NCBI RefSeq assembly: GCF_016403105.1 | Contig: NZ_CP046155.1 | Span: 1-64,000, forward strand | Origin: Leptolyngbya sp. BL0902 | Lineage (GTDB): Bacteria > Cyanobacteriota > Cyanobacteriia > Phormidesmidales > Phormidesmidaceae | DNA length: 64,000 bases | Reading direction: 5' to 3' | In this document: positions 1 through 64,000 of the stretch, piece after piece | How the letters are laid out: every line of letters starts with the position of its first letter | Numbering within the stretch: position 1 is the first letter of the stretch | Translations under genes and position numbers: made by a program | Notes under the pieces: model-generated | The model's input: only the letters and a program-made list of their open reading frames with translations | Database searches by the model: none | What the model was told of the DNA's origin: nothing

Positions 1-126
1 GCCTAAATCTAGGGCAAGGTTGCCAGTCTGGGCTTTAATGGATTGCTTAATTTGGCTGAGGGATTGCTCCGTTTTGGTGAGCGTTAAGCTACCTCTTAGT
101 TCGATGATTAGCAGGTTTTGGTGCAT
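1..126 (-). CDS. Partial CDS, possible STAS-like domain, runs off window
   Basis: A minus-strand frame opens at an ATG at 126 and stays open to the window edge (42 codons seen). The peptide begins MHQNLLIIELRGSLTL and continues into an amphipathic helix and a hydrophobic strand ending LALDLG. This beta-alpha-beta pattern resembles the start of STAS/anti-sigma-antagonist domains, but the fragment is too short to be sure. It lies 24 bases downstream of the pentapeptide/HNH fusion gene on the same strand, so the two are probably co-transcribed. The function is unassigned; the STAS idea is inference from the hydrophobic pattern only. Confidence 0.45.
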   Translation of the reverse strand, partial: MHQNLLIIELRGSLTLTKTEQSLSQIKQSIKAQTGNLALDLG

Positions 127-150
127 ATTTTTATCGAGAATAGAGTCGGC

Positions 151-3100
151 CTAGTTGCTAATACTGAGGACACGGGCTTCAGGATTCCACTCCACAAGAA
201 TGGCTAGATCTTTTAGATCCCCTGCTCGGAGGTACGTATTCCCCTGGTAGTCAATGGAGTGGGACAAATCGAGATCCGAAATCGCCCCATTCAAGGCGGC
301 CACTCCGGCTTGGGGAACGTAGGCTCTATGATCCACAATGAGGCCACCTGAGGGCCAGTCGCGACCGTTGACACTCAGCTGGATGGGGTCGATGTCCATC
401 GACTGACAACAGTCTAGAATGGCCGTCCGAGACTGGGCGTCCCACTCCACAGATGTCCCAGAATCTGCCAGGTAGGCCAAGCTAACGTAGGGCTGGCCTT
501 GGTATGGACGCTGGTACTCCCTCGGTACGTCTTCCTCCACCAAGCCCCACCGCTGGGCAGACTCCAAGGCTACATAGGCTTTTTGATCCATCAAGACGCC
601 CTGCTGGTTGTAGCGCACCTCACCGACCCGAAGGTTAATGCGGTGGGCCAAGTCAGAACTCACTTGCGCTGGAGGAGAAGCCGAGGGGGCGTCTCCAGTT
701 TTAGCAATCAGCGGATAGCGCCAAATCCCGACCACCAGACCGATCAAAGCTACACTGCCTAGTCCCAGCGTCGCGACTATGGGCAGGATAGGCCAGGTTC
801 GCCCTGCGGCAGCAGTTGGAGCCGCACTGGTGGCCCCTGGCACTAGGGGCTGTTCTGGGGAGGGGGGCCTATTTTGGTAGTCAGCATCATACCAGCGACA
901 AGCCTGCAACTGTTGGGTTAGGCCCTCAACCCTAGGCTGATAGATTTTTTGATCGGGCATGGTGATCGGGCGACCCTGCAACGGGCCATAGTCCGAATCG
1001 AGCAAGGATGGAGCCAATAATACCCGGTAGGTTTCGGGGTGAATGGCCAATAGCTTGAGATCGTACAGGGTTTTGAGGTCAGACCTTAGCACTAGGCATT
1101 GGGAGGGGTGGTCATCCCGATGGTGATCCTGGCTAGCCACCAAAGCAATGTCTAACAGCGGTTGAACATCGCAGCCCGTAATGGCACATCGCCCATGGTA
1201 GAGATCGAGCACCTTCCGCTGAAGGGAATATTGCACCCGTCGCCCTAGGGCCGCCTGAATAGACTGCACCACGCGGGTGTTCATGGCGGGGGTAGCCTTG
1301 GCGGCGGCAAAGGTGGATGGTGCCGTGGGCGAGGCGTTAGGCGCTGTCGGCGTGGCCTCTGTCTGTTCGGCGCTAGGGGTGGCAATGGGATTAGCGCTAG
1401 GGGTGGTGCTAGGGTCAGCGATGGGGGTGGTGCTAGGGTTAGCGATGGGGGCCAAGTTCACCACAGACTCCCCAGCGGCGGCAACGTCCCCGGAGAGGGG
1501 GGCGGCACCACCAGCGGGATCAACAGCGGAGTCTTCGGGCAGGACAAAGCAGGTTTCCTCCTCCTCCGTCGCCTCAGCCTCCATGACGTCGGCTCCAGCA
1601 ATCTCTATTCCCACCACCTCATCGGCAAGAAAATCCGAGGTCGCCTGCGGTCTGGCCTCCAACCCTTGGTAGCCGAGGAAGCTCTGATCCTGGTAGTCCT
1701 GGGCCAGATAGTCCTGGCTGGAAGGAGACTCTACGGTGGGCATCTCGGGGGAGGCCAGGGAGAAGGGGTTCTCTGCCCCAGACAAAGCATCCCCATCCAC
1801 CGCTGCCGCTGCCGGGTCGTCCACCCTAGCCTTAGTATCTTGGAAGCCCAGAAATAGGGTCTCTTCCTCGGATAATGGCGGACTCGCCACCTCGGTATCC
1901 AGGGGGACAATGGAGGGGTATTCTGCCAAAGCATCCACGGGAGAATCGACAGCGGTAAGGCTTGATTCATGGAAGGGATCGGTAGCATCTGGGGCGACAA
2001 AAGCTGCGGCAGTGAGGTCTTCAGCCTCTAGAGGTGCATGGTGGTCTGAAGCGGTAGACCATGGAGCGTTGGAGTCGGTCAGGTTGAGGCCATTGTCTGA
2101 AGCTATTCTATGGAATGTGGGAGCATCATCCATGGAAGCACCCAAGGGAAAGAGCGGTAGGGTAGCTTCATCTAAAGGTTCAATCGCTAAGTTTTCAGGA
2201 TCGATTGGCTCTGTGTTTTCAAGCAAGTCCGGGGTGCCAAAGAAGACTTCAGCCTGGGGATGCTGGGCCTGATGATCATCCTGATCGCCATGGACATCAG
2301 CCTCTCCCATGGCAATGGCATCAATGGCCTCTAGCGCATCTCGATACAGGGCTTCATCGTAGAGCTCAGCGTCTACCTCCTCTTCGGCATACGGGTCTCC
2401 ACTGCCGTCCAAGTCGTGATCTGTGGCGATATCCTCTCCGCCATGGGAGGGTTCAGGATTGGCGTATTCAACGAGGGAAAAATCAGATCCTACCTTGCTT
2501 GAGCTCAGGTCAATTTCAGGGGAAAAACCCGATTGGGTGCTAGGGCTGGCCCCTGCACTGATGGAAGCCTCCTCATCGAGATAGTTCTGCGACACAGACT
2601 CTACCAAGAATGGGTTCGTTTCTTCCTCCGCTGCGTATTCGTAATCCTGAGCATCTCCCGCTTTGAGGTAAAGACCTTGATCAGAAGTCTGGGAGTTGTG
2701 ATCATCCTGAACAGGCTCATCTGCGGTAGTATCGCCCCCCCCAGGATATTCCCATCCCGGTACAGATCCTCCGAAATTAGCGCTGAAATCTCGATTTTCG
2801 CTCAACCAACGCTGCCCAGCTAAGCTTTCGGGCAGGATGGTTTCTGTGAGATCCACATCGCTGAGATCCACATCGCTGAGATCCACGTTGCTAAGGTTTG
2901 CACCCCTCAAATTTGCACCGCCTAGGACAACATTACTCAGGATTGAGCCTGAAAAATCTACTCCGCTGAGGTTGGTGCCCGCAAAGATGCAGTGGGTCAG
3001 ATTGGCCTTTCGCAGGCTGGCACCGCTGAGGTTAGCCCCACTCAGAATCGCCCCGGTTAGGTTGGCGTCAATCAGCTTTGCTCTTACCAGATCAGCCGCA

Positions 3101-3375
3101 ATCAGGTTAGTTTGGGTTAAGTTAGCTGAGGTTAGATCAACGTGATTAAGGGTTGCTCCAGCCAGGTTTGCATGGCTCAAGTTAGCCCTTTGAAGAATGG
3201 ATTCCTCTAGGCTAATCATCGTGAGCTTGGCATGGGCTAGATCGCCATCTCGAAGATCAAGGTTATGGAAGTGTCGTCGCCCGTCAGCGTATTCTTCCAG
3301 GAGGGTTTTGACGGGTATGGACGTTGGATTTTCTGAACCGTGGGAAAAATTAAATTCTGAATGGGGAAATCGCAT
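151..3375 (-). CDS. Pentapeptide-repeat / HNH-like / transmembrane fusion protein
   Basis: This 1074-residue protein has five visible parts. Residues about 35-185 are pentapeptide repeats of the A(N/D)Lxx type (for example ANLSHANLAGATL), expected to form a right-handed beta helix. Residues about 190-700 are an acidic, Ser/Thr/Pro-rich, probably disordered linker with NPF and DPF tripeptides. Residues about 715-800 resemble the HNH_2 family: the core YHGRCAITGC and the tail LRSDLKTLYD are recognisable, but the usual AH and LRADLH histidines are replaced (DIALV, SDLK), so nuclease activity is doubtful. A hydrophobic segment follows at about 863-888. The last 165 residues hold two copies of a fold reminiscent of copper-amine-oxidase-N/stalk domains. 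The start is the ATG at 3375. The pentapeptide part is certain; the other domain names are by motif recall. Confidence 0.85.
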   Translation of the reverse strand: MRFPHSEFNFSHGSENPTSIPVKTLLEEYADGRRHFHNLDLRDGDLAHAKLTMISLEESILQRANLSHANLAGATLNHVDLTSANLTQTNLIAADLVRAKLIDANLTGAILSGANLSGASLRKANLTHCIFAGTNLSGVDFSGSILSNVVLGGANLRGANLSNVDLSDVDLSDVDLTETILPESLAGQRWLSENRDFSANFGGSVPGWEYPGGGDTTADEPVQDDHNSQTSDQGLYLKAGDAQDYEYAAEEETNPFLVESVSQNYLDEEASISAGASPSTQSGFSPEIDLSSSKVGSDFSLVEYANPEPSHGGEDIATDHDLDGSGDPYAEEEVDAELYDEALYRDALEAIDAIAMGEADVHGDQDDHQAQHPQAEVFFGTPDLLENTEPIDPENLAIEPLDEATLPLFPLGASMDDAPTFHRIASDNGLNLTDSNAPWSTASDHHAPLEAEDLTAAAFVAPDATDPFHESSLTAVDSPVDALAEYPSIVPLDTEVASPPLSEEETLFLGFQDTKARVDDPAAAAVDGDALSGAENPFSLASPEMPTVESPSSQDYLAQDYQDQSFLGYQGLEARPQATSDFLADEVVGIEIAGADVMEAEATEEEETCFVLPEDSAVDPAGGAAPLSGDVAAAGESVVNLAPIANPSTTPIADPSTTPSANPIATPSAEQTEATPTAPNASPTAPSTFAAAKATPAMNTRVVQSIQAALGRRVQYSLQRKVLDLYHGRCAITGCDVQPLLDIALVASQDHHRDDHPSQCLVLRSDLKTLYDLKLLAIHPETYRVLLAPSLLDSDYGPLQGRPITMPDQKIYQPRVEGLTQQLQACRWYDADYQNRPPSPEQPLVPGATSAAPTAAAGRTWPILPIVATLGLGSVALIGLVVGIWRYPLIAKTGDAPSASPPAQVSSDLAHRINLRVGEVRYNQQGVLMDQKAYVALESAQRWGLVEEDVPREYQRPYQGQPYVSLAYLADSGTSVEWDAQSRTAILDCCQSMDIDPIQLSVNGRDWPSGGLIVDHRAYVPQAGVAALNGAISDLDLSHSIDYQGNTYLRAGDLKDLAILVEWNPEARVLSISN

Positions 3376-3682
3376 AGGACATCGAGATTTAAAAAGTGTA
3401 AGAAATGATAAATTGTGGGATTTTCTCGGTATGAATTTGATGCTCAGGCAATTTTATGTAGATGGTTGTGAGAAGGAAGGAGCGCACCCATCCTCAGCGG
3501 TCGCGCTTGATGCGGAGGGACGACAAAATGCCGTAGCCGTTCATCGCCGTTGAACCATAGCCCTCGAAAAGGCGATAGGCCACCTTTCGGACGACTCTCC
3601 CGCTAGGATATGAGGACTATCGCTAGACATCATAGAACCGTCTTCCTATAGTCTACAGCGAGGGATAGGGGGAAACAGGATT
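3376..3682. other. Intergenic region, no gene seen
   Basis: About 300 bases upstream of the pentapeptide/HNH gene. It is more A+T-rich next to that gene (3380-3440), where its promoter should lie, but I find no convincing -35/-10 pair. Short frames here have no protein-like character. Confidence 0.5.
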
Positions 3683-3871
3683 CTAAAACCAGATGCTGAG
3701 CCCCAGACTTCCGAGGATCTGACGATGAATCTGACGATTAACGTATTCTAGTTCCGCTAACCCTAGAATACCCAGCGGTGGCTCAGTATTAATAGGTTCA
3801 TCACGTTCATCACGTTCATAAAAATTAGGGAAGGCCAGCGACGGATCTTCGGGCTCCTGGCGATATAGCAT
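3683..3871 (-). CDS. Small hypothetical protein (62 aa)
   Basis: The minus-strand frame starts at an ATG at 3871; a TTG at 3916 would give 77 residues. The product is acidic at its N-terminus (RQEPEDPSLAFPNFYERD) and ends with a more hydrophobic segment (QILGSLGLSIWF). A 9-base direct repeat inside it encodes the ERDERDEP stretch. It is divergent from the pheT-like gene. I do not recognise a family, and the frame could be fortuitous; the ordered composition and lack of a competing frame are the only support. Confidence 0.4.
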   Translation of the reverse strand: MLYRQEPEDPSLAFPNFYERDERDEPINTEPPLGILGLAELEYVNRQIHRQILGSLGLSIWF

Positions 3872-3972
3872 GGGAGCAGTGGGAGGGTTCTGAGCTTGTC
3901 CTTGAACGGCTCCCAATCTGGGTTGAGCGCTTTTGGTTGACCGCCCCGCCCCTCTATTTACGGTTTTGACCC

Positions 3973-5601
3973 ATGCCTACGGTTACGTTTCCCCTGTCCT
4001 ACCTGCGGCGTCTTGCCCACATGCCCCTCGCTGAGATCGAAGCCCAAGCGTTTAACTATGGCTTGGAGGTGTCTCTGGGCGAGTTAGATCTTGATGTGGA
4101 GGTGACGGCTGAGCGCCCTGACCTGCTGGCGGCTGAGGGCTTTATGCGAGCTATGAATATCTACAGCGGCCAGCCCCGCTTGGTATCGGATACCCTAGCC
4201 GACTCGGGCTATCGGGTAACGGTGGAGCCAGCGGTGTTGGGGCTGCGTCCATACTTGGCGGCGCTGGTGGTGCGTCAGGCCCACCTTCAGGATGGCGGAT
4301 TGGAGGTGTTGATGCAGTTTCAGGAAAAGGTCACTCAGACCTTTGGCCGTCAGCGCAAAAAAATCGCCATTGGCATCTATGACCTCGATGGTCTGACGGG
4401 CCACCTCACCTACACCGCCCGTCCTAAGACTGACCTGACCTTCGTGCCCCTGGGGGAAACGGCCCCGATCACCGCTGCCGATATCCTCGATCACCATCCC
4501 GCCGGACAACTCTATGGCTCCACCCTTCCAGCGGGGGAGATGGTGCCCGTGCTCCATGACGCCGAGGGCCAAATTCTCTCGATGCCGCCCATCATCAACG
4601 CGGCGGGGGTCGGAGAAATTTCGGCCACCACCCGTCACCTGTTCATTGATATCACCGGAATTTTGCCCCAAACGGTGCAGGAGACCGCCAACCTTTTAGC
4701 CCATAATTTCCTGGATACTGGGGCTGAGGTGCAGACGGTCACGGTGACAACCCCCACCGGAACCCACATTACCCCTAGCCTTGCCCGTCGCGCCGTCCCC
4801 TTTTCCGCCCGCTTTCTCAACGAGATTATGGGATCGGCCATTCCCAAGGCCAAGTTGGGGCAGGTGCTTGCCCGCATGGATTTGACCGTGAGCGGCACCC
4901 ATGAAGTCTATGTACCCACCTACCGCACCGACCTTCTCAGCCAGGTGGACTTGGCTGGAGACCTGATGGTGGCGCTTGGATTAGACCACTTTCAGGCCGA
5001 GCCCCTCTCCGTGAAGTTTCACCTGGGCCAAGCCGACGACCTGCGGCAGTTTGTGTTTCGGGTGGGCGATCTGTCCCAGCGCCTGGGGCTGATGGAGGTG
5101 AAGGGTCACGTCCTCACCGACCCCACCCTGCTAGATTGGTTTGCCGACCAATACCTGCAAACCAGCAATGCCAAAAGCCGCACCTACAGCGCCACCCGCA
5201 CCACCCTTCAGGTTGGGCTGCTGGAGGTATTGTCTCGCAATATCCAGGCCCCCAAGCCCATCAACCTCTACGAAACCGGGGAAGTGCTGCGCCTCACCGC
5301 GGCTGGAGAAGGCGCAGAATCCCAAGCCTGGGGCTTTGCCAGTTTAGATGCCCGCGCCTCCTTCTCGACGGCCAAAGCCTACATCCAAACCCTACTGCGG
5401 GCCTTGGGGATCACCTACACCCTCACCGCCGGACACCAACCCTACTACATTCCAGGGCGATCAGCCCAGGTGCAGGTGGAAGGAGAAACCATCGGCGAGT
5501 TTGGTGAAATTCACCCCCGCCTGCTCAATCGGTTTTCCTTCCCAGAGCCCATTGCCATGGGTGAACTCAACCTCAGCCAGATCTACCGCCTGACCCCCTA
5601 G
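3973..5601 (+). CDS. Phenylalanyl-tRNA synthetase beta subunit-like protein, archaeal/eukaryotic type
   Basis: The 542-residue product matches the domain plan of archaeal/eukaryotic PheT (about 540-560 aa) rather than the roughly 800-residue bacterial subunit. Visible signatures are the N-terminal ERPDLLAAEGFMRAM, the B3/4 region with KIAIGIYDLDGL and FVPLGE, the stretch MPPIINAAGVGEIS followed by FIDITG, a B5-like segment (VPTYRTDLLSQVDLAGD), and the C-terminal catalytic-like fold with LYETGEV, YIPGRSAQV and IGEFGEIHP. The bacterial N-terminal OB-fold tRNA-binding domain and the C-terminal anticodon-binding domain are absent. No pheS lies nearby; the gene stands alone between minus-strand genes. 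In the family the beta subunit works only in an (alpha-beta)2 complex and carries the editing site. A role here in Phe-tRNA synthesis or trans-editing is inference. The start is the ATG at 3973 (MPTVTFPLSYL), typical of the family. Confidence 0.88.
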   Translation: MPTVTFPLSYLRRLAHMPLAEIEAQAFNYGLEVSLGELDLDVEVTAERPDLLAAEGFMRAMNIYSGQPRLVSDTLADSGYRVTVEPAVLGLRPYLAALVVRQAHLQDGGLEVLMQFQEKVTQTFGRQRKKIAIGIYDLDGLTGHLTYTARPKTDLTFVPLGETAPITAADILDHHPAGQLYGSTLPAGEMVPVLHDAEGQILSMPPIINAAGVGEISATTRHLFIDITGILPQTVQETANLLAHNFLDTGAEVQTVTVTTPTGTHITPSLARRAVPFSARFLNEIMGSAIPKAKLGQVLARMDLTVSGTHEVYVPTYRTDLLSQVDLAGDLMVALGLDHFQAEPLSVKFHLGQADDLRQFVFRVGDLSQRLGLMEVKGHVLTDPTLLDWFADQYLQTSNAKSRTYSATRTTLQVGLLEVLSRNIQAPKPINLYETGEVLRLTAAGEGAESQAWGFASLDARASFSTAKAYIQTLLRALGITYTLTAGHQPYYIPGRSAQVQVEGETIGEFGEIHPRLLNRFSFPEPIAMGELNLSQIYRLTP

Positions 5602-5678
5602 CCCTGCGCCTATCCCCGCCGCCCGCCTCAGCTATGTCGCCATCCAGCGGCGGATCGGGGCATCGGCCAGAACGCGAA

Positions 5679-5885
5679 TTAGTAGCTGAGTTTGAGGGCG
5701 TTGACGGGCACCTCATCCCAGGAATCTACGGTGCGGAGTTGGGCGACCCAGCCAGCCTCCCGCTGCTCGTCACTGAGATTTTCCACAAAGGACTGGTGGC
5801 AGGCTTGGGCCTGGGCTTCATTGGCGCAGGCAATGCAGGAGTAGATGATGCCAGAGGGATCGATTTGCTCGTTGATCCAAATCAT
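5679..5885 (-). CDS. Conserved small cyanobacterial-type hypothetical protein (68 aa)
   Basis: The frame begins MIWINEQIDPSGIIYSC and ends WDEVPVNALKLSY. An in-frame upstream start at 5936 would add 17 residues of low-complexity character, so the internal ATG at 5885 is preferred. It has two close cysteines (SCIAC) and a compact mixed composition typical of a folded small protein. It lies downstream of hmpF on the same strand (95 bases away), or could be its own unit. I recall similar small proteins in cyanobacteria but no established function. Confidence 0.65.
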   Translation of the reverse strand: MIWINEQIDPSGIIYSCIACANEAQAQACHQSFVENLSDEQREAGWVAQLRTVDSWDEVPVNALKLSY

Positions 5886-5980
5886 GGGCCGGAAAACCCC
5901 ACTAGGGCGCGAAGGACAATGGTTTAACCGTATCATGGGGCCGATGGGCCACCGTGGCTGCAGGCATCGGGCCGCCGCCG

Positions 5981-7741
5981 CTAAGACGCTGCCATTTGGT
6001 GGGTGGCGGCGTTCACCGCATTCATCACCGCTTGGCGCAGTTCAGCAATGGCCTGGAGTTGGTAGTCGTTAAACTCTTGCACCTTTGTGACGCCGTTAGT
6101 CAGGGTTTCGATGGACTGCCGCAGACCGTTGCTGCTGTCTTGAGCCGGGTTGAGCAGTTCTTCGCACACCGCGAGCTTCCCGGTTAGGGCGGCCAAGTCC
6201 TGCTGGCGCTGGCGCAGTTCCGCCTCAAAGGTCTCAATCGCGGTGCGGCGGGCGGCCAAGTCCTGTTCTTGGGCGGCTAGGGCTTCCTTTTGTTGGCCAA
6301 TGCTTTCCTGGGCTTGTTTGGCCGCTGCCTCCAGCGCCTGTATTGCCTCAACGGTCTGCTGCCGCTGTTCATCCACAGCATTGAGGAGGGGCTCTAGATT
6401 CACCGCATTCACCGGAGTTTCCTCTACCGTATGCCCCTGCCGTCGCCGCAGAACCGCCTGGTGCTGGCTGAGAATTTCCTCCCGCTCTAGGAGGTTCCGC
6501 CGCTGACCCACCAGGGTTTCGTTCAGCATCTGGTAGCGATCCTGCTCTTCCTCCAGCTCCGTCTCAATTTGCAGGCGCTCAAAGTCGTTGGCCTGCTCCA
6601 TTTTGGCCTTAATCTCCTCAATCGCCTGCCGCTCAAGGGCCAGTTCCTCTTCTTGATCCGACACAAAGCGGGACACCTTTTCCATATCCTTCTCTAGATC
6701 GGCCACCATGGTCGCCAGATCGTCTAGGGCCATAGCCTCCAGGGCCGCCACGTCTACCTTTTTGCTCAGGCGCACCTTATCGCTGGTGTTCAGCAGGTCG
6801 TAGAGTTGCTGGTGCAGGTTGCCCTGGGTCTGAAGGGTTTGGGAAAGCTGCTGGATCTGATCCTGCTGATGCTTGAGCGCTTGCTGGCGCAGCTTCAAAT
6901 CTTCGCGCTGAGCCGTCAAGGCCGCTTCGGACTGGTGCCAATCGGCCCACCGCTGCACCAGGTCAATCCGCTGCTGATCAATGTCCTGCTGCTGACGATC
7001 CAGATCTTGGCGCTGGTTCTCTAAGGTTTGGCGATAGTCGCTGAGCAGACTTTGGTGATAGGTCAGCCCATCGGTGGCATTGGCGAGGGGCTCCCGCAGG
7101 GCCTCCATGGGCATGACGGCCTCGGCAAGGCGATTGAGCACCCCCTGAATTTGATCTACCTGGGCCTGATCAAGCCCTGCCGCCGGGGTTGCCTCTGCCT
7201 GCCGCTCTTCGAGCTGCCGCATTTGGCCGTTGAGCTGGGCCCACGCCCCTTCCAAATCCTGGTTCTTGCGGTCTAGATCTTCCTTTTCTTGGGCCAAGGT
7301 TTGTTGCAGGGTCTCCAGTTCTTGCCGCTGGGCCTCTAGTTTTTCTAGGTCGGCTTCCGCCTGCTCCAACTGCTCTTGGCGGGACTCAATCTCCATCTCC
7401 CGCCGATTCAACTCCTGACTTTGGAAGGTGAGGGACTGCTTCCACTGCTCGATCTCCTCCTCCTGGGTCTTTGATTTTTTGCTGAGGTTCGAGAAGGTTT
7501 GCAGAATGTTGGTGAGGGTGCGTCCGGCTTCGTAGTGGCGCTGAATCTGACGACTGCCGCTCACCTCCACCATCACCAAAGCCCCAGCATTGTAGGAAGC
7601 ATCGTCGGGGGCTGTGAGCGTCTCTTCGCCCGTCACCGCACTCCAGCTATACTCGTTGCGCTGGCAGGCGAGCAACTTGAACTCAGGCTTGCCGCTGCTG
7701 ATAAATCCGGTCTTTTTCTGGACTTCTGCTAAGTACAGCAC
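5981..7741 (-). CDS. hmpF: Pilus motility/taxis coiled-coil protein HmpF
   Basis: The N-terminal module of about 85 residues begins MLYLAEVQKK and is followed by some 490 residues of nearly continuous coiled coil rich in E, Q, L and R. This is the architecture of HmpF, a cyanobacterial protein needed for type IV pilus-driven gliding of hormogonia, which is known to act with pili at cell poles. The gene is divergent from a PatA/CheY/CheW/MCP/CheA cluster, the same arrangement recalled for the Nostoc punctiforme hmp locus. The start is a GTG at 7741 preceded by a GAGGA-like site. Family identity rests on the N-terminus, the coiled coil and the context together. Confidence 0.88.
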   Translation of the reverse strand: MLYLAEVQKKTGFISSGKPEFKLLACQRNEYSWSAVTGEETLTAPDDASYNAGALVMVEVSGSRQIQRHYEAGRTLTNILQTFSNLSKKSKTQEEEIEQWKQSLTFQSQELNRREMEIESRQEQLEQAEADLEKLEAQRQELETLQQTLAQEKEDLDRKNQDLEGAWAQLNGQMRQLEERQAEATPAAGLDQAQVDQIQGVLNRLAEAVMPMEALREPLANATDGLTYHQSLLSDYRQTLENQRQDLDRQQQDIDQQRIDLVQRWADWHQSEAALTAQREDLKLRQQALKHQQDQIQQLSQTLQTQGNLHQQLYDLLNTSDKVRLSKKVDVAALEAMALDDLATMVADLEKDMEKVSRFVSDQEEELALERQAIEEIKAKMEQANDFERLQIETELEEEQDRYQMLNETLVGQRRNLLEREEILSQHQAVLRRRQGHTVEETPVNAVNLEPLLNAVDEQRQQTVEAIQALEAAAKQAQESIGQQKEALAAQEQDLAARRTAIETFEAELRQRQQDLAALTGKLAVCEELLNPAQDSSNGLRQSIETLTNGVTKVQEFNDYQLQAIAELRQAVMNAVNAATHQMAAS

Positions 7742-8431
7742 GCTGGTTGATCCTCGATACTTAAAACGTGAAGAAAATTAAATCTAGGGCTAAATCTAAG
7801 GGGTGAACGGGGGGTGCCAAGACCTCGGTGGACAGACCCTCGGGTTGCCCAGGGAGCAACCGCGCTCTGCCGTTCAGTAACCCGGTGTCTGCACCGCTAC
7901 CATCCTGCCGAAGCCGACGTGAATGAACTTGCCATGGGCCTTCATTTTGTGTGGAGATAGCGCAGCGGAGCCCAAGTGGAGCGATGGATGCATCCCAGAT
8001 ATGCCTCCAGGCAGTAGGGCCATCTCCCTCTTTCCCTCCCTCTCCCTCTAAAGTATATCCATTAGACACCAAGGGCGACGGCCCAGGGACAGATCCCCCC
8101 AGACCGACGCGCCTCAGGGGGAATCTTAACGAATTTTGCCCCCTGCCATCGCTCACCGGGGAAACTTCCCCAAGCCCATCCCTCGTAGTGGCCATTCTGG
8201 GCCGCTGGGTACCCTCCACAGGCGACTGTTGGGCCAAGTTTAGGTCAGTCTAGCGGCAGGTCTAGGGGATCTGAGCCCGCAGGGCATAGTCTGATGTGTT
8301 AGGAAATTTTGATAGTTGAGTGGATAGCGGTGCGGAGAAGCGTTGGGGGATTGCCGGGGGACTTCCCTGCCACCCAACCAGAATCACGGCCAGGGTCATC
8401 ATCCACCGTGACCGTCAGAAGTCACCCCCAG

Positions 8432-8468
8432 ACATGTGCATCAAAACCCCCACACATGTGCATCAAAA
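8432..8468 (+). repeat. Pair of direct repeats, likely operator upstream of hmpA
   Basis: ACATGTGCATCAAAA occurs at 8432-8446 and again at 8454-8468, start-to-start 22 bases, about two helical turns. Each copy holds the palindrome ACATGT. A TATACT hexamer follows 13 bases after the second copy. The geometry suggests two protein molecules bound on one face of the DNA near the promoter. No known regulator is recognised. Confidence 0.55.
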
Positions 8469-8481
8469 ACAGTATCGCGCC

Positions 8482-8487
8482 TATACT
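8482..8487 (+). promoter_or_regulatory. Candidate -10 element for hmpA
   Basis: TATACT lies 109 bases upstream of the hmpA ATG and just downstream of the direct repeats. No good -35 is found at the usual distance; the second repeat occupies that position, which would fit an activator-dependent promoter. This is inference. Confidence 0.35.
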
Positions 8488-8596
8488 AGAAGTAAGCTAG
8501 CGGCCCCTAAGCCGACGGGTAGCCTCTCCTCCGCTTTACCTTCGACCGCGCTATCGACCTTCTCTCACCTGTCTTTCCTCTACATTGTGTTGCTGC

Positions 8597-9871
8597 ATGC
8601 AGGGCTATTTGTCTGAAATTGATATTCGCAGCATTTTGCAGTTGATTGAACTGGGCCAGCGCACCGGGGAACTGTACCTGGAAAGTTATGGGGCTCATTC
8701 CCATAAGTATTTGGGGCAAGGATCCGACGGGGGGCCAGATTTGGCTGAGACTACCCAGTCTTGGCTGGTCTTTTTGGCCAATGGTCGCCTAGTCTACGCG
8801 GGCACCACCGACAATAGCCTCAACCGCCTGCGAGATCACCTCCATCGCTACGGCATTGACAAGTCCCTCCCTGACCCCACCACTATTTCCGCCATCGCCG
8901 CCCTCAACTCCCTGGAGTATGGCACCCTGTGGGCCATGCTAGAGCAGCACCTGCTCACCCCCGAACAGGGGCGGGCCATCCTCAGCCACATGGTGCGCGA
9001 AACCCTCTTCGACCTGCTGAGTCTGCGCCAGGGATCCTTTGTCTTTCAGCTCAGTTCGGCCCTTAGCCCCCAGTTGATGACCCACAAGGTCAGCTCCCTG
9101 GTGACTGGCATCACCCAGCAAATTCAGACCTGGCACAAGCTCCATCCCCAGCTTCAGTCCCCCGATCAATGTCCGCTGTTGGTGGATGCAGACGCCTTTC
9201 GGGCCAGTCTTTCCGATGTCGCCTACCAGCGGCTGCATCCCTGGCTAGATGGGCAAACCTCCCTGCGGCAGATGGCTCGCTACCTCAATCGCGATCTGGT
9301 GACGGTGGCGCGGTTGTTGATCCCCGCCATTCAGCAGGGCTATGTCACCTTGGCTCAGCCTGCGGTGAGGAGTGGGACGGCGTCTCCAGCGGTACGAGCT
9401 TGGCCCCAGCGCCTGCCTCGCATTGTCTGCGTGGATGACAGCGCCACCATCCGCCAAACCGTAGAGCGTATCCTCGACGGCCAGGGCTATGAGGCCACGT
9501 CCATTGGCAATCCCCTCAAGGCTCTAGGGCTGCTGTTCCAGCTTCAGCCCGACCTGATTTTGTGCGACATCGCCATGCCCGAACTGGATGGCTATGAGCT
9601 CTGCGCCATGCTGCGCCACGCCAGCGCCTTCCGGCAAACGCCCATGGTGATGCTGACGGGCAAAGATGGCTTTCTAGACCGAGTTAAGGCGCGGATGGTG
9701 GGAGCCAATGACTACCTCACCAAGCCCTTTGGCCCCGGTGAACTGCTGGCCCTCGTTGAGAAATACGTTGGCCCTGGCGATCCGGATCGACCTCGACCGG
9801 ATAAGCTACTGGCCGATGCCCTAGAGGGTGATCTCGATCTTGACCTCAGTAGCGCGACCATGGCCCGTTAG
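8597..9871 (+). CDS. hmpA: PatA-type response regulator (HmpA/PilG-like)
   Basis: The 424-residue protein starts with a PatA-type N-terminal domain (DUF4388-like, MQGYLSEIDIRSILQLIE, about residues 1-265) and ends with a CheY-like receiver (about 277-395). The receiver has paired acidic residues (VDDS), the phospho-acceptor Asp324 in LCDIAMPELDG and a conserved Lys in TKPF. PatA-type proteins are output regulators of cyanobacterial pilus taxis (PixG/PilG/HmpA). An in-frame TTG at 8585 exists, but the ATG at 8597 gives the usual start. It heads the plus-strand taxis cluster. A 398-base gap to hmpB suggests a second promoter there. Confidence 0.88.
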   Translation: MQGYLSEIDIRSILQLIELGQRTGELYLESYGAHSHKYLGQGSDGGPDLAETTQSWLVFLANGRLVYAGTTDNSLNRLRDHLHRYGIDKSLPDPTTISAIAALNSLEYGTLWAMLEQHLLTPEQGRAILSHMVRETLFDLLSLRQGSFVFQLSSALSPQLMTHKVSSLVTGITQQIQTWHKLHPQLQSPDQCPLLVDADAFRASLSDVAYQRLHPWLDGQTSLRQMARYLNRDLVTVARLLIPAIQQGYVTLAQPAVRSGTASPAVRAWPQRLPRIVCVDDSATIRQTVERILDGQGYEATSIGNPLKALGLLFQLQPDLILCDIAMPELDGYELCAMLRHASAFRQTPMVMLTGKDGFLDRVKARMVGANDYLTKPFGPGELLALVEKYVGPGDPDRPRPDKLLADALEGDLDLDLSSATMAR

Positions 9872-10269
9872 CCCTGGGCCACCGTTGGGGGAAGGATGCT
9901 CCTGGCACATGGCGGGTTGCCCCAGGCAGGGACGAGGGTGATGGCAGCGGGTTTCCTAAGTCGGGTTTCATAGGTCGGGTTTCATAAGTATTTATTGCCG
10001 GGGTGGGTCAAGTTCATCAAGATTCGCCATAATTTGAACCAACGGCCCCCAGTGAGTGGTTGCGCCAGGGTTGGCCAGCGGTTTACTGGGGAGCGGTTAG
10101 GAAGCCGTGATAGCGGGTACGTTATAGATAGGTAGCCCATGGTGTCCCAAGGGATACTCTAGGGTGTTCTCAGGTGGGGCCTCCCATCCATGGGTCGCCA
10201 GATCTAGGGGCGGTGTCCCAGGGAGCCAGACCGTTTTTACCCCCATTGGGGATTGCATGGATCCGCATT
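9872..10269. other. Gap between hmpA and hmpB with a tandem repeat
   Basis: No gene is seen in this 398-base gap, which is unusually long inside a taxis operon. It holds a three-copy 14-base tandem repeat (9947-9988) and A+T-rich stretches near 10030 and 10120 (GTTATAGATA) that might serve a promoter for hmpB-hmpE. The in-frame extension of hmpB up to 10174 has no receiver-domain similarity. Confidence 0.5.
9947..9988. repeat. 14-base tandem repeat, three copies
   Basis: Consecutive units GCGGGTTTCCTAAG, TCGGGTTTCATAGG and TCGGGTTTCATAAG run head to tail 75 bases after the hmpA stop. The last two differ at one position. It could be a regulatory repeat or a slippage product. Confidence 0.75.
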
Positions 10270-10638
10270 ATGAGTACAGTCTTGGTGGTAGAGGATAGCC
10301 TGCCGCAGCGAGAAATGATTACTAGCTTGCTTCGGGGGGTTGGCCTACAGGTAGATACCGCCGGGGATGGGGTGGAAGCCCTCGAACATCTTCAGGGGCA
10401 ACTCCCGGATGTGATTGTGCTGGATATTGTCATGCCTCGGATGAACGGCTACGAGCTGTGCCGTAAGTTGAAGGCGGATCCCTCTACCCAGCATGTGCCC
10501 GTAGTGCTGTGTTCCTCCAAGGGGGAAGAGTTCGACCGCTATTGGGGGATGAAACAAGGGGCCGACGCCTACATCGCCAAGCCCTTTCAGCCCGCCGAAC
10601 TGGTGGGCACCGTCAAGCAACTGCTCCGGGAATCATAA
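10270..10638 (+). CDS. hmpB: CheY-like response regulator (HmpB/PilH-like)
   Basis: A single receiver domain of 122 residues beginning MSTVLVVEDSLPQRE. The acidic pocket (EDS), the phospho-acceptor Asp52 in VLDIVMPRMNG, the conserved Ser in LCSSKG and Lys in AKPFQPAEL are all present. There is no output domain, so it acts by protein contact or as a phosphate sink. It is 19 bases upstream of the cheW-like gene and heads the hmpB-E run. The ATG at 10270 is chosen because the open frame upstream of it is not part of the fold. Confidence 0.9.
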   Translation: MSTVLVVEDSLPQREMITSLLRGVGLQVDTAGDGVEALEHLQGQLPDVIVLDIVMPRMNGYELCRKLKADPSTQHVPVVLCSSKGEEFDRYWGMKQGADAYIAKPFQPAELVGTVKQLLRES

Positions 10639-10657
10639 GACGTATCGAGGCGAAACC

Positions 10658-11188
10658 ATGGTTGGCAATCCCGATTTTTTAACCCAGGCTGGACAGGATC
10701 AAGATCCGGAACTGCAAGCCATTGAAACCCCAGAGGGGGAGTTATTCCTTCGCTTTTTTGTGACCGCCGACGATGAGTTTGCCCTACCCGCCACAGGGAT
10801 TCGTCGCATCATCGAACAGCCCCCGGATCGAATTACGCCCATTCCTAATGTTTCTCACCTGCTGTTGGGTACCCTAAATGAGCAGGGACGGGTGATCTGG
10901 GTGGCAGATTTGGGCCAGTTTTTAGGGTATAGTTCCATGCTCAACACCGACCGTCCGGAGATTTCGGTGATTGCGATTGAAGATCAAGGAACTATGTTAG
11001 GCTTAGCCGTCAACCGAATTGTGGGCACTCGCTGGCTCAACCCCGACAAAACGCAGGTTTCCAGCAACAGCCCCGACACCATGGCTCCCTTTTTGCGGGG
11101 GGAATGGGTGTTGCCCACCGAGGACAACAAAGCTCTGAGATTGTTGGATCATGTGGCGGTCATCCGCTCGGCCCGATGGGCAACCTAG
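10658..11188 (+). CDS. hmpC: CheW-like adaptor (HmpC/PilI-like)
   Basis: The 176-residue product is a CheW domain: strands around LFLRFFVTADDEFALPATGI, then RIIEQPPDRITPIPNV, LGTLNEQGRVIWVADLGQ, and a C-terminal LGLAVNRIVGTR...LLDHVAVIRS. CheW couples the receptor to the CheA kinase. It sits 60 bases before the receptor gene in the same orientation, as in other cyanobacterial taxis operons. Confidence 0.9.
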   Translation: MVGNPDFLTQAGQDQDPELQAIETPEGELFLRFFVTADDEFALPATGIRRIIEQPPDRITPIPNVSHLLLGTLNEQGRVIWVADLGQFLGYSSMLNTDRPEISVIAIEDQGTMLGLAVNRIVGTRWLNPDKTQVSSNSPDTMAPFLRGEWVLPTEDNKALRLLDHVAVIRSARWAT

Positions 11189-11248
11189 CGGCTAGGTTCC
11201 CCGGACGGCTTTTCATCCCTTAGACAAAGGCACTGGCAGGAGAAGGTT

Positions 11249-13882
11249 ATGGCTTCAGGCATTGATTACTCTCAAGCTTATCAAAAAGCTGAGAGGGCCT
11301 ATATCCAGGGCAACTATCAGGATGCCGCAGCCGTTATCGACGCGCTGGCGGAGGAATATCCTGAGGATCCAAGCGTGCTGCTGCTGCGCGGGCATATCTA
11401 CTGCTATGGGCTGCAACAGTATGAAGTTGCCAGCGAGCAGTATAGCAATGTCTTGGCCTGCACCTCCGACTCGGAGTTCGTCGATTACGCCACCACCGGA
11501 CTCGACTATGTCAGCCAGTTTTTGGGCAGTGCTGGCCCGCCGACCTTTGACCCGGAGTCCATCGACAAAACCTTCTTCGATGGTGGGGAGAATCCTGCCT
11601 TTGATACCCTCAACTCCTCCAATAATGGGGCCGACAACTGGGATGACGACCTCGACCTCGACGCCTTCTCCGTGGATGCCGATGAGGCCACGGGGCTGAT
11701 GGGGGGGACGCTGGCGGAGGGCACGGCCAATCCCTTTGCGCCCTTGGATGGCGGCGGTGATACTGTTCCCGATGGCCTGAAGGGAAATCCCTTCTTAGCC
11801 CCTGACGCTGACGCTGACCTGGCCCAGAATGGAGAGATGAGCCCCTTTGGTCTCAGTAACCAAGATCCCTTTGCCGACGCCGACCAGAATCTCACCTTTG
11901 ATGCCGACATGGGCACCCTGGCCACGGGCGGCGGATCGGTCTTTGTTAGCTTTGACGATGAGCATGATGTCGAGGAATCTTGGCCTGCCATGGCCGACGA
12001 CGGCAGCGACGACATGACGGTTTTTGCCCCCGATGGAGCTCTCGGTGGAGACGACTTTAGCGACGAGGACTTTGGCAGTGGGATGGACGCTGAGGACGCC
12101 TTTAGCCGCAATGGCTTTGGCACAACGCCAACCCTAGATCGCGATGATGGGGCCACGGGCAACGTGGATTTCCTCGATGAGTTTAGTGAGTTTGACGATC
12201 TGGGTAGTCTGCCAGACTTTGAGCTCTCCGATAGTTCCGCTGGGTTTAGCCCTCCGTCCGTCGGCAGCACGGGCTTTGGCTCCATGGGCAGTGGATCGGA
12301 CTTTAGCGGCGGCGTGTCGGCCTTTGATCTGAGCGGATCCGCCGATCAAACCTCCATCAGCGACGACGAAATTTTTAGCATTGCCGGGGGGGCAGACAGT
12401 CTGCCCGTCTTTGCCCAGGCCGACGATGCGGAGGTGGAAGCTCCCCAGGACCAAGACTGGCTAGGGTTCTTAGACAATGCCCCCCTACCCACCAAAAACC
12501 TCATCATTGCGGCAACCGCCGGGGTGGCGGCGGCCCTGTCGGTGGGGGTGGTCAACGCCATTGCCTCCAGCATGATGCCCAGCCGCGATATGCCGAAGGT
12601 GGTGCATGCGGTCATGGCTCTGGGGGCAGGGGCCACAGGGTTTGGAGCCGCCTATGGGGCTGGCTACCTCTCCCAGCGGCGGATGCGGGAGAGCATTCGC
12701 GATCTCCAGAGTCAGTTTGACTCGGTGATTCACCAGGGCAACCTGTCGGCGCGGGCCACGGTGCTGTCGGAGGATGAGTTTGGGCGGCTATCTAGCAGCT
12801 TTAACAAAATGGCCCGCGTGGTGCTGACCACCACCAGCGAAGCCCAGCGCAAAGCCCAGGAACAGGAGCAGGCCAAGGAAGACCTGCAACGCCAGGTGAT
12901 TCGGCTGCTGGACGACGTGGAAGGGGCGGCCCGAGGCGACCTCACGGTGCAGGCGGAAGTAACCGCCGACGTGCTGGGGGCCGTGGCCGACTCCTTCAAC
13001 CTCACCATCCAAAACCTGCGGGAAATTGTGCAGCAGGTGAGTGTGGCCGCCCGCCAGGTGAGTAAGGGATCGACGGAGAACGAGATTTTCGCCCGCAGCC
13101 TGTCGGCGGACGCCCTGCGCCAAGCGGAGGAACTGGCCGTCACCCTAAACTCGGTGCAGGTGATGACCGACTCGATTCAGCGGGTGGCGGAAAGCGCTCG
13201 CGAGGCCGAGGAAGTGGCCCGGTCGGCATCGTCCACCGCCCTCAAGGGGGGTGAATCGGTGGAACGTACCGTGGCGGGGATTTTAGAAATCCGCGAAACG
13301 GTGGCGGAAACCACCCGCAAGGTGAAGCGGCTGGCGGAATCCTCCCAGGAAATTTCTAAGATTGTGGCCCTGATTTCCAACATTGCCTCCCGCACGAACC
13401 TCCTGGCCCTCAACGCCAGTATTGAGGCGGCTAGGGCCGGAGAAGCAGGGCGGGGCTTCGCCATTGTGGCCGATGAGGTGCGACAACTGGCCGACCGGGC
13501 GGCGAAAGCCTCGAAGGAAATTGAGCAGATCGTGCTGCAAATTCAAAGCGAGACGGGCGGCGTGATGACCGCCATGGAGGAGGGTACCCAACAGGTAATT
13601 GAGGGCACCCGACTGGCGGAACAGGCGAAACGATCCCTGGAGGACATCATTCAGGTGTCGAACCGCATCGACGTGCTGGTGCGATCCATTACCGCCGACA
13701 CCGTGGAGCAAACGGAAACCTCCCGCGCCGTGGCCCAGGTGATGCAATCGGTGGAACTGACGGCCCAGGAAACCTCCCAGGAGGCGCAGCGGGTGTCAGG
13801 ATCGCTCCAAAACCTGGTGGGGGTGGCCCGCGATCTGCTGACTTCGGTGGAACGGTTTAAGGTGGAAAAACGCGAAGGGTGA
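11249..13882 (+). CDS. hmpD: Methyl-accepting chemotaxis protein (HmpD/PilJ-like)
   Basis: The 877-residue receptor begins with a TPR-like pair of helices (about residues 5-70). A long acidic disordered stretch follows (about 75-410) that holds NPF, NPF, SPF and DPF tripeptides. Two hydrophobic segments lie at about 417-475, with almost no periplasmic loop. HAMP-like helices follow (about 478-600), then the MCP signalling domain, whose hairpin tip reads [20 protein letters not shown]. With no sizeable periplasmic domain, signals are probably sensed in the cytoplasm or through partners, as recalled for PilJ/HmpD. It is flanked by cheW and cheA genes. Confidence 0.9.
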
Positions 13883-13945
13883 GGGAGCCTTGGCCGCTGG
13901 CCCTAGGCTTTGGGATATCGAACAAGTGTTTGGAAGGGAACCGCC

Positions 13946-16900
13946 ATGCTGCCTGAAGATCAAAAGCGAATCTTAGGGTACTTCATTGAGGAAGCCAAGG
14001 ATCACCTCAATACCATTGAGCAGGGGTTGCTCAACCTAGATGCCACCATCCACGACTCAGAGATGGTGAACGAGGTGTTTCGGGCCGCCCACTCGGTGAA
14101 GGGGGGAGCCGCCATGCTGGGCATTAACAGTATGCAGCGCACCGCCCACCGCATGGAGGATTTCTTCAAGGTGATGAAGGAATCACCCCTCACCCCAGAC
14201 CAAACCCTAGAATCGATGCTCCTGCAAATCTTTGATGGCTTGCAGGAGCAGTTGGATCATCTCCAGAGCCCCTACGGTCTCACCGAGGATCAGGCCCAGG
14301 TGATTATGGCCAACTTGGAGCCCGTCTTTGTCCAGGCCGAAACTCATCTCACCAGTCTCTCTGGGGCAGCGGCCCCGGCAGCGGCCCCGGCCACCACCCC
14401 GCCCCCCCCGTCGCCTGTGGCCGCGACCAAACCCTCTAGCCACCCCGAAACTAGTGCCCTTCAGTTGGTCTTTCGCAGCGACATTCCAGCCCTGCTGAGG
14501 GATATGCTGGCCACCTTCAAGCAAGCCGATAACGATACCTCGCGTCAGCAGTTGGCTCACCTGTGCCAACGGCTAGACAGTCTGGGGGAACAGCTAGAGG
14601 TGCCCCAGTGGTGTCAACTGGCGCAAACCGTGGGGCAGGCAGTGGGCAACCGCAACGAAACCTATCGATCCCTGGCTCCGGTCGTGATTAAAGACCTCAA
14701 GCAAGCTCAGGATTTGGTCTTGGCTGGACAGGTCAGTCGGGTAGCTCCCTCCGAGGCACTGCTGGCTCTGATGCCACCCCAGCCCACCATCCTTGAGGAT
14801 GACTCGGCCCTGGATGCACTGCTGGCCGAAGCCCTCACCAACGGCACCGACGGAGAGGACTTAGCCGACCTCTTTGCCACCGCCGAAGCCAACCCGGAGG
14901 CCAACCTCACCCTCGACATGGACGACAGTTGGCTCGATCAAATGGCCGCTGATGAGGCCGCTGATTTAGCCCAGGGCGACCTAGCCGACGTCTTTGGTAA
15001 CCTGGAGGAAGCCGCCGTCCCGCCCAGGGAATCCGATGTCTTTGGCAGTCAACACCACCCCGGCATTGGGCCACAGGTTGGCCCGGAGGAATTAAACAGC
15101 CTCGCCGATCTCTTTGAGGGGGAACAGATCAGCCTAGAGGACATCTGGGAGGAGGCCGACCTAGGGGAGAGCGACCTTGACACCGCCGATACCGCCGACG
15201 CCGATGACATTGATAGCGAGTTCGCAGACCTCTTTCAGACCGGAGCGGCCCCAGAGGCTGAGTCTGCCGCCGATGACGATATGGTCAGTCTGTTTGGGGA
15301 TGCTCTAGAACGGAGCTTGGTGATGGAGGAGACTCCGGCCCCGCCTAGCCCCGCGTCCCCCTCTGCCGTGGATGCGGCTCCAGATTCGGCCCCTGCCGAG
15401 GCCAAGGGTGGGCTGACCCAGGCCGGACAGTCTGGGCAAGCGGCTCCCGGTAATGAAGACGCTGGGGACAGGGGTGCCGAGTCTAGCGTCACTTTATTTG
15501 ATCATCCCGATGCGGCTCCCCCTAGTCCTGCCGCCCCCGTGGCTGACATCGACGAGTTTTTTGGGGGAGAGGCGGATCATACTCCGGTCGCCAAGGTTGC
15601 CGCCGATGATATGGATGACTTCTTCACGGAGGTGGCGGATCCCTCACCCCAGCGCCCTGCAGGTCAAGCAGCTCGCCCTCCTGAGCCCAAGGCCGCAATG
15701 GCCCCACCCGCCGCCGCTGCGCCAGGGTCTGCGGCGGCTCCAGCCACCGAGGCCAAGGCCGCTGCTCCGGTAGCCGCAGCGATGCCCCCAGAGCAGCCAC
15801 CCGCACCGCAGCCAGAGTCGCCCCCAGCCCCGGTAAGGGCGGGAGATTCAGAGCGTCCTCCGGCGGATAGAGAGTTAGACCTCCTCTTTGATCAACTCGA
15901 TCAAGACTGGGTAGACGAGACTTCCCCCGACGATCTGGCAGCGGCTGAGGCCACAGATCCCTTTGGGCTAGCCGCAGATTTTGAGCTGGCGACGGATGAT
16001 CTAGACGGGGTGGGCGATCTCACCTTCGATATCGCGTCTGATCCGATGCTGGGGGGAGAGATCGCGGAGGACATCGCTGCCGACCTTGACCTTGACCTTG
16101 ACTTTGGCCTTGAGGCAGCTACCCCATCCTCAGCGGATCAAGATCTTGGCTTGGCTGATCCCTTTGGAGGAATTGACCTAGATACCCTAGACCTGATCGC
16201 CGCCCCAGATAACGCACAACCTGCCAGCCCAGACCGTCGCCCCCTGGAGGCCACCGCCCCCCCCCAAGCAGATTTCCCCGGGGCCTCGGCGGAGGGAGAC
16301 GACGACTGGCTGACGGAACTGGATGACCTGGTGATGGAGGATGGGGCCAACGGAACCAACGGAACCAACGGAGCCAACGGAACCAATGGAACCAACGGAG
16401 CCAACGGAGCCGCCGCCACCGCCGATCTCGTCGATTTTGACGACTTCAGTGACCTGGAGGCGTTGTTGGGAGATGAAAGCCCCGTTCCGCCTACCCCACC
16501 TGCGCCGCCCGTGTCCCGTCCATCCAGCCCGCCGCCCGCCGTCAGCGCCGATGAGGACAGTTTTGATGACCTCGAAAAACTCCTGGAAGGGGCCGACCAG
16601 CTAGGGGGATCCGCACCCTCAGCGGGGGTTCGACGGGGGGGTGGAACCTCCAGCGGTCGGGCTCCCCGCCGAGCTAGCGCCGTCACCGACCAAACCATGC
16701 GGGTTAACGTTAGCCACCTCGACAACCTCAACAACCTGATGGGGGAACTGGTGGTCAACCGGAACTCCCTGGAGCAGGATCAAGAGCAGCTTCGCCAGTC
16801 CTTGGATAACCTGCTGAACCAGGTGCAGCAGCTCAATGATGTGGGCCAACGGATGCGCGATCTGTACGAGCGCTCGCTGCTAGAAAGCTCCTTGATGGCC

Positions 16901-18631
16901 AACCGCCAAGCTTTTGCCTTGGGCGGTAGTAGCAGCGGTGGCAGCAGCGGCAGTCACGCCACAGGGGCAACCTTCGATGCCCTGGAGATGGATCGCTTTA
17001 CGGGCTTTCACACCCTTTCCCAGGAGATGATCGAGCTGATTGTGCGGGTGCGGGAGGCTTCCTCCGACATCGAGATGACCGTGGATTCCACGGATCAGAT
17101 TGCCCGCCAGTTTCGCCAGGTGACAACCCAGCTCCAGGAAGGGTTGAACAAGGCCCGCATGGCACCCTTTGGCCAAACGGCGGATCGCTTACCCAGGGCT
17201 GTCCGCGAGATTTCGATTAAGTGCGGTAAGGAAGCCAAGCTGATTGTGGAAGGGCGCGATACCCTGATTGACAAAATGATTCTGGATCGTCTTTACGATC
17301 CCATGACGCACCTCGTTAATAACGCCATTACCCACGGTGTTGAAACCCCAGAGGAGCGGTTGGTGGCGGGCAAGTCCCGCGAGGGAACTATCACCGTCCG
17401 CGCCTTCTACCAGGGCAACCAAACGGTGATTTACATTGCCGACAACGGGGGCGGCATTAATCCTGCGGTGGTGAAGGCCAAAGCCATTAAGAAAGGGCTG
17501 ATTACCCCTGCCGAAGCCCAAACGATGACCGATATTGAGGTCTATGACCTGCTGTTTGAGCCCGGGTTTAGCACCCGCGATCAAGCCGATGACTTCTCAG
17601 GCCGGGGCGTGGGCATGGACGTTGTCCGTACCGCCCTATCGGATATTCGGGGATCGATCACCATCGAGTCGGAGGTGGGCAAGGGCACCAGTTTCACCGT
17701 CCGCCTACCGCTCACCCTCAGCATTACCAAGGCGCTGAGCTGCATCAATAACCAAGCCCGCATCGCCTTCCCCATTGACGGGGTAGAGGACATGTTTGAC
17801 ATCCCCAAAGAGCGGGTGCAAACCGACGACAAGGGCCACAGCAGTATCCTCTGGCGCGATACCCTGCTGCCCGTGCGTCCCCTCAGCGATCTGCTGAAAT
17901 TCAACCGCAGTCTGGGCCGAGGCCGGGTCTACGGCGGCTCCCACGATGAAAACATGACCTCCATTGTGGTGCTCCGCAGCGCCAGTACCTTCATCGGGCT
18001 CCAAGTCGATCAGGTCATTGGCGAGCAGGAAATCGTAATTAAGCAGCTCGAAGGCCCCGTCCCCAAGCCTACGGGCATTGCCGGGGCCACGGTGCTGGGG
18101 GATGGTCGCGTCATGCCCATTGCCGATGTGCTAGAGCTGATCGACATGGCCACCGGACGGGTACGGCGGGAAGCCCCCACTTCGCTGTGGACACAGCCCG
18201 ATCTCGAAGAACCCGTGGAGGATAAAGCCCATACCGAGCCCACGGTGCTGATCGTAGACGACTCGATCACCGTCCGCGAACTGCTGTCCATGAGCTTCAA
18301 CAAGGTGGGCTATCGGGTGGAACAGGCCCGCGACGGCCAGGAAGCCTGGGAAAAACTGCGCTCTGGCCTGCCCTGCGACCTCGTCTTCTGCGACATCGAA
18401 ATGCCGCGTATGGACGGTCTTGAGCTGCTGTCACGGCTGCAAAAGGATGAAGCCCTCAGCCATCTGCCCATTGCGATGCTGACCTCACGGGGGGCCGACC
18501 GCCACCGTCAAATGGCGGTAGAACTGGGAGCCAAGGGCTACTTTACCAAGCCCTACCTGGAGGAAATGCTGCTGGATGCGGCCCAGCGGATGCTCAAGGG
18601 CGAAAATATGATCAGCCTCAAAGAAGAATAA
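13946..18631 (+). CDS. hmpE: Hybrid CheA histidine kinase with receiver (HmpE/PilL-like)
   Basis: The 1561-residue protein has an HPt domain at the N-terminus with phospho-acceptor His49 in RAAHSVKGGAAML. A very long acidic, Ala/Asp/Pro-rich linker spans about residues 130-910. Then come a dimerisation region (about 915-1060), the ATPase domain (N-box HLVNNAITHG near 1120, DNGGGI near 1166, GRGVGMDVV), a CheW-like domain (about 1275-1420) and a receiver with phospho-acceptor Asp1483 in FCDIEMPRMDG. The linker repeats short acidic-LF motifs and contains an Asn-Gly-Thr/Ala run encoded by 9-base repeats. The ATG at 13946 is preceded by GGAAGGGAA and starts the HPt helix; the frame extends upstream without domain content. 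It is the last gene of the taxis cluster. Confidence 0.92.
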   Translation: MLPEDQKRILGYFIEEAKDHLNTIEQGLLNLDATIHDSEMVNEVFRAAHSVKGGAAMLGINSMQRTAHRMEDFFKVMKESPLTPDQTLESMLLQIFDGLQEQLDHLQSPYGLTEDQAQVIMANLEPVFVQAETHLTSLSGAAAPAAAPATTPPPPSPVAATKPSSHPETSALQLVFRSDIPALLRDMLATFKQADNDTSRQQLAHLCQRLDSLGEQLEVPQWCQLAQTVGQAVGNRNETYRSLAPVVIKDLKQAQDLVLAGQVSRVAPSEALLALMPPQPTILEDDSALDALLAEALTNGTDGEDLADLFATAEANPEANLTLDMDDSWLDQMAADEAADLAQGDLADVFGNLEEAAVPPRESDVFGSQHHPGIGPQVGPEELNSLADLFEGEQISLEDIWEEADLGESDLDTADTADADDIDSEFADLFQTGAAPEAESAADDDMVSLFGDALERSLVMEETPAPPSPASPSAVDAAPDSAPAEAKGGLTQAGQSGQAAPGNEDAGDRGAESSVTLFDHPDAAPPSPAAPVADIDEFFGGEADHTPVAKVAADDMDDFFTEVADPSPQRPAGQAARPPEPKAAMAPPAAAAPGSAAAPATEAKAAAPVAAAMPPEQPPAPQPESPPAPVRAGDSERPPADRELDLLFDQLDQDWVDETSPDDLAAAEATDPFGLAADFELATDDLDGVGDLTFDIASDPMLGGEIAEDIAADLDLDLDFGLEAATPSSADQDLGLADPFGGIDLDTLDLIAAPDNAQPASPDRRPLEATAPPQADFPGASAEGDDDWLTELDDLVMEDGANGTNGTNGANGTNGTNGANGAAATADLVDFDDFSDLEALLGDESPVPPTPPAPPVSRPSSPPPAVSADEDSFDDLEKLLEGADQLGGSAPSAGVRRGGGTSSGRAPRRASAVTDQTMRVNVSHLDNLNNLMGELVVNRNSLEQDQEQLRQSLDNLLNQVQQLNDVGQRMRDLYERSLLESSLMANRQAFALGGSSSGGSSGSHATGATFDALEMDRFTGFHTLSQEMIELIVRVREASSDIEMTVDSTDQIARQFRQVTTQLQEGLNKARMAPFGQTADRLPRAVREISIKCGKEAKLIVEGRDTLIDKMILDRLYDPMTHLVNNAITHGVETPEERLVAGKSREGTITVRAFYQGNQTVIYIADNGGGINPAVVKAKAIKKGLITPAEAQTMTDIEVYDLLFEPGFSTRDQADDFSGRGVGMDVVRTALSDIRGSITIESEVGKGTSFTVRLPLTLSITKALSCINNQARIAFPIDGVEDMFDIPKERVQTDDKGHSSILWRDTLLPVRPLSDLLKFNRSLGRGRVYGGSHDENMTSIVVLRSASTFIGLQVDQVIGEQEIVIKQLEGPVPKPTGIAGATVLGDGRVMPIADVLELIDMATGRVRREAPTSLWTQPDLEEPVEDKAHTEPTVLIVDDSITVRELLSMSFNKVGYRVEQARDGQEAWEKLRSGLPCDLVFCDIEMPRMDGLELLSRLQKDEALSHLPIAMLTSRGADRHRQMAVELGAKGYFTKPYLEEMLLDAAQRMLKGENMISLKEE
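16343..16405 (+). repeat. 9-base tandem repeat inside hmpE (seven units)
   Basis: Seven in-frame units of the form GGN-(A/G)CC-AA(C/T) encode alternating Gly-Thr-Asn and Gly-Ala-Asn in the disordered linker of the kinase. Being a multiple of three, copy-number change would lengthen or shorten the linker without a frameshift. Confidence 0.85.
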
Positions 18632-18675
18632 TGGGCGTCTCACCAATGGGCGTCTCACCAATGGGCGTCTCACCG
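18631..18675. repeat. 15-base tandem repeat at the hmpE stop codon
   Basis: ATGGGCGTCTCACCA occurs three times head to tail at 18631-18645, 18646-18660 and 18661-18675; only the last base of the third copy differs. The first unit starts on the final A of the hmpE stop codon. No hairpin or T-tract accompanies it. Confidence 0.9.
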
Positions 18676-18745
18676 ATGCTACCGTTCCTGAGGATGATCA
18701 CGCCGACCTGGCGGGGTGCGCCAGGGCGAGCCAGGTCAAAGGGGC

Positions 18746-21040
18746 TCAGCGCGGCTTGCCCTGAGACTTACCGTCATGGCACCCGTAGGGTTCTGACCCT
18801 AGGGCGTTAGGACTGGGGTGAGGGGTGAGGTAGTAGGGAGCTTGCAGCCGCTGGATGATCCGATCCGCAGGCAGCGGTGGATCGAACCAATAGCCTTGGC
18901 CAAGGTTACAGCCCATGGTGCGCAACAACGCCATTTGCTCTCGGGTTTCGATGCCTTCGGCGGTCACGCCCACCCCCATTTGATGGGCCAGCACTAGCAT
19001 AGTTTTCACAATGTCCTGGTTGCGAACGTTGGCCATCAGGTCGGTGATAAAGACCCGGTCAATTTTGAAGGAGGTAATCGGCAGTTGATGCAGATAGCTA
19101 AAGGAGGAATAGCCCGTCCCAAAGTCATCAATGCTGATGCCCACTAACCAGTGCTGTAACTGTTGCATCAGGTGGGCGGTGAGGCCCATATTTTGCATAA
19201 CCAGGGTTTCGGTGATTTCTAAAATTAGGTTGGTTCCCGGTAGCTGGGTTTGTTCTAGCACCCGCTGCACTTGATCTAGCCAGTGGGATTCCCGCAGTTG
19301 GGAGGCCGACACATTGACGCTGATAGTGAGGTGGTTGAGGTGGGGATATTGCTGCCGCCACTGAGCCAGTTGAGCACAGGCAGTTTGTAAAACCCACCAG
19401 CCCATGGGCACAATTAGGCCCGTTTCCTCCGCAAGGGCAATAAACCGACTGGGGGGCAGCAGGCCCAGCCTGGGATGGTTCCAGCGCACCAGGGCCTCTA
19501 GACCGACAATCTGGCCGGATCGCAAATGCACAATGGGTTGGTAATACAGCACAAACTGCTGCTGAACGATGGCCTGACGCAGGTCGCTTTCCATGGTCAA
19601 CTGCTGGGCAGCGGCCAACTGCATGGCGGGGTCAAAAATGGCGTAGCGGTTCCGCCCTTTGGCCTTGGCGCTATACATGGCAATGTCGGCGTCGCGGATC
19701 AGCTCCGTAGGAGTTTGGTAATGCTGGGAAGCCCGCACAATGCCCAGGCTAGCTCCAGCGGTGACATCGTGCCCCGCCAGATGACAGGGGGCCGCCAGGA
19801 GGGTCAAGATTTGCTGGGCGATGTCCGTCGCGACCATCAGATCGTCGGTGTGCTCTAGCACCATGACAAACTCGTCTCCCCCCAGACGGGCCACCCAATG
19901 CTGGGTTTGACGCAGGCGCTGGGCCATTTCCACCAGGAGTTGATCGCCCAGCAGATGGCCGAGGCTATCGTTCACCACCTTAAACCGATCCAGGTCGAGG
20001 AAGATAACGATGAACCCACGGGTTTCCCCCTTAGCCAAGCGGGCTAGGCAGGCGTCTAGGTGGGCCATCATATACTGGCGGTTGGGCAGGCGCGTCAGGC
20101 TGTCGTGGAGCAGTTCGTGGTTCAGTTGGGCTTGGGCGGCAAGGCGCTGATCGACTTCTCGGCGCAGACGGCGGTTCCAAATCATTAACAGCCCAGTGCC
20201 AGCCGCCGCCACCCCTAGGGCAATGCCTGCCAGGATACGACGCAGCAGGGGCCAGTTGGTTCTGTAGACCTCCAGCCCCAACAACCAGCGCTGACTGAGA
20301 TCGTAGTACACCGAATCAGGGTTATTTTTCAGGAGCGTTAACTGGCGATCTAGGGCCGCTAAGGTTTCGCCCTGGCGACCCTTGGGCGAGACAAAATGCA
20401 GTTGGGTGGGCTGGATCAGGATGTTGGTTTGGACGCCGCTGGGCAGGCGTTGACGAATGGGAAAAAAGCGGTGAACCAGTACCCCATCCACCTCTCCCTC
20501 CTCCAAAAGCCGGGCTATTTCATCGACGGTGGGAGCTAGAACCAACTCTGGGCGAATATCAAACCCCTGGCTGGTGGTGGCGAGGGCATTGGCCTGGATG
20601 CTGTCTTTTAAAACGCCCAGCCGTTTGCCGTCCAAATCGAGCACCGACTCAAGCTTCACCCCCCGCCTGGCCACCACCACCGACCAACTGGGCGCGACCA
20701 CCACGCGATTAAAGTCAAACCGGGCCTCCCGTTCCTGGGAATAGGCCACATCCATCATCAAATCCAGACGGCCTGCCTCCACATCGTTTAAGCAATTGGC
20801 CCATTGGCAGGGCACATAGGTGATCTCCCAGCCTTCCTTGGTGGCAATTACTGCCAAAAGCTCCGGGAAAAAGCCGCTGGGCTGCCCGGTTTCCTCATCC
20901 CAAAACACCTTGGGCGGATTGTCGTAGACGCCCACCCGCAGCGACCGTTCAGCGGCATCAATGGCCCCGTCCTGAAAGCCATGGAGCCCTCCAAAACTAG
21001 CTACCCCAAGGGCCAGGAATAATGTACGCCAATTCACCAC
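18746..21040 (-). CDS. Periplasmic-sensor diguanylate cyclase/phosphodiesterase (SBP-TM-GGDEF-EAL)
   Basis: The 764-residue protein opens with a hydrophobic N-terminus and a solute-binding-protein-like sensor (about residues 33-255; RVGVYDNPPKVFWDE, then DLMMDVAYSQERE). One membrane helix lies at about 267-286. A GGDEF domain (ARLGGDEFVMVL near 384) and an EAL domain (GLEALVRWNHP near 513, plus IDDFGTGYSSFSYL) follow. Both catalytic signatures are intact, so it may make and break c-di-GMP depending on ligand. The start is GTG at 21040. It is convergent with the taxis cluster, 114 bases away, and may connect c-di-GMP with pilus motility; that link is inference. Confidence 0.9.
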   Translation of the reverse strand: MVNWRTLFLALGVASFGGLHGFQDGAIDAAERSLRVGVYDNPPKVFWDEETGQPSGFFPELLAVIATKEGWEITYVPCQWANCLNDVEAGRLDLMMDVAYSQEREARFDFNRVVVAPSWSVVVARRGVKLESVLDLDGKRLGVLKDSIQANALATTSQGFDIRPELVLAPTVDEIARLLEEGEVDGVLVHRFFPIRQRLPSGVQTNILIQPTQLHFVSPKGRQGETLAALDRQLTLLKNNPDSVYYDLSQRWLLGLEVYRTNWPLLRRILAGIALGVAAAGTGLLMIWNRRLRREVDQRLAAQAQLNHELLHDSLTRLPNRQYMMAHLDACLARLAKGETRGFIVIFLDLDRFKVVNDSLGHLLGDQLLVEMAQRLRQTQHWVARLGGDEFVMVLEHTDDLMVATDIAQQILTLLAAPCHLAGHDVTAGASLGIVRASQHYQTPTELIRDADIAMYSAKAKGRNRYAIFDPAMQLAAAQQLTMESDLRQAIVQQQFVLYYQPIVHLRSGQIVGLEALVRWNHPRLGLLPPSRFIALAEETGLIVPMGWWVLQTACAQLAQWRQQYPHLNHLTISVNVSASQLRESHWLDQVQRVLEQTQLPGTNLILEITETLVMQNMGLTAHLMQQLQHWLVGISIDDFGTGYSSFSYLHQLPITSFKIDRVFITDLMANVRNQDIVKTMLVLAHQMGVGVTAEGIETREQMALLRTMGCNLGQGYWFDPPLPADRIIQRLQAPYYLTPHPSPNALGSEPYGCHDGKSQGKPR

Positions 21041-21327
21041 AGGTTCTGGGATAGCAACGACTGACCACTCTGTCTACTCTAACTAGCTCTGCCGTCTTCC
21101 GAATTGGGCCTTGGTGCGATGAACGTGAACTCGCCTCAAGGCCAGATAACCCACCCTGGGAGCAAGACCTCTTGCCCGACCGGGGATATGCCCTCACCCA
21201 TTGCAGTCAAAACCCAGGAATCCGGATCAGGAATCCGGATAGCATCCGATGCCATCCCGCCGAAACTGGGACGGCCCTTGACCTTATTCTAAGGCTAGAT
21301 CTTAGGCTAGATCCCAGCCCCTTGGCC
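21041..21327. other. Intergenic region with two short tandem duplications
   Basis: No gene is seen. It holds the perfect 13-base duplication at 21215-21240 and a second imperfect one, (A/T)AGGCTAGATC, at about 21290-21312, the latter just downstream of the ABC ATPase stop codon. Confidence 0.6.
21215..21240. repeat. 13-base perfect tandem duplication
   Basis: CAGGAATCCGGAT is repeated exactly at 21215-21227 and 21228-21240 with no spacer, in a non-coding stretch. Confidence 0.85.
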
Positions 21328-22965
21328 CTAGGCGCTGGCCAACATGGGAGCCGCTTGCAGCAAGGTCTGAGTGTAGGGATGCTGGGGGTTGGTAAAGAGT
21401 TCCTGGGTGGGGGCCAGTTCCACAATTTTGCCCCCCTGCATGACGGCGATGCGGTCGCACATAAACCGCGCCACCCACAGATCGTGGGTGATAAACAGGT
21501 AGGTGAGGTTGAAATCCTGCTTCAGGGCCAGCATCAGGTCTAGCACCTGGGTTTGCACCGTGGCGTCTAGCATACTCACGGGTTCATCGCAGATGACGAG
21601 CTTGGGTTTGGTAATCAGGGCGCGAGCAATGGCCACCCGCTGCTGCTGCCCACCGGAGAGATCCCCCGGCAGGCGGTGCATGTAGTCATCTACGGGGATG
21701 AGGCTGACGCGGGCCAGCATCTCGCGCACCTGGGCCTCGGCTTCGGCGGGGGTGGCAAGACCGTGGATGATCAGCGGGTCGGCAATGCCCTGGCCCACGG
21801 TCATCATCGGGTTGAGGCAGGCGTGGGGATCTTGGAACACCATTTGCAACTGCCGCCGCTGCCGTCGCATGGCCTGGGTGGACAAGGTGGTAAGGTCGGT
21901 GCCGTCAAACATGACCTGGCCAGCGGTGGGTTGGATGAGCTGCAAAATGGTGCGTGACAGGGTGCTTTTGCCACAGCCCGACTCTCCCACTAGGCCGACA
22001 ATTTCGCCGGGGTAGATCTCCAAGTCCACCCCATCCACGGCTTTGATGACCTTGGGCTGCTCCTTGCCCAGCAGGCGGGCGATGGGGCTGGCCTCCAGGG
22101 TGTAGTGTTTTTGCACATCGGTGAGGCGCAGCAGTGGCGTCGGTTCCGTAGCCGGATCGGGGGGCGTATAGACAAACCCTGCGGCCTGCTGAAGCTGGCG
22201 GGCGCTGTCTACCAGGGATTGGGTGTATGGGTGCTGAGGCCGCTGCAAGACCTCCAGGGCCTTGCCCTCCTCCACCTTCTCACCCTGGTACATCACCGCC
22301 ACTCGGTCGCAGTATTCTGCCACCAGGGCCAGGTCGTGGGAGATCAAAATCAGCGCCGTGCCCAGGTCATCGCACAGGCGGGTGAGCTCGTCCAAAATTT
22401 GGGCGGACACCGTCACATCCAAACTCGTCGTCGGTTCATCGGCCACGATCAAATCCGGCTCTAGGATCATCGCCAAGGCAATGGCCACCCGTTGCCGCAT
22501 CCCGCCGCTAAATTCGTGGGGATATTGGCCAAACCGATTCGCCGTAATGTTGACCTTTTCCAGCACTTCGATGGCCCGATCCTTCGCCGCCGCTGCCGAA
22601 ATCTCCGGTCGGTGCGCCCGCAGGGTTTCAATGCAGTGATCGCCAATGGTCATCAGCGGATTTAGCCGCGTCATCGGGTCTTGAAACACCAGGGCCACCG
22701 CCTCCCCCCGAAATTCCCGCAGCCGCCGAGGGGTGAAATCCAGCACCGATTCGCCCTTAAACCACACTCGCCCCCGCAGGTCAGTATTCCGAGGCAATAG
22801 CCGCAGCATGGCCCGCCCTAGGGTACTTTTGCCACAGCCCGATTCCCCCACTAGGCCCAGCTTTTCCCCCGCCGCCAGGGTCAGATAGACATCATCCACC
22901 GCCGGATCCTTCTGCCCTGGGTAGGTGACGGAAAAATTATCCAGTTCGAGCAGGGTTTCAGCCAT
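21328..22965 (-). CDS. Fused double ATP-binding protein of a peptide/nickel-type ABC importer
   Basis: Two full ABC ATPase domains are joined in 545 residues. Each has a Walker A motif (GESGCGKST near 38 and near 323), a signature (FSGGMRQR and LSGGQQQR), a Walker B (LIVADEPTT and LVICDEPVS) and an H-loop. This is the DppD-DppF/OppD-OppF fusion seen in GsiA/YejF-like proteins. It would power a membrane permease pair importing peptides or similar solutes, but no permease or binding protein lies nearby, as is common in cyanobacteria with scattered transporter genes. The ATG at 22965 is directly preceded in the mRNA by a C-run rather than a purine-rich ribosome site. Confidence 0.93.
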   Translation of the reverse strand: MAETLLELDNFSVTYPGQKDPAVDDVYLTLAAGEKLGLVGESGCGKSTLGRAMLRLLPRNTDLRGRVWFKGESVLDFTPRRLREFRGEAVALVFQDPMTRLNPLMTIGDHCIETLRAHRPEISAAAAKDRAIEVLEKVNITANRFGQYPHEFSGGMRQRVAIALAMILEPDLIVADEPTTSLDVTVSAQILDELTRLCDDLGTALILISHDLALVAEYCDRVAVMYQGEKVEEGKALEVLQRPQHPYTQSLVDSARQLQQAAGFVYTPPDPATEPTPLLRLTDVQKHYTLEASPIARLLGKEQPKVIKAVDGVDLEIYPGEIVGLVGESGCGKSTLSRTILQLIQPTAGQVMFDGTDLTTLSTQAMRRQRRQLQMVFQDPHACLNPMMTVGQGIADPLIIHGLATPAEAEAQVREMLARVSLIPVDDYMHRLPGDLSGGQQQRVAIARALITKPKLVICDEPVSMLDATVQTQVLDLMLALKQDFNLTYLFITHDLWVARFMCDRIAVMQGGKIVELAPTQELFTNPQHPYTQTLLQAAPMLASA

Positions 22966-23055
22966 GGGGGAAGGTGGGGGAGGCGATGGGGGCCGTGACG
23001 AGGAGAGGGGGATTAAGAAAGGGGAGAAGGGGGACGGGGGGACGGGAAGACGGGA

Positions 23056-23676
23056 CTATTGGTCGAAGCGGCGCATTAGATAAGCCACACCAAAGTCGCC
23101 GTTGGGATGATCCTCCAGCAGTTTCGCTAGGTCAAAAATGCGCTCGGCAATGTCTGACCCCAGTTTATCGACAATGGCCTGCTGCTCCCGCGCAATGTTT
23201 TCCTGCTCCCGCACCTGAGACTGCCACTCGGCGGAGAAGAGGTAGCCAATGTGGGTATCGAGGCTAAGCTTTTGCAGAATGTCCCACTCCCCGGCATCGC
23301 ACCAAATGCCCTTGCAGTTGGGGCAGCGCTCCACATAAAAGGACGTATGTTTGAGGCTGACGCGCCCCCGCACTAGGTAGCTACGGCAGTCGGGGCAAAG
23401 GGCCGCTCGGTTATCCAACCCAGCGGGCTGAAAAGGCACATCCAACGACAGCGGCAGCACCGCCACCTGGGTGGGCGCATCGGGATCGATCTGGGGTTTC
23501 TGCCACTCTTCGTAGCTTTCCGGCGGAATCCAAGATCCGCCACAGCTAGAGCAAGCCTTGGCCAACAGCCCTGGGGCCAATTCGCTGTCTTGCAGGGGCA
23601 CGTTCCCCTCTTTTGGACATTGGTACAAAGCGGGTTCTCCTAACGGCTGGCGTGGGGCCACGGCTGGCCGTGTCAC
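23056..23676 (-). CDS. zf-TFIIB-type zinc ribbon protein
   Basis: The 206-residue product contains two zinc-ribbon modules of the zf-TFIIB type. The first is CPKEG ... CSSCGGSWIP (about residues 19-50), the second CPDC ... CPNCKGIWCDAGEW (about 94-130). The C-terminal third is helical and charged, ending with GVAYLMRRFDQ. The start is probably the GTG at 23676, though a later in-frame GTG is possible. It is 90 bases upstream of the ABC ATPase on the same strand. The family has no settled function; a nucleic-acid or protein-binding role is inference. Confidence 0.8.
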   Translation of the reverse strand: MTRPAVAPRQPLGEPALYQCPKEGNVPLQDSELAPGLLAKACSSCGGSWIPPESYEEWQKPQIDPDAPTQVAVLPLSLDVPFQPAGLDNRAALCPDCRSYLVRGRVSLKHTSFYVERCPNCKGIWCDAGEWDILQKLSLDTHIGYLFSAEWQSQVREQENIAREQQAIVDKLGSDIAERIFDLAKLLEDHPNGDFGVAYLMRRFDQ

Positions 23677-23719
23677 CCCCAGGAATCCCTACCATTAAAC
23701 CATTCTGCGCCGCCGATCC

Positions 23720-24082
23720 CTAGGCTGGAATCGACACGGTAACAGCGGCGATGGCCACGTACATGTCATCGTTTTTGTCGTCAAATTCGGGGATAGCCCG
23801 CCCCGCCACCACCATGCCGCCCTCCGTGAGGATCAGCGTTTTTTGGCCAAAGGGCAGCACCGCCAGCACCTCTTCCTGCCGCACCTGGTCGGGGAACGGC
23901 ACCGCCACCTGCACCTCCACGATCATCTCGTTGGGATGGCTCAGCCCTGCCACCTCCCACACTCCCGGCAGGGCATTGTGGGCAATGGCATTTCGCACTG
24001 CCCGCGCCGCCGCCACCGTGGGGTCTTGGCCGTGCTGATCCACACCCATGCCCATTTCAATCACCAGTCGCTTTGCCGCCAT
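23720..24082 (-). CDS. Lin0512-family protein
   Basis: The 120-residue protein begins MAAKRLVIEMGMGVDQHGQD and continues AAARAVRNAIAHNALPG, which I recognise as the Lin0512 family, small conserved proteins of unknown role. It has no signal peptide or membrane segment and should be a compact cytoplasmic fold. It is 43 bases upstream of the zinc-ribbon gene on the same strand, so the two may be co-transcribed. Family call is by recalled signature. Confidence 0.82.
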   Translation of the reverse strand: MAAKRLVIEMGMGVDQHGQDPTVAAARAVRNAIAHNALPGVWEVAGLSHPNEMIVEVQVAVPFPDQVRQEEVLAVLPFGQKTLILTEGGMVVAGRAIPEFDDKNDDMYVAIAAVTVSIPA

Positions 24083-24263
24083 ACGTTCTCCTCGTTGTTG
24101 ATGATCACCGTCCTATCAAATTACCGCCAATTACCGTCCATCCATGACGTCTCACACCTACATGAGGCGTGACATGCACTTTGCAAAGATACGGAAACCT
24201 GTTTGGAGACCGTGGCCATCGCTGGTCATAGCATCGATCCAGTCTTGCTGCTGTATCTCATCA

Positions 24264-24497
24264 TTAGAGCGACTGGTAATTGGGAGTGCCGTAAGGATCG
24301 CGATTATACTCTGCCGACCGATCGGGGGGCGCTTCGAGGATGCCTGTAAGGGAGGCTGGGACATCCCAGGCATCACCCGAAGGTTCTTCTAGGTGTTTTT
24401 GGCGCAGGGCCTCAACAAATTGAAAAACCTGCTGTTGCAGATCATCGGGCAGTTTGTTCATCTCTTCGAGAACTTTAGCCATAATAAAGTTACTCAT
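24264..24497 (-). CDS. Antitoxin-like protein, DUF2281-type (orphan)
   Basis: The N-terminal half reads MNKLPDDLQQQVFQFVEAL, a pattern typical of DUF2281/antitoxin proteins, in which LP-x-x-LQ-x-x-V-x-x-FVE-x-L marks the helix. The rest (PSGDAWDVPASL ... PNYQSL) is a flexible tail like those that wrap partner toxins. The ATG at 24497 is preceded by GGTGG. No toxin frame follows in the 180 bases downstream, so it is an orphan or the partner was lost. It borders the STAND/PIN island. Confidence 0.65.
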   Translation of the reverse strand: MSNFIMAKVLEEMNKLPDDLQQQVFQFVEALRQKHLEEPSGDAWDVPASLTGILEAPPDRSAEYNRDPYGTPNYQSL

Positions 24498-24588
24498 ACT
24501 GCCACCAATCAAGGGTTAGGTTACGCATGGCCACCCCTGCCGAATCTCAGCCTATTGTGGCAGATACCCCCTGGCAGCAAAGAACTTG

Positions 24589-24623
24589 GCATTTTGCATT
24601 TTGCATTTTGCATTTTGCATTTT
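24589..24623. repeat. Heptamer tandem repeat (five copies)
   Basis: GCATTTT is repeated five times without interruption, followed by a degenerate GAACTTT unit; a related GAACTTG lies before. This is the form of the heptameric short tandem repeats known from filamentous cyanobacteria. It sits in the 148-base gap between the STAND gene's 3' end and the antitoxin-like gene. Confidence 0.92.
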
Positions 24624-24645
24624 GAACTTTGCCTTCTCCCCCGCC

Positions 24646-27600
24646 TTATCGCCAAGCCGACCGCTCACAGGTGCGCCGTGCCAGCCTTATCGTTTCGTCG
24701 GTTGCGCTTCTGGCCACAAGGTAGCCCCGAATGCGGTTGCAGGTGTAGTTTACCCAGCCCTGCTCTGCCAGCCACAAGGGCCACAGGCGGATTGTGCCAT
24801 CTTCGCTGCTGCTAACAATAGTTTGCCCATCTGGGCTGAAAGCTACTGAGTACACTGGGCTGTTATGGCCTACTAGGGGGTGCCCAAAAGGTTGCCCGTT
24901 GCGATCCCATAGCCGTACTGTACCATCCCAATCACCGCTAACGATTGTTTGCCCATCTGGGCTGAAAGCTACTGAGCTAACGTTGTTCTGGTGTCCCTGC
25001 AAGGGATTTCCGATAGGCTGTCCCTGGCGATTCCATAGCCGCACCGTGCCATCTTCACTACCACTGACAATAGTCTCTCCGTCTGGGCTGAAGTCCACAG
25101 CCAGAACCCAACCCCTATGTCCCTGCAAGGGATTCCCGATAGGCTGCCCCTGACGATCCCATAGATGCACTGTGCCAGCCTCACTCCCACTGGCGATGGT
25201 TGTTCCATCAGGGCTAATAGCAATAGCAAAGACTCCACCCTTATGGCCCGTAAACGCCTCAAATGCCTCACCGATAGGCTGTCCCTGGCGATCCCACAAC
25301 CGCAATGTGCCATCTTCTCCCCCGCTGAAAATGACTTCTCCATCTGGGCTGAAGGCTACAGCAAATACCCAACCTATGTGTCCTGTGAAGGGCTCACCGA
25401 TAGGCTGGCCTTCCAAATTCCACAGACGTATTGAACCATCACCACTTGCACTGGCTAGGGTTGTTCCATCTGGGCTGAAGGCAATGGAGTAGATGATCCC
25501 CCGATGAGATGTGGAAGACTCCCCCAAGAGCCTTCCTTGAGAATCCCATAACCGCACTGTGCTATCTTCCCCACCACTGGCGATGGTATTGCCATCAGGG
25601 CTAAAGGCTACGGCGTTGACCATACCTTGATGACCAGACAACGGTGCGATTACAGATTGGTCTTGATAAGTCCACATCCGTATCTTGCCATCCTCGTAGC
25701 CTCCGCTAGCAATGGCTTTTCCATCTGGGCTGACAACCAGTGTATGGACTCCGCCTTCATGCGCTAGGAATGGTTCTCCAATGGGTTGGCCCTCAAGAGT
25801 CCACCGCCTCACCATGTTATCTATAAGACTGCTGGTAATAATCGCTTCCCCATCGGGACTGAAGGCTACACTAGAGACTCCGGTGTTGCCTTCATGTGCG
25901 ATAAACGGTTCCCCAATAGGTTGGCCTTCAAGATTCCACAACCGTACTGTGCCATCCTCACCACCGCTGACAACCATTTTTCCGTCCGGGCTAAAAGCTA
26001 CAGCCCAAACCGCACCACGATGGCCTGTAAGAGGCTGGCTCAACGGCTGCCCTTGGCGATTCCATAGTCGTACCGTATTATCGTTGCTTCCGGTTGCAAT
26101 AACGTTCCCATCAGGGCTAAAGGCCAAGTGAAAGACGATATCCTCATGGGCCGTAAATGGTTGATTAATGGATTCCCCTTGAGAGTTCCAAAACTGCACT
26201 ATGCCATCTGTACCTGTACTAATAATGGTTTCGCCATCTGGGCTGAAAGCTAAGGAATTAACCCCACCCTCATGAGCCATAAACGGCTCATCAATGGGTT
26301 GGCCCTCGCGACTCCAAATCTGTACTGTGCCATCGTCCCCACCGCTGATTAAGATTTCTCCATCGGGACTAAAAGCTAAAGCCCGAACTTCTCTGTAGCC
26401 ATAAGAAAGCTGACCCAAGGGTTGTCCTTGACGATCCCATAGGCGCAGCGTACCCTCATCTCCCCCGCTAGCAAGGATCTCTCCGTCTGGACTGAAAGCT
26501 AATGCTCTGATACCGTACTGATCCCCTGTCATAGTCCAGTTCAGACGGGCATGACGATTGGCTAAGTCTAGAACGGAAGGAGAGACTAGCCCGTCACCTC
26601 CCACACGAGGTAGTTTAACTAGGGGATTTTGACCCAGGCTAATTGCTGCCAAGCCATTTACCATGCTCGCTAAAGGATCACTCTCAAACAAGGATCGAGA
26701 AGTAGCTTCATAAAGCTGCATCTGTCGTCGCTCAGCTCGCCACACCTGGTACCCAGCAAAGGTACTGAGGCTAGTAGTCAACACAAGGCCCGCTGCCAAT
26801 CCAGCAATACGTAGTTGTTTCCAACGTTGCTCTCGTTGTTGAGCCCGGTCGGAGGCATAGAAAAAATCTAGGCAGCGTTGGGTGAGATTAGCCGCGTGGG
26901 TTTTGGCAAAGGTACGCAGCAAATCCAGATCCGGTGGTCGCCAGAGCAAGCCAGCAGGTCGGCCTTGGTCGTGCCAATAGTCGGCGGCGGCTTCTAGGCG
27001 ACGCTGAAAGCGAATGTCATCCCGGCTGCTGTCCAGCCACTCGTTGAGCTGTTGCCAATGGCCAAATAGCGCCTCGTGGGTCACTTCTGCCACGTCTTGG
27101 TTGCCCTGGCTGGCCAACGTCACTAACCGTGCCCCCGGCGACGAAAACCGAGCCAGCACTTGCTTCACCACTTCCGGGCTGTCTTGGCTGGCAATCAGGT
27201 TTTCTACTGGGGTGCGGCGGCGGGTGTCGCGGGTGCCCTCCCCCAGTTGCACCAGGCCGATAAAAATGCGGCGGGCCGTCTCCTGCTCGGCGGGGCTGAG
27301 GTGATCGTAGATATCCTGGGCCTTTCCCGCCAGGGCACCGCCCACACCCCCCATCTGGCGATAGGTTTCCGCTGGGGCTACTCCCTGACCCAACCCCTCC
27401 CAAATGCGGCTGAGGGCAAACTGCAACAGCGGCAACGCCCCCTCTCGGCCCTCGGTATCCGTCACCAACAGGTCAATGGTGGCCTCATCTAGGGGGTGCC
27501 CCGCCCGTTTGGCGGGTTCGGCAATGGCGCGGCGCAGTTCCTCCGTGGTCATGGCGGGCACAATCACGCTTTGGTCGGAACCGATGATTTGGTTTAGCCC

Positions 27601-28353
27601 TGGATGGCGCTGGGTTTCGCCCAAAAAGTCGCTGCGGAGGGTCAGCACCACGGAGACCTGGGCATTGGGGTCTTGGGCGGCAGTGAGCAGATTATCAATG
27701 AAGGCTTGGCGTTCCTCGGCGTCCTTGCAGAGGGAATAGACCTCCTCAAACTGATCCACCAATACCACCAGCGGCGCATCCTGGATGTGGGGAATCAGGC
27801 TGGCGATGCGGCGCAGACCATCGTGGGTACCCGCTGGGGTGGCAATGCCTAGCTCCGTGGCGAATTCCCGCGTTTTGGTTACGGGCATCGGGTCTTGGGT
27901 CGCCGCTTTGGCCAGCACCCCCGCCAGCGCTTCCAACGGATGGCTACCGGGCACCAACACCGCCACCCGCATCTTCGCCTTCCCCAACAAAGGCCGCTGA
28001 GCCAAGGCCGGAATCAGCCCCGCCCGTGCCAAGGATGACTTCCCCGACCCCGATGGCCCCAAAATTGGCAACAACCGAGGCACCACAGACTGTTCCATCA
28101 ACCGCTGAAGCCGTTCCCACAGCCGCTCCACCTGGGCTTCGCGGCCAAAGTAGCGGTCGCCATCCTGCTCTGTAAACGCCGCCAGCCCCTTGTAGGGATT
28201 GGGGCCAAGCTGGGCGGTGGCCTCGGCGGGAACGTCTTGGCGCTGCTGGGTGGTTTGGTGAATGACATAGATGGTGTTGCCATCGCCGGACACAATGGCA
28301 CTGCCCACCGCACTTTCTTGAATCTGGATGCCGCGATTCGACTGGTCTACCAT
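24646..28353 (-). CDS. STAND-type NTPase with 14 WD40 repeats
   Basis: Domains in order: an N-terminal motif GSAIVSGDGN (residues 17-26); a P-loop NTPase beginning NPYKGLAAF and FGRE, with Walker A GPSGSGKSS (near 98) and Walker B VVLVDQFEEVY (near 199); winged-helix-like sequence; a membrane-type hydrophobic segment (about 513-535); 14 WD40 units (about 590-1185), enough for two seven-bladed propellers; and a C-terminal cap (WLAEQGWVNYTCNRIRGYL). Such proteins are signal-triggered switches, several of which act in bacterial immunity or programmed death. The ATG at 28353, preceded by AGGGG, places the shared motif at the N-terminus; a GTG at 28398 would add 15 residues. Neighbours are a PIN toxin-antitoxin pair and a small protein with the same N-terminal motif. 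Confidence 0.92.
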   Translation of the reverse strand: MVDQSNRGIQIQESAVGSAIVSGDGNTIYVIHQTTQQRQDVPAEATAQLGPNPYKGLAAFTEQDGDRYFGREAQVERLWERLQRLMEQSVVPRLLPILGPSGSGKSSLARAGLIPALAQRPLLGKAKMRVAVLVPGSHPLEALAGVLAKAATQDPMPVTKTREFATELGIATPAGTHDGLRRIASLIPHIQDAPLVVLVDQFEEVYSLCKDAEERQAFIDNLLTAAQDPNAQVSVVLTLRSDFLGETQRHPGLNQIIGSDQSVIVPAMTTEELRRAIAEPAKRAGHPLDEATIDLLVTDTEGREGALPLLQFALSRIWEGLGQGVAPAETYRQMGGVGGALAGKAQDIYDHLSPAEQETARRIFIGLVQLGEGTRDTRRRTPVENLIASQDSPEVVKQVLARFSSPGARLVTLASQGNQDVAEVTHEALFGHWQQLNEWLDSSRDDIRFQRRLEAAADYWHDQGRPAGLLWRPPDLDLLRTFAKTHAANLTQRCLDFFYASDRAQQREQRWKQLRIAGLAAGLVLTTSLSTFAGYQVWRAERRQMQLYEATSRSLFESDPLASMVNGLAAISLGQNPLVKLPRVGGDGLVSPSVLDLANRHARLNWTMTGDQYGIRALAFSPDGEILASGGDEGTLRLWDRQGQPLGQLSYGYREVRALAFSPDGEILISGGDDGTVQIWSREGQPIDEPFMAHEGGVNSLAFSPDGETIISTGTDGIVQFWNSQGESINQPFTAHEDIVFHLAFSPDGNVIATGSNDNTVRLWNRQGQPLSQPLTGHRGAVWAVAFSPDGKMVVSGGEDGTVRLWNLEGQPIGEPFIAHEGNTGVSSVAFSPDGEAIITSSLIDNMVRRWTLEGQPIGEPFLAHEGGVHTLVVSPDGKAIASGGYEDGKIRMWTYQDQSVIAPLSGHQGMVNAVAFSPDGNTIASGGEDSTVRLWDSQGRLLGESSTSHRGIIYSIAFSPDGTTLASASGDGSIRLWNLEGQPIGEPFTGHIGWVFAVAFSPDGEVIFSGGEDGTLRLWDRQGQPIGEAFEAFTGHKGGVFAIAISPDGTTIASGSEAGTVHLWDRQGQPIGNPLQGHRGWVLAVDFSPDGETIVSGSEDGTVRLWNRQGQPIGNPLQGHQNNVSSVAFSPDGQTIVSGDWDGTVRLWDRNGQPFGHPLVGHNSPVYSVAFSPDGQTIVSSSEDGTIRLWPLWLAEQGWVNYTCNRIRGYLVARSATDETIRLARRTCERSAWR

Positions 28354-28663
28354 GCCCCTGTATGCCCCTTTCCCGTAGGCTTGATCCTTTGATAGCACAC
28401 CCTTGAATGACCCGACCTAAACTCCCCGACTCAATCTGGCACGGTCAGAACAACGGATTGATCTCCTAGGGCGTGATGACTTTAGTCTCGGGGCTTTGGA
28501 TGAACGGGAAGCATTGCGCTCCGAATCGTAGATAATAAACATTATCACCCTAACTACTCTCCTGATGTCGTTTCGCTCCTCGCCATAGAGAGAAGGTTTC
28601 TTCATTCTCCTAGATCTGGGTTAATCCACTAAAACTTAGGACAAACACTCAAGGATGATCATC

Positions 28664-28861
28664 ATGCCCATTATTAAAATTCCCAAGCAGTATTTAATTG
28701 ATCAAAATGAAGAATTTATTACCGTAGATGTACCCGCATCAGTGGTATCGCTCTGGCAACGGGACTATGCCAAAGTGGCCAAGGCCAAAGGATTGCTAAA
28801 AGACAAGCGAAATCAAATGCTGGCCCATCTTGACACCATGCGTCAGGAGTGGGAACAGTGA
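28664..28861 (+). CDS. Antitoxin of a PIN-type toxin-antitoxin pair
   Basis: The 65-residue protein (MPIIKIPKQYLIDQ ... MRQEWEQ) has a short N-terminal strand segment followed by a charged, Lys-rich helical half, the usual layout of small antitoxins. The ATG at 28664 has AAGGA eight bases upstream; an ATG at 28655 overlaps that site. Its stop codon overlaps the toxin start by four bases (GTGA), indicating translational coupling. It is divergent from the STAND NTPase. The family name is not recognised; the assignment rests on size and on its PIN partner. Confidence 0.78.
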   Translation: MPIIKIPKQYLIDQNEEFITVDVPASVVSLWQRDYAKVAKAKGLLKDKRNQMLAHLDTMRQEWEQ

Positions 28862-29244
28862 AGTACCTCTACGACACCAATATCTTTATTTATTATTTGG
28901 CTGAGGAAGCAGAAGTATTGCCACTTTTCTCAGAATCATTTCTTAGCCAAAACGAGATTATTATCTCCCCCATTGTGCGAATTGAGTTGCTGAGTTTCCC
29001 AGAGTTGTCTGGTGAGGAGGAGTCAATAATCGCTGGCCTATTGATGCAGTTTGAACGAATTCCCCTATTGTCCCAAATTGAAGACCGCACCATTCAATTA
29101 CGACGATATTACCGCCTCAAACTTCCCGATGCCCTAATTGCGGCAACAGCATTACACAGTTCTGCCTGTGTGATGACCAGAAATGTGGACGACTTCAAGC
29201 GTGTGCCTGAGTTGCCCCTGTGCAACCCCTTTGAAGGTCTGTAG
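28858..29244 (+). CDS. PIN-domain toxin (VapC-like ribonuclease)
   Basis: The 128-residue PIN domain starts VKYLYDTNIFIYYL with the first catalytic Asp. The remaining acidic ligands are visible as RIEL (Glu), LPDALIAATAL (Asp) and TRNVDDF (Asp), so the Mg-dependent RNase centre looks complete. The start is a GTG at 28858 that overlaps the antitoxin TGA and follows CAGGAG. PIN toxins cleave tRNA, rRNA or mRNA when the antitoxin decays. The pair is embedded between the STAND NTPase and the small motif-sharing protein, both on the opposite strand. Confidence 0.87.
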   Translation: MKYLYDTNIFIYYLAEEAEVLPLFSESFLSQNEIIISPIVRIELLSFPELSGEEESIIAGLLMQFERIPLLSQIEDRTIQLRRYYRLKLPDALIAATALHSSACVMTRNVDDFKRVPELPLCNPFEGL

Positions 29245-29287
29245 GAAATCACCTCAACTGCGATCTCGCGTCTCACGATCACCGTAC

Positions 29288-29707
29288 CTACAGGATCAAC
29301 CCCACCAAGGGCAGCAGCTTGTGGCCATGCTGACCCAGCCAGCTTGCGGTGGCTTCCACATGGGGGCGCAGTTTGTCGATGGTGTCGCTAAAGTCGGCCA
29401 AATCCTTGGCGTAGGTTAGCCCGGTTTCTAGGGTTTTAGCGATCACGTTCTTATCCGGCTCTGGCTTGGCGGCTTCTTGCTCCAGCTTTTGGGCCACCCC
29501 CGCCACGATGGGGTCATCCATTTGGGCCAGGAGATCTCGAAGTGCCTGCAATTCGGCCTGGATGTTGACGGTTTCGGGGGCGGGCAGATTGGCCTGGTTA
29601 AACTGCACCGAGACGGTGTTGCTGTCGCCCGTCACGATGGCACTTCCGGTCACGCTGCTCCCGATTGAAACGGAGCGATCTTGATTGGACGATGGGTTGG
29701 ACACCAT
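29288..29707 (-). CDS. Small protein sharing the GSAIV-GD-N motif with the STAND NTPase
   Basis: The 139-residue product has three parts. The N-terminal strand pair is GSAIVTGDSNTVSV (residues 21-34), matching the N-terminal motif of the neighbouring STAND protein. A central helical region follows (ELQALRDLLAQMDDP, then KPEPDKNVIAKTLETGLTYA). A C-terminal segment ends HKLLPLVGLIL and is hydrophobic enough to be a membrane-contacting tail. No catalytic residues are evident. The ATG at 29707 is chosen; a further in-frame start lies five codons upstream. An adaptor or effector role with the STAND protein is inference from the shared motif and proximity. Confidence 0.78.
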   Translation of the reverse strand: MVSNPSSNQDRSVSIGSSVTGSAIVTGDSNTVSVQFNQANLPAPETVNIQAELQALRDLLAQMDDPIVAGVAQKLEQEAAKPEPDKNVIAKTLETGLTYAKDLADFSDTIDKLRPHVEATASWLGQHGHKLLPLVGLIL

Positions 29708-30116
29708 AGCACGGCACCTCATGAAGATCCTTCTCCAGGATACGAATGGACGGTGAGCGTACCTGAATTTCTTAGGGTTTCTCTAGATTGCAGACCCTTG
29801 ATGAGGGTGGCAAGATGGGGTTCAAAGGCAGACAAATCCGATTTTCACCCAAGGACGCCCACGGGAAAAGGAGTTCTTGGGGAAGCGGAACATGGCGGAA
29901 CCTCAACACCGAAAGGCCCATTCCTGACGGGCAGGATTCAAGCCTAGAGCAAGTTGCACCGGACGGGGAAACAGCCCCAGGGCTGGCATGGAAACTGGAT
30001 GGGGTGATGCGATCTTTTAATGAGTGATTGGTTATATAGTAGAATAATGCCAGCGATGTTGAAATTTCGTGATTGAGATTTCCGTCCGTCCCTCGTTTGC
30101 CCAGGAGTTTTGCCCT
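29708..30116. other. Divergent intergenic region, no gene seen
   Basis: About 400 bases between the motif-sharing small protein and the MBL-rhodanese gene. Frames at 29772-30416 on the minus strand are shadows of the plus gene. A TATAGT at 30035-30040 in an A+T-rich patch is a possible -10 for the MBL-rhodanese gene, without a clear -35. Confidence 0.45.
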
Positions 30117-31196
30117 GTGAATACCCCGCTGATTTTCCGCCAACTGTTCGATGCTGATTCCTCCACCTACACCTATCTGCTGGCCGATCCTGACACCAAG
30201 GAAGCGGTGTTGATCGACCCCGTGTTTGAGCAACACCTGCGGGATCGGGCCTTGCTGGAAGAGCTGGATCTGAAGCTCCTCTACACCTTGGATACCCACT
30301 GCCACGCCGACCATGTTACCGGGGCATGGCTGATGCAGCAGGCGACGGGCTCCAAAATCGGCATTTCCGGGCGCTATGGCGAGATGCTCAGCGGGGCCGA
30401 TGCGCTGCTGGATCATGGCGATGTGGTGAAATTTGGTAGCCGCAGCCTAGAAGTCCGCGCCACTCCCGGCCACACCGACGGCTGCGTCACCTTTGTGCTG
30501 GATGACCAATCCATGGCCTTTACGGGCGATTGTTTGCTGATCCGCAGTGCTGGACGCTGCGACTTTCAGCAGGGCAACGCCAGCACCATGTACGAATCCA
30601 TCACCGAGCAGATTTTCTCCCTGCCCGATGACTGCCTGGTGTGGCCCGCCCACGACTACAGTGGCCGCACGGTCTCCAGCGTCAAGGAAGAAAAGCTGTA
30701 CAACCCCCGCATTGGCGGCGAGGCCGACGAGCGCGACTTTGTGGGCTACATGGACAACCTGGGCCTGCCCCACCCCAAAAAGATCGACATCGCCATCCCC
30801 GCCAACTGCATCTGTGGCCGCACCGAAGACGGCACCATGCCCGTGATTGCCACCTGGGGGCCAGTGCGCCAAACCTACTCCGGCATCAAGGAAATTGAGC
30901 CCCAGTGGGTGGCCGAAAACCTGGATCAAGTCCACGTTTTGGATGTGCGCGGCGTGGAGGAATTCAACGACGACCTCGGCCACATCCACGGTGCCCAACT
31001 GGTGCCCCTCCATGAGCTAGAGCAGCGGGTCGGGGACGTTTCCACCGATCAGCCTGTGGTGACGGTGTGCAAATCCGGTCGCCGTTCTGGGCAGGCTAGC
31101 ATTATCCTCAAGAAAAAGGGCATCACCGAAGTGGCCAGTATGCGCGGCGGCATGCTGAAGTGGAACCAATCCGACTTGCCCGTCGCCCGCGATTAG
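30117..31196 (+). CDS. MBL-fold persulfide dioxygenase-like protein fused to rhodanese
   Basis: The N-terminal metallo-beta-lactamase domain (about residues 1-235) carries THCHADH, the metal-binding signature, with further ligands in TPGHTDG and FTGDCL; this set is typical of ETHE1-like persulfide dioxygenases. The C-terminal rhodanese domain (about 265-359) has the active-site Cys in VVTVCKSGRRSGQA. Such fusions oxidise glutathione persulfide to sulfite and move sulfane sulfur. The GTG at 30117 (MNTPLIFRQLFD) is preceded by AGGAG at 30103-30107; the longer frame to 30069 lacks family similarity. It stands alone. Substrate is inferred from the family. Confidence 0.88.
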   Translation: MNTPLIFRQLFDADSSTYTYLLADPDTKEAVLIDPVFEQHLRDRALLEELDLKLLYTLDTHCHADHVTGAWLMQQATGSKIGISGRYGEMLSGADALLDHGDVVKFGSRSLEVRATPGHTDGCVTFVLDDQSMAFTGDCLLIRSAGRCDFQQGNASTMYESITEQIFSLPDDCLVWPAHDYSGRTVSSVKEEKLYNPRIGGEADERDFVGYMDNLGLPHPKKIDIAIPANCICGRTEDGTMPVIATWGPVRQTYSGIKEIEPQWVAENLDQVHVLDVRGVEEFNDDLGHIHGAQLVPLHELEQRVGDVSTDQPVVTVCKSGRRSGQASIILKKKGITEVASMRGGMLKWNQSDLPVARD

Positions 31197-31269
31197 GCGC
31201 TGTGCGAAAGGCTAAAAGTCCCTCTCCCTGTGGGCTCCGGTATACGCATACTTTGTGAAACCCTTGCTT

Positions 31270-31390
31270 GCCCTCATCCCCCAACCCCTTCTCCCAGGGC
31301 GGGAGGAGGGGAGCTAGAACAACCTTGAAGCGTTTGTCCGGCCTCCCCCTCTCTCCATTTTTGGGAGAGGGGGACTGAGGGGGTGAGGGC
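31270..31390. repeat. Dispersed palindromic element, copy 1
   Basis: This 121-base stretch begins GCCCTCATCCCCC and ends GGGGGTGAGGGC, near-perfect inverted ends, with an inner palindrome around TCTCCATTTTTGGGAGAG. Similar sequence occurs at 39108-39218. It has no coding capacity. This is the look of a miniature non-autonomous element or a folded intergenic repeat. Confidence 0.75.
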
Positions 31391-31407
31391 CAACTAAGAC
31401 GGTTGGG

Positions 31408-32061
31408 CTAGGCGCTCGGCAGGCGAGAGGCGATCACGGCATAGAAGGGATCAGCCATAGCTAGGCCCAGCATTTGCAGAAAGCCGGGAACGGGTGGGGC
31501 GTAGGCGATCACCTCCGGGGCGCTGAAGCCGGGGACGGATTTGAAGTAGCCCTTCACCAAGGCCACCCGGTCGGATTCGCTGCCGTCGCGCCATGCGGCA
31601 ATGGCTTTTTGGTAAAACATCCGGTTGGAAAAGCTGACGATGGCCACCCCACCGGGTTTCAGCACGCGATGGATTTCCGCGAACACCACCTCCGGCTGCT
31701 GAAGGTACTGCACCGACACGGTATTCAGCACCGCATCAAAGGACTTGTCCTCTAGGGGCAGGCGCGGATTGTCGTTGAGGTTTTGCACAAAGAAATGATT
31801 CAATCGGGGATTTTTGGCCAGTTCTTCGGCATTGAGGCCGTGGCCTTCCACCCAGTCAAACTCAAGCTCCTCCGGCAAGTGCGAGACCCAGCTACTCATC
31901 AAATCCAAAATGCGGCTATTGGGGGTCAATCGCTGGCGATAGAGGTGGGTGAGCCGATTGATAAACCCCGCATCCACATGGGTGACAAAGCGAGGCACAT
32001 CGTAGAAGTAGGCGTCGTTGGATTCGTCGAGTTTGGTGCGTTGTTCCGGCTGAAGCAGCAT
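31408..32061 (-). CDS. Class I SAM-dependent methyltransferase-like protein
   Basis: The 217-residue form starts MLLQPEQRTKLDESND; a GTG at 32160 would add 33 residues. The recognisable part is the C-terminal half of a methyltransferase type 11 fold: LPLEDKSFDAVLNTVSVQYL, EIHRVLKPGGVAIVSFSNRMF. Motif I, usually D-x-G-x-G-x-G, reads ILDLMSSWVSHLP instead, yet other elements are normal, so cofactor binding may differ. It is divergent from the bestrophin gene. Substrate unknown. Confidence 0.78.
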   Translation of the reverse strand: MLLQPEQRTKLDESNDAYFYDVPRFVTHVDAGFINRLTHLYRQRLTPNSRILDLMSSWVSHLPEELEFDWVEGHGLNAEELAKNPRLNHFFVQNLNDNPRLPLEDKSFDAVLNTVSVQYLQQPEVVFAEIHRVLKPGGVAIVSFSNRMFYQKAIAAWRDGSESDRVALVKGYFKSVPGFSAPEVIAYAPPVPGFLQMLGLAMADPFYAVIASRLPSA

Positions 32062-32220
32062 GGGGCGTTGGGATAAATGACGTTTTGTTAAGGGTTGCTC
32101 CTTGAGTGTAAACCCATTGCCCCAAGCCCTGCCCACTGGGTCATAGCTGGCCGTTAACACAGCTCATCCGACAAGCTCTAGAATTGCCTGAGAATCGCTT
32201 GGCAAGGCGGGGAGACGTGG

Positions 32221-33204
32221 GTGGTCAAGTTATCGGCTAGCGACAGGGGGCCGCGCCACGAGGGGCGGGCCTGGTTTCGGGATTTGTTTAGTGTGCAGGG
32301 GTCGGTGATTCCGGCGGTGTTGCCCCGCACCCTGTTTTGCGCGGTCTTTGCCCTGGGCATTTACCTGCTGCACGAGCGGGGATGGCGGGTATCGTCGCCG
32401 ATTTTGGGTTCCCTAGTGCCCAGCCTGGTGCTGGGTTTGCTGCTGGTGTTTCGCACGAATACCTCCTACGAGCGGTTTTGGGAGGGACGAAAATTGTGGG
32501 GCAACGTGGTGAACCTCACCCGCAACCTGGCCCGCCAAATGTGGGTGGCCATCCAAGAAAAATACCCCGCCGACCACGACGCCAAGGTGACGGCGATTCG
32601 GCTGTTGCCCGCCTTTGCCATTGCCCTGAAGCTGCACCTGCGCGGCGAACAGCCCAGCTCAGAACTCACGGGACTGATCTCCGAGACGCAGTTTGCCAAG
32701 CTCCAAACCATGAACAATCCGCCCCTGGAAATTGCCTTTTGGATTGCCGACTATCTGCAAACCCAGCAGGCCCAGCACAAGCTTCACCCCTACCAGCTCA
32801 CGGCTTGCCTAGAGGCGCTGGATGGCTTGGTCAATACCCTCGGCGGCTGCGAGCGCATCCTCAAAACCCCCATTCCCCTGGCCTATTCCATCCACCTCAA
32901 GCAGTTGTTGATGCTGTACTGCTTGGCCCTGCCCTTTCAAATGGTGGATTCCGTGGGCTGGGGCACTCCATTTTTGGTGGGGCTAATTAGCTTTGCGGTG
33001 TTTGGCATCGAAGCCATTGGCCTAGAAATCGAAAATCCCTTCGGCAACGACCCCAACGATTTGCCCCTCGACGCCATTTGCCAAACCATGCGCCAAAACA
33101 CCGAAGACCTGATTTCCCTTGCCCCCAGCGTTGGCATTTGGCAGCAGCCTAGTCATCCAGTCTCCTTCCTAGATGCTGCTATCCAAGAGGCTGATCCAAC
33201 CTGA
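32221..33204 (+). CDS. Bestrophin-like membrane channel protein
   Basis: The 327-residue protein fits the bacterial bestrophin (UPF0187) family: an N-terminal hydrophobic helix pair (VIPAVLPRTLFCAVF, LVPSLVLGLLLVF), the signature RTNTSYERFWEGRKLWG, and a C-terminal hydrophobic stretch with FLVGLISFAVFGIEAIG followed by the acidic IENPFGNDPNDL. Family members form pentameric ion channels. In cyanobacteria and plants they are thought to carry chloride or bicarbonate across thylakoid or inner membranes; that detail is not visible here. The start is GTG at 32221. Confidence 0.9.
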   Translation: MVKLSASDRGPRHEGRAWFRDLFSVQGSVIPAVLPRTLFCAVFALGIYLLHERGWRVSSPILGSLVPSLVLGLLLVFRTNTSYERFWEGRKLWGNVVNLTRNLARQMWVAIQEKYPADHDAKVTAIRLLPAFAIALKLHLRGEQPSSELTGLISETQFAKLQTMNNPPLEIAFWIADYLQTQQAQHKLHPYQLTACLEALDGLVNTLGGCERILKTPIPLAYSIHLKQLLMLYCLALPFQMVDSVGWGTPFLVGLISFAVFGIEAIGLEIENPFGNDPNDLPLDAICQTMRQNTEDLISLAPSVGIWQQPSHPVSFLDAAIQEADPT

Positions 33205-33278
33205 TACTCATACCAAATCCCCCTTGGCTATCCCTGATTCTTGGGTGGTGCATTGCAACGGTTAGTGTGTGATGGCGC

Positions 33279-35270
33279 TTAGTTGACGGCGATCCGCAGG
33301 GTATATTCTGCCGGACGGGGAGACCGTACATCCACCCGGTAGTCGCCAGAGGTGGGTAATTGCCCCTGCCAGCTCAGCACCCGTGAACCATCGGGGATGA
33401 GGCTGCCGTTGGGATAGCGCACATCGAGGGTGATGGGGCCACCAGCCCTAGGTACATTCAGGGACATGGTTTGCCCTGCCCTCGCGTTGACCACATAGCG
33501 CCGAACGCGATCTGCATTGACCTGGCCTGTAACCTGGGTGCTGGTTTGCCCGGAGGGAATTTGTACCCGCTGCTCTGTAACATTGGGCTCCTGGGTTGGA
33601 TCGGGGATCGGCTCTGGCAGCGGCGCAGGCGGTGTGGGGGGATCAGGGATGGGAGGTGGAGTGGGTTCCGGCGTGGGGATGGGTGTGGGGTCTGGGGTGG
33701 GCGTGGGCGTGGGGTCTGGGGTGGGCGTAGGATCGGGGGTGGGGGTGGGATCGGGGGTGGGCTCTGGGGCAGCTTCCAGGCTCACTTCTAGGGCGTAGTT
33801 GCTTTGGTTCAGCCCCTGCACCGTCCGCAGTTGAATGCTGTGGAGGCCGTTGGAGGTCAGCGCCCCCTGCCAAGCCTGCACCCGCTCGGCACTGCTGTCG
33901 ATGGGGTTGCCCTGGGCATCCAGCACCGTCAGCAGCACCCCTTCGCCACGAATACGGGCGTTCAGCACCTGGCCCGCCTCGCCATTGAACTGGTGGTTGA
34001 TGGTTTCGTTGCTGCGGAGGGAGCCCGACACCGTGCGGCTTTGGCCCACACTCAGGCGCAGGGCCTGGTTAAATTGCACCGGACGATCCGTGGGCGTGGG
34101 CTGAACCGTGGGCGTGGGGGCGGTGGTGGGCTGAATGGGGTCAATGGTAATTTCTGGAACGGGGGTGCCTGCGTTGTTGGGCGGACGGTTGATCAAACTC
34201 ACCACCAGCCAGCCGCCCAGCCCTGCAATCAAGGCCAAAACGGCCCCAATCAACGCCACGGCCCAGGGGTTTTCCCAGATGGATTCCGGTTCCTCCACAA
34301 AGGCGGGGGGCACCCGCTGGGGATAGGTGGTTGGCGTGGGGGCCACCTGGGTGGGCTGATACTGTCGCCCCACGGCCACGGTCTTCACCTGGGAGGGGGG
34401 CGGAGCCGGACGCTGGGACGCGGTTTGGGGCATCACATTGGCGCTACCGAGGGCCTGGGCCATTTCGCTGACGGACTGGAAGCGATCCCCCGGTCGGTAG
34501 TTGATGGCGCGGTTGAGCACCTGGGCCAGCCCTGGGCTGACGGGGGCATAGGGTTGCCAGTTCCAGGCCAGGTTCACATCGTCAAACAAGACCTGGGGCT
34601 CCTTGCCCGTCAGCATCACAATCGCCGTCACCGCCAGGGCATAGAGGTCGCTGCTGGGGTAGGCGCGGCCCGACTGGATCTGCTCGCTGGGGGCATAGCC
34701 CAGCTTGCCCACGGAGGTGGCATGGGTAGGAGTTCCGGTCATTTGCACGCGGGTAAACACCTCCTTCACCACCCCAAAGTCGATCAGAATAGGGAGCTGA
34801 TCCGCTTGTCGCTGCATGATATTGTCGGGGCTGATGTCTCGATGGATGATGCCCTTGCTGTGAATGTGGGCCAACACGGGCAGCATCTGCTGCAAAAACT
34901 GGCGCACCTCCGCCTCCGAGAAGGTTATCCCCTGGCCGAGGCGCTGGTTGAGCAGATCCCGATAGGTGGTGCCGTCCACGTAGTCTTGCACCAAAAACAG
35001 CCGCTGATCTTCCTCAAAAATGGCCTGAAACTTAGGGATTTGAGGATGACTAATACCGTAGAGAATCGCCGCCTCCCGCTGGAAAAGCTGAAGCGACTTC
35101 TCCGTCATGTCATTTTCCGACTGGGGCTCAAATTCCTTGATGGCGCAGCGCTCGTTAAAACGGCCCAGGTCTTCCGCCAGATAGGTGCGGCCAAAGCCCC
35201 CCTGCCCCAAGGGTTGCAGGATGCGGTAACGGTTTTGGAGGGTGGTTCCGGCGGGGATGGGGGTGGGCAT
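33279..35270 (-). CDS. Membrane Ser/Thr protein kinase with C-terminal PPC-like domains
   Basis: The 663-residue protein (ATG at 35270, MPTPIPAG) has an N-terminal kinase domain (about 15-280): glycine loop GQGGFGRTYLAED, Lys in CAIKEF, catalytic HRDISPDNI and metal-binding DFGV. The usual Lys of HRDxKxxN is Ser, a variant seen in other bacterial kinases. A membrane helix follows at about 340-365, then a Pro-Thr-Asp repeat spacer and two domains resembling bacterial pre-peptidase C-terminal folds (about 405-500 and 570-660; both show Arg-x-Tyr and TSNGLHSI/TSGDYRVDV-like ends). The extracytoplasmic part probably senses a ligand. It is divergent from a long non-coding stretch. Confidence 0.9.
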   Translation of the reverse strand: MPTPIPAGTTLQNRYRILQPLGQGGFGRTYLAEDLGRFNERCAIKEFEPQSENDMTEKSLQLFQREAAILYGISHPQIPKFQAIFEEDQRLFLVQDYVDGTTYRDLLNQRLGQGITFSEAEVRQFLQQMLPVLAHIHSKGIIHRDISPDNIMQRQADQLPILIDFGVVKEVFTRVQMTGTPTHATSVGKLGYAPSEQIQSGRAYPSSDLYALAVTAIVMLTGKEPQVLFDDVNLAWNWQPYAPVSPGLAQVLNRAINYRPGDRFQSVSEMAQALGSANVMPQTASQRPAPPPSQVKTVAVGRQYQPTQVAPTPTTYPQRVPPAFVEEPESIWENPWAVALIGAVLALIAGLGGWLVVSLINRPPNNAGTPVPEITIDPIQPTTAPTPTVQPTPTDRPVQFNQALRLSVGQSRTVSGSLRSNETINHQFNGEAGQVLNARIRGEGVLLTVLDAQGNPIDSSAERVQAWQGALTSNGLHSIQLRTVQGLNQSNYALEVSLEAAPEPTPDPTPTPDPTPTPDPTPTPTPDPTPIPTPEPTPPPIPDPPTPPAPLPEPIPDPTQEPNVTEQRVQIPSGQTSTQVTGQVNADRVRRYVVNARAGQTMSLNVPRAGGPITLDVRYPNGSLIPDGSRVLSWQGQLPTSGDYRVDVRSPRPAEYTLRIAVN

Positions 35271-36195
35271 GGCTGGGAGGACAGGGGGGCAGCGGGGCAG
35301 CAAAGGACAAGCATGACTTCAGGCGTTAGGTTCACCTAAGTACCGAAGGTTTAATCGGTCATCGGGTGGGCCAGCGGATTCATTTTACAGTTGTTTTCTC
35401 CAGCCACCGGACATAACGGGGCAGACCAATCCTCTGGCTTAGCGCCATGGCCAATTCTAGCCGTCTCCATTTTAGAAGGTTTAGCCAATTCTCTCCGAGG
35501 ACAGACGCACCCCTGCTATACCCTAGGATTATTCGCCCAGCAGCCCTATATTAACTATCTTTTCATTCCTCGCGAGAGCAAAATACGAACGGTATATTAA
35601 AGATGGAACGAATAAAGTTCCCCTGGCAGATTAAACAGCCGAATGTCCACACACAAGAAGGAGTGAAAGCGCTGTTAACATCTCATCTGTCTCGCTTAAC
35701 CAACAGCACCCAATCTCACATTCAATACTTCCTAAATTAGTAAGCAGGGAGCTTTGAGAAACACGGGCAATAGAGGCTTTAGGTCTGCACGTGATTTCCC
35801 TCCATGAAGGCTAGAACAACGATAGGAAGTTCCTTGAAATAGGGATTGGGTGTTGCTTTTGGGAGGTTTTTAAGCATTGTTCATGACCTTGAACTCTTGC
35901 CCTAGAATTTTGGCTTCAAAGCTCGCCTGAAAATCCTGAATTCCAGATTCCCTGAATTGTCCCTGACTGGCTAACCCAAGACTCTGCGGCGGGTGTAAAA
36001 ACCGCGCCCCTCCAGCATTAGGTTCATGTAGAGGTCAGGTTTCCTGGCCCTCCAACAGCGATGGGCTCTAGCCAGTTTTGTCGGTCAACCCAGAATTGTC
36101 CTTGCTTCTCAGGGTTGGCCATGGCCAAAAGGAGCGATTGTCAATCGTTGATGCCCCTGGCAGCCCATCCCACCCCTCCTCCAGGTTCGTCAGCC
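35271..36195. other. Long intergenic region, at most a doubtful 45-aa frame
   Basis: About 920 bases lie between the kinase start and the 3' end of the methyltransferase gene. The middle (35540-35960) is distinctly more A+T-rich than the neighbouring genes. An ATG frame at 35603-35740 would encode 45 residues (MERIKFPWQIKQPNV start) but has no family features or clear ribosome site. I see no tRNA, repeat or strong hairpin. It could be a gene relic or a non-coding RNA region. Confidence 0.5.
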
Positions 36196-37203
36196 TCAGT
36201 TCATCAACGGCTTTCTAGGTTCGGCCGGGGAGAACTCTGGGTAGAGGCGGAGGGCCTGAGTGGTGAGGGCATCGGGCAGGGTAGCCGGATAATGGGTCGT
36301 ATCACGATTGCGGAAGAGCGCTGCAAAGCTTCCAGCCCCTAACCCCGACTGGGGCCACAGCCGATAGCAAGGAAACTCGGCTAGGGGCGAAGCATAGTCG
36401 GCTAGGGCGGGCACAGCAACGGCTTCAAACTGGGGAAATTGCTTGAGCAACCATGCACCAACCTGTTCGTTTTCCTCTGGGGAAAAGGTGCAGGTCATGT
36501 AGGCCAAATAGCCTCCCCCAGCGACAGTTTGAGCAGCTTGGTCAAGGATACGCTTTTGGCGGCTGGCGTTTTTTTTAATGGTTACGGGGTGAAAACAGCC
36601 CAGGGCAGAATCGCCCTTAGCCAGCAGCGATTGGCCGCTACAGGGGGCATCAACAATCACGACCGAAGCGGCCTGGGGCAGATGTTCTGCCCACACCTTG
36701 GGATCGAGATTAAACACCAGGGCATCCCAAAGGCCGCAGCGCTTGAGGTTGGCGATCAAAATTCTGACTCGCTTGCGGATCACCTCATTGCACCACAGCG
36801 CCTTGGGTTGGAGTTGTTGGTAAGCCAGCAGACTTTTGCCCCCAGGGGCTGCACACAGATCTAACACTAAATCCACTGGCGCGGGAATGGCCGAAAACAC
36901 CGCCGCCGAAAACACCGAGGCCATATCCAGGCAATAGTAGGCTCCAGCCTGATGAAGGGGATGTTGGCCGGGGCGCTGGTTCGGCTCTAGGCGATCTACA
37001 GCGGCAGGCTGCCACGGCAGGGCGGGCGCTAGGGCAAAGGGCATATTTTCGGGGCGGGGCTGCATCCATAGCACCGCCTGGGGGAACAACTGGGGATGGG
37101 TAAGCGCAGCCACAAAGGCCACCCGCTGAGCTTCTATATCGAACAGCCGCCGACTGAGCTTGATAAGTAGGTTAGAAGGGATAGCTGAATCAACAGGGGC
37201 CAT
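36196..37203 (-). CDS. RsmB/RsmF-type RNA (cytosine-5) methyltransferase
   Basis: The 335-residue protein shows the NOL1/NOP2/Sun signature: LDLCAAPGGKSLLAYQQL for SAM binding, DAPCSGQSLLAKG (motif IV, with the Pro-Cys) and YMTCTFSPEENE (motif VI, with the Thr-Cys nucleophile). A short N-terminal region and QPRPENMPFALAP precede it. These enzymes methylate cytosine in rRNA or tRNA; the target here is not determined. The ATG at 37203 gives a plausible start. Confidence 0.88.
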   Translation of the reverse strand: MAPVDSAIPSNLLIKLSRRLFDIEAQRVAFVAALTHPQLFPQAVLWMQPRPENMPFALAPALPWQPAAVDRLEPNQRPGQHPLHQAGAYYCLDMASVFSAAVFSAIPAPVDLVLDLCAAPGGKSLLAYQQLQPKALWCNEVIRKRVRILIANLKRCGLWDALVFNLDPKVWAEHLPQAASVVIVDAPCSGQSLLAKGDSALGCFHPVTIKKNASRQKRILDQAAQTVAGGGYLAYMTCTFSPEENEQVGAWLLKQFPQFEAVAVPALADYASPLAEFPCYRLWPQSGLGAGSFAALFRNRDTTHYPATLPDALTTQALRLYPEFSPAEPRKPLMN

Positions 37204-37395
37204 GACAGATCACGATAGCGCTTTCCTAGGGTAGCCCTCCCCTGTCCTAGAAAGGTGATCGATGGATAATTATTGATGGATTTATGGTAAACCCATGAAG
37301 CAATTTCATCTTTTCAGGGAAACAGTCAAGATAGAATTTCAACGAGGGCTTCTACCACGGGAAATGCCATTTAGAAATCTTTATGAAATACATCC

Positions 37396-38352
37396 ATGTC
37401 CCATCCTCAAGCTACCCCAAATTCTGATATAAAAGCTGTTGTTTCAGAGTCCCAGCCCTCTGATCAAATCATCCTAGCCCAGGGGATGAGTCTCTCCACC
37501 TTCAACCCCAATGCCCTGAGCCCGTCCCCGTGGGTTGTTGACTATTGCCCCGTCGATAATCATCGAGCCCTGGTCAACCGTTGGCGAGATCTACAACCTA
37601 CTCAACAGCTCATGCTGGGGGGATGCCTTGGGCTGGCCCTAGGGTGGGGCTTCATCACCTGGATCACAGCGCTTCAGAGGGTGATTCCTTTTGTACCGTC
37701 GGGGTTGCGCCAACCTTCCGCCCTTGCGCCCTCTGGCCTAACGCTCCTGCGTCAGCGTTTAGGAGAATCCAGGGCCACAGTCAATGCTGGCGCACCACCC
37801 GAGACCGCTGCCGCAGTATCGGCGGTGCGCCCCTCCCTACGGCCCATCATGGTTGATCGATACTATTTACCACTCCAAGCGGTCTTCCCCCAGCAAGAAG
37901 CCCATGCTCAGGCGGCCATTGTGGTTGATCGGTTTTACTTTGATCCGTCAGCGGTGGCGGGTGCCGAGGGTGCAATGTCTCCCGAACATCAGGACGCCCA
38001 ACTCTTGGCGGTGCCTTTGCCGCCGCCCAGTCCTCAGACCTTAGCCATCGCCCAGGGCAATGCCCCCCCCGACGGACGCCCAACGCCCCCGACGCGCTCT
38101 CCTGCCTCTCCTGTTCCCTCCCAGACGGTTGCTGTCGCGACTCAGGTTCCTAAGCCAAATCGTCTTCTAGGCGTGATTCAAACCGGGCAATTTTCGGCAG
38201 CCCTTATCCAAACAGGGGGAAATTCCTACGCTGTGAGGCTCGGTGATCGGGTTAGCCAAAGCGCTTGGCAGTTAGTGGAGGTTCAGGCCAATGCGGTCAT
38301 CGTCAGTGATGGCCAAGAGCGGCATCTCCTCCATGTTGGCGATATGTTTTAG
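37396..38352 (+). CDS. Single-pass protein with GspC/PilP-like C-terminal domain
   Basis: The 318-residue protein has a cytoplasmic N-terminus, one hydrophobic helix (about 72-95, LMLGGCLGLALGWGFITWI), a long Pro/Ala-rich spacer and a compact C-terminal domain (about 253-318; LLGVIQTGQFSAALIQ, then YAVRLGDRV, NAVIVSDGQERHLLHVG). That domain follows the strand pattern of the homology region of type II secretion GspC and type IV pilus PilP. Such domains contact the outer-membrane secretin. A pilus or secretion role is inference; no other pilus assembly genes adjoin it. The ATG at 37396 is the first start in frame. Confidence 0.75.
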   Translation: MSHPQATPNSDIKAVVSESQPSDQIILAQGMSLSTFNPNALSPSPWVVDYCPVDNHRALVNRWRDLQPTQQLMLGGCLGLALGWGFITWITALQRVIPFVPSGLRQPSALAPSGLTLLRQRLGESRATVNAGAPPETAAAVSAVRPSLRPIMVDRYYLPLQAVFPQQEAHAQAAIVVDRFYFDPSAVAGAEGAMSPEHQDAQLLAVPLPPPSPQTLAIAQGNAPPDGRPTPPTRSPASPVPSQTVAVATQVPKPNRLLGVIQTGQFSAALIQTGGNSYAVRLGDRVSQSAWQLVEVQANAVIVSDGQERHLLHVGDMF

Positions 38353-38433
38353 GTACAAATTTAGCGATCAGCCATGGCTCCAATGGTTGTGAGATTGATC
38401 ACGATAAGAGGGACTCATTTTCTGGCCTCTTTT

Positions 38434-38464
38434 GCCGCTCGCCGTGGCCCTGGAGGCGAGCGGC
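38434..38464 (+). other. Strong 10-bp hairpin between the GspC-like gene and ppa
   Basis: GCCGCTCGCC at 38434-38443 pairs perfectly with GGCGAGCGGC at 38455-38464 across an 11-base loop. No T-tract follows, so it is not a classical intrinsic terminator; it lies 82 bases after one stop codon and 98 bases before the ppa start. Confidence 0.6.
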
Positions 38465-38561
38465 CTCATCCTGGTTAGCCCAGTCAAGCTGCGGCCTCTG
38501 TTGAAAGGCTCCCGTCAGCCCGTAAAATACAGTGTCGAATGTTTTTCCTGGATATAGCAGT

Positions 38562-39074
38562 ATGGTGGATCTTTCTCGCATTCCGGCCCAGCCTGAGCCT
38601 GGGGTGATCAACGTCCTGATCGAAATTCCGGCGGGCAGCAAAAATAAGTACGAATTTGACAAAGACCTGAATGCCTTTGCCCTGGATCGGGTGCTGTTTT
38701 CCTCGGTGCATTACCCCCTAGACTACGGCTTTGTGCCTAACACCCTGGCTGACGATGGCGACCCCCTCGACGGCATGGTGATGATGGATCAGCCCACCTT
38801 CCCCGGCTGTGTGATTGCGGCGCGGCCCATCGGCATGTTGGAAATGATCGACGGCGGCGACCGGGACGAAAAAATCCTCTGCGTGCCCGTGGCCGATCCT
38901 CGCTACGCCAACGTGCGGTCTTTGGATGACGTGGCCCCCCACCGTTTGGACGAAATCGCCGAATTCTTCCGCAGCTACAAAAATCTAGAGAAAAAAGTCA
39001 CCGAAATCCTCGGCTGGCAGAATGTGGACAAGGTGCAAGCCCTAGTCAGCCAGTGCATCGCGGCTTATAAATAG
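38562..39074 (+). CDS. ppa: Inorganic pyrophosphatase
   Basis: The 170-residue protein is a family I soluble pyrophosphatase. Visible signatures are [15 protein letters not shown], the metal-binding [18 protein letters not shown] and VADPRYANV. It hydrolyses pyrophosphate and so drives biosynthetic reactions. The ATG at 38562 ([14 protein letters not shown]) fits the family; an upstream in-frame GTG at 38532 is unneeded. The length is normal for the family. Confidence 0.96.
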
Positions 39075-39107
39075 AGGGTGATCTTTCCTTGCCCCTTGCC
39101 CTAGGCT

Positions 39108-39218
39108 GGCCCTCACCCCCAGCCCCTCTCCCAGGAGGGAGAGGGGAGCCGGACAACCTTTCCAAGTCCCTCTCCCATTTTGGGAGAGGGATTTAGGGTG
39201 AGGGCCAGGGTGAGGGCC
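39108..39218. repeat. Dispersed palindromic element, copy 2
   Basis: It begins GGCCCTCACCCCCAGCCCC and ends AGGGTGAGGGCC, with an inner CTCTCCCATTTTGGGAGAG palindrome. The terminal 12-mer AGGGTGAGGGCC is itself duplicated (39195-39206 and 39207-39218). It fills most of the gap between ppa and the ABC ATPase gene and is related to the stretch at 31270-31390. Confidence 0.78.
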
Positions 39219-39261
39219 AAGACTCGCGATTCGTTGCCCATTCCCCATCCACCCCTCTGCC

Positions 39262-40554
39262 GTGGCCTACGTCGCAATCGAAAACGTCTACAAAACCTTC
39301 CCGAAGTCCCGGTCGTCTCGTCCCGCTGCGGATGCCGAGGCTGAACCGGAAGCAGCGGTGCTGAAGCGCATCAACCTGACGGTGGAGGATGGCGAATTTA
39401 TGGTGCTGGTGGGGCCATCGGGCTGCGGCAAAAGTACGCTGTTGCGGCTGATTTCCGGCCTCGAAACCCTGACCGCTGGCAACATCTGGGTGGGCAACCG
39501 CAAGGTAAATGACCTGCCCCCTAAACAGCGGGATACCGCCATGGTGTTCCAGAGCTATGCCCTCTACCCGCACCTGTCGGTGTACGACAATCTAGCCTTT
39601 GGCCTGCGCCGCATGGGGGCGGATCTAGAAAAATCCCTGCCGGATCTGGAACCCGGACAAAAGCCCCTGCCCGTCAGCGACTCCCCCGCCAATCAAGAAC
39701 TGGAACGGCTGCTGACCGAGGGCCGCTGGTGGGAAAAGCCGTTGGTTTCCATCACCCGACGGTTGCCCCCCAACCTGCGTTACATCTCCGACGCCGAGCG
39801 GCTGATTGACGAACGGGTGCGGGCGGTGGCCAAAATGCTGCAAATGGATACCCTGCTGGATCGCTTTCCGCGCCAGCTCTCCGGCGGCCAAAAACAGCGG
39901 GTGGCATTGGGCCGCGCCATGGCCCGCAATCCCCAGGTGTTTTTGATGGATGAACCCCTCTCCAACCTAGACGCCAAACTGCGGATGGAAACCCGCGCCC
40001 AGATTGTCAACCTGCAACGGCAACTGGGCATCACCACCATCTACGTCACCCACGACCAGGTGGAGGCCATGACCATGGGCCATCGCATTGCCGTGATGTA
40101 CCAGGGCCAAATTCAGCAGGTGGCCCCGCCGCTGGAGTTGTACAACCGCCCCGCCAACCGTTTTGTGGCCGAATTCATTGGGTCGCCGCCGATGAACTTC
40201 ATCCCGGTGCAGGTGCAGGCTCCCTACCTGCTGATCCACCCGGAATTTCGCCTGTCTCTGCTGGGGGATTGGGAAGATCGCCTGATGGCCCACGATGGCC
40301 AATCCCTACTGCTGGGCATTCGGCCCGAACACCTGAGCTTGGCCCTGCCCGCCCCCAAAAATATCCGTGGCCACGTCACCCACCTCGAAGCCCTGGGCAG
40401 CGAAACCTACCTAACCGTGCAGAACGATCACCTCACCCTGCAAGCCAAAGTGCCCCCCGACCAGCCCGTCCACATGGGCGACGAAGTGTGGCTAGGCATT
40501 GCCCCAGACAAGGTGCATTTGTTCGACCCCGCCACCGAGCAGGCGCTCTTGTAA
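39262..40554 (+). CDS. MalK/UgpC-type ABC transporter ATPase
   Basis: The 430-residue ATPase has Walker A GPSGCGKST (near residue 52), Q-loop MVFQSYALYPHLSVYDN, signature LSGGQKQR, Walker B VFLMDEPLSNLD, and YVTHDQVEAMTM, followed by a TOBE-like C-terminus (IRPEHLSL). A segment of about 70 residues between the Q-loop and the signature (DLEPGQKPLPVS ... DAERLIDER) is longer than in standard MalK. Family members power uptake of sugars or other solutes; no permease lies beside it. The start is GTG at 39262. Confidence 0.92.
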   Translation: MAYVAIENVYKTFPKSRSSRPAADAEAEPEAAVLKRINLTVEDGEFMVLVGPSGCGKSTLLRLISGLETLTAGNIWVGNRKVNDLPPKQRDTAMVFQSYALYPHLSVYDNLAFGLRRMGADLEKSLPDLEPGQKPLPVSDSPANQELERLLTEGRWWEKPLVSITRRLPPNLRYISDAERLIDERVRAVAKMLQMDTLLDRFPRQLSGGQKQRVALGRAMARNPQVFLMDEPLSNLDAKLRMETRAQIVNLQRQLGITTIYVTHDQVEAMTMGHRIAVMYQGQIQQVAPPLELYNRPANRFVAEFIGSPPMNFIPVQVQAPYLLIHPEFRLSLLGDWEDRLMAHDGQSLLLGIRPEHLSLALPAPKNIRGHVTHLEALGSETYLTVQNDHLTLQAKVPPDQPVHMGDEVWLGIAPDKVHLFDPATEQALL

Positions 40555-40789
40555 CAGGGTTGGCCCGGTAGATACCCCGCTGAGGAGGGGCGTCATGATC
40601 CTGGGCTTGATACCAAGTCTGAATCCTATCCCCCGGTGATCAAAGGGTGGGGCCGTAGGGTGCATTCGCGGCGAAAAGCCTCTTGGGCAGTGGATTTATC
40701 ACGTTAGTAAGCCGCAATGTACCCCAAGAGAATCAGGAGGGAATCAGGGATATTCCAGGCGGACTTGGCCCGATGTGGAGGTTGCTGCC

Positions 40790-41752
40790 CTAGTTCACCG
40801 CCAAGGGAGCCATCAGTTCGGGGTCTTGGAACAGGGGCGTGCTGAGGTAGCGTTCGCCGAAGCTGGGCTGAATCACCACGATCAGCTTGCCTTCGTTTTC
40901 GGGCCGACGACCCACCTCCACAGCGGCCTTAATCGCCGCACCGCTGGAAATGCCGGACAGCAGCCCTTCTTCGCGGGCCATGCGCCGACCGTAGGCAATG
41001 GCGTCTTCGTCGGCCACCTGCACCACTTCATCGATCAAGTCCACATTCAAGACTTCAGGAATGAACCCGGCCCCAATGCCCTGAATTTTGTGGGAACCGG
41101 GCCGTCCGCCGGAGAGCACGGGGCTGTTCACAGGCTCTACCGCAATGGCCTTGAACCCCGGCTTGCGCGACTTCAGCACATCGGCTACCCCGGTGATGGT
41201 GCCCCCAGTGCCCACCCCAGCCACGAGGATATCCACCTGACCCTCGGTGTCGGCCCAAATTTCTTCGGCGGTGGTGCGGCGGTGAATATCGGGGTTGGCC
41301 GGGTTGCGAAACTGTTGCAGCATATAGGCATCGGGCAGGGTGTCTATGATTTCTTGAGCCCGCTGAATACAGCCCGACATCCCTGCCATGCCGGGGGTGA
41401 GTTCCAGTTCGGCCCCGTAGGCCCGCAGCATGGCCCGCCGCTCCGAACTCATGGTTTCGGGCATGGTGAGGATGAGGCGATAGCCCTTCGCTGCCGCCGC
41501 CATGGCCAGGGCAATGCCCGTATTGCCAGAGGTGGGCTCCACCAGGGTGGTTTTACCGGGCGTGATCAGCCCCTCGGCTTCGGCGGCTTCGATCATGTTG
41601 ATGCCAATGCGATCCTTCACCGAAGCCGAGGGATTCATGCCCTCCAGCTTGACTACAATCTGGGCCAGACAGCCCTCCGCCTGGGGAATGCGATTGAGCC
41701 GCACCAGGGGCGTCCGGCCAATGAGTTGGGTTACGTTGTCTGCAATACGCAT
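40790..41752 (-). CDS. cysK: Cysteine synthase (O-acetylserine sulfhydrylase)
   Basis: The 320-residue PLP enzyme shows Lys46 in [10 protein letters not shown], the substrate loop [11 protein letters not shown], the phosphate-binding [10 protein letters not shown] and the C-terminal GISSGAA. It makes cysteine from O-acetylserine and sulfide. It follows the Rrf2-type regulator gene by nine bases on the same strand, so they form one transcript. The start is the ATG at 41752. Length and motifs are typical. Confidence 0.96.
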
Positions 41753-41761
41753 GGGTCTGGC

Positions 41762-42196
41762 CTAGATGTAGTACATGATGTCGATCTGTTGTTTGGCGTT
41801 GCGCTGATCCAGCAGATCTTGCAGAGTATACCGTTGCAGCACCGTCTCGGCAGCCTGCCGCACCTCGCCCCACACATCCTGAATCACCACCGCCTCCGAT
41901 GTTTTGGGGGATTTGTCCCCATCGGGCTGGCCGTCAAACCCCTCAATGCAGCTCACCGCATCATAGAGGCTGACCTTCCAGGGTTCGCGGGCCAGCAAAT
42001 AGCCCCCCCGCGCCCCCCGCTGGCTTTTCACCAACCCGGCCCGACGCAGGGTGGCCAGCAGTTGCTCTAAGTATCGGTCAGGAATGTTTTGCTTAGCGGA
42101 AATTTGACGAATTTGTAAGGGCTCACCGCTAGCGTGGTGGGCACTCAGTTCAATCAGCGCTAGCAGGGCATATTCACTTTTACAGGACAAATCCAC
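41762..42196 (-). CDS. Rrf2-family transcriptional regulator
   Basis: The protein has an N-terminal winged helix (CKSEYALLALIELSAHHASG, then LLATLRRAGLVKSQRGARGGYLLAR), the Rrf2/BadM signature. The usual three-cysteine cluster of Fe-S sensors such as IscR is missing; only SCIEG remains in that region. It is thus closer in form to CymR, which controls cysteine metabolism through contact with CysK. Its location nine bases upstream of cysK fits that model. The GTG at 42196 (VDLSCKSEYA) is preferred to the longer frame from 42247, which adds residues outside the fold. Confidence 0.88.
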   Translation of the reverse strand: MDLSCKSEYALLALIELSAHHASGEPLQIRQISAKQNIPDRYLEQLLATLRRAGLVKSQRGARGGYLLAREPWKVSLYDAVSCIEGFDGQPDGDKSPKTSEAVVIQDVWGEVRQAAETVLQRYTLQDLLDQRNAKQQIDIMYYI

Positions 42197-42332
42197 GACA
42201 GAGGTGCGGCTAAAGGGCGATGGCTTTAGTATACCCCGGTTCCCCACTGGGGTTTGCAGGATTCACAAGCCTTGATGAAGTGGCCGCCTGAGGCCAAGGC
42301 TGGCCTGTCATCCTCAGGCAGTAATGGCCCCA

Positions 42333-43016
42333 CTACTGCGGAGGCAGATCGTTTGGGTTGACTAGGGTGGGGCCTGGTTTTTCCTCTGTACCTGATTTCG
42401 CAGCGGGATTGACCTTTGCGACGGGGTATCGAGAGGCTGAGGAACGCTTTGGGGAGGATTTTTGGGAACGCTTTGGGGAGCGTCCTTTGGATCGGGTTTT
42501 CGACGTCTTAGCCCCCGAACGATGCCGCTTCCAGGTCGAGGAAACCCAATCTGCCGTGTAGTGGCTGAGGGCACCCAGTTCCAGCCCCGCCACCATCGCC
42601 AGCCAGCGCGGCCAATGCAGGCGCAGGTGTTCGCCCAGTCCGGCCCTCAAAGCGTCCCAGGTGATGGCCGTTTGCCCCAGCCCGTTGAGCACCGCAATCC
42701 CCACCAGCCCCGCCAAACTCAGCCACAGCAAGGCATAGATCACCCGAATCAGCGTGCCAATCACTGGCCCGTGGGACCACGCCGACCGATGGCGGATGCG
42801 GCTGCGGTAGGGGAGCCAAATCCAGCGCAGCCAGCCCCAGCGCTTATACTGCACCGAATGAATGTCCAGATCAGGGCCAAACATCCAGCCCCCCACCAAG
42901 AATCCTAGACACACCCACACCGTCAACCAAGCATTCAGCGTCAGCCGAAACGCCAGCACCACCACCAGCGGCAGTGTCCAAAGGGTAATGCGATCATGGG
43001 TACGACCTGATGACAT
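42333..43016 (-). CDS. DUF2227-family membrane protein
   Basis: The 227-residue protein has a short N-terminus (MSSGRTHDRITLW), a hydrophobic region LVVVLAFRLTLNAW, a cluster of His/Asp/Trp residues (FGPDLDIHSVQYKRWG, then HRSAWSHGPV), more hydrophobic helices, and a very basic Lys/Arg/Ser-rich tail (about residues 170-220). This pattern matches DUF2227, annotated as a putative metal-binding membrane protein. ATG at 43016 is chosen over one 12 codons upstream. The role is unknown. Confidence 0.8.
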   Translation of the reverse strand: MSSGRTHDRITLWTLPLVVVLAFRLTLNAWLTVWVCLGFLVGGWMFGPDLDIHSVQYKRWGWLRWIWLPYRSRIRHRSAWSHGPVIGTLIRVIYALLWLSLAGLVGIAVLNGLGQTAITWDALRAGLGEHLRLHWPRWLAMVAGLELGALSHYTADWVSSTWKRHRSGAKTSKTRSKGRSPKRSQKSSPKRSSASRYPVAKVNPAAKSGTEEKPGPTLVNPNDLPPQ

Positions 43017-43171
43017 GGAGTTAGGTGTATCAAGATTCGCCGTCAAAGGCAAGGCGCATCCTGGGTAAGCCCCCGCTGCGCCCCCAAGATTTCCTCGGTT
43101 TTGCCGAAGAATCTAGACACGGTGCTAAAAGTGCTTCGTTCTCTGCTAGGATGTCTAATCGTGAAACGCAC

Positions 43172-43244
<73 letters not shown>

Positions 43245-43327
43245 TTATTTTTATACAGCGCCTCTCCATCAGTCATCGGAGACGAATGAGTGTGGCCAGG
43301 AACAGGCCGTTGTCATGGGGCACGAGG

Positions 43328-44458
43328 CTAAAAATCCACACCCCGCTTGAGGTCGATGCCTTTTTCGGCGTAGTGTTTGTGGTTAAACACCTCCGAGTGG
43401 GTGCTGGCTAGCTCAAAGTAGGTGGGCGGATTTTTGCAGCGCCCGGTGATGATCACTTCGGTGTCCTTGGGTTTACGCAGCAGGGCTTGGACGATGGGCT
43501 CCTCCGGCAGCAGTTCGAGATCTACCGTGGGGTTGAGTTCGTCCAAAATGATGGTTTTGTAGAGCCCAGAGGCGATGGCGGTGTGGGCAATTTCCCAGCC
43601 CCGCTCGGCTTCTACGTAGTCGATGTCCTGCTGCTGTCCGCGCCAAACGATGGCATCGCGGCCACAGCGCTGGTGATCGACCAGGTTGGGGTAAATTTTG
43701 CGAAGGGCGGCGATGGCGGCGTCTTCGGTGTAGCCGTTGCCCCCCTTCAGCCATTGAATAATCAGCACCCGGTGGGAGAGGTCTTGGCCGATGCCGCGCC
43801 CGATGGCTTGTAGGGCCTTGCCGAGGGCGCTGGTAGATTTACCCTTGCCCGCCCCGGTGTAGATTTCGATGCCCTCTAGACCGGGGATGCCGGAGGTGTG
43901 GATTTGGGGCTTCATTTCGGAGTGCAGGTTGGCGATGTCGAGCAGGGGGCGGGGGGCACTGCGTCCGGTGGCGATGATTTCTAGGTGGTCGGGCTTGCGG
44001 CGCAGGGTTTTGACCACTTCTTCCACCGAGAGCAGGCCCAGATCCAGCACGGGATTGATTTCGTCTAGCACCACCACAGAATACAGCCCAGAGGCGATGG
44101 CCCCCTTGGCCACGTCCCAGCCGCGTTGGGCCTCCTGCTTGTCGAACTTGGTGATTTCGTCGGGGCCAAAGAATTCTGACCGTCCGGTACGCACCTGGTC
44201 AATCAGGTGGGGGAAGCCGCGCTGGAGGGCTTCGATGGCGGCGTCTTCGTCGTAGGTGCGGCCTGGGCCTTTGAGGAAGCGCAGCAGCAGCACCCGGCTT
44301 TCCATAAAGTTTTGAATGCCCAGCCCAATGGATCGCAGCACCACCCCTAGGGCCACTTGGGATTTGCCCTTGCCCTCGCCGTCGTAGACATGGATTTGCC
44401 CCGTCAGCCGTTCATTGGTTTGTTGGGCCGTGCGAATACCAATACCAGTTCTAACCAT
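43328..44458 (-). CDS. cobO: Tandem-domain cob(I)yrinic acid a,c-diamide adenosyltransferase
   Basis: The 376-residue protein is two CobO/CobA/BtuR domains in a row. P-loop one reads DGEGKGKSQVALG, P-loop two TGAGKGKSTSALG; both domains have a Walker B-like strand (VVVLDEINPVLD and TIILDELNPTVD) and a closing TGR-x(3)P pattern. CobO transfers an adenosyl group from ATP to cobalt during vitamin B12 synthesis or salvage. The duplicated form is familiar from cyanobacteria. ATG at 44458 has a C-rich leader. Confidence 0.92.
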   Translation of the reverse strand: MVRTGIGIRTAQQTNERLTGQIHVYDGEGKGKSQVALGVVLRSIGLGIQNFMESRVLLLRFLKGPGRTYDEDAAIEALQRGFPHLIDQVRTGRSEFFGPDEITKFDKQEAQRGWDVAKGAIASGLYSVVVLDEINPVLDLGLLSVEEVVKTLRRKPDHLEIIATGRSAPRPLLDIANLHSEMKPQIHTSGIPGLEGIEIYTGAGKGKSTSALGKALQAIGRGIGQDLSHRVLIIQWLKGGNGYTEDAAIAALRKIYPNLVDHQRCGRDAIVWRGQQQDIDYVEAERGWEIAHTAIASGLYKTIILDELNPTVDLELLPEEPIVQALLRKPKDTEVIITGRCKNPPTYFELASTHSEVFNHKHYAEKGIDLKRGVDF

Positions 44459-44622
44459 GGGAATGTGGGGGTGAAAGACGGCCTCTAGCGCCCCTCTTTT
44501 ATGTGGGAGAGGCGGGGGGAAGGGGGCAAGCCCAGGGTTAATTTTAGCGAAAGCGCGGAACTCCCTACGCCCATTTTGTCACTCAGCAGTATCCTTAAAA
44601 CCACTTGTTACCCAATTCTGCG

Positions 44623-45204
44623 ATGTCCCCCACGGATGTACTGGCTGATCTGGGGTTAATCCCGCTCAAGGCCGTGGTGTTTCAGTCCATGCTGTTGCTG
44701 GTGGCCATTGCCCTAGAGGCGATGGTGCTGCGCCAGCATTTGCGCCTGGGCTACCAAACCAGCGTGCAGTATGCCGCCACCATCAACCTGCTGTCTACCA
44801 GTCTGGGCTGGATTGCCTTCCTCAGTCTGGAAGCGGTGCTGCCCACGGCCCTGCGCCAGCAAATTATGAGCTACGTGCTGTTCAGCCGTTTTTTTGAAAA
44901 CCCTTGGCTGGAAGCGCTCCCCGTCATGATGGTGATGGCGGCGATAGTGGTGTTTTTTGCCACCTATTGGGTCAAACTTCAGAGCCTCAGTGCCCTGGTG
45001 GCGTTGTTGGGCAAGGCTCCTGTTTTGGAGGCTCCTGCCCTGTCTGACCGCCCTGGCCGCAGCCGTTCTGCCCGCCGAGGAGCCCCCTCCGCCGCCCGGT
45101 CTCGTACCGCAACCTACACCGTGGCCGTCCTCCAAGCCAATGCCCTCAGCTTTACGGTCATCGTCGTGTTGCTTTTCCTTCAGCTCCAAGTTGTGCTTCC
45201 ATGA
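44623..45204 (+). CDS. fraC: Filament integrity protein FraC-like
   Basis: The 193-residue membrane protein has hydrophobic segments at about residues 15-35 (KAVVFQSMLLLVAIALEA), 50-70 and 95-115, and a final one near the C-terminus (ALSFTVIVVLLFLQL). It overlaps the fraD-like gene by four bases (ATGA) and is followed by an ABC-2 permease, the gene order of fraCDE in filamentous cyanobacteria. FraC and FraD are needed at cell-cell junctions for filament integrity and intercellular exchange. The identification rests on order, size and topology together. Confidence 0.82.
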   Translation: MSPTDVLADLGLIPLKAVVFQSMLLLVAIALEAMVLRQHLRLGYQTSVQYAATINLLSTSLGWIAFLSLEAVLPTALRQQIMSYVLFSRFFENPWLEALPVMMVMAAIVVFFATYWVKLQSLSALVALLGKAPVLEAPALSDRPGRSRSARRGAPSAARSRTATYTVAVLQANALSFTVIVVLLFLQLQVVLP

Positions 45205-46181
45205 TTCCGCCCCTGCGCCCCTACGTTGCCAGCCTTAAAACCACCCTCTGGCCCAAGTCGGCCTTTTCCTGGCTCACGGTGATTTACATGAGCCTGATTT
45301 CGTGGCTGATGTCGGGCCTGAGTCGGCTGTTGGGGGCCAGCCCCTTTACCGTGGGGCTGATGGCCACCCTGGCCTGGATTTTTTTGGCCCTGGGGGTAGG
45401 TTGGGCCTTCGAGGCACAGAAGATTCGCCCCTTTGGCCTCTCGATTGCGCCCTGGGTGGCCGGGGGAATTCTCTGCCTATTTCTCTTTGGATCTTGGGGC
45501 GGGGCTTGGCTTCAGCCCGCCCTGATTACCTGGCCGCTGATGTCCTTTGTGGTAGTGGCCGTACCCCATCTGCTGAGCTGGGAGTTGCAGCTTAAACAGC
45601 CGCCCCCAGCCACTCGCCAGCAGCTAGCCCTGCTGCTAGGGATTAGTTTGTTGCTGAGCAGTTGGTTTCAGTTTTATTTTCGTATCCAAACCTGGCTGCG
45701 CGACTATCCCAGCCTGATTGCCGACCAGTTTGATCGCAGTGCCTTTGTCTACCAAGTTCCTGGCCAAGCCATGCCCCTCTCAGCGGGGGTTAGCCACCTC
45801 ACCCAGGCTGAATTTTGGGTGAAGGAGCAGATCGACAGCAAACCCTGGTCTTGGGTCGAGCGCTGGCTGCTCAACCTGCAAGGACACCAACAAACCCTCC
45901 AGCGTCAGATACAGGTGGCCCAGCCCGCCACCCCCGAAAGCCAACTGTGGCAGATCAGGCTACACACCGCCACCCAGGGGAACGGCTACCTGCTGCGGAT
46001 GCAGGCCGTGTGGCTCGGCCCCAGTGCCGCCAGCGATGGCTATTATTTTGAAAAGGTGTGCGAAATTATGCCCGTGGCCCAGCCCACCGCCTACGGCACC
46101 CCCGATGCCACCGGAAGCGGCACGTCATGGACGCAGGTGCGCTGTCAGCTCGAAACCCCCCTGCGCCACGGACGCCCCTAG
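45201..46181 (+). CDS. fraD: Septal junction protein FraD-like
   Basis: The 326-residue protein has about five transmembrane helices in the first 165 residues (from SAFSWLTVIYMSLISWL to LALLLGISLLLSSW) and a periplasmic C-terminal half (FYFRIQTWLRDYPSL, then a region with coiled-coil character VERWLLNLQGHQQTLQRQ). This is the recalled topology of FraD, part of the septal junctions between cells. It overlaps fraC by four bases and precedes fraE by 51 bases. Confidence 0.85.
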   Translation: MIPPLRPYVASLKTTLWPKSAFSWLTVIYMSLISWLMSGLSRLLGASPFTVGLMATLAWIFLALGVGWAFEAQKIRPFGLSIAPWVAGGILCLFLFGSWGGAWLQPALITWPLMSFVVVAVPHLLSWELQLKQPPPATRQQLALLLGISLLLSSWFQFYFRIQTWLRDYPSLIADQFDRSAFVYQVPGQAMPLSAGVSHLTQAEFWVKEQIDSKPWSWVERWLLNLQGHQQTLQRQIQVAQPATPESQLWQIRLHTATQGNGYLLRMQAVWLGPSAASDGYYFEKVCEIMPVAQPTAYGTPDATGSGTSWTQVRCQLETPLRHGRP

Positions 46182-46232
46182 CCCCCAAACCTCGTACACT
46201 AGCAGAGGCCCAACCGAAGGACGATCAGACCC

Positions 46233-47012
46233 ATGGTGTTGTCTCGCATAGTGGTGATTGCTCGCAACGTCTTCCTCGAAGTCATCCGGGATCGCATTCT
46301 GTATCTCATGGCCCTGTTTGCCCTGGTGATGCTGATGGCCACCCTGCTGCTGCCTCCGGTCTCGGCGGGGACAGAGCAGAAAATCCTGCTCGACCTGGGC
46401 CTTGCCGCCATGCATCTGCTCAGCGTGATCATTGCGGTTTTTGTGGGCACAGGCCTGGTCAACAAAGAAATTGAAAAGCGGACGGTGCTAGTGCTGCTGG
46501 CTAAGCCCGTCAGCCACGGGGAGTTTATTGTGGGCAAGTACCTGGGCCTAGGGGCGGTGCTGGCGGTGCTGCTGGGGGGCCTGGGGCTGATGTTTACCCT
46601 CCTGCTGGGGATCACCGGAGTGCCCTTCTCCTTCGTCAGCTTGGCCCTAGCCACCGGGTTTATGCTCCTCGAAGCCATGCTGCTGACAGCGGTGGCGATT
46701 CTATTTGGGGTGTTCACCAGTTCCCTCCTGGCCACCCTGCTGACCTTTGCGGTCTACCTAATGGGCCATCTCACCCAGGACTTGGTAGCCTTTGCCCAAA
46801 GCAGCGAAAATCCCGGCCTTCAGCAGATCACGAATGGGGTTTACCTGGTGCTGCCCGACCTCGAACGCCTCAACCTGCGCAACCTGGCCGTCTATGGCCT
46901 CGAACTCCTGCCCGACCCCCTTACCCTGCTGACCCACCTGGCCTACGGACTAGTCTATAGCGCCCTGCTGCTAGCCCTGGCCACCGTGGTGTTCTCCCGG
47001 CGTCAGTTCTAG
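46233..47012 (+). CDS. fraE: ABC-2 type permease FraE-like
   Basis: The 259-residue protein has six hydrophobic segments and the ABC-2 permease pattern, with VFVGTGLVNKEIEKRTVLVLLAKPV near residues 70-95. Third in the fra gene order, it corresponds to FraE, an ABC-2 permease needed for filament integrity. No ATPase follows, so it must pair with one encoded elsewhere. The start is ATG at 46233. Confidence 0.85.
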   Translation: MVLSRIVVIARNVFLEVIRDRILYLMALFALVMLMATLLLPPVSAGTEQKILLDLGLAAMHLLSVIIAVFVGTGLVNKEIEKRTVLVLLAKPVSHGEFIVGKYLGLGAVLAVLLGGLGLMFTLLLGITGVPFSFVSLALATGFMLLEAMLLTAVAILFGVFTSSLLATLLTFAVYLMGHLTQDLVAFAQSSENPGLQQITNGVYLVLPDLERLNLRNLAVYGLELLPDPLTLLTHLAYGLVYSALLLALATVVFSRRQF

Positions 47013-47205
47013 GGGTTTCGGGTTTTGGTGTAATTTGGATGGAACCTGGGTGAAGCATCCAGGCCGTCTATTTCAGGGGCTTGAACGCCAGTTCCTAGCC
47101 CAGGGCGGGCGGAATCTGGGGGAATCCAAAGTTTGGTAGCGTGGATAACGGCGGCGTGTCAACCCCCGTTGAAATTATGAATCAGCGATTGGGAGCAGTG
47201 AATCT

Positions 47206-48387
47206 ATGACCGTATGTGAGTACAGACCTGGCCTAGAAGGGGTTCCGGCCACCCAGTCGAGCATTAGCTACGTGGATGGGCAGACGGGCATCCTAGAATA
47301 CCGGGGCATTCGGATTGAGGATCTAGCCCAGCACAGCACCTTTGTGGAAACCGCCTACCTGCTGATCTGGGGTGGGCTACCCTCCCGCAGCGAACTGGAT
47401 GCCTTTGAGCACGAAATTCGCTACCATCGCCGCCTCAAGTACCGCATCCGCGACATGATGAAGTGCTTCCCCGAAAGCGGCCACCCCATGGATGCCCTGC
47501 AAGCCTGTGCCGCTGCCCTGGGGCTGTTCTACTCCCGACGAGCGCTCGACAACCCGGTTTATATCCAAAAAGCGGTGGTGCGCCTGCTGGCCAAAATTCC
47601 CACCATGGTGGCGGCTTTTCAGATGATGCGTAAGGGCAACGACCCCGTGCAGCCGAGGGACGATCTCGACTACGCCGCCAACTTTCTCTACATGCTGAAC
47701 GAGCGCGAACCCGACCCCCTCGCCGCCCGTATCTTTGATATCTGCCTCACCCTCCACGCCGAGCACACCATCAACGCCTCCACCTTTTCGGCCATGGTGA
47801 CGGCCTCCACCCTGACCGACCCCTACGCCGTGGTGGCCTCGGCGGTGGGCACCCTGGCGGGGCCACTCCACGGCGGGGCCAACGAAGAAGTCATCGATAT
47901 GCTTCAGCAGATCGGATCCGTAGAAAACGTGCGGCCCTTTGTAGATCGCTGCATTGCCGAGAAGTCTAAAATCATGGGCTTCGGCCACCGGGTCTATAAG
48001 GTCAAAGACCCCCGCGCCACCATTCTGCAAGGGCTGGCCGAGCAACTGTTTGAAAAATTTGGCCAAGACGAATACTACGCCATCGCCCTAGAAATGGAGC
48101 AGGCGGTCTCCGAACGCCTCGGCCACAAGGGCATCTACCCCAACGTTGATTTCTACTCCGGTCTGGTCTATCGCAAGCTGGGCATTCCTACCGACCTGTT
48201 CACCCCCGTCTTCGCCATTGCGCGGGTGGCGGGCTGGTTGGCCCACTGGAAGGAGCAACTGGGCGAAAACCGGATCTTCCGGCCCACCCAGATCTACACC
48301 GGGCCACGGCAACAGAGCTATGTCGGCATCGAAGATCGACCCCAAATTTGGGACAAGCAGTTCACGGCCTCCGCCACCTACCCCTAA
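47206..48387 (+). CDS. gltA: Citrate synthase
   Basis: The 393-residue enzyme has the family signatures YRGIRIEDLA, LHAEHTINAS (catalytic His), GPLHGGANEEV, GFGHRVYKVKDPR and YPNVDFYSG with the catalytic Asp. It makes citrate from oxaloacetate and acetyl-CoA, feeding 2-oxoglutarate for nitrogen assimilation in cyanobacteria. It is transcribed alone. The ATG at 47206 gives the usual length. Confidence 0.96.
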   Translation: MTVCEYRPGLEGVPATQSSISYVDGQTGILEYRGIRIEDLAQHSTFVETAYLLIWGGLPSRSELDAFEHEIRYHRRLKYRIRDMMKCFPESGHPMDALQACAAALGLFYSRRALDNPVYIQKAVVRLLAKIPTMVAAFQMMRKGNDPVQPRDDLDYAANFLYMLNEREPDPLAARIFDICLTLHAEHTINASTFSAMVTASTLTDPYAVVASAVGTLAGPLHGGANEEVIDMLQQIGSVENVRPFVDRCIAEKSKIMGFGHRVYKVKDPRATILQGLAEQLFEKFGQDEYYAIALEMEQAVSERLGHKGIYPNVDFYSGLVYRKLGIPTDLFTPVFAIARVAGWLAHWKEQLGENRIFRPTQIYTGPRQQSYVGIEDRPQIWDKQFTASATYP

Positions 48388-48469
48388 GGTCGATGATGGG
48401 TCACACCCCCCTGGGCAGTCATCAGCATTAGCTCGATGATAAGTATAGTGACGATTTTCAGGAACTCCT

Positions 48470-48500
48470 GCCCCTCCGGCCCTTGGCTAGAGGGGCTTTT
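48470..48500 (+). terminator. Probable intrinsic terminator after gltA
   Basis: GCCCCTC at 48470-48476 pairs with GAGGGGC at 48490-48496 across a 13-base loop, followed by TTTT. It is about 80 bases past the gltA stop codon. Confidence 0.55.
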
Positions 48501-48677
48501 GTTCGATCCCCCTCCCCCCTAGTCATCCCTCAGCAAGACGGCGGAATTTTGACCCCTGTGATATGCTGAGCGGAGTTAGTTGATGGTTGAATTGCCGCCT
48601 GCGTCAGATTTGTCTTAGGTCTAGGTACATCTCCAGAAAACTGCATTCCTCTACTTCCATTGTTTGGAGATGTCTCT

Positions 48678-48965
48678 ATGTCGATCTATGTTGGCAATCT
48701 ATCCTTTGATGCTACCCAAGCGGACATCAGCGAAATCTTTGCCGAGTATGGCAGCGTCAGTCGGGTAAGCCTGCCCACCGACCGGGAAACGGGCCGTCCC
48801 CGTGGCTTTGCCTTTGTTGAAATGGGCTCCGAAGCGGAAGAAGACGCCGCCATTAGTGCCCTAGACGGCGCTGAGTGGATGGGCCGTGACCTCAAAGTCA
48901 ACAAAGCTCGCCCCCGCGAATCTCGCCCCGCCGATGGCGGCGGCTGGAACAACCGTCGTCGCTAG
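48678..48965 (+). CDS. RRM-type RNA-binding protein (cyanobacterial Rbp)
   Basis: The 95-residue protein is one RNA recognition motif with RNP2 IYVGNL and RNP1 RGFAFVEM and a short Gly/Arg/Asn tail (GGGWNNRRR). Cyanobacterial Rbp proteins bind mRNA; several are cold-induced or help place mRNAs at thylakoids. The ATG at 48678 starts MSIYVGNLSF; an in-frame upstream start is unneeded. It lies upstream of rpsU, a pairing recalled in cyanobacteria for rbp genes. Confidence 0.94.
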   Translation: MSIYVGNLSFDATQADISEIFAEYGSVSRVSLPTDRETGRPRGFAFVEMGSEAEEDAAISALDGAEWMGRDLKVNKARPRESRPADGGGWNNRRR

Positions 48966-48986
48966 AACCCCCTAGCCTCCTGCTGT

Positions 48987-49030
48987 TTGCCCTTCCAACC
49001 GTTGACAACCATTCACCGAGGGAAGGGCAA
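48987..49030 (+). other. 10-bp inverted repeat downstream of the RRM gene
   Basis: TTGCCCTTCC at 48987-48996 is fully complementary to GGAAGGGCAA at 49021-49030 with a 24-base loop. It begins 21 bases after the rbp stop codon. No T-tract follows, so it may stabilise the transcript or act as an attenuator before rpsU rather than a standard terminator. The rest of the 318-base gap up to rpsU holds no gene. Confidence 0.55.
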
Positions 49031-49283
49031 CACCAGGAGATTCCAGGGTTCTTTGGCGCGTTATCCAAAATGACTAGGGTGTACCGAATCAGAACCCTGG
49101 GATCTGCTGCGACAGTCCTAGGGCAGGCTTGTTTCATCGAATTTTCTCTGCTTGTCTCTCCCCCTGGACATTTGTAAAGACTGTGAGCCCCTAGAGACAA
49201 GGTTCTCTGGCCCCCGTCCCCTCTGGGGAGAAGTCTAGCAGGCTGGGGAATGACACATACCGCTGTTACGTTTAGGAGCACCC

Positions 49284-49472
49284 ATGGCCCAAGTTGTTTT
49301 GGGAGAAGACGAAAACATTGAATCAGCCCTGCGCCGATTTAAGCGCAAAGTATCGCGGGCTGGAATTTTCTCCGATATGCGAAAAAATCGCCACTTTGAA
49401 ACCCCCATCGAAAAGCGCAAACGCAAAACCCTCGCCCGCCACAAACAACGCCGTTGGGGCTCCAAGCGCTAG
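49284..49472 (+). CDS. rpsU: 30S ribosomal protein S21
   Basis: The 62-residue basic protein ([20 protein letters not shown] ... [12 protein letters not shown]) has the S21 signature and length. S21 joins the small subunit platform and helps start translation. It is convergent with bioF, 37 bases apart. GGAG lies upstream of the ATG at 49284. Confidence 0.96.
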
Positions 49473-49509
49473 GTTTACCGCAATGCATCCAGGGCGGCCT
49501 AGGAACGGC

Positions 49510-50694
49510 CTACGCCGATACGAGGGAGGCCAAACCTGCGGTCAGTTGTTCTAAATGGTCTTGGCGGTGGGTGGCCATCAGGGTAATCCGTAGCCGACTG
49601 GTGGGCACCGTGGGCGGACGCACCGCTGATACCCACAGCCCCACCTCCTGCAAGCGCTGACTGGCGGCGACGACTTGGCTGGCCGACGTTCCCACCAAGC
49701 ACAGGATGGGGGACTCTGAGGGCAGTCGCTGAAAAACTGGCTTTGTCCCGTCGTCTAGGGTTGCGTCTAGGCGACGCTTTAGGTCGTCTAAGTTATGCCA
49801 AAGGGCCTGCCGCCGCTGGGGTTCCGCTTGGACAATGCGCACCGCCGCTAGTGCCGCTGCTGTGTCCGCCGGGGAGAGTCCGGTGGTGTAGATCCATCCG
49901 GGGGCACGGTTACGCAAGAAATCAATCACCGCTTGGGAACCCGTCACATAGCCGCCCAAACTGCCCAGCGCCTTGCTGAGGGTGCCTACCGTTACCATAG
50001 GGCGACCCAGACAGCCCAGGTGTTCCACGGCGCCAGCGCCGCGATGGCCCAAAACCCCGGTGCCGTGGGCCTCATCCACCAGCACCATGGCTTCGTAGGT
50101 GTCGGCTAAATCGAGAATGTGCGGCAGGGGGCAGAGGTCGCCATCCATGCTAAACACACTGTCGGTGGTAATCAGGCAGCGGCGATGCTGGGCGCGATGG
50201 GCGGCAAGGCATTGTTCTAGGTGCTCGACATCCCCGTGACGATAGTCGTAGGTGGTGGCTCCGCTGGCCTTGGCCCCGGTTCGCAAACTGGAGTGGTTAT
50301 ATTCGTCGCTGAGGATCAGATCCGATGGCCCTACTAGGGCGGCAATGGTGCTGAGGTTGGCCAGATAGCCGGAACTAAACACCAGGGCATCTTCGGCCTG
50401 TTTGAGATCAGCCAGGGCCAGTTCCAATTCCCGATGCAACTCCCGATGGCCGCTCAGCAGCCGGGAACCCGTGCTGCCTGTGCCGTAGGTTTCAATCGCT
50501 TCAATGGCAGCAGCGGCGAGGCGAGGATCCCCCGCTAGGCCGAGGTAGTCATTGCTGGCAAAGTTGATGAGGGGTTGGCCATCCCGCAGCATCACAGCCC
50601 CGGCTTTGCCTGTGACGGGCTGCACAGTGCGGTAGCGATGGGCACGGTGGAGGGCGGTGAGGGATCGGGGGATCCAATGGTAGGGGGAGGGCAT
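49510..50694 (-). CDS. bioF: 8-amino-7-oxononanoate synthase
   Basis: The 394-residue PLP enzyme has the alpha-oxoamine synthase features: [48 protein letters not shown] and the PLP-binding Lys in [14 protein letters not shown] (near 240). It joins pimeloyl thioester and alanine in biotin synthesis. No other bio genes adjoin. The ATG at 50694 is directly preceded in the mRNA by six C's instead of a purine-rich ribosome site. Confidence 0.93.
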
Positions 50695-50995
50695 GGGGGG
50701 AGTCGGGGGGCGGGAGAGTAGGGTACATTCACGAAGTCATGCACCAAGGCCGGGAGTCGGAAGTCGGAAGGGCGAAATTGCCCTCTTTATTCCTGGGGTT
50801 TTGTTAGAATTTTGGTTGCATTATGGTTAGGCTAGATACAGCTTGGCATGGCGTTTTTGCCGCTTGTGGATGGGGCAGGGTTTGGGTAATGGCGACCTGT
50901 TGCCTCCATCCATTGCAGCCGCTTGTCTAGCCACCTGTTCAGACCATGCCACACCACCATTCACCATACTCTTGAGGGGGCACCGTTAATCACCT
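50695..50995. other. Divergent control region between bioF and speA
   Basis: About 300 bases without a gene. A G-rich stretch adjoins the bioF start. A T-rich patch (50790-50845, with TTTTGTTAGAATTTTGG) probably contains a promoter for speA, but no hexamer pair is clear. Confidence 0.5.
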
Positions 50996-52972
50996 ATGGC
51001 ACAGCAACCATCCCTAGAGCCCGTTCGCCCCTTTGACCGTGCCACCCTGGAAAGTATGTTACAAGCCACCAAAGCCCCCACCACCGGATGGACCATTGAA
51101 GCCAGCGAGGAACTGTACCGTATCCATAGCTGGGGAGATCCCTATTTTTCCATCAATGCCGACGGTCACATTACCGTGTCGCCCCAGGGAGATCGGGGCG
51201 GGTCGTTAGATCTGCTGGAGCTGGTGGAGGCGATTAAGCAGCGGAACCTGCATCTGCCCCTGCTGATCCGCTTCCCCGACATTTTGGAAGACCGCATCGA
51301 GCGGATCAACGCCTGCTTTGCCAAGGCCATCGCCCGCTACAAGTACAATGGCGTCTACCGGGGCGTGTTTCCGGTGAAGTGCAACCAGCAGCGGCAGTTG
51401 TTGGAGGATATTGTGCGCTTTGGCAAGCCCTACCAGTTTGGCCTGGAGGCAGGCTCTAAGCCGGAATTACTCATCGCCCTAGCCACCTTAGATACCCCTG
51501 GGGCACTGCTGATCTGCAACGGCTACAAAGACAAGGACTACATCGAAACGGCGATGCTGGGTCAGCGCCTCGGCCAGCAGCCGATTATTGTAATCGAGCA
51601 AATGAATGAGGTGGAATTGGCCATTGCCGCCAGCCGCCGCCTGAATATTCGTCCGGTGCTGGGGGTGCGGGCCAAGCTCAGCACCAAGGGTAGCGGTCGC
51701 TGGGGCGTATCGGCGGGGGATCGGGCCAAGTTTGGCCTCACGGTGCCGGAGATTTTGGCCGTGGTGGATCGCCTGCGAGAAGAGGACATGCTGGACTGCC
51801 TGCAACTGCTGCACTTCCACATCGGCTCCCAAATTTCCGCCATCAGCGTGTTGAAGGAAGCTCTGCGGGAGGCGGGCCGCATCTATGTGGAGCTGGTGGA
51901 GTTGGGGGCCAAGATGGGCTACCTGGATGTGGGCGGCGGCCTAGCGGTGGACTACGACGGCTCCCAAACCAGTTTCTATGCCTCCAAAAACTACAGCACC
52001 CAAAACTACGCGAACGACGTGGTTGCCGAAGTGCAGGAAGCCTGTCGGGCTAAGGATGTCCCGGTTCCTACCCTGATTAGCGAGAGCGGACGGGCGATTG
52101 TCTCCCATCAATCGGTGCTGGTGTTTGACGTGCTGGGGTGCAGCGATGCCCCGGCCCAGGATGAGCTAGAAATCCCCGGCGATGGCGATCATGCCATCCT
52201 GCGAGAACTCTACGAAATTCACCAGAGCATCACCCCCCAAAACGTTCAGGAGCTCTACAACGACGCCCTGCAATTTAAAGAAGAGTCCATCAGCCTGTTT
52301 AACTTCGGCTACCTCACCCTAGCCGACCGAGCCAAGGCGGAACGACTCTACTGGGCCTGCTGCCGTAAGGCGCTCTCCGTGGTCAGTGATGCGGACTACG
52401 TGCCTGAAGACATCGAGGAACTGACCCAGAGCATGGCCTCGATTTACTACATCAACCTGTCGGTGTTCCAGTCCATGCCCGACGCCTGGGCCATCGACCA
52501 ACTGTTCCCCATCCTGCCCATCCATCGCCTCAACGAAGAACCCTCCTGCCGGGGCACCCTGGCCGACCTCACCTGCGACAGCGACGGCAAAATTTCCCAC
52601 TTCATCGACCTGCGCGATGTGAAGCACGTCCTAGAACTGCACCCCCTCCAGGAGGACAAGCCCTACTATCTAGGGATGTTCTTGGGCGGGGCCTACCAGG
52701 AAATTATGGGCAACCTGCACAACCTGTTTGGCGACACCAACGCCGTCCACATCCACATGACCCCCAAGGGCTACCAGGTGCAGCACGTCGTCAAGGGCGA
52801 CACCATGACCGAGGTGCTGGGCTATGTGCAGTACGACGCCGAGGACATGATCGAAAATATCCGGCGACGGTCAGAACAGTCTCTCCAGGAAAACCAAATC
52901 ACCCTGGAAGAATCTCAACTGTTGATTCAGCAGTACGAACACAGCCTGGGCCGCTACACCTACCTAGTGTGA
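50996..52972 (+). CDS. speA: Biosynthetic arginine decarboxylase
   Basis: The 658-residue enzyme is a group IV PLP decarboxylase. The PLP lysine is Lys128 in GVFPVKCNQQRQ. Other signatures are LEAGSKPELLIAL, HFHIGSQISAI, LDVGGGLAVDYDGS and SESGRAIVSHQSV. It makes agmatine from arginine for polyamine synthesis. The ATG at 50996 gives the expected length. It is transcribed alone. Confidence 0.95.
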   Translation: MAQQPSLEPVRPFDRATLESMLQATKAPTTGWTIEASEELYRIHSWGDPYFSINADGHITVSPQGDRGGSLDLLELVEAIKQRNLHLPLLIRFPDILEDRIERINACFAKAIARYKYNGVYRGVFPVKCNQQRQLLEDIVRFGKPYQFGLEAGSKPELLIALATLDTPGALLICNGYKDKDYIETAMLGQRLGQQPIIVIEQMNEVELAIAASRRLNIRPVLGVRAKLSTKGSGRWGVSAGDRAKFGLTVPEILAVVDRLREEDMLDCLQLLHFHIGSQISAISVLKEALREAGRIYVELVELGAKMGYLDVGGGLAVDYDGSQTSFYASKNYSTQNYANDVVAEVQEACRAKDVPVPTLISESGRAIVSHQSVLVFDVLGCSDAPAQDELEIPGDGDHAILRELYEIHQSITPQNVQELYNDALQFKEESISLFNFGYLTLADRAKAERLYWACCRKALSVVSDADYVPEDIEELTQSMASIYYINLSVFQSMPDAWAIDQLFPILPIHRLNEEPSCRGTLADLTCDSDGKISHFIDLRDVKHVLELHPLQEDKPYYLGMFLGGAYQEIMGNLHNLFGDTNAVHIHMTPKGYQVQHVVKGDTMTEVLGYVQYDAEDMIENIRRRSEQSLQENQITLEESQLLIQQYEHSLGRYTYLV

Positions 52973-53009
52973 GGGCGGCGGTCTAGGGCAGAGGCTCAGC
53001 GCAGCGGAG

Positions 53010-53408
53010 CTAATCAGCCGGGGGTAGGGCGTGGCGTTGCAGATCGGCCAGGGAAACGTATTCCAGGGCAGAGGCGTGGGTGGCCTCTAGGCAAACGGGG
53101 GGAGCAACGCCAGCATCGAGGGCTTCCTTCCAGCGGGAGGCGCAGAGGCACCAGCGATCCCCTGGTTTGAGGCCCGGAAACTGGAAGGCGGGCAGGGGGG
53201 TGGAAAGGTCGTTGCCCTGGGCTTTGGTGTAGGCGAGGAACTCCGCCGTCATTACAGCACAGACCACATGGGCACCCATATCTCCGGCTCCGGTGTTGCA
53301 GCAGCCATCGCGGTAGAACCCGGTCATCGGATTGGTGCAGCAGGTACCCAGGGACGTACCCAACACGTTGCTGGCGGTAGATGAAGAGGTAGAAGGCATA
53401 TCCATCAT
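53010..53408 (-). CDS. DUF2237-family protein
   Basis: The 132-residue form begins MMDMPSTSSS; the frame opens ten codons upstream. The conserved core reads CCTNPMTGFYRDGCCNTGAGD, GAHVVCAVMTAEFL, GNDLSTP, FPGLKPGDRWCLCASRW and ATHASALEYV, the DUF2237 pattern. It has eight or more cysteines and may bind metal. No function is established. Confidence 0.88.
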   Translation of the reverse strand: MMDMPSTSSSTASNVLGTSLGTCCTNPMTGFYRDGCCNTGAGDMGAHVVCAVMTAEFLAYTKAQGNDLSTPLPAFQFPGLKPGDRWCLCASRWKEALDAGVAPPVCLEATHASALEYVSLADLQRHALPPAD

Positions 53409-53466
53409 GGTTAGCGACCTTACGGGCAAGGGAAGCACCCCGCCCTAAAACAGCGGGATGTAACCG

Positions 53467-54690
53467 TTACTTTAACGTCGCTGGGGCCTCCAGGGTGAGG
53501 GCAAATCCGGCGGTCAGGAGGGTCAGGCTACCGGAGACCCAAAAGGGCAGGCCATAGCCCACACTCACCAAAAGCCCAGCCGTAGCTGGCCCCAGGGCGT
53601 TCGACATACTCAGGTAGGAAGCGTTGGTACCAAGCACCTCCCCCTGTTCCTGGGGGCCGCTCTTGAGGGACAGAAGGGCGTCAATCATCGGCATGGGAAA
53701 GGAGTTAACGGCGCTAAAGGCAATGGTAATGAGGCCAAAGGCGATCAGGTTGGGGAAGGCGGGCATCAGTAAAAACAACAGCCCACGGGCAGCGAGGGTG
53801 GCGGCGAGGATGGTCACGAGGCTAAACTGTCGCCTCAGCGGCTCTAGGCCAAACACCTGGGTGGCAAAGCCAATCACCCCAAACACCGCAAACATAATGG
53901 CCAAGTTTTGGGGGCTCTGGCCCAGCACATTGATAAAAAAGGGCTGAAAGGCAAAGGTAAAAATGGTAAAGGTGAAGCCACTAAAAAAGGTGAGCCAAAA
54001 GGTGCGGCCAAAGCGGGGATCGCCCATAGATTGAGCCATGCGCCCCAGGCCAAAATCGCGCCAGGAGAGCCGAAACTTTTCGCAGCAGGTCGCCAAGGTT
54101 TCCGGCAGCAGAAAGAGACACAGCCCCGTCGCCAGCAGCGCCATCAGGGCCGAGAGCAGGAACCCCATTCCCAGCGGTGTTAGACCGGGTAGGGGCGGCA
54201 CCAACTGGGCCCCATAGCTCAGGGGAGGCCCCGCTACAAACCCCAACCGAAACAACGCCCCAAAAATACCGTAGGCCCTGGGTCGCTGCTCCGGCGTGGT
54301 AATGTCTCCCACCACCGCCTGGGCAATGGAGGTGTTGCCCCCGGTAATGCCGTCCAGCAGCCGCGCCCCGTAGAGCAAGGCCGCCGTAGTAGCGAAGGCC
54401 GCCATGACGTTAGCGGCCACCGTCCCCAAAAGACTCACCACCAGCAGGGGTTTGCGCCCCACCCGATCCGACAGCCGCCCCAAAATGGGCGTACCCAAAA
54501 ACTGGGCGAGGGCATAGGCGGTGGTGAGCAAACTTGCCTGGAAATCGCTGAGGCCAAACTGAAGGGCGTAGGGGTAGATCAAGGGAATGATCATGGTGAA
54601 CCCCACGGCATTGACAAAGGCCACCAAGGCCGCAATCCAAAAGCGCAGGGGCAGGGGTTCCGATGGGGGAGCCTGGGGTTGGGGGGCCAT
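53467..54690 (-). CDS. MFS transporter (TetA/multidrug-type)
   Basis: The 407-residue protein has twelve predicted membrane helices and the cytoplasmic MFS motif A, GRLSDRVGRKPLLV, between helices two and three. Motif C-like glycine/proline residues (GFVAGPPLSYGAQLV) point to a drug:H+ antiporter type. The substrate is unknown. ATG at 54690 is preceded by C-rich leader sequence. Confidence 0.9.
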   Translation of the reverse strand: MAPQPQAPPSEPLPLRFWIAALVAFVNAVGFTMIIPLIYPYALQFGLSDFQASLLTTAYALAQFLGTPILGRLSDRVGRKPLLVVSLLGTVAANVMAAFATTAALLYGARLLDGITGGNTSIAQAVVGDITTPEQRPRAYGIFGALFRLGFVAGPPLSYGAQLVPPLPGLTPLGMGFLLSALMALLATGLCLFLLPETLATCCEKFRLSWRDFGLGRMAQSMGDPRFGRTFWLTFFSGFTFTIFTFAFQPFFINVLGQSPQNLAIMFAVFGVIGFATQVFGLEPLRRQFSLVTILAATLAARGLLFLLMPAFPNLIAFGLITIAFSAVNSFPMPMIDALLSLKSGPQEQGEVLGTNASYLSMSNALGPATAGLLVSVGYGLPFWVSGSLTLLTAGFALTLEAPATLK

Positions 54691-54761
54691 GGGGCGGCAG
54701 TGCCTCGCAAAGGGCCTTCCATTGTAGATCTGTCGAGGCCCTCAGATTGCCCCAGAACGCC

Positions 54762-55487
54762 TTACTCCATAGGCTCATTCAGGTAGACCACCATGTCGGT
54801 GACGCGCAGATCGAGCTGGGCCAGGTTGGGGTCAGTGCTAGGAATCAGCCGATCCCCTAGGGTTGCCTGGAAGGCGTCGGGGTGGGCATCAATGGATGCC
54901 TGGGAGGGCTCGGCCCGCAAGAGCAGCAGGCCGTAGTACAGATCGAGCTGGCTACCTTCAAGGGAGAGGGTGCCGCCGTAGTCCCACCCAAAGCCATAGA
55001 TCTGGAAGTTCCCTAGGGCCTGCTGAAGGGTGGCGTAGGGAGTGCCAATACCGATGCCCTCCGAGATTTGCCAGTCGGGGGCAAAGGCTCTGGCCATCAG
55101 GGGGCGGCTCCGGCTGGCATCAAGCCACACTACGGTAAATTGAGGCTGGTTGTCGATGCTTACTACGGTACCGGGCTCCATAAAGCCTTCGCCCATGTGC
55201 ACCTCAGTGTCCTGGAGATTGGCTTCGCCGTAGAGGTCAGCCAACTGCTGGCGACTGGTGGAGGCCGTCACCTGGCCCACCTGCTGTCCCGGCACGAGGA
55301 TATGGTCTTGGGCCACACGGGTGCCAGGGGCGACGGCAGGGGCCGTTTCGGCGGGCGTTGTGACCGTGGTGGGAGAGGCCGCTTCGGAGGAGGAGTCGGT
55401 TGGAGTGAGGGTGGCTTCAGGGCGGTTACAAGCCCCTAGGCCCAGCAGAGTCAGCAGCAGCAGGCTAGCAATGGTGGGGCGATTCAT
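54762..55487 (-). CDS. Lipoprotein of unknown function
   Basis: The signal peptide MNRPTIASLLLLTLLGLGAC has a lipobox ending at Cys20. A Ser/Thr/Ala-rich linker (about residues 25-60) follows, then a globular domain (VLVPGQQVGQVTASTSRQQL, later GIGTPYATLQQALGNFQIYG) that looks like a repeated small fold of about 90 residues. It should be tethered to the outer face of the inner membrane or to the outer membrane. The frame opens upstream to 55526, but the ATG at 55487 begins the signal peptide. No family is recognised. Confidence 0.83.
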   Translation of the reverse strand: MNRPTIASLLLLTLLGLGACNRPEATLTPTDSSSEAASPTTVTTPAETAPAVAPGTRVAQDHILVPGQQVGQVTASTSRQQLADLYGEANLQDTEVHMGEGFMEPGTVVSIDNQPQFTVVWLDASRSRPLMARAFAPDWQISEGIGIGTPYATLQQALGNFQIYGFGWDYGGTLSLEGSQLDLYYGLLLLRAEPSQASIDAHPDAFQATLGDRLIPSTDPNLAQLDLRVTDMVVYLNEPME

Positions 55488-55982
55488 GGCGACAATCCTT
55501 ACGGTAGGGGAATGGCGGTTCAGCATTAGCCTAGGGTGAAAACGGGGCGACCTAAACGGTGCTGATCGGGTCTATGTCTAGGGTAAGGGGCAGAGCCTAG
55601 GTTGCGGCCTGGGCCTAGTCCATTGTTTGAACTGGTTGAGACCTAAGCCAGGGCCAAGCCCCCTCTGCCTCCAGGTTTGGGCCAGCTTCGCGCGTTCCTC
55701 AGCGGCAGATCATCCCCTTGAGAAGGGTTAAGAATTTGCAGACAACTGCAAACATCAGCGATCTCCAGCCCGAGATTCGCTAGTCTGCTAGTAGATCAGC
55801 GGTTGACTGCGCCAGGATGCCCCCTTCTGGTGATCGGCGCGATGACGGATGAGGCAATCCCAGTTGGATTGTTGCATCCGTTGGTTAGCTGGCCTCGGGT
55901 TGCTGGACTGAGGGGTCACGTTGGTCGGAGCACCGGACTCACAAAAATCACCAAAGGTTATCACAGCGGATAACGGCCATGG
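55488..55982. other. Divergent intergenic region, no gene seen
   Basis: About 500 bases between the lipoprotein and the hybrid kinase genes. No supported coding frame; the minus-strand frame at 55788-56081 overlaps the kinase start and lacks family features. No strong repeat or hairpin was noticed. Confidence 0.5.
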
Positions 55983-58133
55983 ATGACTAAGGCAATAAAG
56001 GGGCAGCGGGTTGCAACCGCAAACATTAAGGCCGATCCCACGGCCCTGGTCGTCCCCTCGGGCGATGGCGACGAACTGCAACTGATCCAGGCCGGGGTGA
56101 TGGCCCTGGTGGAAAGCAGCACCGACCTGGTGGCCCTCAGTGGTCTGGATCAGCGCATGAGCTTTGTCAATTCGGCGGGTCGTGCCTTGGTGGGACTACC
56201 AGACCTAGAGGCCGTCCGCCAAACAACCATTGCCGATTACTTTGACCAAGACACCGTAGCTCGTTTGCACCAGGAGGTGCTGCCAGCGGTGCTAGATCAG
56301 GGCCATTGGCAAGGGGTGCTAGACATTCGGCACTTTCAGAGCGGGGATCGAATTCCGCTGTTTTTCAACTCCACCCTGGTGCGCCATTCCCAGACGGGGG
56401 AGCCCATCGGCATTGGCACCGTAGGCCGAGAAATGGGCTTGCTTCAGCGCATGAACCAAGAGCGGCAGGCCGCCATCGAAGCCCTCGCCCAGCTCAATCA
56501 AGAACTGGAGGATCGGATTCGTCAACGCACCGCCGAACTCCAGGCCAGCGAGCAAAAGTTCCGCGCCATTTTTAACAACACCTTCCAGTTCACGGGGCTG
56601 ATGACCCCGGACGGCATTTTGCTCGAGGCCAACCAAACCGCCCTCGACTTTGCCGGACTGCAACCCCAGGATGTGCTGCACAAGCCCCTGTGGCAGTCCC
56701 ACTGGTGGTCGCTGTCGGTGGCCGAACAGCAGCGGCTTCAGGCGGCGGTGGCCCAGGCGGCCCAAGGCAAGTTTATGCGCTACGAGCTAGATTTTCGCGG
56801 TCGGCAGGATAGTGTGGTCACGGTAGACTTCTCGATTCGCCCCCTGCAAGACTTGACCGGGCGGGTGGTTCTGCTGATCCCCGAAGCCCGCGACATCAGC
56901 GACCGCAAACAAATGGAAGCCCAACTGCGGGCCAGCAATGACCGCCTTGCCGAGGCCAACCGAGAGCTGTCCCGCGCCACCCGTCTCAAGGACGAGTTTA
57001 TGGCCACCATGAGCCATGAGCTACGGACTCCCCTGAGTTCCATCTTGGGCATGGCCCAGGCGCTACGCCATGAGATTTATGGTTCCCTTAGTGAGCGTCA
57101 GCACCATGCCATCGGCATCATCGAGCGCAGTGGCCGACACCTGCTGGCCCTGATCAACGACGTGCTAGATCTGGCCAAAATTGAGTCGGGGAAGATGGAT
57201 CTGCGCCTCGCCCCTCTCACCCTGCGGGATCTCTGCGACAGTAGCCTGTCCTTTGTGCAGCCCCAGGCCCGTGAGAAGCACATTCAGATGAGTGTCCACC
57301 TCGATCAGGCTCCCGTTCACATTGAGGCCGACGAACTCCGCTTGAAGCAGGCGCTAATTAACCTGATGGACAACGCCGTCAAGTTTACCCCTGCCGGAGG
57401 TCGGGTCAGTCTTACCGTGGAAGCCGATGCAGACGCTGGCCCAACGGCCCTGCTGCGATTCATCGTAGCCGACACCGGGCCAGGGATTGCCCCTGCCGAC
57501 TATAGTCGCCTGTTTGAGTCCTTTGTGCAGCTCGATAGCAGCCTCACCCGCGAGCATGGCGGCACCGGGCTGGGGCTAGCCCTCGTCAAGCGCATCACCG
57601 AAATGCACGGGGGCCAGGTTACGGTGGAGAGCCAGTTGGGGCGAGGCAGTCGGTTCATCCTGCATTTGCCCTGCCCCACCGTGGCCCTAGCTCCCAGCCG
57701 AGGCGTCATTGATATCTCACCCCAGGTGGCCCCAGCCCCACCACCACCCAAGGGTCGCATCCTGGTGGCCGAAGACAACCCAGCCAACCGCGATCTTCTT
57801 GTGGAAGTGCTTCAGTCCATGGGCTACCAAGTGATCGCCGCCCACGATGGCTACGATGCGATCCAAAAGGCCCTCGCCCACCCCCCAGACTTGGTGTTGA
57901 TGGATATTCAAATGCCCTCCATGGACGGCCTAGAGGCCATTCGCCGTATGCGTGCCCACCCAGCGCTAGAGCAGCGGCCCATCGTGGCCCTTACGGCCCT
58001 GGCCATGCCTGGGGATCGAGAACGCTGCATGAAAGCTGGAGCCACCGCCTACCTGGCTAAGCCCCTGCCGTTAGATGGGCTCGATACCCTCCTCCAGCGC
58101 ATCCTAGCCCCAGAGTCTGCCCTGCTAGAGTAG
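55983..58133 (+). CDS. Hybrid sensor histidine kinase (PAS-PAS-HisKA-HATPase-receiver)
   Basis: The 716-residue soluble protein has a first PAS domain (about 35-155), a coiled linker, a second PAS (about 195-310), the HisKA helix pair with phospho-acceptor His345 in TMSHELRTPLSSILG, an HATPase (NLMDNAVKFTP, DTGPGIAP, GGTGLGLAL) and a C-terminal receiver with Asp641 in LMDIQMPSMDG. No membrane helix is visible, so the signal is probably sensed in the cytoplasm by PAS domains. The partner regulator is not adjacent. Confidence 0.94.
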   Translation: MTKAIKGQRVATANIKADPTALVVPSGDGDELQLIQAGVMALVESSTDLVALSGLDQRMSFVNSAGRALVGLPDLEAVRQTTIADYFDQDTVARLHQEVLPAVLDQGHWQGVLDIRHFQSGDRIPLFFNSTLVRHSQTGEPIGIGTVGREMGLLQRMNQERQAAIEALAQLNQELEDRIRQRTAELQASEQKFRAIFNNTFQFTGLMTPDGILLEANQTALDFAGLQPQDVLHKPLWQSHWWSLSVAEQQRLQAAVAQAAQGKFMRYELDFRGRQDSVVTVDFSIRPLQDLTGRVVLLIPEARDISDRKQMEAQLRASNDRLAEANRELSRATRLKDEFMATMSHELRTPLSSILGMAQALRHEIYGSLSERQHHAIGIIERSGRHLLALINDVLDLAKIESGKMDLRLAPLTLRDLCDSSLSFVQPQAREKHIQMSVHLDQAPVHIEADELRLKQALINLMDNAVKFTPAGGRVSLTVEADADAGPTALLRFIVADTGPGIAPADYSRLFESFVQLDSSLTREHGGTGLGLALVKRITEMHGGQVTVESQLGRGSRFILHLPCPTVALAPSRGVIDISPQVAPAPPPPKGRILVAEDNPANRDLLVEVLQSMGYQVIAAHDGYDAIQKALAHPPDLVLMDIQMPSMDGLEAIRRMRAHPALEQRPIVALTALAMPGDRERCMKAGATAYLAKPLPLDGLDTLLQRILAPESALLE

Positions 58134-58159
58134 CCCCCGACGTTATCAGCCGCCCTATG

Positions 58160-58250
58160 CCCTTTGGTTCTCGCCCCGTTTTTACTGGGAGAGGGATGAG
58201 GGCTAGGCTCCAAGACCTGCCCCCCAGGAGAGAGACGCAGGGTAAGGGCC
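58160..58250. repeat. Degenerate palindromic element, possible copy 3
   Basis: It has CTGGGAGAGGGATGAGGGC and, at its end, GGTAAGGGCC, related to the ends of the elements at 31270-31390 and 39108-39218 but with one arm decayed. It follows the hybrid kinase stop codon. Confidence 0.45.
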
Positions 58251-58316
58251 AAAGGGCAAGCCGCCAGGGGGTTGCTAAAGAGTCAGGTGCTGGGTTGATC
58301 TCAAACGCAGGCTAGC

Positions 58317-59261
58317 TTAGGCTTTAGCTTGGTTGAGGGCTTCAAACCCGCCGACAATGTCTAGGAGCTCTCCGGTAATGGCATTTTGGCGCTGCTGCCG
58401 ATAGTCGGCATTCAGGTCGGCTAGGCGTTCCTCAATATTTTTTTCTGCCGCCTGCATCGCACCCAACCGGGCAGCATTCTCGCTAGCCAAGGATTCCACC
58501 GTGGCGCGATGGAGAGCCACCAACAGGTATTGCCGCAGACCAATATCTAGGGATCCTGCCCAGGGGGCGGGCACTAGGGGCAACCCCACCGAGGGCCAGG
58601 GGCGCTGGGCTAGGGCCTGGAGCCAGACCGGATCGAGGGGCAGCAGTTGCAGAATTCTGGGCTGGAAGGTGGTAGACGAGAGCGACTGGTGGGAGCACAG
58701 CAAAATTCGGTCGATGGCCCTGGGGGCGAGGGAAGAGGGGGATGCGTTGGGATCCGGGAAGCGCCACTGCTCTAGCCGCTGCCATAGGTCTTGCAGCAGG
58801 ACGGGAATCCCCGCGAGGGAACTGGGCAGGGAAAAGGCTTGGTCAACGTGGTGGTGGGCCGCGTCTAGGTAGGGCACAACCCGCGCCCCCACGGCAGCAA
58901 GGCGGCACTGGTGGGGCGCAAGCTGATGGCGGTGGAGGTAATCGAGGGCGTGGGCGACAATTTGTTCGTTGAAGGATCCGCAGAGGCCGTGGTCAGAGCC
59001 GATGATCACCAGGCCCACCTGCCCTGCCCCGGTGCTGGGACGATCCAAGGGCGGTGCTCCCGTCGCATCCTCCGCAAACCGCTGATGGTGTAACACCCCT
59101 TGCAGCCCCAGTTCCACGGTGGCTTGGTAGTCGGCCAGGGAGAGCCGCGCCCTTTCATACTGGCGCAGGCTGACCATGGCTAGCGCCTTCATGGTGCGCA
59201 CCACCGCCTGAAGATCTTCAATGCTGTGAATCTGGCTTTGCAGGGCTTCCAGGGTGAGCAT
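58317..59261 (-). CDS. ATP synthase gamma-subunit-like protein (N-ATPase type)
   Basis: The 314-residue protein (ATG at 59261, MLTLEALQSQIHSIEDLQ) has the two terminal helices of F-type gamma: the N-terminal IHSIEDLQAVVRTMKALA and the C-terminal AEKNIEERLADLNADYRQQRQNAITGELLDIVGG. Between them lies VGLVIIGSDHGLCGSFN, the conserved Rossmann-like part. It differs from the housekeeping photosynthetic gamma and resembles the gamma of the sodium-type N-ATPase. No other ATPase gene is in the window, and the next gene upstream is divergent. A 23-residue upstream extension is open but not family-like. Confidence 0.82.
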   Translation of the reverse strand: MLTLEALQSQIHSIEDLQAVVRTMKALAMVSLRQYERARLSLADYQATVELGLQGVLHHQRFAEDATGAPPLDRPSTGAGQVGLVIIGSDHGLCGSFNEQIVAHALDYLHRHQLAPHQCRLAAVGARVVPYLDAAHHHVDQAFSLPSSLAGIPVLLQDLWQRLEQWRFPDPNASPSSLAPRAIDRILLCSHQSLSSTTFQPRILQLLPLDPVWLQALAQRPWPSVGLPLVPAPWAGSLDIGLRQYLLVALHRATVESLASENAARLGAMQAAEKNIEERLADLNADYRQQRQNAITGELLDIVGGFEALNQAKA

Positions 59262-59344
59262 GGGAGGAAAAGGAGAGAAGATAGGGAGGTGCTGGATCAG
59301 CCCCCTCCCAGGTACCAGCATAGGCAACATTTACCCCCAACGGC

Positions 59345-59686
59345 ATGGATTCCCTTCCTTCTTCCCTCCCCGACTACGAACAACGGTTGCTTACCGCCCT
59401 CGCCTACTTCCTAGGGCGGGATTCGGAAGCCCAAGCGCGGGCTTGCCTGTGTATGTATCTGCGGCAGGCCGAGCCCCGGATTATGGCCCAGGTCAACTAC
59501 TATGCCCATCGCTTTTCCCAAGCGACCGGACAACCCACCAGCGGCTACGAACTCCTCGACCTGCTGAGTCAATCGCCAGAGGTCGTCCGCCAAGCCCTTC
59601 CCGGCCTCGGCCAGGTTCATGCCGCTGATACCGCCGATGTCTTCACGCCCGCCGAAGGCCCAGGATTTCCGTCGGTCTTGGCCTGA
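59345..59686 (+). CDS. Hypothetical protein (113 aa)
   Basis: The soluble protein reads MDSLPSSLPDYEQRLLTAL at its start. It has a helical core (YLRQAEPRIMAQVNYYAHRF) and a flexible end. The gene is divergent from the gamma-like gene, 83 bases away. The frame has normal composition for this genome and no competing coding frame. I do not recognise a family. Confidence 0.62.
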   Translation: MDSLPSSLPDYEQRLLTALAYFLGRDSEAQARACLCMYLRQAEPRIMAQVNYYAHRFSQATGQPTSGYELLDLLSQSPEVVRQALPGLGQVHAADTADVFTPAEGPGFPSVLA

Positions 59687-59835
59687 GAACCCCGTAGTGA
59701 TCGCCCAGCCCAGGCAGGCCCAGGGGAGAGACGAGCCCCGTTGGGGAAGCGATGGCCGATGCCTTTCCCGTTACAGTCCTTTACGTTAGGATGCTGGCAT
59801 ATCCCTTTTATAACGGCCAGTGGCCATCGACAGCT

Positions 59836-60237
59836 ATGGTGCAAAAAATTCAAAAAACTGACGACGAGTGGAAGCAGCAGCTTACCGCTGAGCAGTACCA
59901 AGTAACCCGCAAGCACGGTACCGAACGAGCCTTTACCGGGGCCTACCACGACAACAAAGCCCCCGGCCTCTACCGCTGCGTGTGCTGCGGCACAGAGCTC
60001 TTCTCCTCCGAAACCAAGTACGACTCAGGCACGGGCTGGCCCAGCTTTTGGGCTCCCATCAAGGAAGACCATGTGGCCACCAAACGAGACATCAGCCTCT
60101 TTATGGTGCGCACGGAGGTGCTCTGTGCGGCCTGCGATGCCCACCTTGGCCATGTGTTCAACGATGGCCCCGCCCCCACCGGGCAGCGCTACTGCATGAA
60201 CTCCGCCGCCCTCCAGTTCGAGCCCAAGGAAAGCTAG
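59836..60237 (+). CDS. msrB: Peptide methionine-(R)-sulfoxide reductase
   Basis: The 133-residue protein shows two zinc CxxC pairs (CVCC and CAAC), [28 protein letters not shown] and the catalytic Cys in RYCMNSAAL. It reduces the R form of methionine sulfoxide in damaged proteins. The ATG at 59836 ([12 protein letters not shown]) is preferred to the upstream open frame. The hydrolase gene follows 23 bases after its stop codon, so they are probably co-transcribed. Confidence 0.95.
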
Positions 60238-60260
60238 CCCACACCCCTAGGAAGCCCTCG

Positions 60261-61088
60261 GTGGATCTCTACTGCGATATCCAAGGTCAGGGTACGCCGA
60301 TCCTCTGCCTCCACGGCCATCCCGGATCGGCGCGTACTATGGCGGTCTTTTGTGAACGGCTGGCGGGGCCGTATCAAACCCTGGCCCCAGATTTGCGCGG
60401 CTATGGTGCCAGCCAGGTACGCCAGCCCTTCCATCTCGAAGAAAGCCTAGAGGATCTAGTCGCCCTGCTGGATCGTCAGGGAATTGAGCAATGCTGGGTG
60501 CTGGGCTGGTCGTTGGGCGGCATTTTGGCCCTCGAACTAGCCCTGCGCTACCCCGACCGCATTCTGGGGCTGATTCTGATCGCCACCGCCGCCCGTCCGG
60601 TGGGCAACCATCCCCGTCCTTCCAGGCTAGAGGTGGTGAATACAGGGCTAGCGTCGCTGATCAACCTTGTGATCCCCGGACACCCTTGGGTGATCCGCCA
60701 CCTTGGCCAAAACTCCCTCTACCGCTACCTGCTGCGACGGCACACCCCAGTCGCCTACCGCCGTCTGGCCCAGGAGGGCTTTGGGGCCTTTGTTCACACG
60801 TCTCGCCATGCCCACCAGGCGCTCAACCAAGCCATGGCCCAGGGCTACAACCGATTACCAGATCTGGGCCAAATTCGGGTACCCTGCCTCGTTCTGTGCG
60901 GCGACCAGGATTGCCACATCACCGCCCAGGCCAGCCTAGAAACGGCCCACCATCTACCCCAGGCCGAAAGTCGCTGCTATGCCAATACTGCTCACCTGCT
61001 GCCCTGGGAAATCCCCCACGAGCTTTTAAACGACATTGAGGCATGGCTAAGCTGCCACACCTCAAACCTAGCGCCGCCCCCAGGCTGA
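60261..61088 (+). CDS. Alpha/beta-hydrolase-fold protein
   Basis: The 275-residue protein (GTG at 60261, VDLYCDIQGQGTPI) has an oxyanion-hole motif LCLHGHPGSARTM, a nucleophile elbow GWSLGG with catalytic Ser, an Asp in LCGDQDCHIT and a His in NTAHLLPWE, completing the triad. The fold covers esterases, haloperoxidases and others, so the substrate cannot be set. The frame extends far upstream over msrB but only as a shadow. It probably shares a transcript with msrB. Confidence 0.9.
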   Translation: MDLYCDIQGQGTPILCLHGHPGSARTMAVFCERLAGPYQTLAPDLRGYGASQVRQPFHLEESLEDLVALLDRQGIEQCWVLGWSLGGILALELALRYPDRILGLILIATAARPVGNHPRPSRLEVVNTGLASLINLVIPGHPWVIRHLGQNSLYRYLLRRHTPVAYRRLAQEGFGAFVHTSRHAHQALNQAMAQGYNRLPDLGQIRVPCLVLCGDQDCHITAQASLETAHHLPQAESRCYANTAHLLPWEIPHELLNDIEAWLSCHTSNLAPPPG

Positions 61089-61121
61089 TGGGAGTCGCGC
61101 CCTAAACCTTGCCCCTACTTT

Positions 61122-61415
61122 CTAGGGTTGACCGCTAAATGCCGGCGAAGTAAAGCCCCCGAAGGGACTGTCCCACTCCTCGGTAATGGTGAGTTGGGCC
61201 GGATCGCTGCATCGCTGAATGGAGGTGCGGATGTTTAAGGCCCCCTCCTGTTCTAGGTCTTCGATGTAGCCACCCTTCAAGGTTTCGGCTTCTTCTTCGC
61301 TATCGAAGGGGCCAAAGTAGTAGGTGCAGGTGGGCTGGCTAGTTTTAATTTCTAGCCACCACGCCTTTCTGAATCCCAAAAAGTCTTCTAAAAAACGCCC
61401 GAAAGAAGTTTTCAT
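61122..61415 (-). CDS. DUF1816-family protein
   Basis: The 97-residue protein (MKTSFGRFLEDFLGFRKAWW) contains WWLEIKTSQPTCTYYFGPFDSEEEAE, the DUF1816 signature, found mainly in cyanobacteria and distantly recalling small linker domains. No function is established. It is 69 bases downstream of rlmB on the same strand. Confidence 0.87.
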   Translation of the reverse strand: MKTSFGRFLEDFLGFRKAWWLEIKTSQPTCTYYFGPFDSEEEAETLKGGYIEDLEQEGALNIRTSIQRCSDPAQLTITEEWDSPFGGFTSPAFSGQP

Positions 61416-61484
61416 AGTGTCTGCCTATCTCGTCTGCCGATTTGGTCTGCCGACCACGTTACCAACACAGCGACCGATGGTTGG

Positions 61485-63029
61485 TCATGCATCAGGACTC
61501 TCAGAGGGGAGCGTCATTCCTTGTTTGGTTATACTGGTTTGCCTTTGATTTTGCAAAGAGGACATTTGGATTTGTGCCGCCCATCGATGACGATAGATCT
61601 CATAGAGCGCCATGCCTGTAGCCACGGATGCATTTAGGCTAGGAACAGCCCCCTTCAGCGGAATAGACATCAGCACGTCACAGCTTTGCTGCACGCTGAG
61701 GCTGAGACCGTCGCCCTCGGCCCCCACTACAATCACCGTGGGCCGATCAAAGGTGGTGCGGTGGACGGGCTGGCTAGCTTCGGAGGACAGGCCGTAAATC
61801 CAAAAGCCCTTTTCTTTCAGGGTATCCAGGGCGCGTTTGAGGTTGATCACCCGCGCCACGGGCAAATGCTCTAGGGCTCCAGCCGCCACCTTGGCCACAG
61901 TGGAAGTCACCCCCACGGCCCGCCGTTGGGGAATCACCATCCCTTGGGCTCCGAGGGCTTCGGCGGTGCGAAGAATGGCCCCCAGATTATGGGGATCCGT
62001 GATCCCGTCGGCGGCCACAATGACGGGCAGCTTGGTCTTCGCCAAGGCAGACTCGATCATCTCGTCTAAATCTTTGTAGTCGTAGGGGGCCGCTTGGGCT
62101 ACGATCCCCTGGTGGTTGGCCCCTTCCGTGATTTGGTTGAGGCGGCGAGTGTCTACCTCGTCAATGACAGCTCCGCTGGCCTTAGCCTCATCAATCAATG
62201 ACAAAAAGCGGGGATCATAGCGCAGCTTGCTGTTCACCCAAACGCGATTCAACGGGCGCTGGTTTTCGAGGGCTGCCGCTACAGCATGGCGTCCATAGAT
62301 CAGATCAGCGGGGCCGTCCTCCTGGGTTGCCTCAGAGTCTAGGGCACTAATTGCCCCAGATCGATCATGGTGGGGGGGACGTTCTTTAGAAAATTGCCCC
62401 TGGCCTTGGCTTCGGTAGCCCCCTGAGCGATCCCCACCGTTGTCGCGATAGCCGCCGTCGCTTTTACCGCGATAGCCCCTTTCTCCACCCTGTTCCCGAT
62501 CCCGGTCGCGATAGCCGCCATCACTTTTGCCGCGATAGCCGCCGTCGCTTTTACCGCGATAGCCCTTTTCTCCATCCTGTTCCCGATCTCGGTCGCGATA
62601 GCCGCCACCGTCGCTTTTGCCGCGATAGCCGCCGCCGTCGCTTTTGCCGCGATAGCCGCCACCGTCACTCTTGCCACGATAGCCACCGCCGTCGCTTTTG
62701 CCGCGATAGCCGCCACCGTCGCTCTTGCCACGATAGCCGCCACCGTCGCTCTTGCCACGATAGCCGCCGCCGTCGCTCTTGCCCCGATACCCTTCCCCTT
62801 GGTCACGATACCCATCACCTTTGCCGCGATAGCCTCCTTCTTGGGGCGCATAACGGCCTTCGTCGCTGTAGCGCTTCCTGGCCCCCGCAGGCTTTCCTCC
62901 GGCGGATTTGAGCACAGGTTTAGCCTGACCTGCGGAATCAGACCGGGGCTTGCTTCGGTGGGAACCCCCAGGGCGAGGAGCAGAACCTTTGGAGGGACGG
63001 GAATCGTGGGAAAAGTTATCGGACGGCAT
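61485..63029 (-). CDS. rlmB: SpoU/TrmH-family 23S rRNA (guanosine-2'-O-)-methyltransferase with repeat-rich N-terminus
   Basis: The C-terminal 275 residues are a standard SpoU enzyme: substrate-binding domain ([18 protein letters not shown], near 240-315), then [42 protein letters not shown], and the knot-closing GAEGDGLS and [15 protein letters not shown]. RlmB methylates G2251 (E. coli numbering) in the peptidyl transferase loop. The first 225 residues are instead low-complexity: seven tandem YRGKSDGGG units plus variants and two RDRDREQ inserts, basic and RGG-like. The start is the ATG at 63029. mrnC lies upstream on the same strand, 314 bases away, a pairing also known in Bacillus. Confidence 0.9.
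62602..62790 (-). repeat. 27-base coding tandem repeat in rlmB (seven units)
   Basis: Seven in-frame 27-base units, each encoding YRGKSDGGG, differ only at silent third positions. Further YRGKSDGG units with RDRDREQ spacers lie on its C-terminal side (62420-62600). This is a recently expanded array. Confidence 0.88.
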
Positions 63030-63343
63030 GGTAACACCGAGGGGTTAAAAAGTCGGCACCGAGATTAAACGGGCGAAGAACTAGGCTAGCACGTCTACCT
63101 AGGCGATGGGTTGAGGAAATATAGCAACCTGGGGCTCCTGGCAAACCAGTCGAGCAGGCAAGGACGAGGGCGCGATCATGCTGGCTAGGGGACAGGGTCA
63201 GGGGTTCGCAGGCACAAGGCCATCCCCTAGGCATTGCTAGCCATTCACGGCAATATCGCCATTATGGTGGCAGGATCGTGGGCCTAGACAGATTATTCAC
63301 AAAAACTACAGAAAACCTTGGCCCATCCTCCCCCGACACCCGC
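63030..63343. other. Intergenic region between mrnC and rlmB
   Basis: About 310 bases with no supported gene; the frames at 63016-63234 lack protein features. It should carry the rlmB leader and possibly a promoter. An A-rich patch at 63290-63312 lies just after the mrnC stop. Confidence 0.45.
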
Positions 63344-64000
63344 CTAGGGGCCGATATTGAGATAGCTCAACAGTTGGGCGAGGCGCTCTGGATCTGTGAG
63401 GTAGAGATAGCCGATCAGCGTTTCTAGACCTGTCGCTTTTTGGTACACAGCACCATCAACGCGCTTTGGCCCCCGCGAAGAGGCGTTGCGCCCCCAACGA
63501 AAGACGTCCTGCTCCGTTACTGTGAGGTGGGGAGCGAGTTGTTCCGCCAATTCGGCCTGATGTTCGGCCTTGACCTGATCAACGACTGCATTGTGGTAGT
63601 CTTGGATGCGTTTGGGCGGCAGCAAAAACTGGCTGCGGACATACAGTTCGTAAACCGCATCACCCATATAGGCTAGGGCGATGGGCGACAATCCCCGCGC
63701 CTGGGCCGCAGGCAGTCGATTGTCTGGATTCCCTGGCTTGACCATGGAGTTGATCACCATTGATTGTGCAGCGATGGGATCGGCCAGCAGGTCATCCGTC
63801 ATGGCGAGGGTCGCCGCCGGGAGGCTATTGCCCAGCACCACCCCTCGAAAACGGAAGAGCCAGTCTACGCCGTTGGTTCCCCATAGCCAGGTTTCTAGCC
63901 ACTGGCCTAGGGTTTGGGTATCGGGCGGTTCGGCATCAGCCAATGTGTTTTCCCCCTCGGCCCAAGGCGGGGTCAGAGGCCATCTGCCCACCTTGGGCAA
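63344..64000 (-). CDS. mrnC: Mini-ribonuclease III (5' end uncertain, reaches window edge)
   Basis: The C-terminal 120 residues are a Mini-III domain: LSPIALAYMGDAVYELYVR with the acidic catalytic pair, DYHNAVVDQVKAEHQAEL, RNASSRGPKRVDGAVYQKATGLETLIGYLYL. Mini-III lacks a dsRNA-binding domain and matures 23S rRNA. The frame stays open to the window edge; the region upstream of residue 67 (ATG at 63802, MTDDLLADP) is not part of the known fold, so the true start may be there or outside the window. It is next to rlmB. Confidence 0.85.
   Translation of the reverse strand: MPKVGRWPLTPPWAEGENTLADAEPPDTQTLGQWLETWLWGTNGVDWLFRFRGVVLGNSLPAATLAMTDDLLADPIAAQSMVINSMVKPGNPDNRLPAAQARGLSPIALAYMGDAVYELYVRSQFLLPPKRIQDYHNAVVDQVKAEHQAELAEQLAPHLTVTEQDVFRWGRNASSRGPKRVDGAVYQKATGLETLIGYLYLTDPERLAQLLSYLNIGP

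Follow-up and report, generated by a model that had tools for sequence, protein, structure and literature searches.

A gene for the β-subunit of an archaeal/eukaryotic-type phenylalanyl-tRNA synthetase (PheRS) in a cyanobacterium raises the questions of whether its product belongs to a working enzyme and, if so, why the host should keep it. The window analyzed here is a stretch of 64,000 nucleotides corresponding to bases 1-64000 of the 4.31-Mb contig C1, from a genome of 4.71 Mb with a completeness of 99.99. The open reading frame, located at positions 3973..5601 on the plus strand, begins with an ATG codon and encodes a protein of 542 residues. An earlier note on this DNA described the product as following the archaeal PheT plan from end to end, and this is borne out. 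All of the motifs quoted in it are present, and the curated archaeal PheT equivalog model, TIGR00471, matches with 325.6 bits against a cut-off of 282.65 (5.2e-97), with residues 1-536 of the protein aligned to positions 1-549 of the 551 in the model. In contrast, the bacterial PheT model, TIGR00472, scores 112.5 bits where 402.65 are required and covers residues 233-538 only. The protein is thus not a bacterial PheT, a placement that the earlier note regarded as fatal to its view.

The domain content agrees with this assignment. The B5 and CLM domains score above their Pfam cut-offs, and the B1 (23.7 versus 26.8) and B3/4 (22 versus 29.3) domains lie below them. As had been proposed, the bacterial tRNA- and anticodon-binding domains are absent, with neither tRNA_bind nor FDX-ACB reported by Pfam in the 542-residue protein, whereas both are found in the bacterial PheT of the same genome. 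The closest solved structures by sequence are human FARSB (4.5e-48) and a fragment of Pyrococcus horikoshii PheT (2.3e-40). An AlphaFold2 model, built from a 15-sequence alignment and having a mean pLDDT of 84.8, superimposes onto the N-terminal fragment of the Pyrococcus protein (2cxi) over 347 columns at 2.4 Å with a target TM of 0.90. The match to the human subunit, 3l4g_B, is looser overall (E 3.5e-43, target TM 0.54), as are the full-length eukaryotic PheT matches in general (target TM 0.51-0.54). With a whole-length model match above cut-off, no bacterial tRNA_bind or FDX-ACB domain, an archaeal/eukaryotic fold, and the editing residues described below, the open reading frame encodes a genuine archaeal/eukaryotic-type PheRS β-subunit.

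The editing site was compared with that of P. horikoshii PheT, as the earlier note had suggested. Residues A141, L202, S211, N217, D234, and T236 of the archaeal protein correspond to A132, L194, S203, N209, D226, and T228 here, and all six are identical in the window protein. Of the P. horikoshii positions, L202, S211, D234, and T236 are taken by us to belong to the editing site. The part of the gene spanning the mapped B3/4 residues runs from 4366 to 4656 on the plus strand. Across 36 cyanobacterial rows the six residues are kept in 34 (with two gaps), 36, 35, 36, 35, and 36, respectively. Both A141 (PMC4263187) and N217 (PMC3275996) are known editing residues of P. horikoshii PheT.

The earlier note stated that no pheS lies beside the gene, which is true for this genome, and referred to the β-subunit as stand-alone, which does not hold. 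A search of the genome with the PheS core domain gave four matches, two of which were above the cut-off. One of these, with 264 bits, is an archaeal-type PheS of 485 residues encoded on the minus strand at C1:1755688-1757142, approximately 1.75 Mb from the archaeal pheT. Its score with the archaeal-type PheS model NF003210 is 415.3 bits against a cut-off of 350, versus 226.4 for the bacterial PheS, and an α-subunit of the PheRS-A type is therefore encoded in the same genome. The second is a bacterial PheS of 333 residues at C1:4144902. A complete bacterial PheT of 813 residues was found in the genome search at C1:1627616-1630054. The bacterial pheT and the pheS genes of both types, for which the earlier note had proposed a search, thus all reside on contig C1. 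The genome holds two intact PheRS gene pairs, and two expectations, that of a bacterial enzyme in the same cell and that of a second synthetase with its α-subunit elsewhere, prove correct. A partnerless β-subunit is ruled out by the archaeal-type PheS.

The solved relatives closest in sequence to the 485-residue PheS are the human, fungal, and Plasmodium cytosolic proteins. Its structure model is mediocre (pLDDT 67.5), with human PheS, 3l4g_C, as the best match in the PDB. In the stretches forming motif 2, motif 3, and the phenylalanine pocket, most positions are identical in all 34 lettered rows (of 35), with 8 of 58 varying. Among the invariant positions is A453, which would be the equivalent of A294, the specificity alanine of Escherichia coli PheS (PMC4263187). 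The editing motifs of the bacterial PheT, placed from residues named in PMC3275996, are likewise kept, in 36-37 of 37 rows at key positions, five of the rows being from non-carriers.

On the basis of these and the following data, the window gene probably encodes the β-subunit of a complete and functional second PheRS of the archaeal/eukaryotic type, a horizontally acquired and deeply divergent accessory isozyme. The subunit would pair with the distant archaeal-type PheS, most likely as an (αβ)2 tetramer. The predicted enzyme would charge tRNA-Phe(GAA) with phenylalanine in the PheS active site, and the B3/4 site of PheT would clear Tyr-tRNA-Phe. Observations that speak against this reading include the nature of the tRNA, one carrier that lacks the archaeal PheS, and another that lacks the bacterial PheT. 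With regard to the first, the tRNAs identified at 41 genomic places include one tRNA-Phe(GAA) and no second tRNA-Phe. It carries A73 and, in our own numbering, U20. Position 20 is an identity element, being G20 in yeast and Aeropyrum pernix and U20 in E. coli (PMC9976931). The archaeal-type enzyme would consequently have to tolerate a bacterial tRNA, and charging is an assumption.

The second and third observations emerge from the distribution of the genes. Among 57 relatives, archaeal PheT is present in all 26 searched genomes of the genus, the window's own included, and in G029, G030, G032, and G041. The genus is, we assume, the one named Nodosilinea in GTDB. Weaker PheT matches among these relatives span the C-terminal part only and were counted as bacterial PheT. 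Archaeal PheS is found in 29 of the 57, which is the PheT set minus G003. Of 388 genomes sampled from the class, 35 carry archaeal PheT and 34 archaeal PheS, and the two lists are again the same except for G003. These PheT carriers fall into 9 of 159 genera; 25 are members of the window's own genus, leaving 10 of 363 genomes outside of it. Among 386 genomes sampled across the phylum, which do not include the other carriers, archaeal PheT was observed in the window's own genome alone. The earlier note would have been refuted by proof that this is the only pheT and is widespread in all cyanobacteria, and neither is the case, given that a bacterial pheT is also present and that the archaeal type is confined to 35 of the 388 class genomes.

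In total, 36 carriers were found. Archaeal-type PheS is present in 35 of them, although in G024 only as an N-terminal piece of 181 residues at a contig end, and a search for the PheS core gave an archaeal-type core in 34 of the 36 and none in G003. This last genome, Leptolyngbya sp. DLM2.Bin27, is 86% complete and contains PheT with no archaeal PheS. Bacterial PheT is present in 35 of the 36 carriers (40 of 41 searched genomes) and is missing in G029; it is fragmentary in G005, G021, G024, and G237, in some of them at contig ends. Bacterial PheS, counted after matches below 100 bits had been dropped, occurs in all 36, with the copy in G024 consisting of two fragments. The genomes G003 and G029 are draft assemblies such that gaps are a likely, though not proven, explanation for the missing genes. 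Note that G029 contains archaeal PheT, archaeal PheS, and bacterial PheS, and the absence of its bacterial PheT reflects either an assembly gap or a true loss. A second, partial bacterial-type PheT that is 52% identical to the query lies at G262:C66:41520-42887; that genome has a contamination value of 5%, and the copy is perhaps a contaminant.

The arrangement of the two archaeal-type genes differs among carriers. In G030, G074, G200, G237, and, as judged by coordinates, G262, pheS and pheT are adjacent on the same strand, and all five of these genomes lie outside the window's genus. In the remaining 30 carriers of both, the genes lie on separate contigs or no less than 0.4 Mb from each other, a count limited by contig breaks in the drafts. 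Given the adjacency in five carriers, the simplest history is that of an operon that was probably split later. Accordingly arranged, the pair may have been acquired horizontally as an operon by a cyanobacterial ancestor, inherited within the genus with at least one move between cyanobacterial families, and separated thereafter in most carriers.

The gene arrangement also bears on the suggestion of the earlier note that the β-subunit might be a free-standing editing factor, acting on Tyr-tRNA-Phe in trans without an α-subunit. Such a role would accord with the intact editing site and with the lack of an adjacent pheS in this genome, but an archaeal PheS occurs in 35 of the 36 carriers and is next to PheT in five, so that PheT is not found as a rule without its cognate subunit. 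Moreover, the CLM and B5 domains are retained, and the evolutionary distances of the two subunits are correlated, as detailed below. We consider a free-standing editing factor to be very improbable.

The genes surrounding pheT in the window show no evident link to tRNA. On one side, on the minus strand at 151-3375, is a gene for a 1074-residue protein with pentapeptide repeats at its N-terminus and a long acidic middle region of low complexity. On the other, also on the minus strand, is that for a 586-residue coiled-coil-like protein (5981-7741) with a sub-threshold match to DUF4200 only. Beyond it, at 8585-18631 on the plus strand, lies a chemotaxis/phototaxis-type cluster encoding a DUF4388 and response regulator protein, a response regulator, CheW, a methyl-accepting chemotaxis-type protein (MCP) with HAMP, and a CheA-like hybrid kinase. 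Relatives of both the pentapeptide-repeat protein and the coiled-coil-like protein adjoin pheT in Phormidium sp. FACHB-1136 (G002). Across 20 pheT and 14 pheS neighborhoods, flanking genes are common only within subclades, and neither conserved linked genes nor a biosynthetic cluster was observed across the genus.

With respect to origin, a PheS tree of 53 rows, 14 cyanobacterial genomes being represented, gathers the archaeal-type cyanobacterial sequences into a single clade (100/99), on the side of archaea and eukaryotes and apart from bacterial PheS. Joining them with the bacterial-type PheS of cyanobacteria is rejected (p-AU 0.013, with long branches flagged). The clade sits beside the human and fungal sequences (99/96), a placement that is not relied upon because of a warning that long branches meet there. 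In a tree of the N-terminal part of PheT, the cyanobacterial clade (100/100) is separated by a branch of 2.2 changes per column from the sampled Nanohaloarchaea, P. horikoshii, and eukaryotes. As outgroups, a single archaeal phylum was represented by 28 genomes, 27 of which gave a match, together with human, one fungus, and half of the P. horikoshii protein. Over the N-terminal part, the window PheT is 30% identical to that of P. horikoshii, 29% to that of human, and on average 32% to those of the Nanohaloarchaea. No close donor is apparent among these sampled groups. The Nanohaloarchaea were the only archaeal matches of one contig scan with exact short peptides, which reveals close relatives only. 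A recent transfer from them is not supported, given the identity of approximately 30% and the long separating branch.

Other cyanobacterial archaeal-type PheT copies are 49-83% identical to the window protein, versus approximately 30% for archaeal ones. This difference, together with the presence of PheT in 26 of 26 genomes of the genus, argues against archaeal DNA having been binned or misassembled with that of a cyanobacterium. The genome does score 2.71% contamination, but pheT is part of a 4.3-Mb contig bearing the other three PheRS genes as well, and it is flanked by chemotaxis-type genes. Contamination is contradicted by the contig context and by the genus-wide occurrence, and its probability is negligible.

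At least one transfer between cyanobacterial families, besides vertical descent, probably took place, as indicated by conflicting placements of G074, a member of family f3. In the tree of concatenated archaeal-type subunits this genome lies inside family f1 (99/99), and in the bacterial PheRS tree it groups with family f24 (100/100); both trees contain 20 of the 36 carriers. In single-gene trees of 16 genomes, the corresponding branch has support values of 84/94 for PheT and 94/95 for PheS. A phage or plasmid origin was also considered. No place covering 80% of PheT was found in the phage and plasmid collections and none covering 80% of archaeal PheS in plasmids at E 1e-20, and that origin was rejected. 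Two scans of viral contigs, each a weak test with two short peptide patterns, revealed no relative.

Both gene pairs are under purifying selection. The median dN/dS values within the genus are 0.113 for archaeal PheT, 0.103 for archaeal PheS, 0.080 for bacterial PheT, and 0.040 for bacterial PheS, calculated from pairs with dS below 1.2 only (161 of 325, 204 of 300, 169 of 253, and 195 of 300). For genome pairs in which all four genes are present, the archaeal PheT is more divergent than the bacterial one in 230 of 231 pairs within the genus, and likewise for PheS, with median archaeal/bacterial distance ratios of 1.69 (PheT) and 2.11 (PheS). Between genera these ratios are 1.22 and 1.39, and of 234 pairs, 209 (PheT) and 217 (PheS) show the greater divergence in the archaeal copy. 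From the dN/dS values and distance ratios, both PheRS pairs are maintained and the bacterial one is the more tightly constrained. The bacterial PheRS would thus serve as the housekeeping enzyme and the archaeal-type as a conserved accessory isozyme. Note that dS for archaeal pheT between G000 and G002 or G021 (L001, L003, L004) is 0.88 and 1.18, far higher than the 0.31 of bacterial pheS, which could reflect either exchange among members of the genus or a looser constraint on codons.

That the archaeal-type pair evolves faster would also be consistent with a partial relaxation or with an altered task. In the latter case the enzyme might supply an aminoacyl-tRNA or adenylate for a use outside bulk translation, or it might prefer another aromatic amino acid. 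The 1.7-fold (PheT) and 2.1-fold (PheS) greater divergence of its subunits, as genus medians over pairs, and the long branch leading to the cyanobacterial clade would suit such a change. The phenylalanine pocket and motifs 2 and 3 are, however, nearly invariant, the editing site is conserved, and neither a second tRNA-Phe in this genome nor conserved linked genes were found. A changed function is accordingly unlikely, if far less so than an editing factor without a partner.

The distances of archaeal-type PheT and PheS, with those of the bacterial PheRS removed, are correlated with a partial r of 0.56 over 22 genomes of the genus (permutation p 0.001), in which pheT and pheS are unlinked, and of 0.75 over all 28 genomes (p 0.0005). 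Only near-complete genes were used, and the Mantel-type permutation leaves some shared ancestry in the correlation. It fits, rather than proves, a physical complex of the two subunits.

How does this accessory PheRS compare with known systems? In Andam & Gogarten 2011 (PMC3191353), Spirochaeta, Borrelia, and Treponema are described as having acquired an archaeal-type PheRS that replaced the bacterial enzyme. The spirochaete and cyanobacterial cases are alike in that archaeal-type α- and β-subunits were both acquired by bacteria, and the sizes are similar (513-528 and 514-573 residues, respectively, versus 485 and 542 here). They differ in that the bacterial enzyme is described as replaced in the spirochaetes whereas here both are kept, with bacterial PheT in 35 and bacterial PheS in 36 of the 36 carriers; in addition, pheS and pheT are separated in most cyanobacterial carriers. 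With the PheRS-A enzymes of archaea and eukaryotes (human FARSA/FARSB, 3l4g; P. horikoshii PheT, 2cxi) the cyanobacterial enzyme shares the domain plan, fold, and active- and editing-site residues, but the identity is only approximately 30%, and it resides in a bacterial host with a bacterial-type tRNA-Phe. The PheRS-B of the same genome has the same predicted reaction and a common CLM/B5 core in PheT, but its PheT bears tRNA_bind and FDX-ACB domains and its PheS belongs to a separate clade.

Synthetase duplications are frequent according to PMC4787780, which also describes a cyanobacterium, Anabaena, that has two synthetases for the same amino acid. Of the threonyl enzymes T1 and T2, the second copy serves in zinc deficiency (PMC4787780), whereas the PheRS copies here are of two domain-level types. 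The archaeal-type PheRS may be a conditional or resistance isozyme, retained because some inhibitor or stress that incapacitates the bacterial PheRS leaves it unaffected; this proposal is a narrower form of the accessory-isozyme reading, with a named cause. Retention through such resistance is plausible. The bacterial PheT kept in 35 of 36 carriers, its conserved editing motifs, the Anabaena precedent (PMC4787780), and the patchy distribution with probable transfer between families all favor it. Conversely, neighborhoods are shared only within subclades, window positions 3300-6000 contain no Rfam match up to E 0.1, and no upstream element common to archaeal pheT and pheS was seen in a partial view inspected by eye. 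On balance, this specific cause is a tentative proposal.

A still broader picture is likewise speculative. Two full PheRS enzymes of different domain types may act on one tRNA-Phe in an arrangement stable over the genus and beyond, and the archaeal-type enzyme would then represent another deep PheRS-A lineage, one adapted during its evolution to a bacterial tRNA-Phe. It would step in whenever its bacterial counterpart is disabled, be it by an inhibitor, by an analogue of an amino acid, or by a stress encountered in the habitat.

The stem "cyanobacteri-" is absent from the main text of PMC3191353. Among the open-access matches listed, seen in part and excluding most of the subscription literature, no description of an archaeal-type PheRS in cyanobacteria was found; one match used "archaeal-type" for transamidosomes. 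The portions available of PMC9437257, PMC4427996, PMC4893482, PMC5370408, PMC11580382, and PMC3436685 added nothing on cyanobacterial PheRS copies. As far as these matches show, what is new is that an enzyme of known type occurs in an additional group of hosts and is kept there beside the native enzyme. Transfer of archaeal-type PheRS into bacteria is known as replacement, in spirochaetes; here a whole acquired PheRS persists alongside the native enzyme and is subject to purifying selection. These cyanobacteria thus provide a natural test bed for why two synthetases serve one tRNA, how an archaeal-type enzyme handles a bacterial tRNA-Phe, and whether a spare PheRS protects against PheRS inhibitors. 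In addition, single-copy marker sets that include pheS or pheT may score such genomes as contaminated.

Two minor features were observed upstream of the archaeal-type genes. A weak sigma-70-like promoter match lies 5' of pheT at 3624..3652 on the plus strand; two such matches occurred in the region versus 1.2 expected, and it does not constitute functional evidence. Finally, in the upstream regions of archaeal pheS from 23 genomes of the genus (e.g., L159-L168), a TGNTANNCT block resembling an extended -10 element is located approximately 30-60 bases 5' of the PheS start and is conserved in nearly all of the 23 aligned regions.
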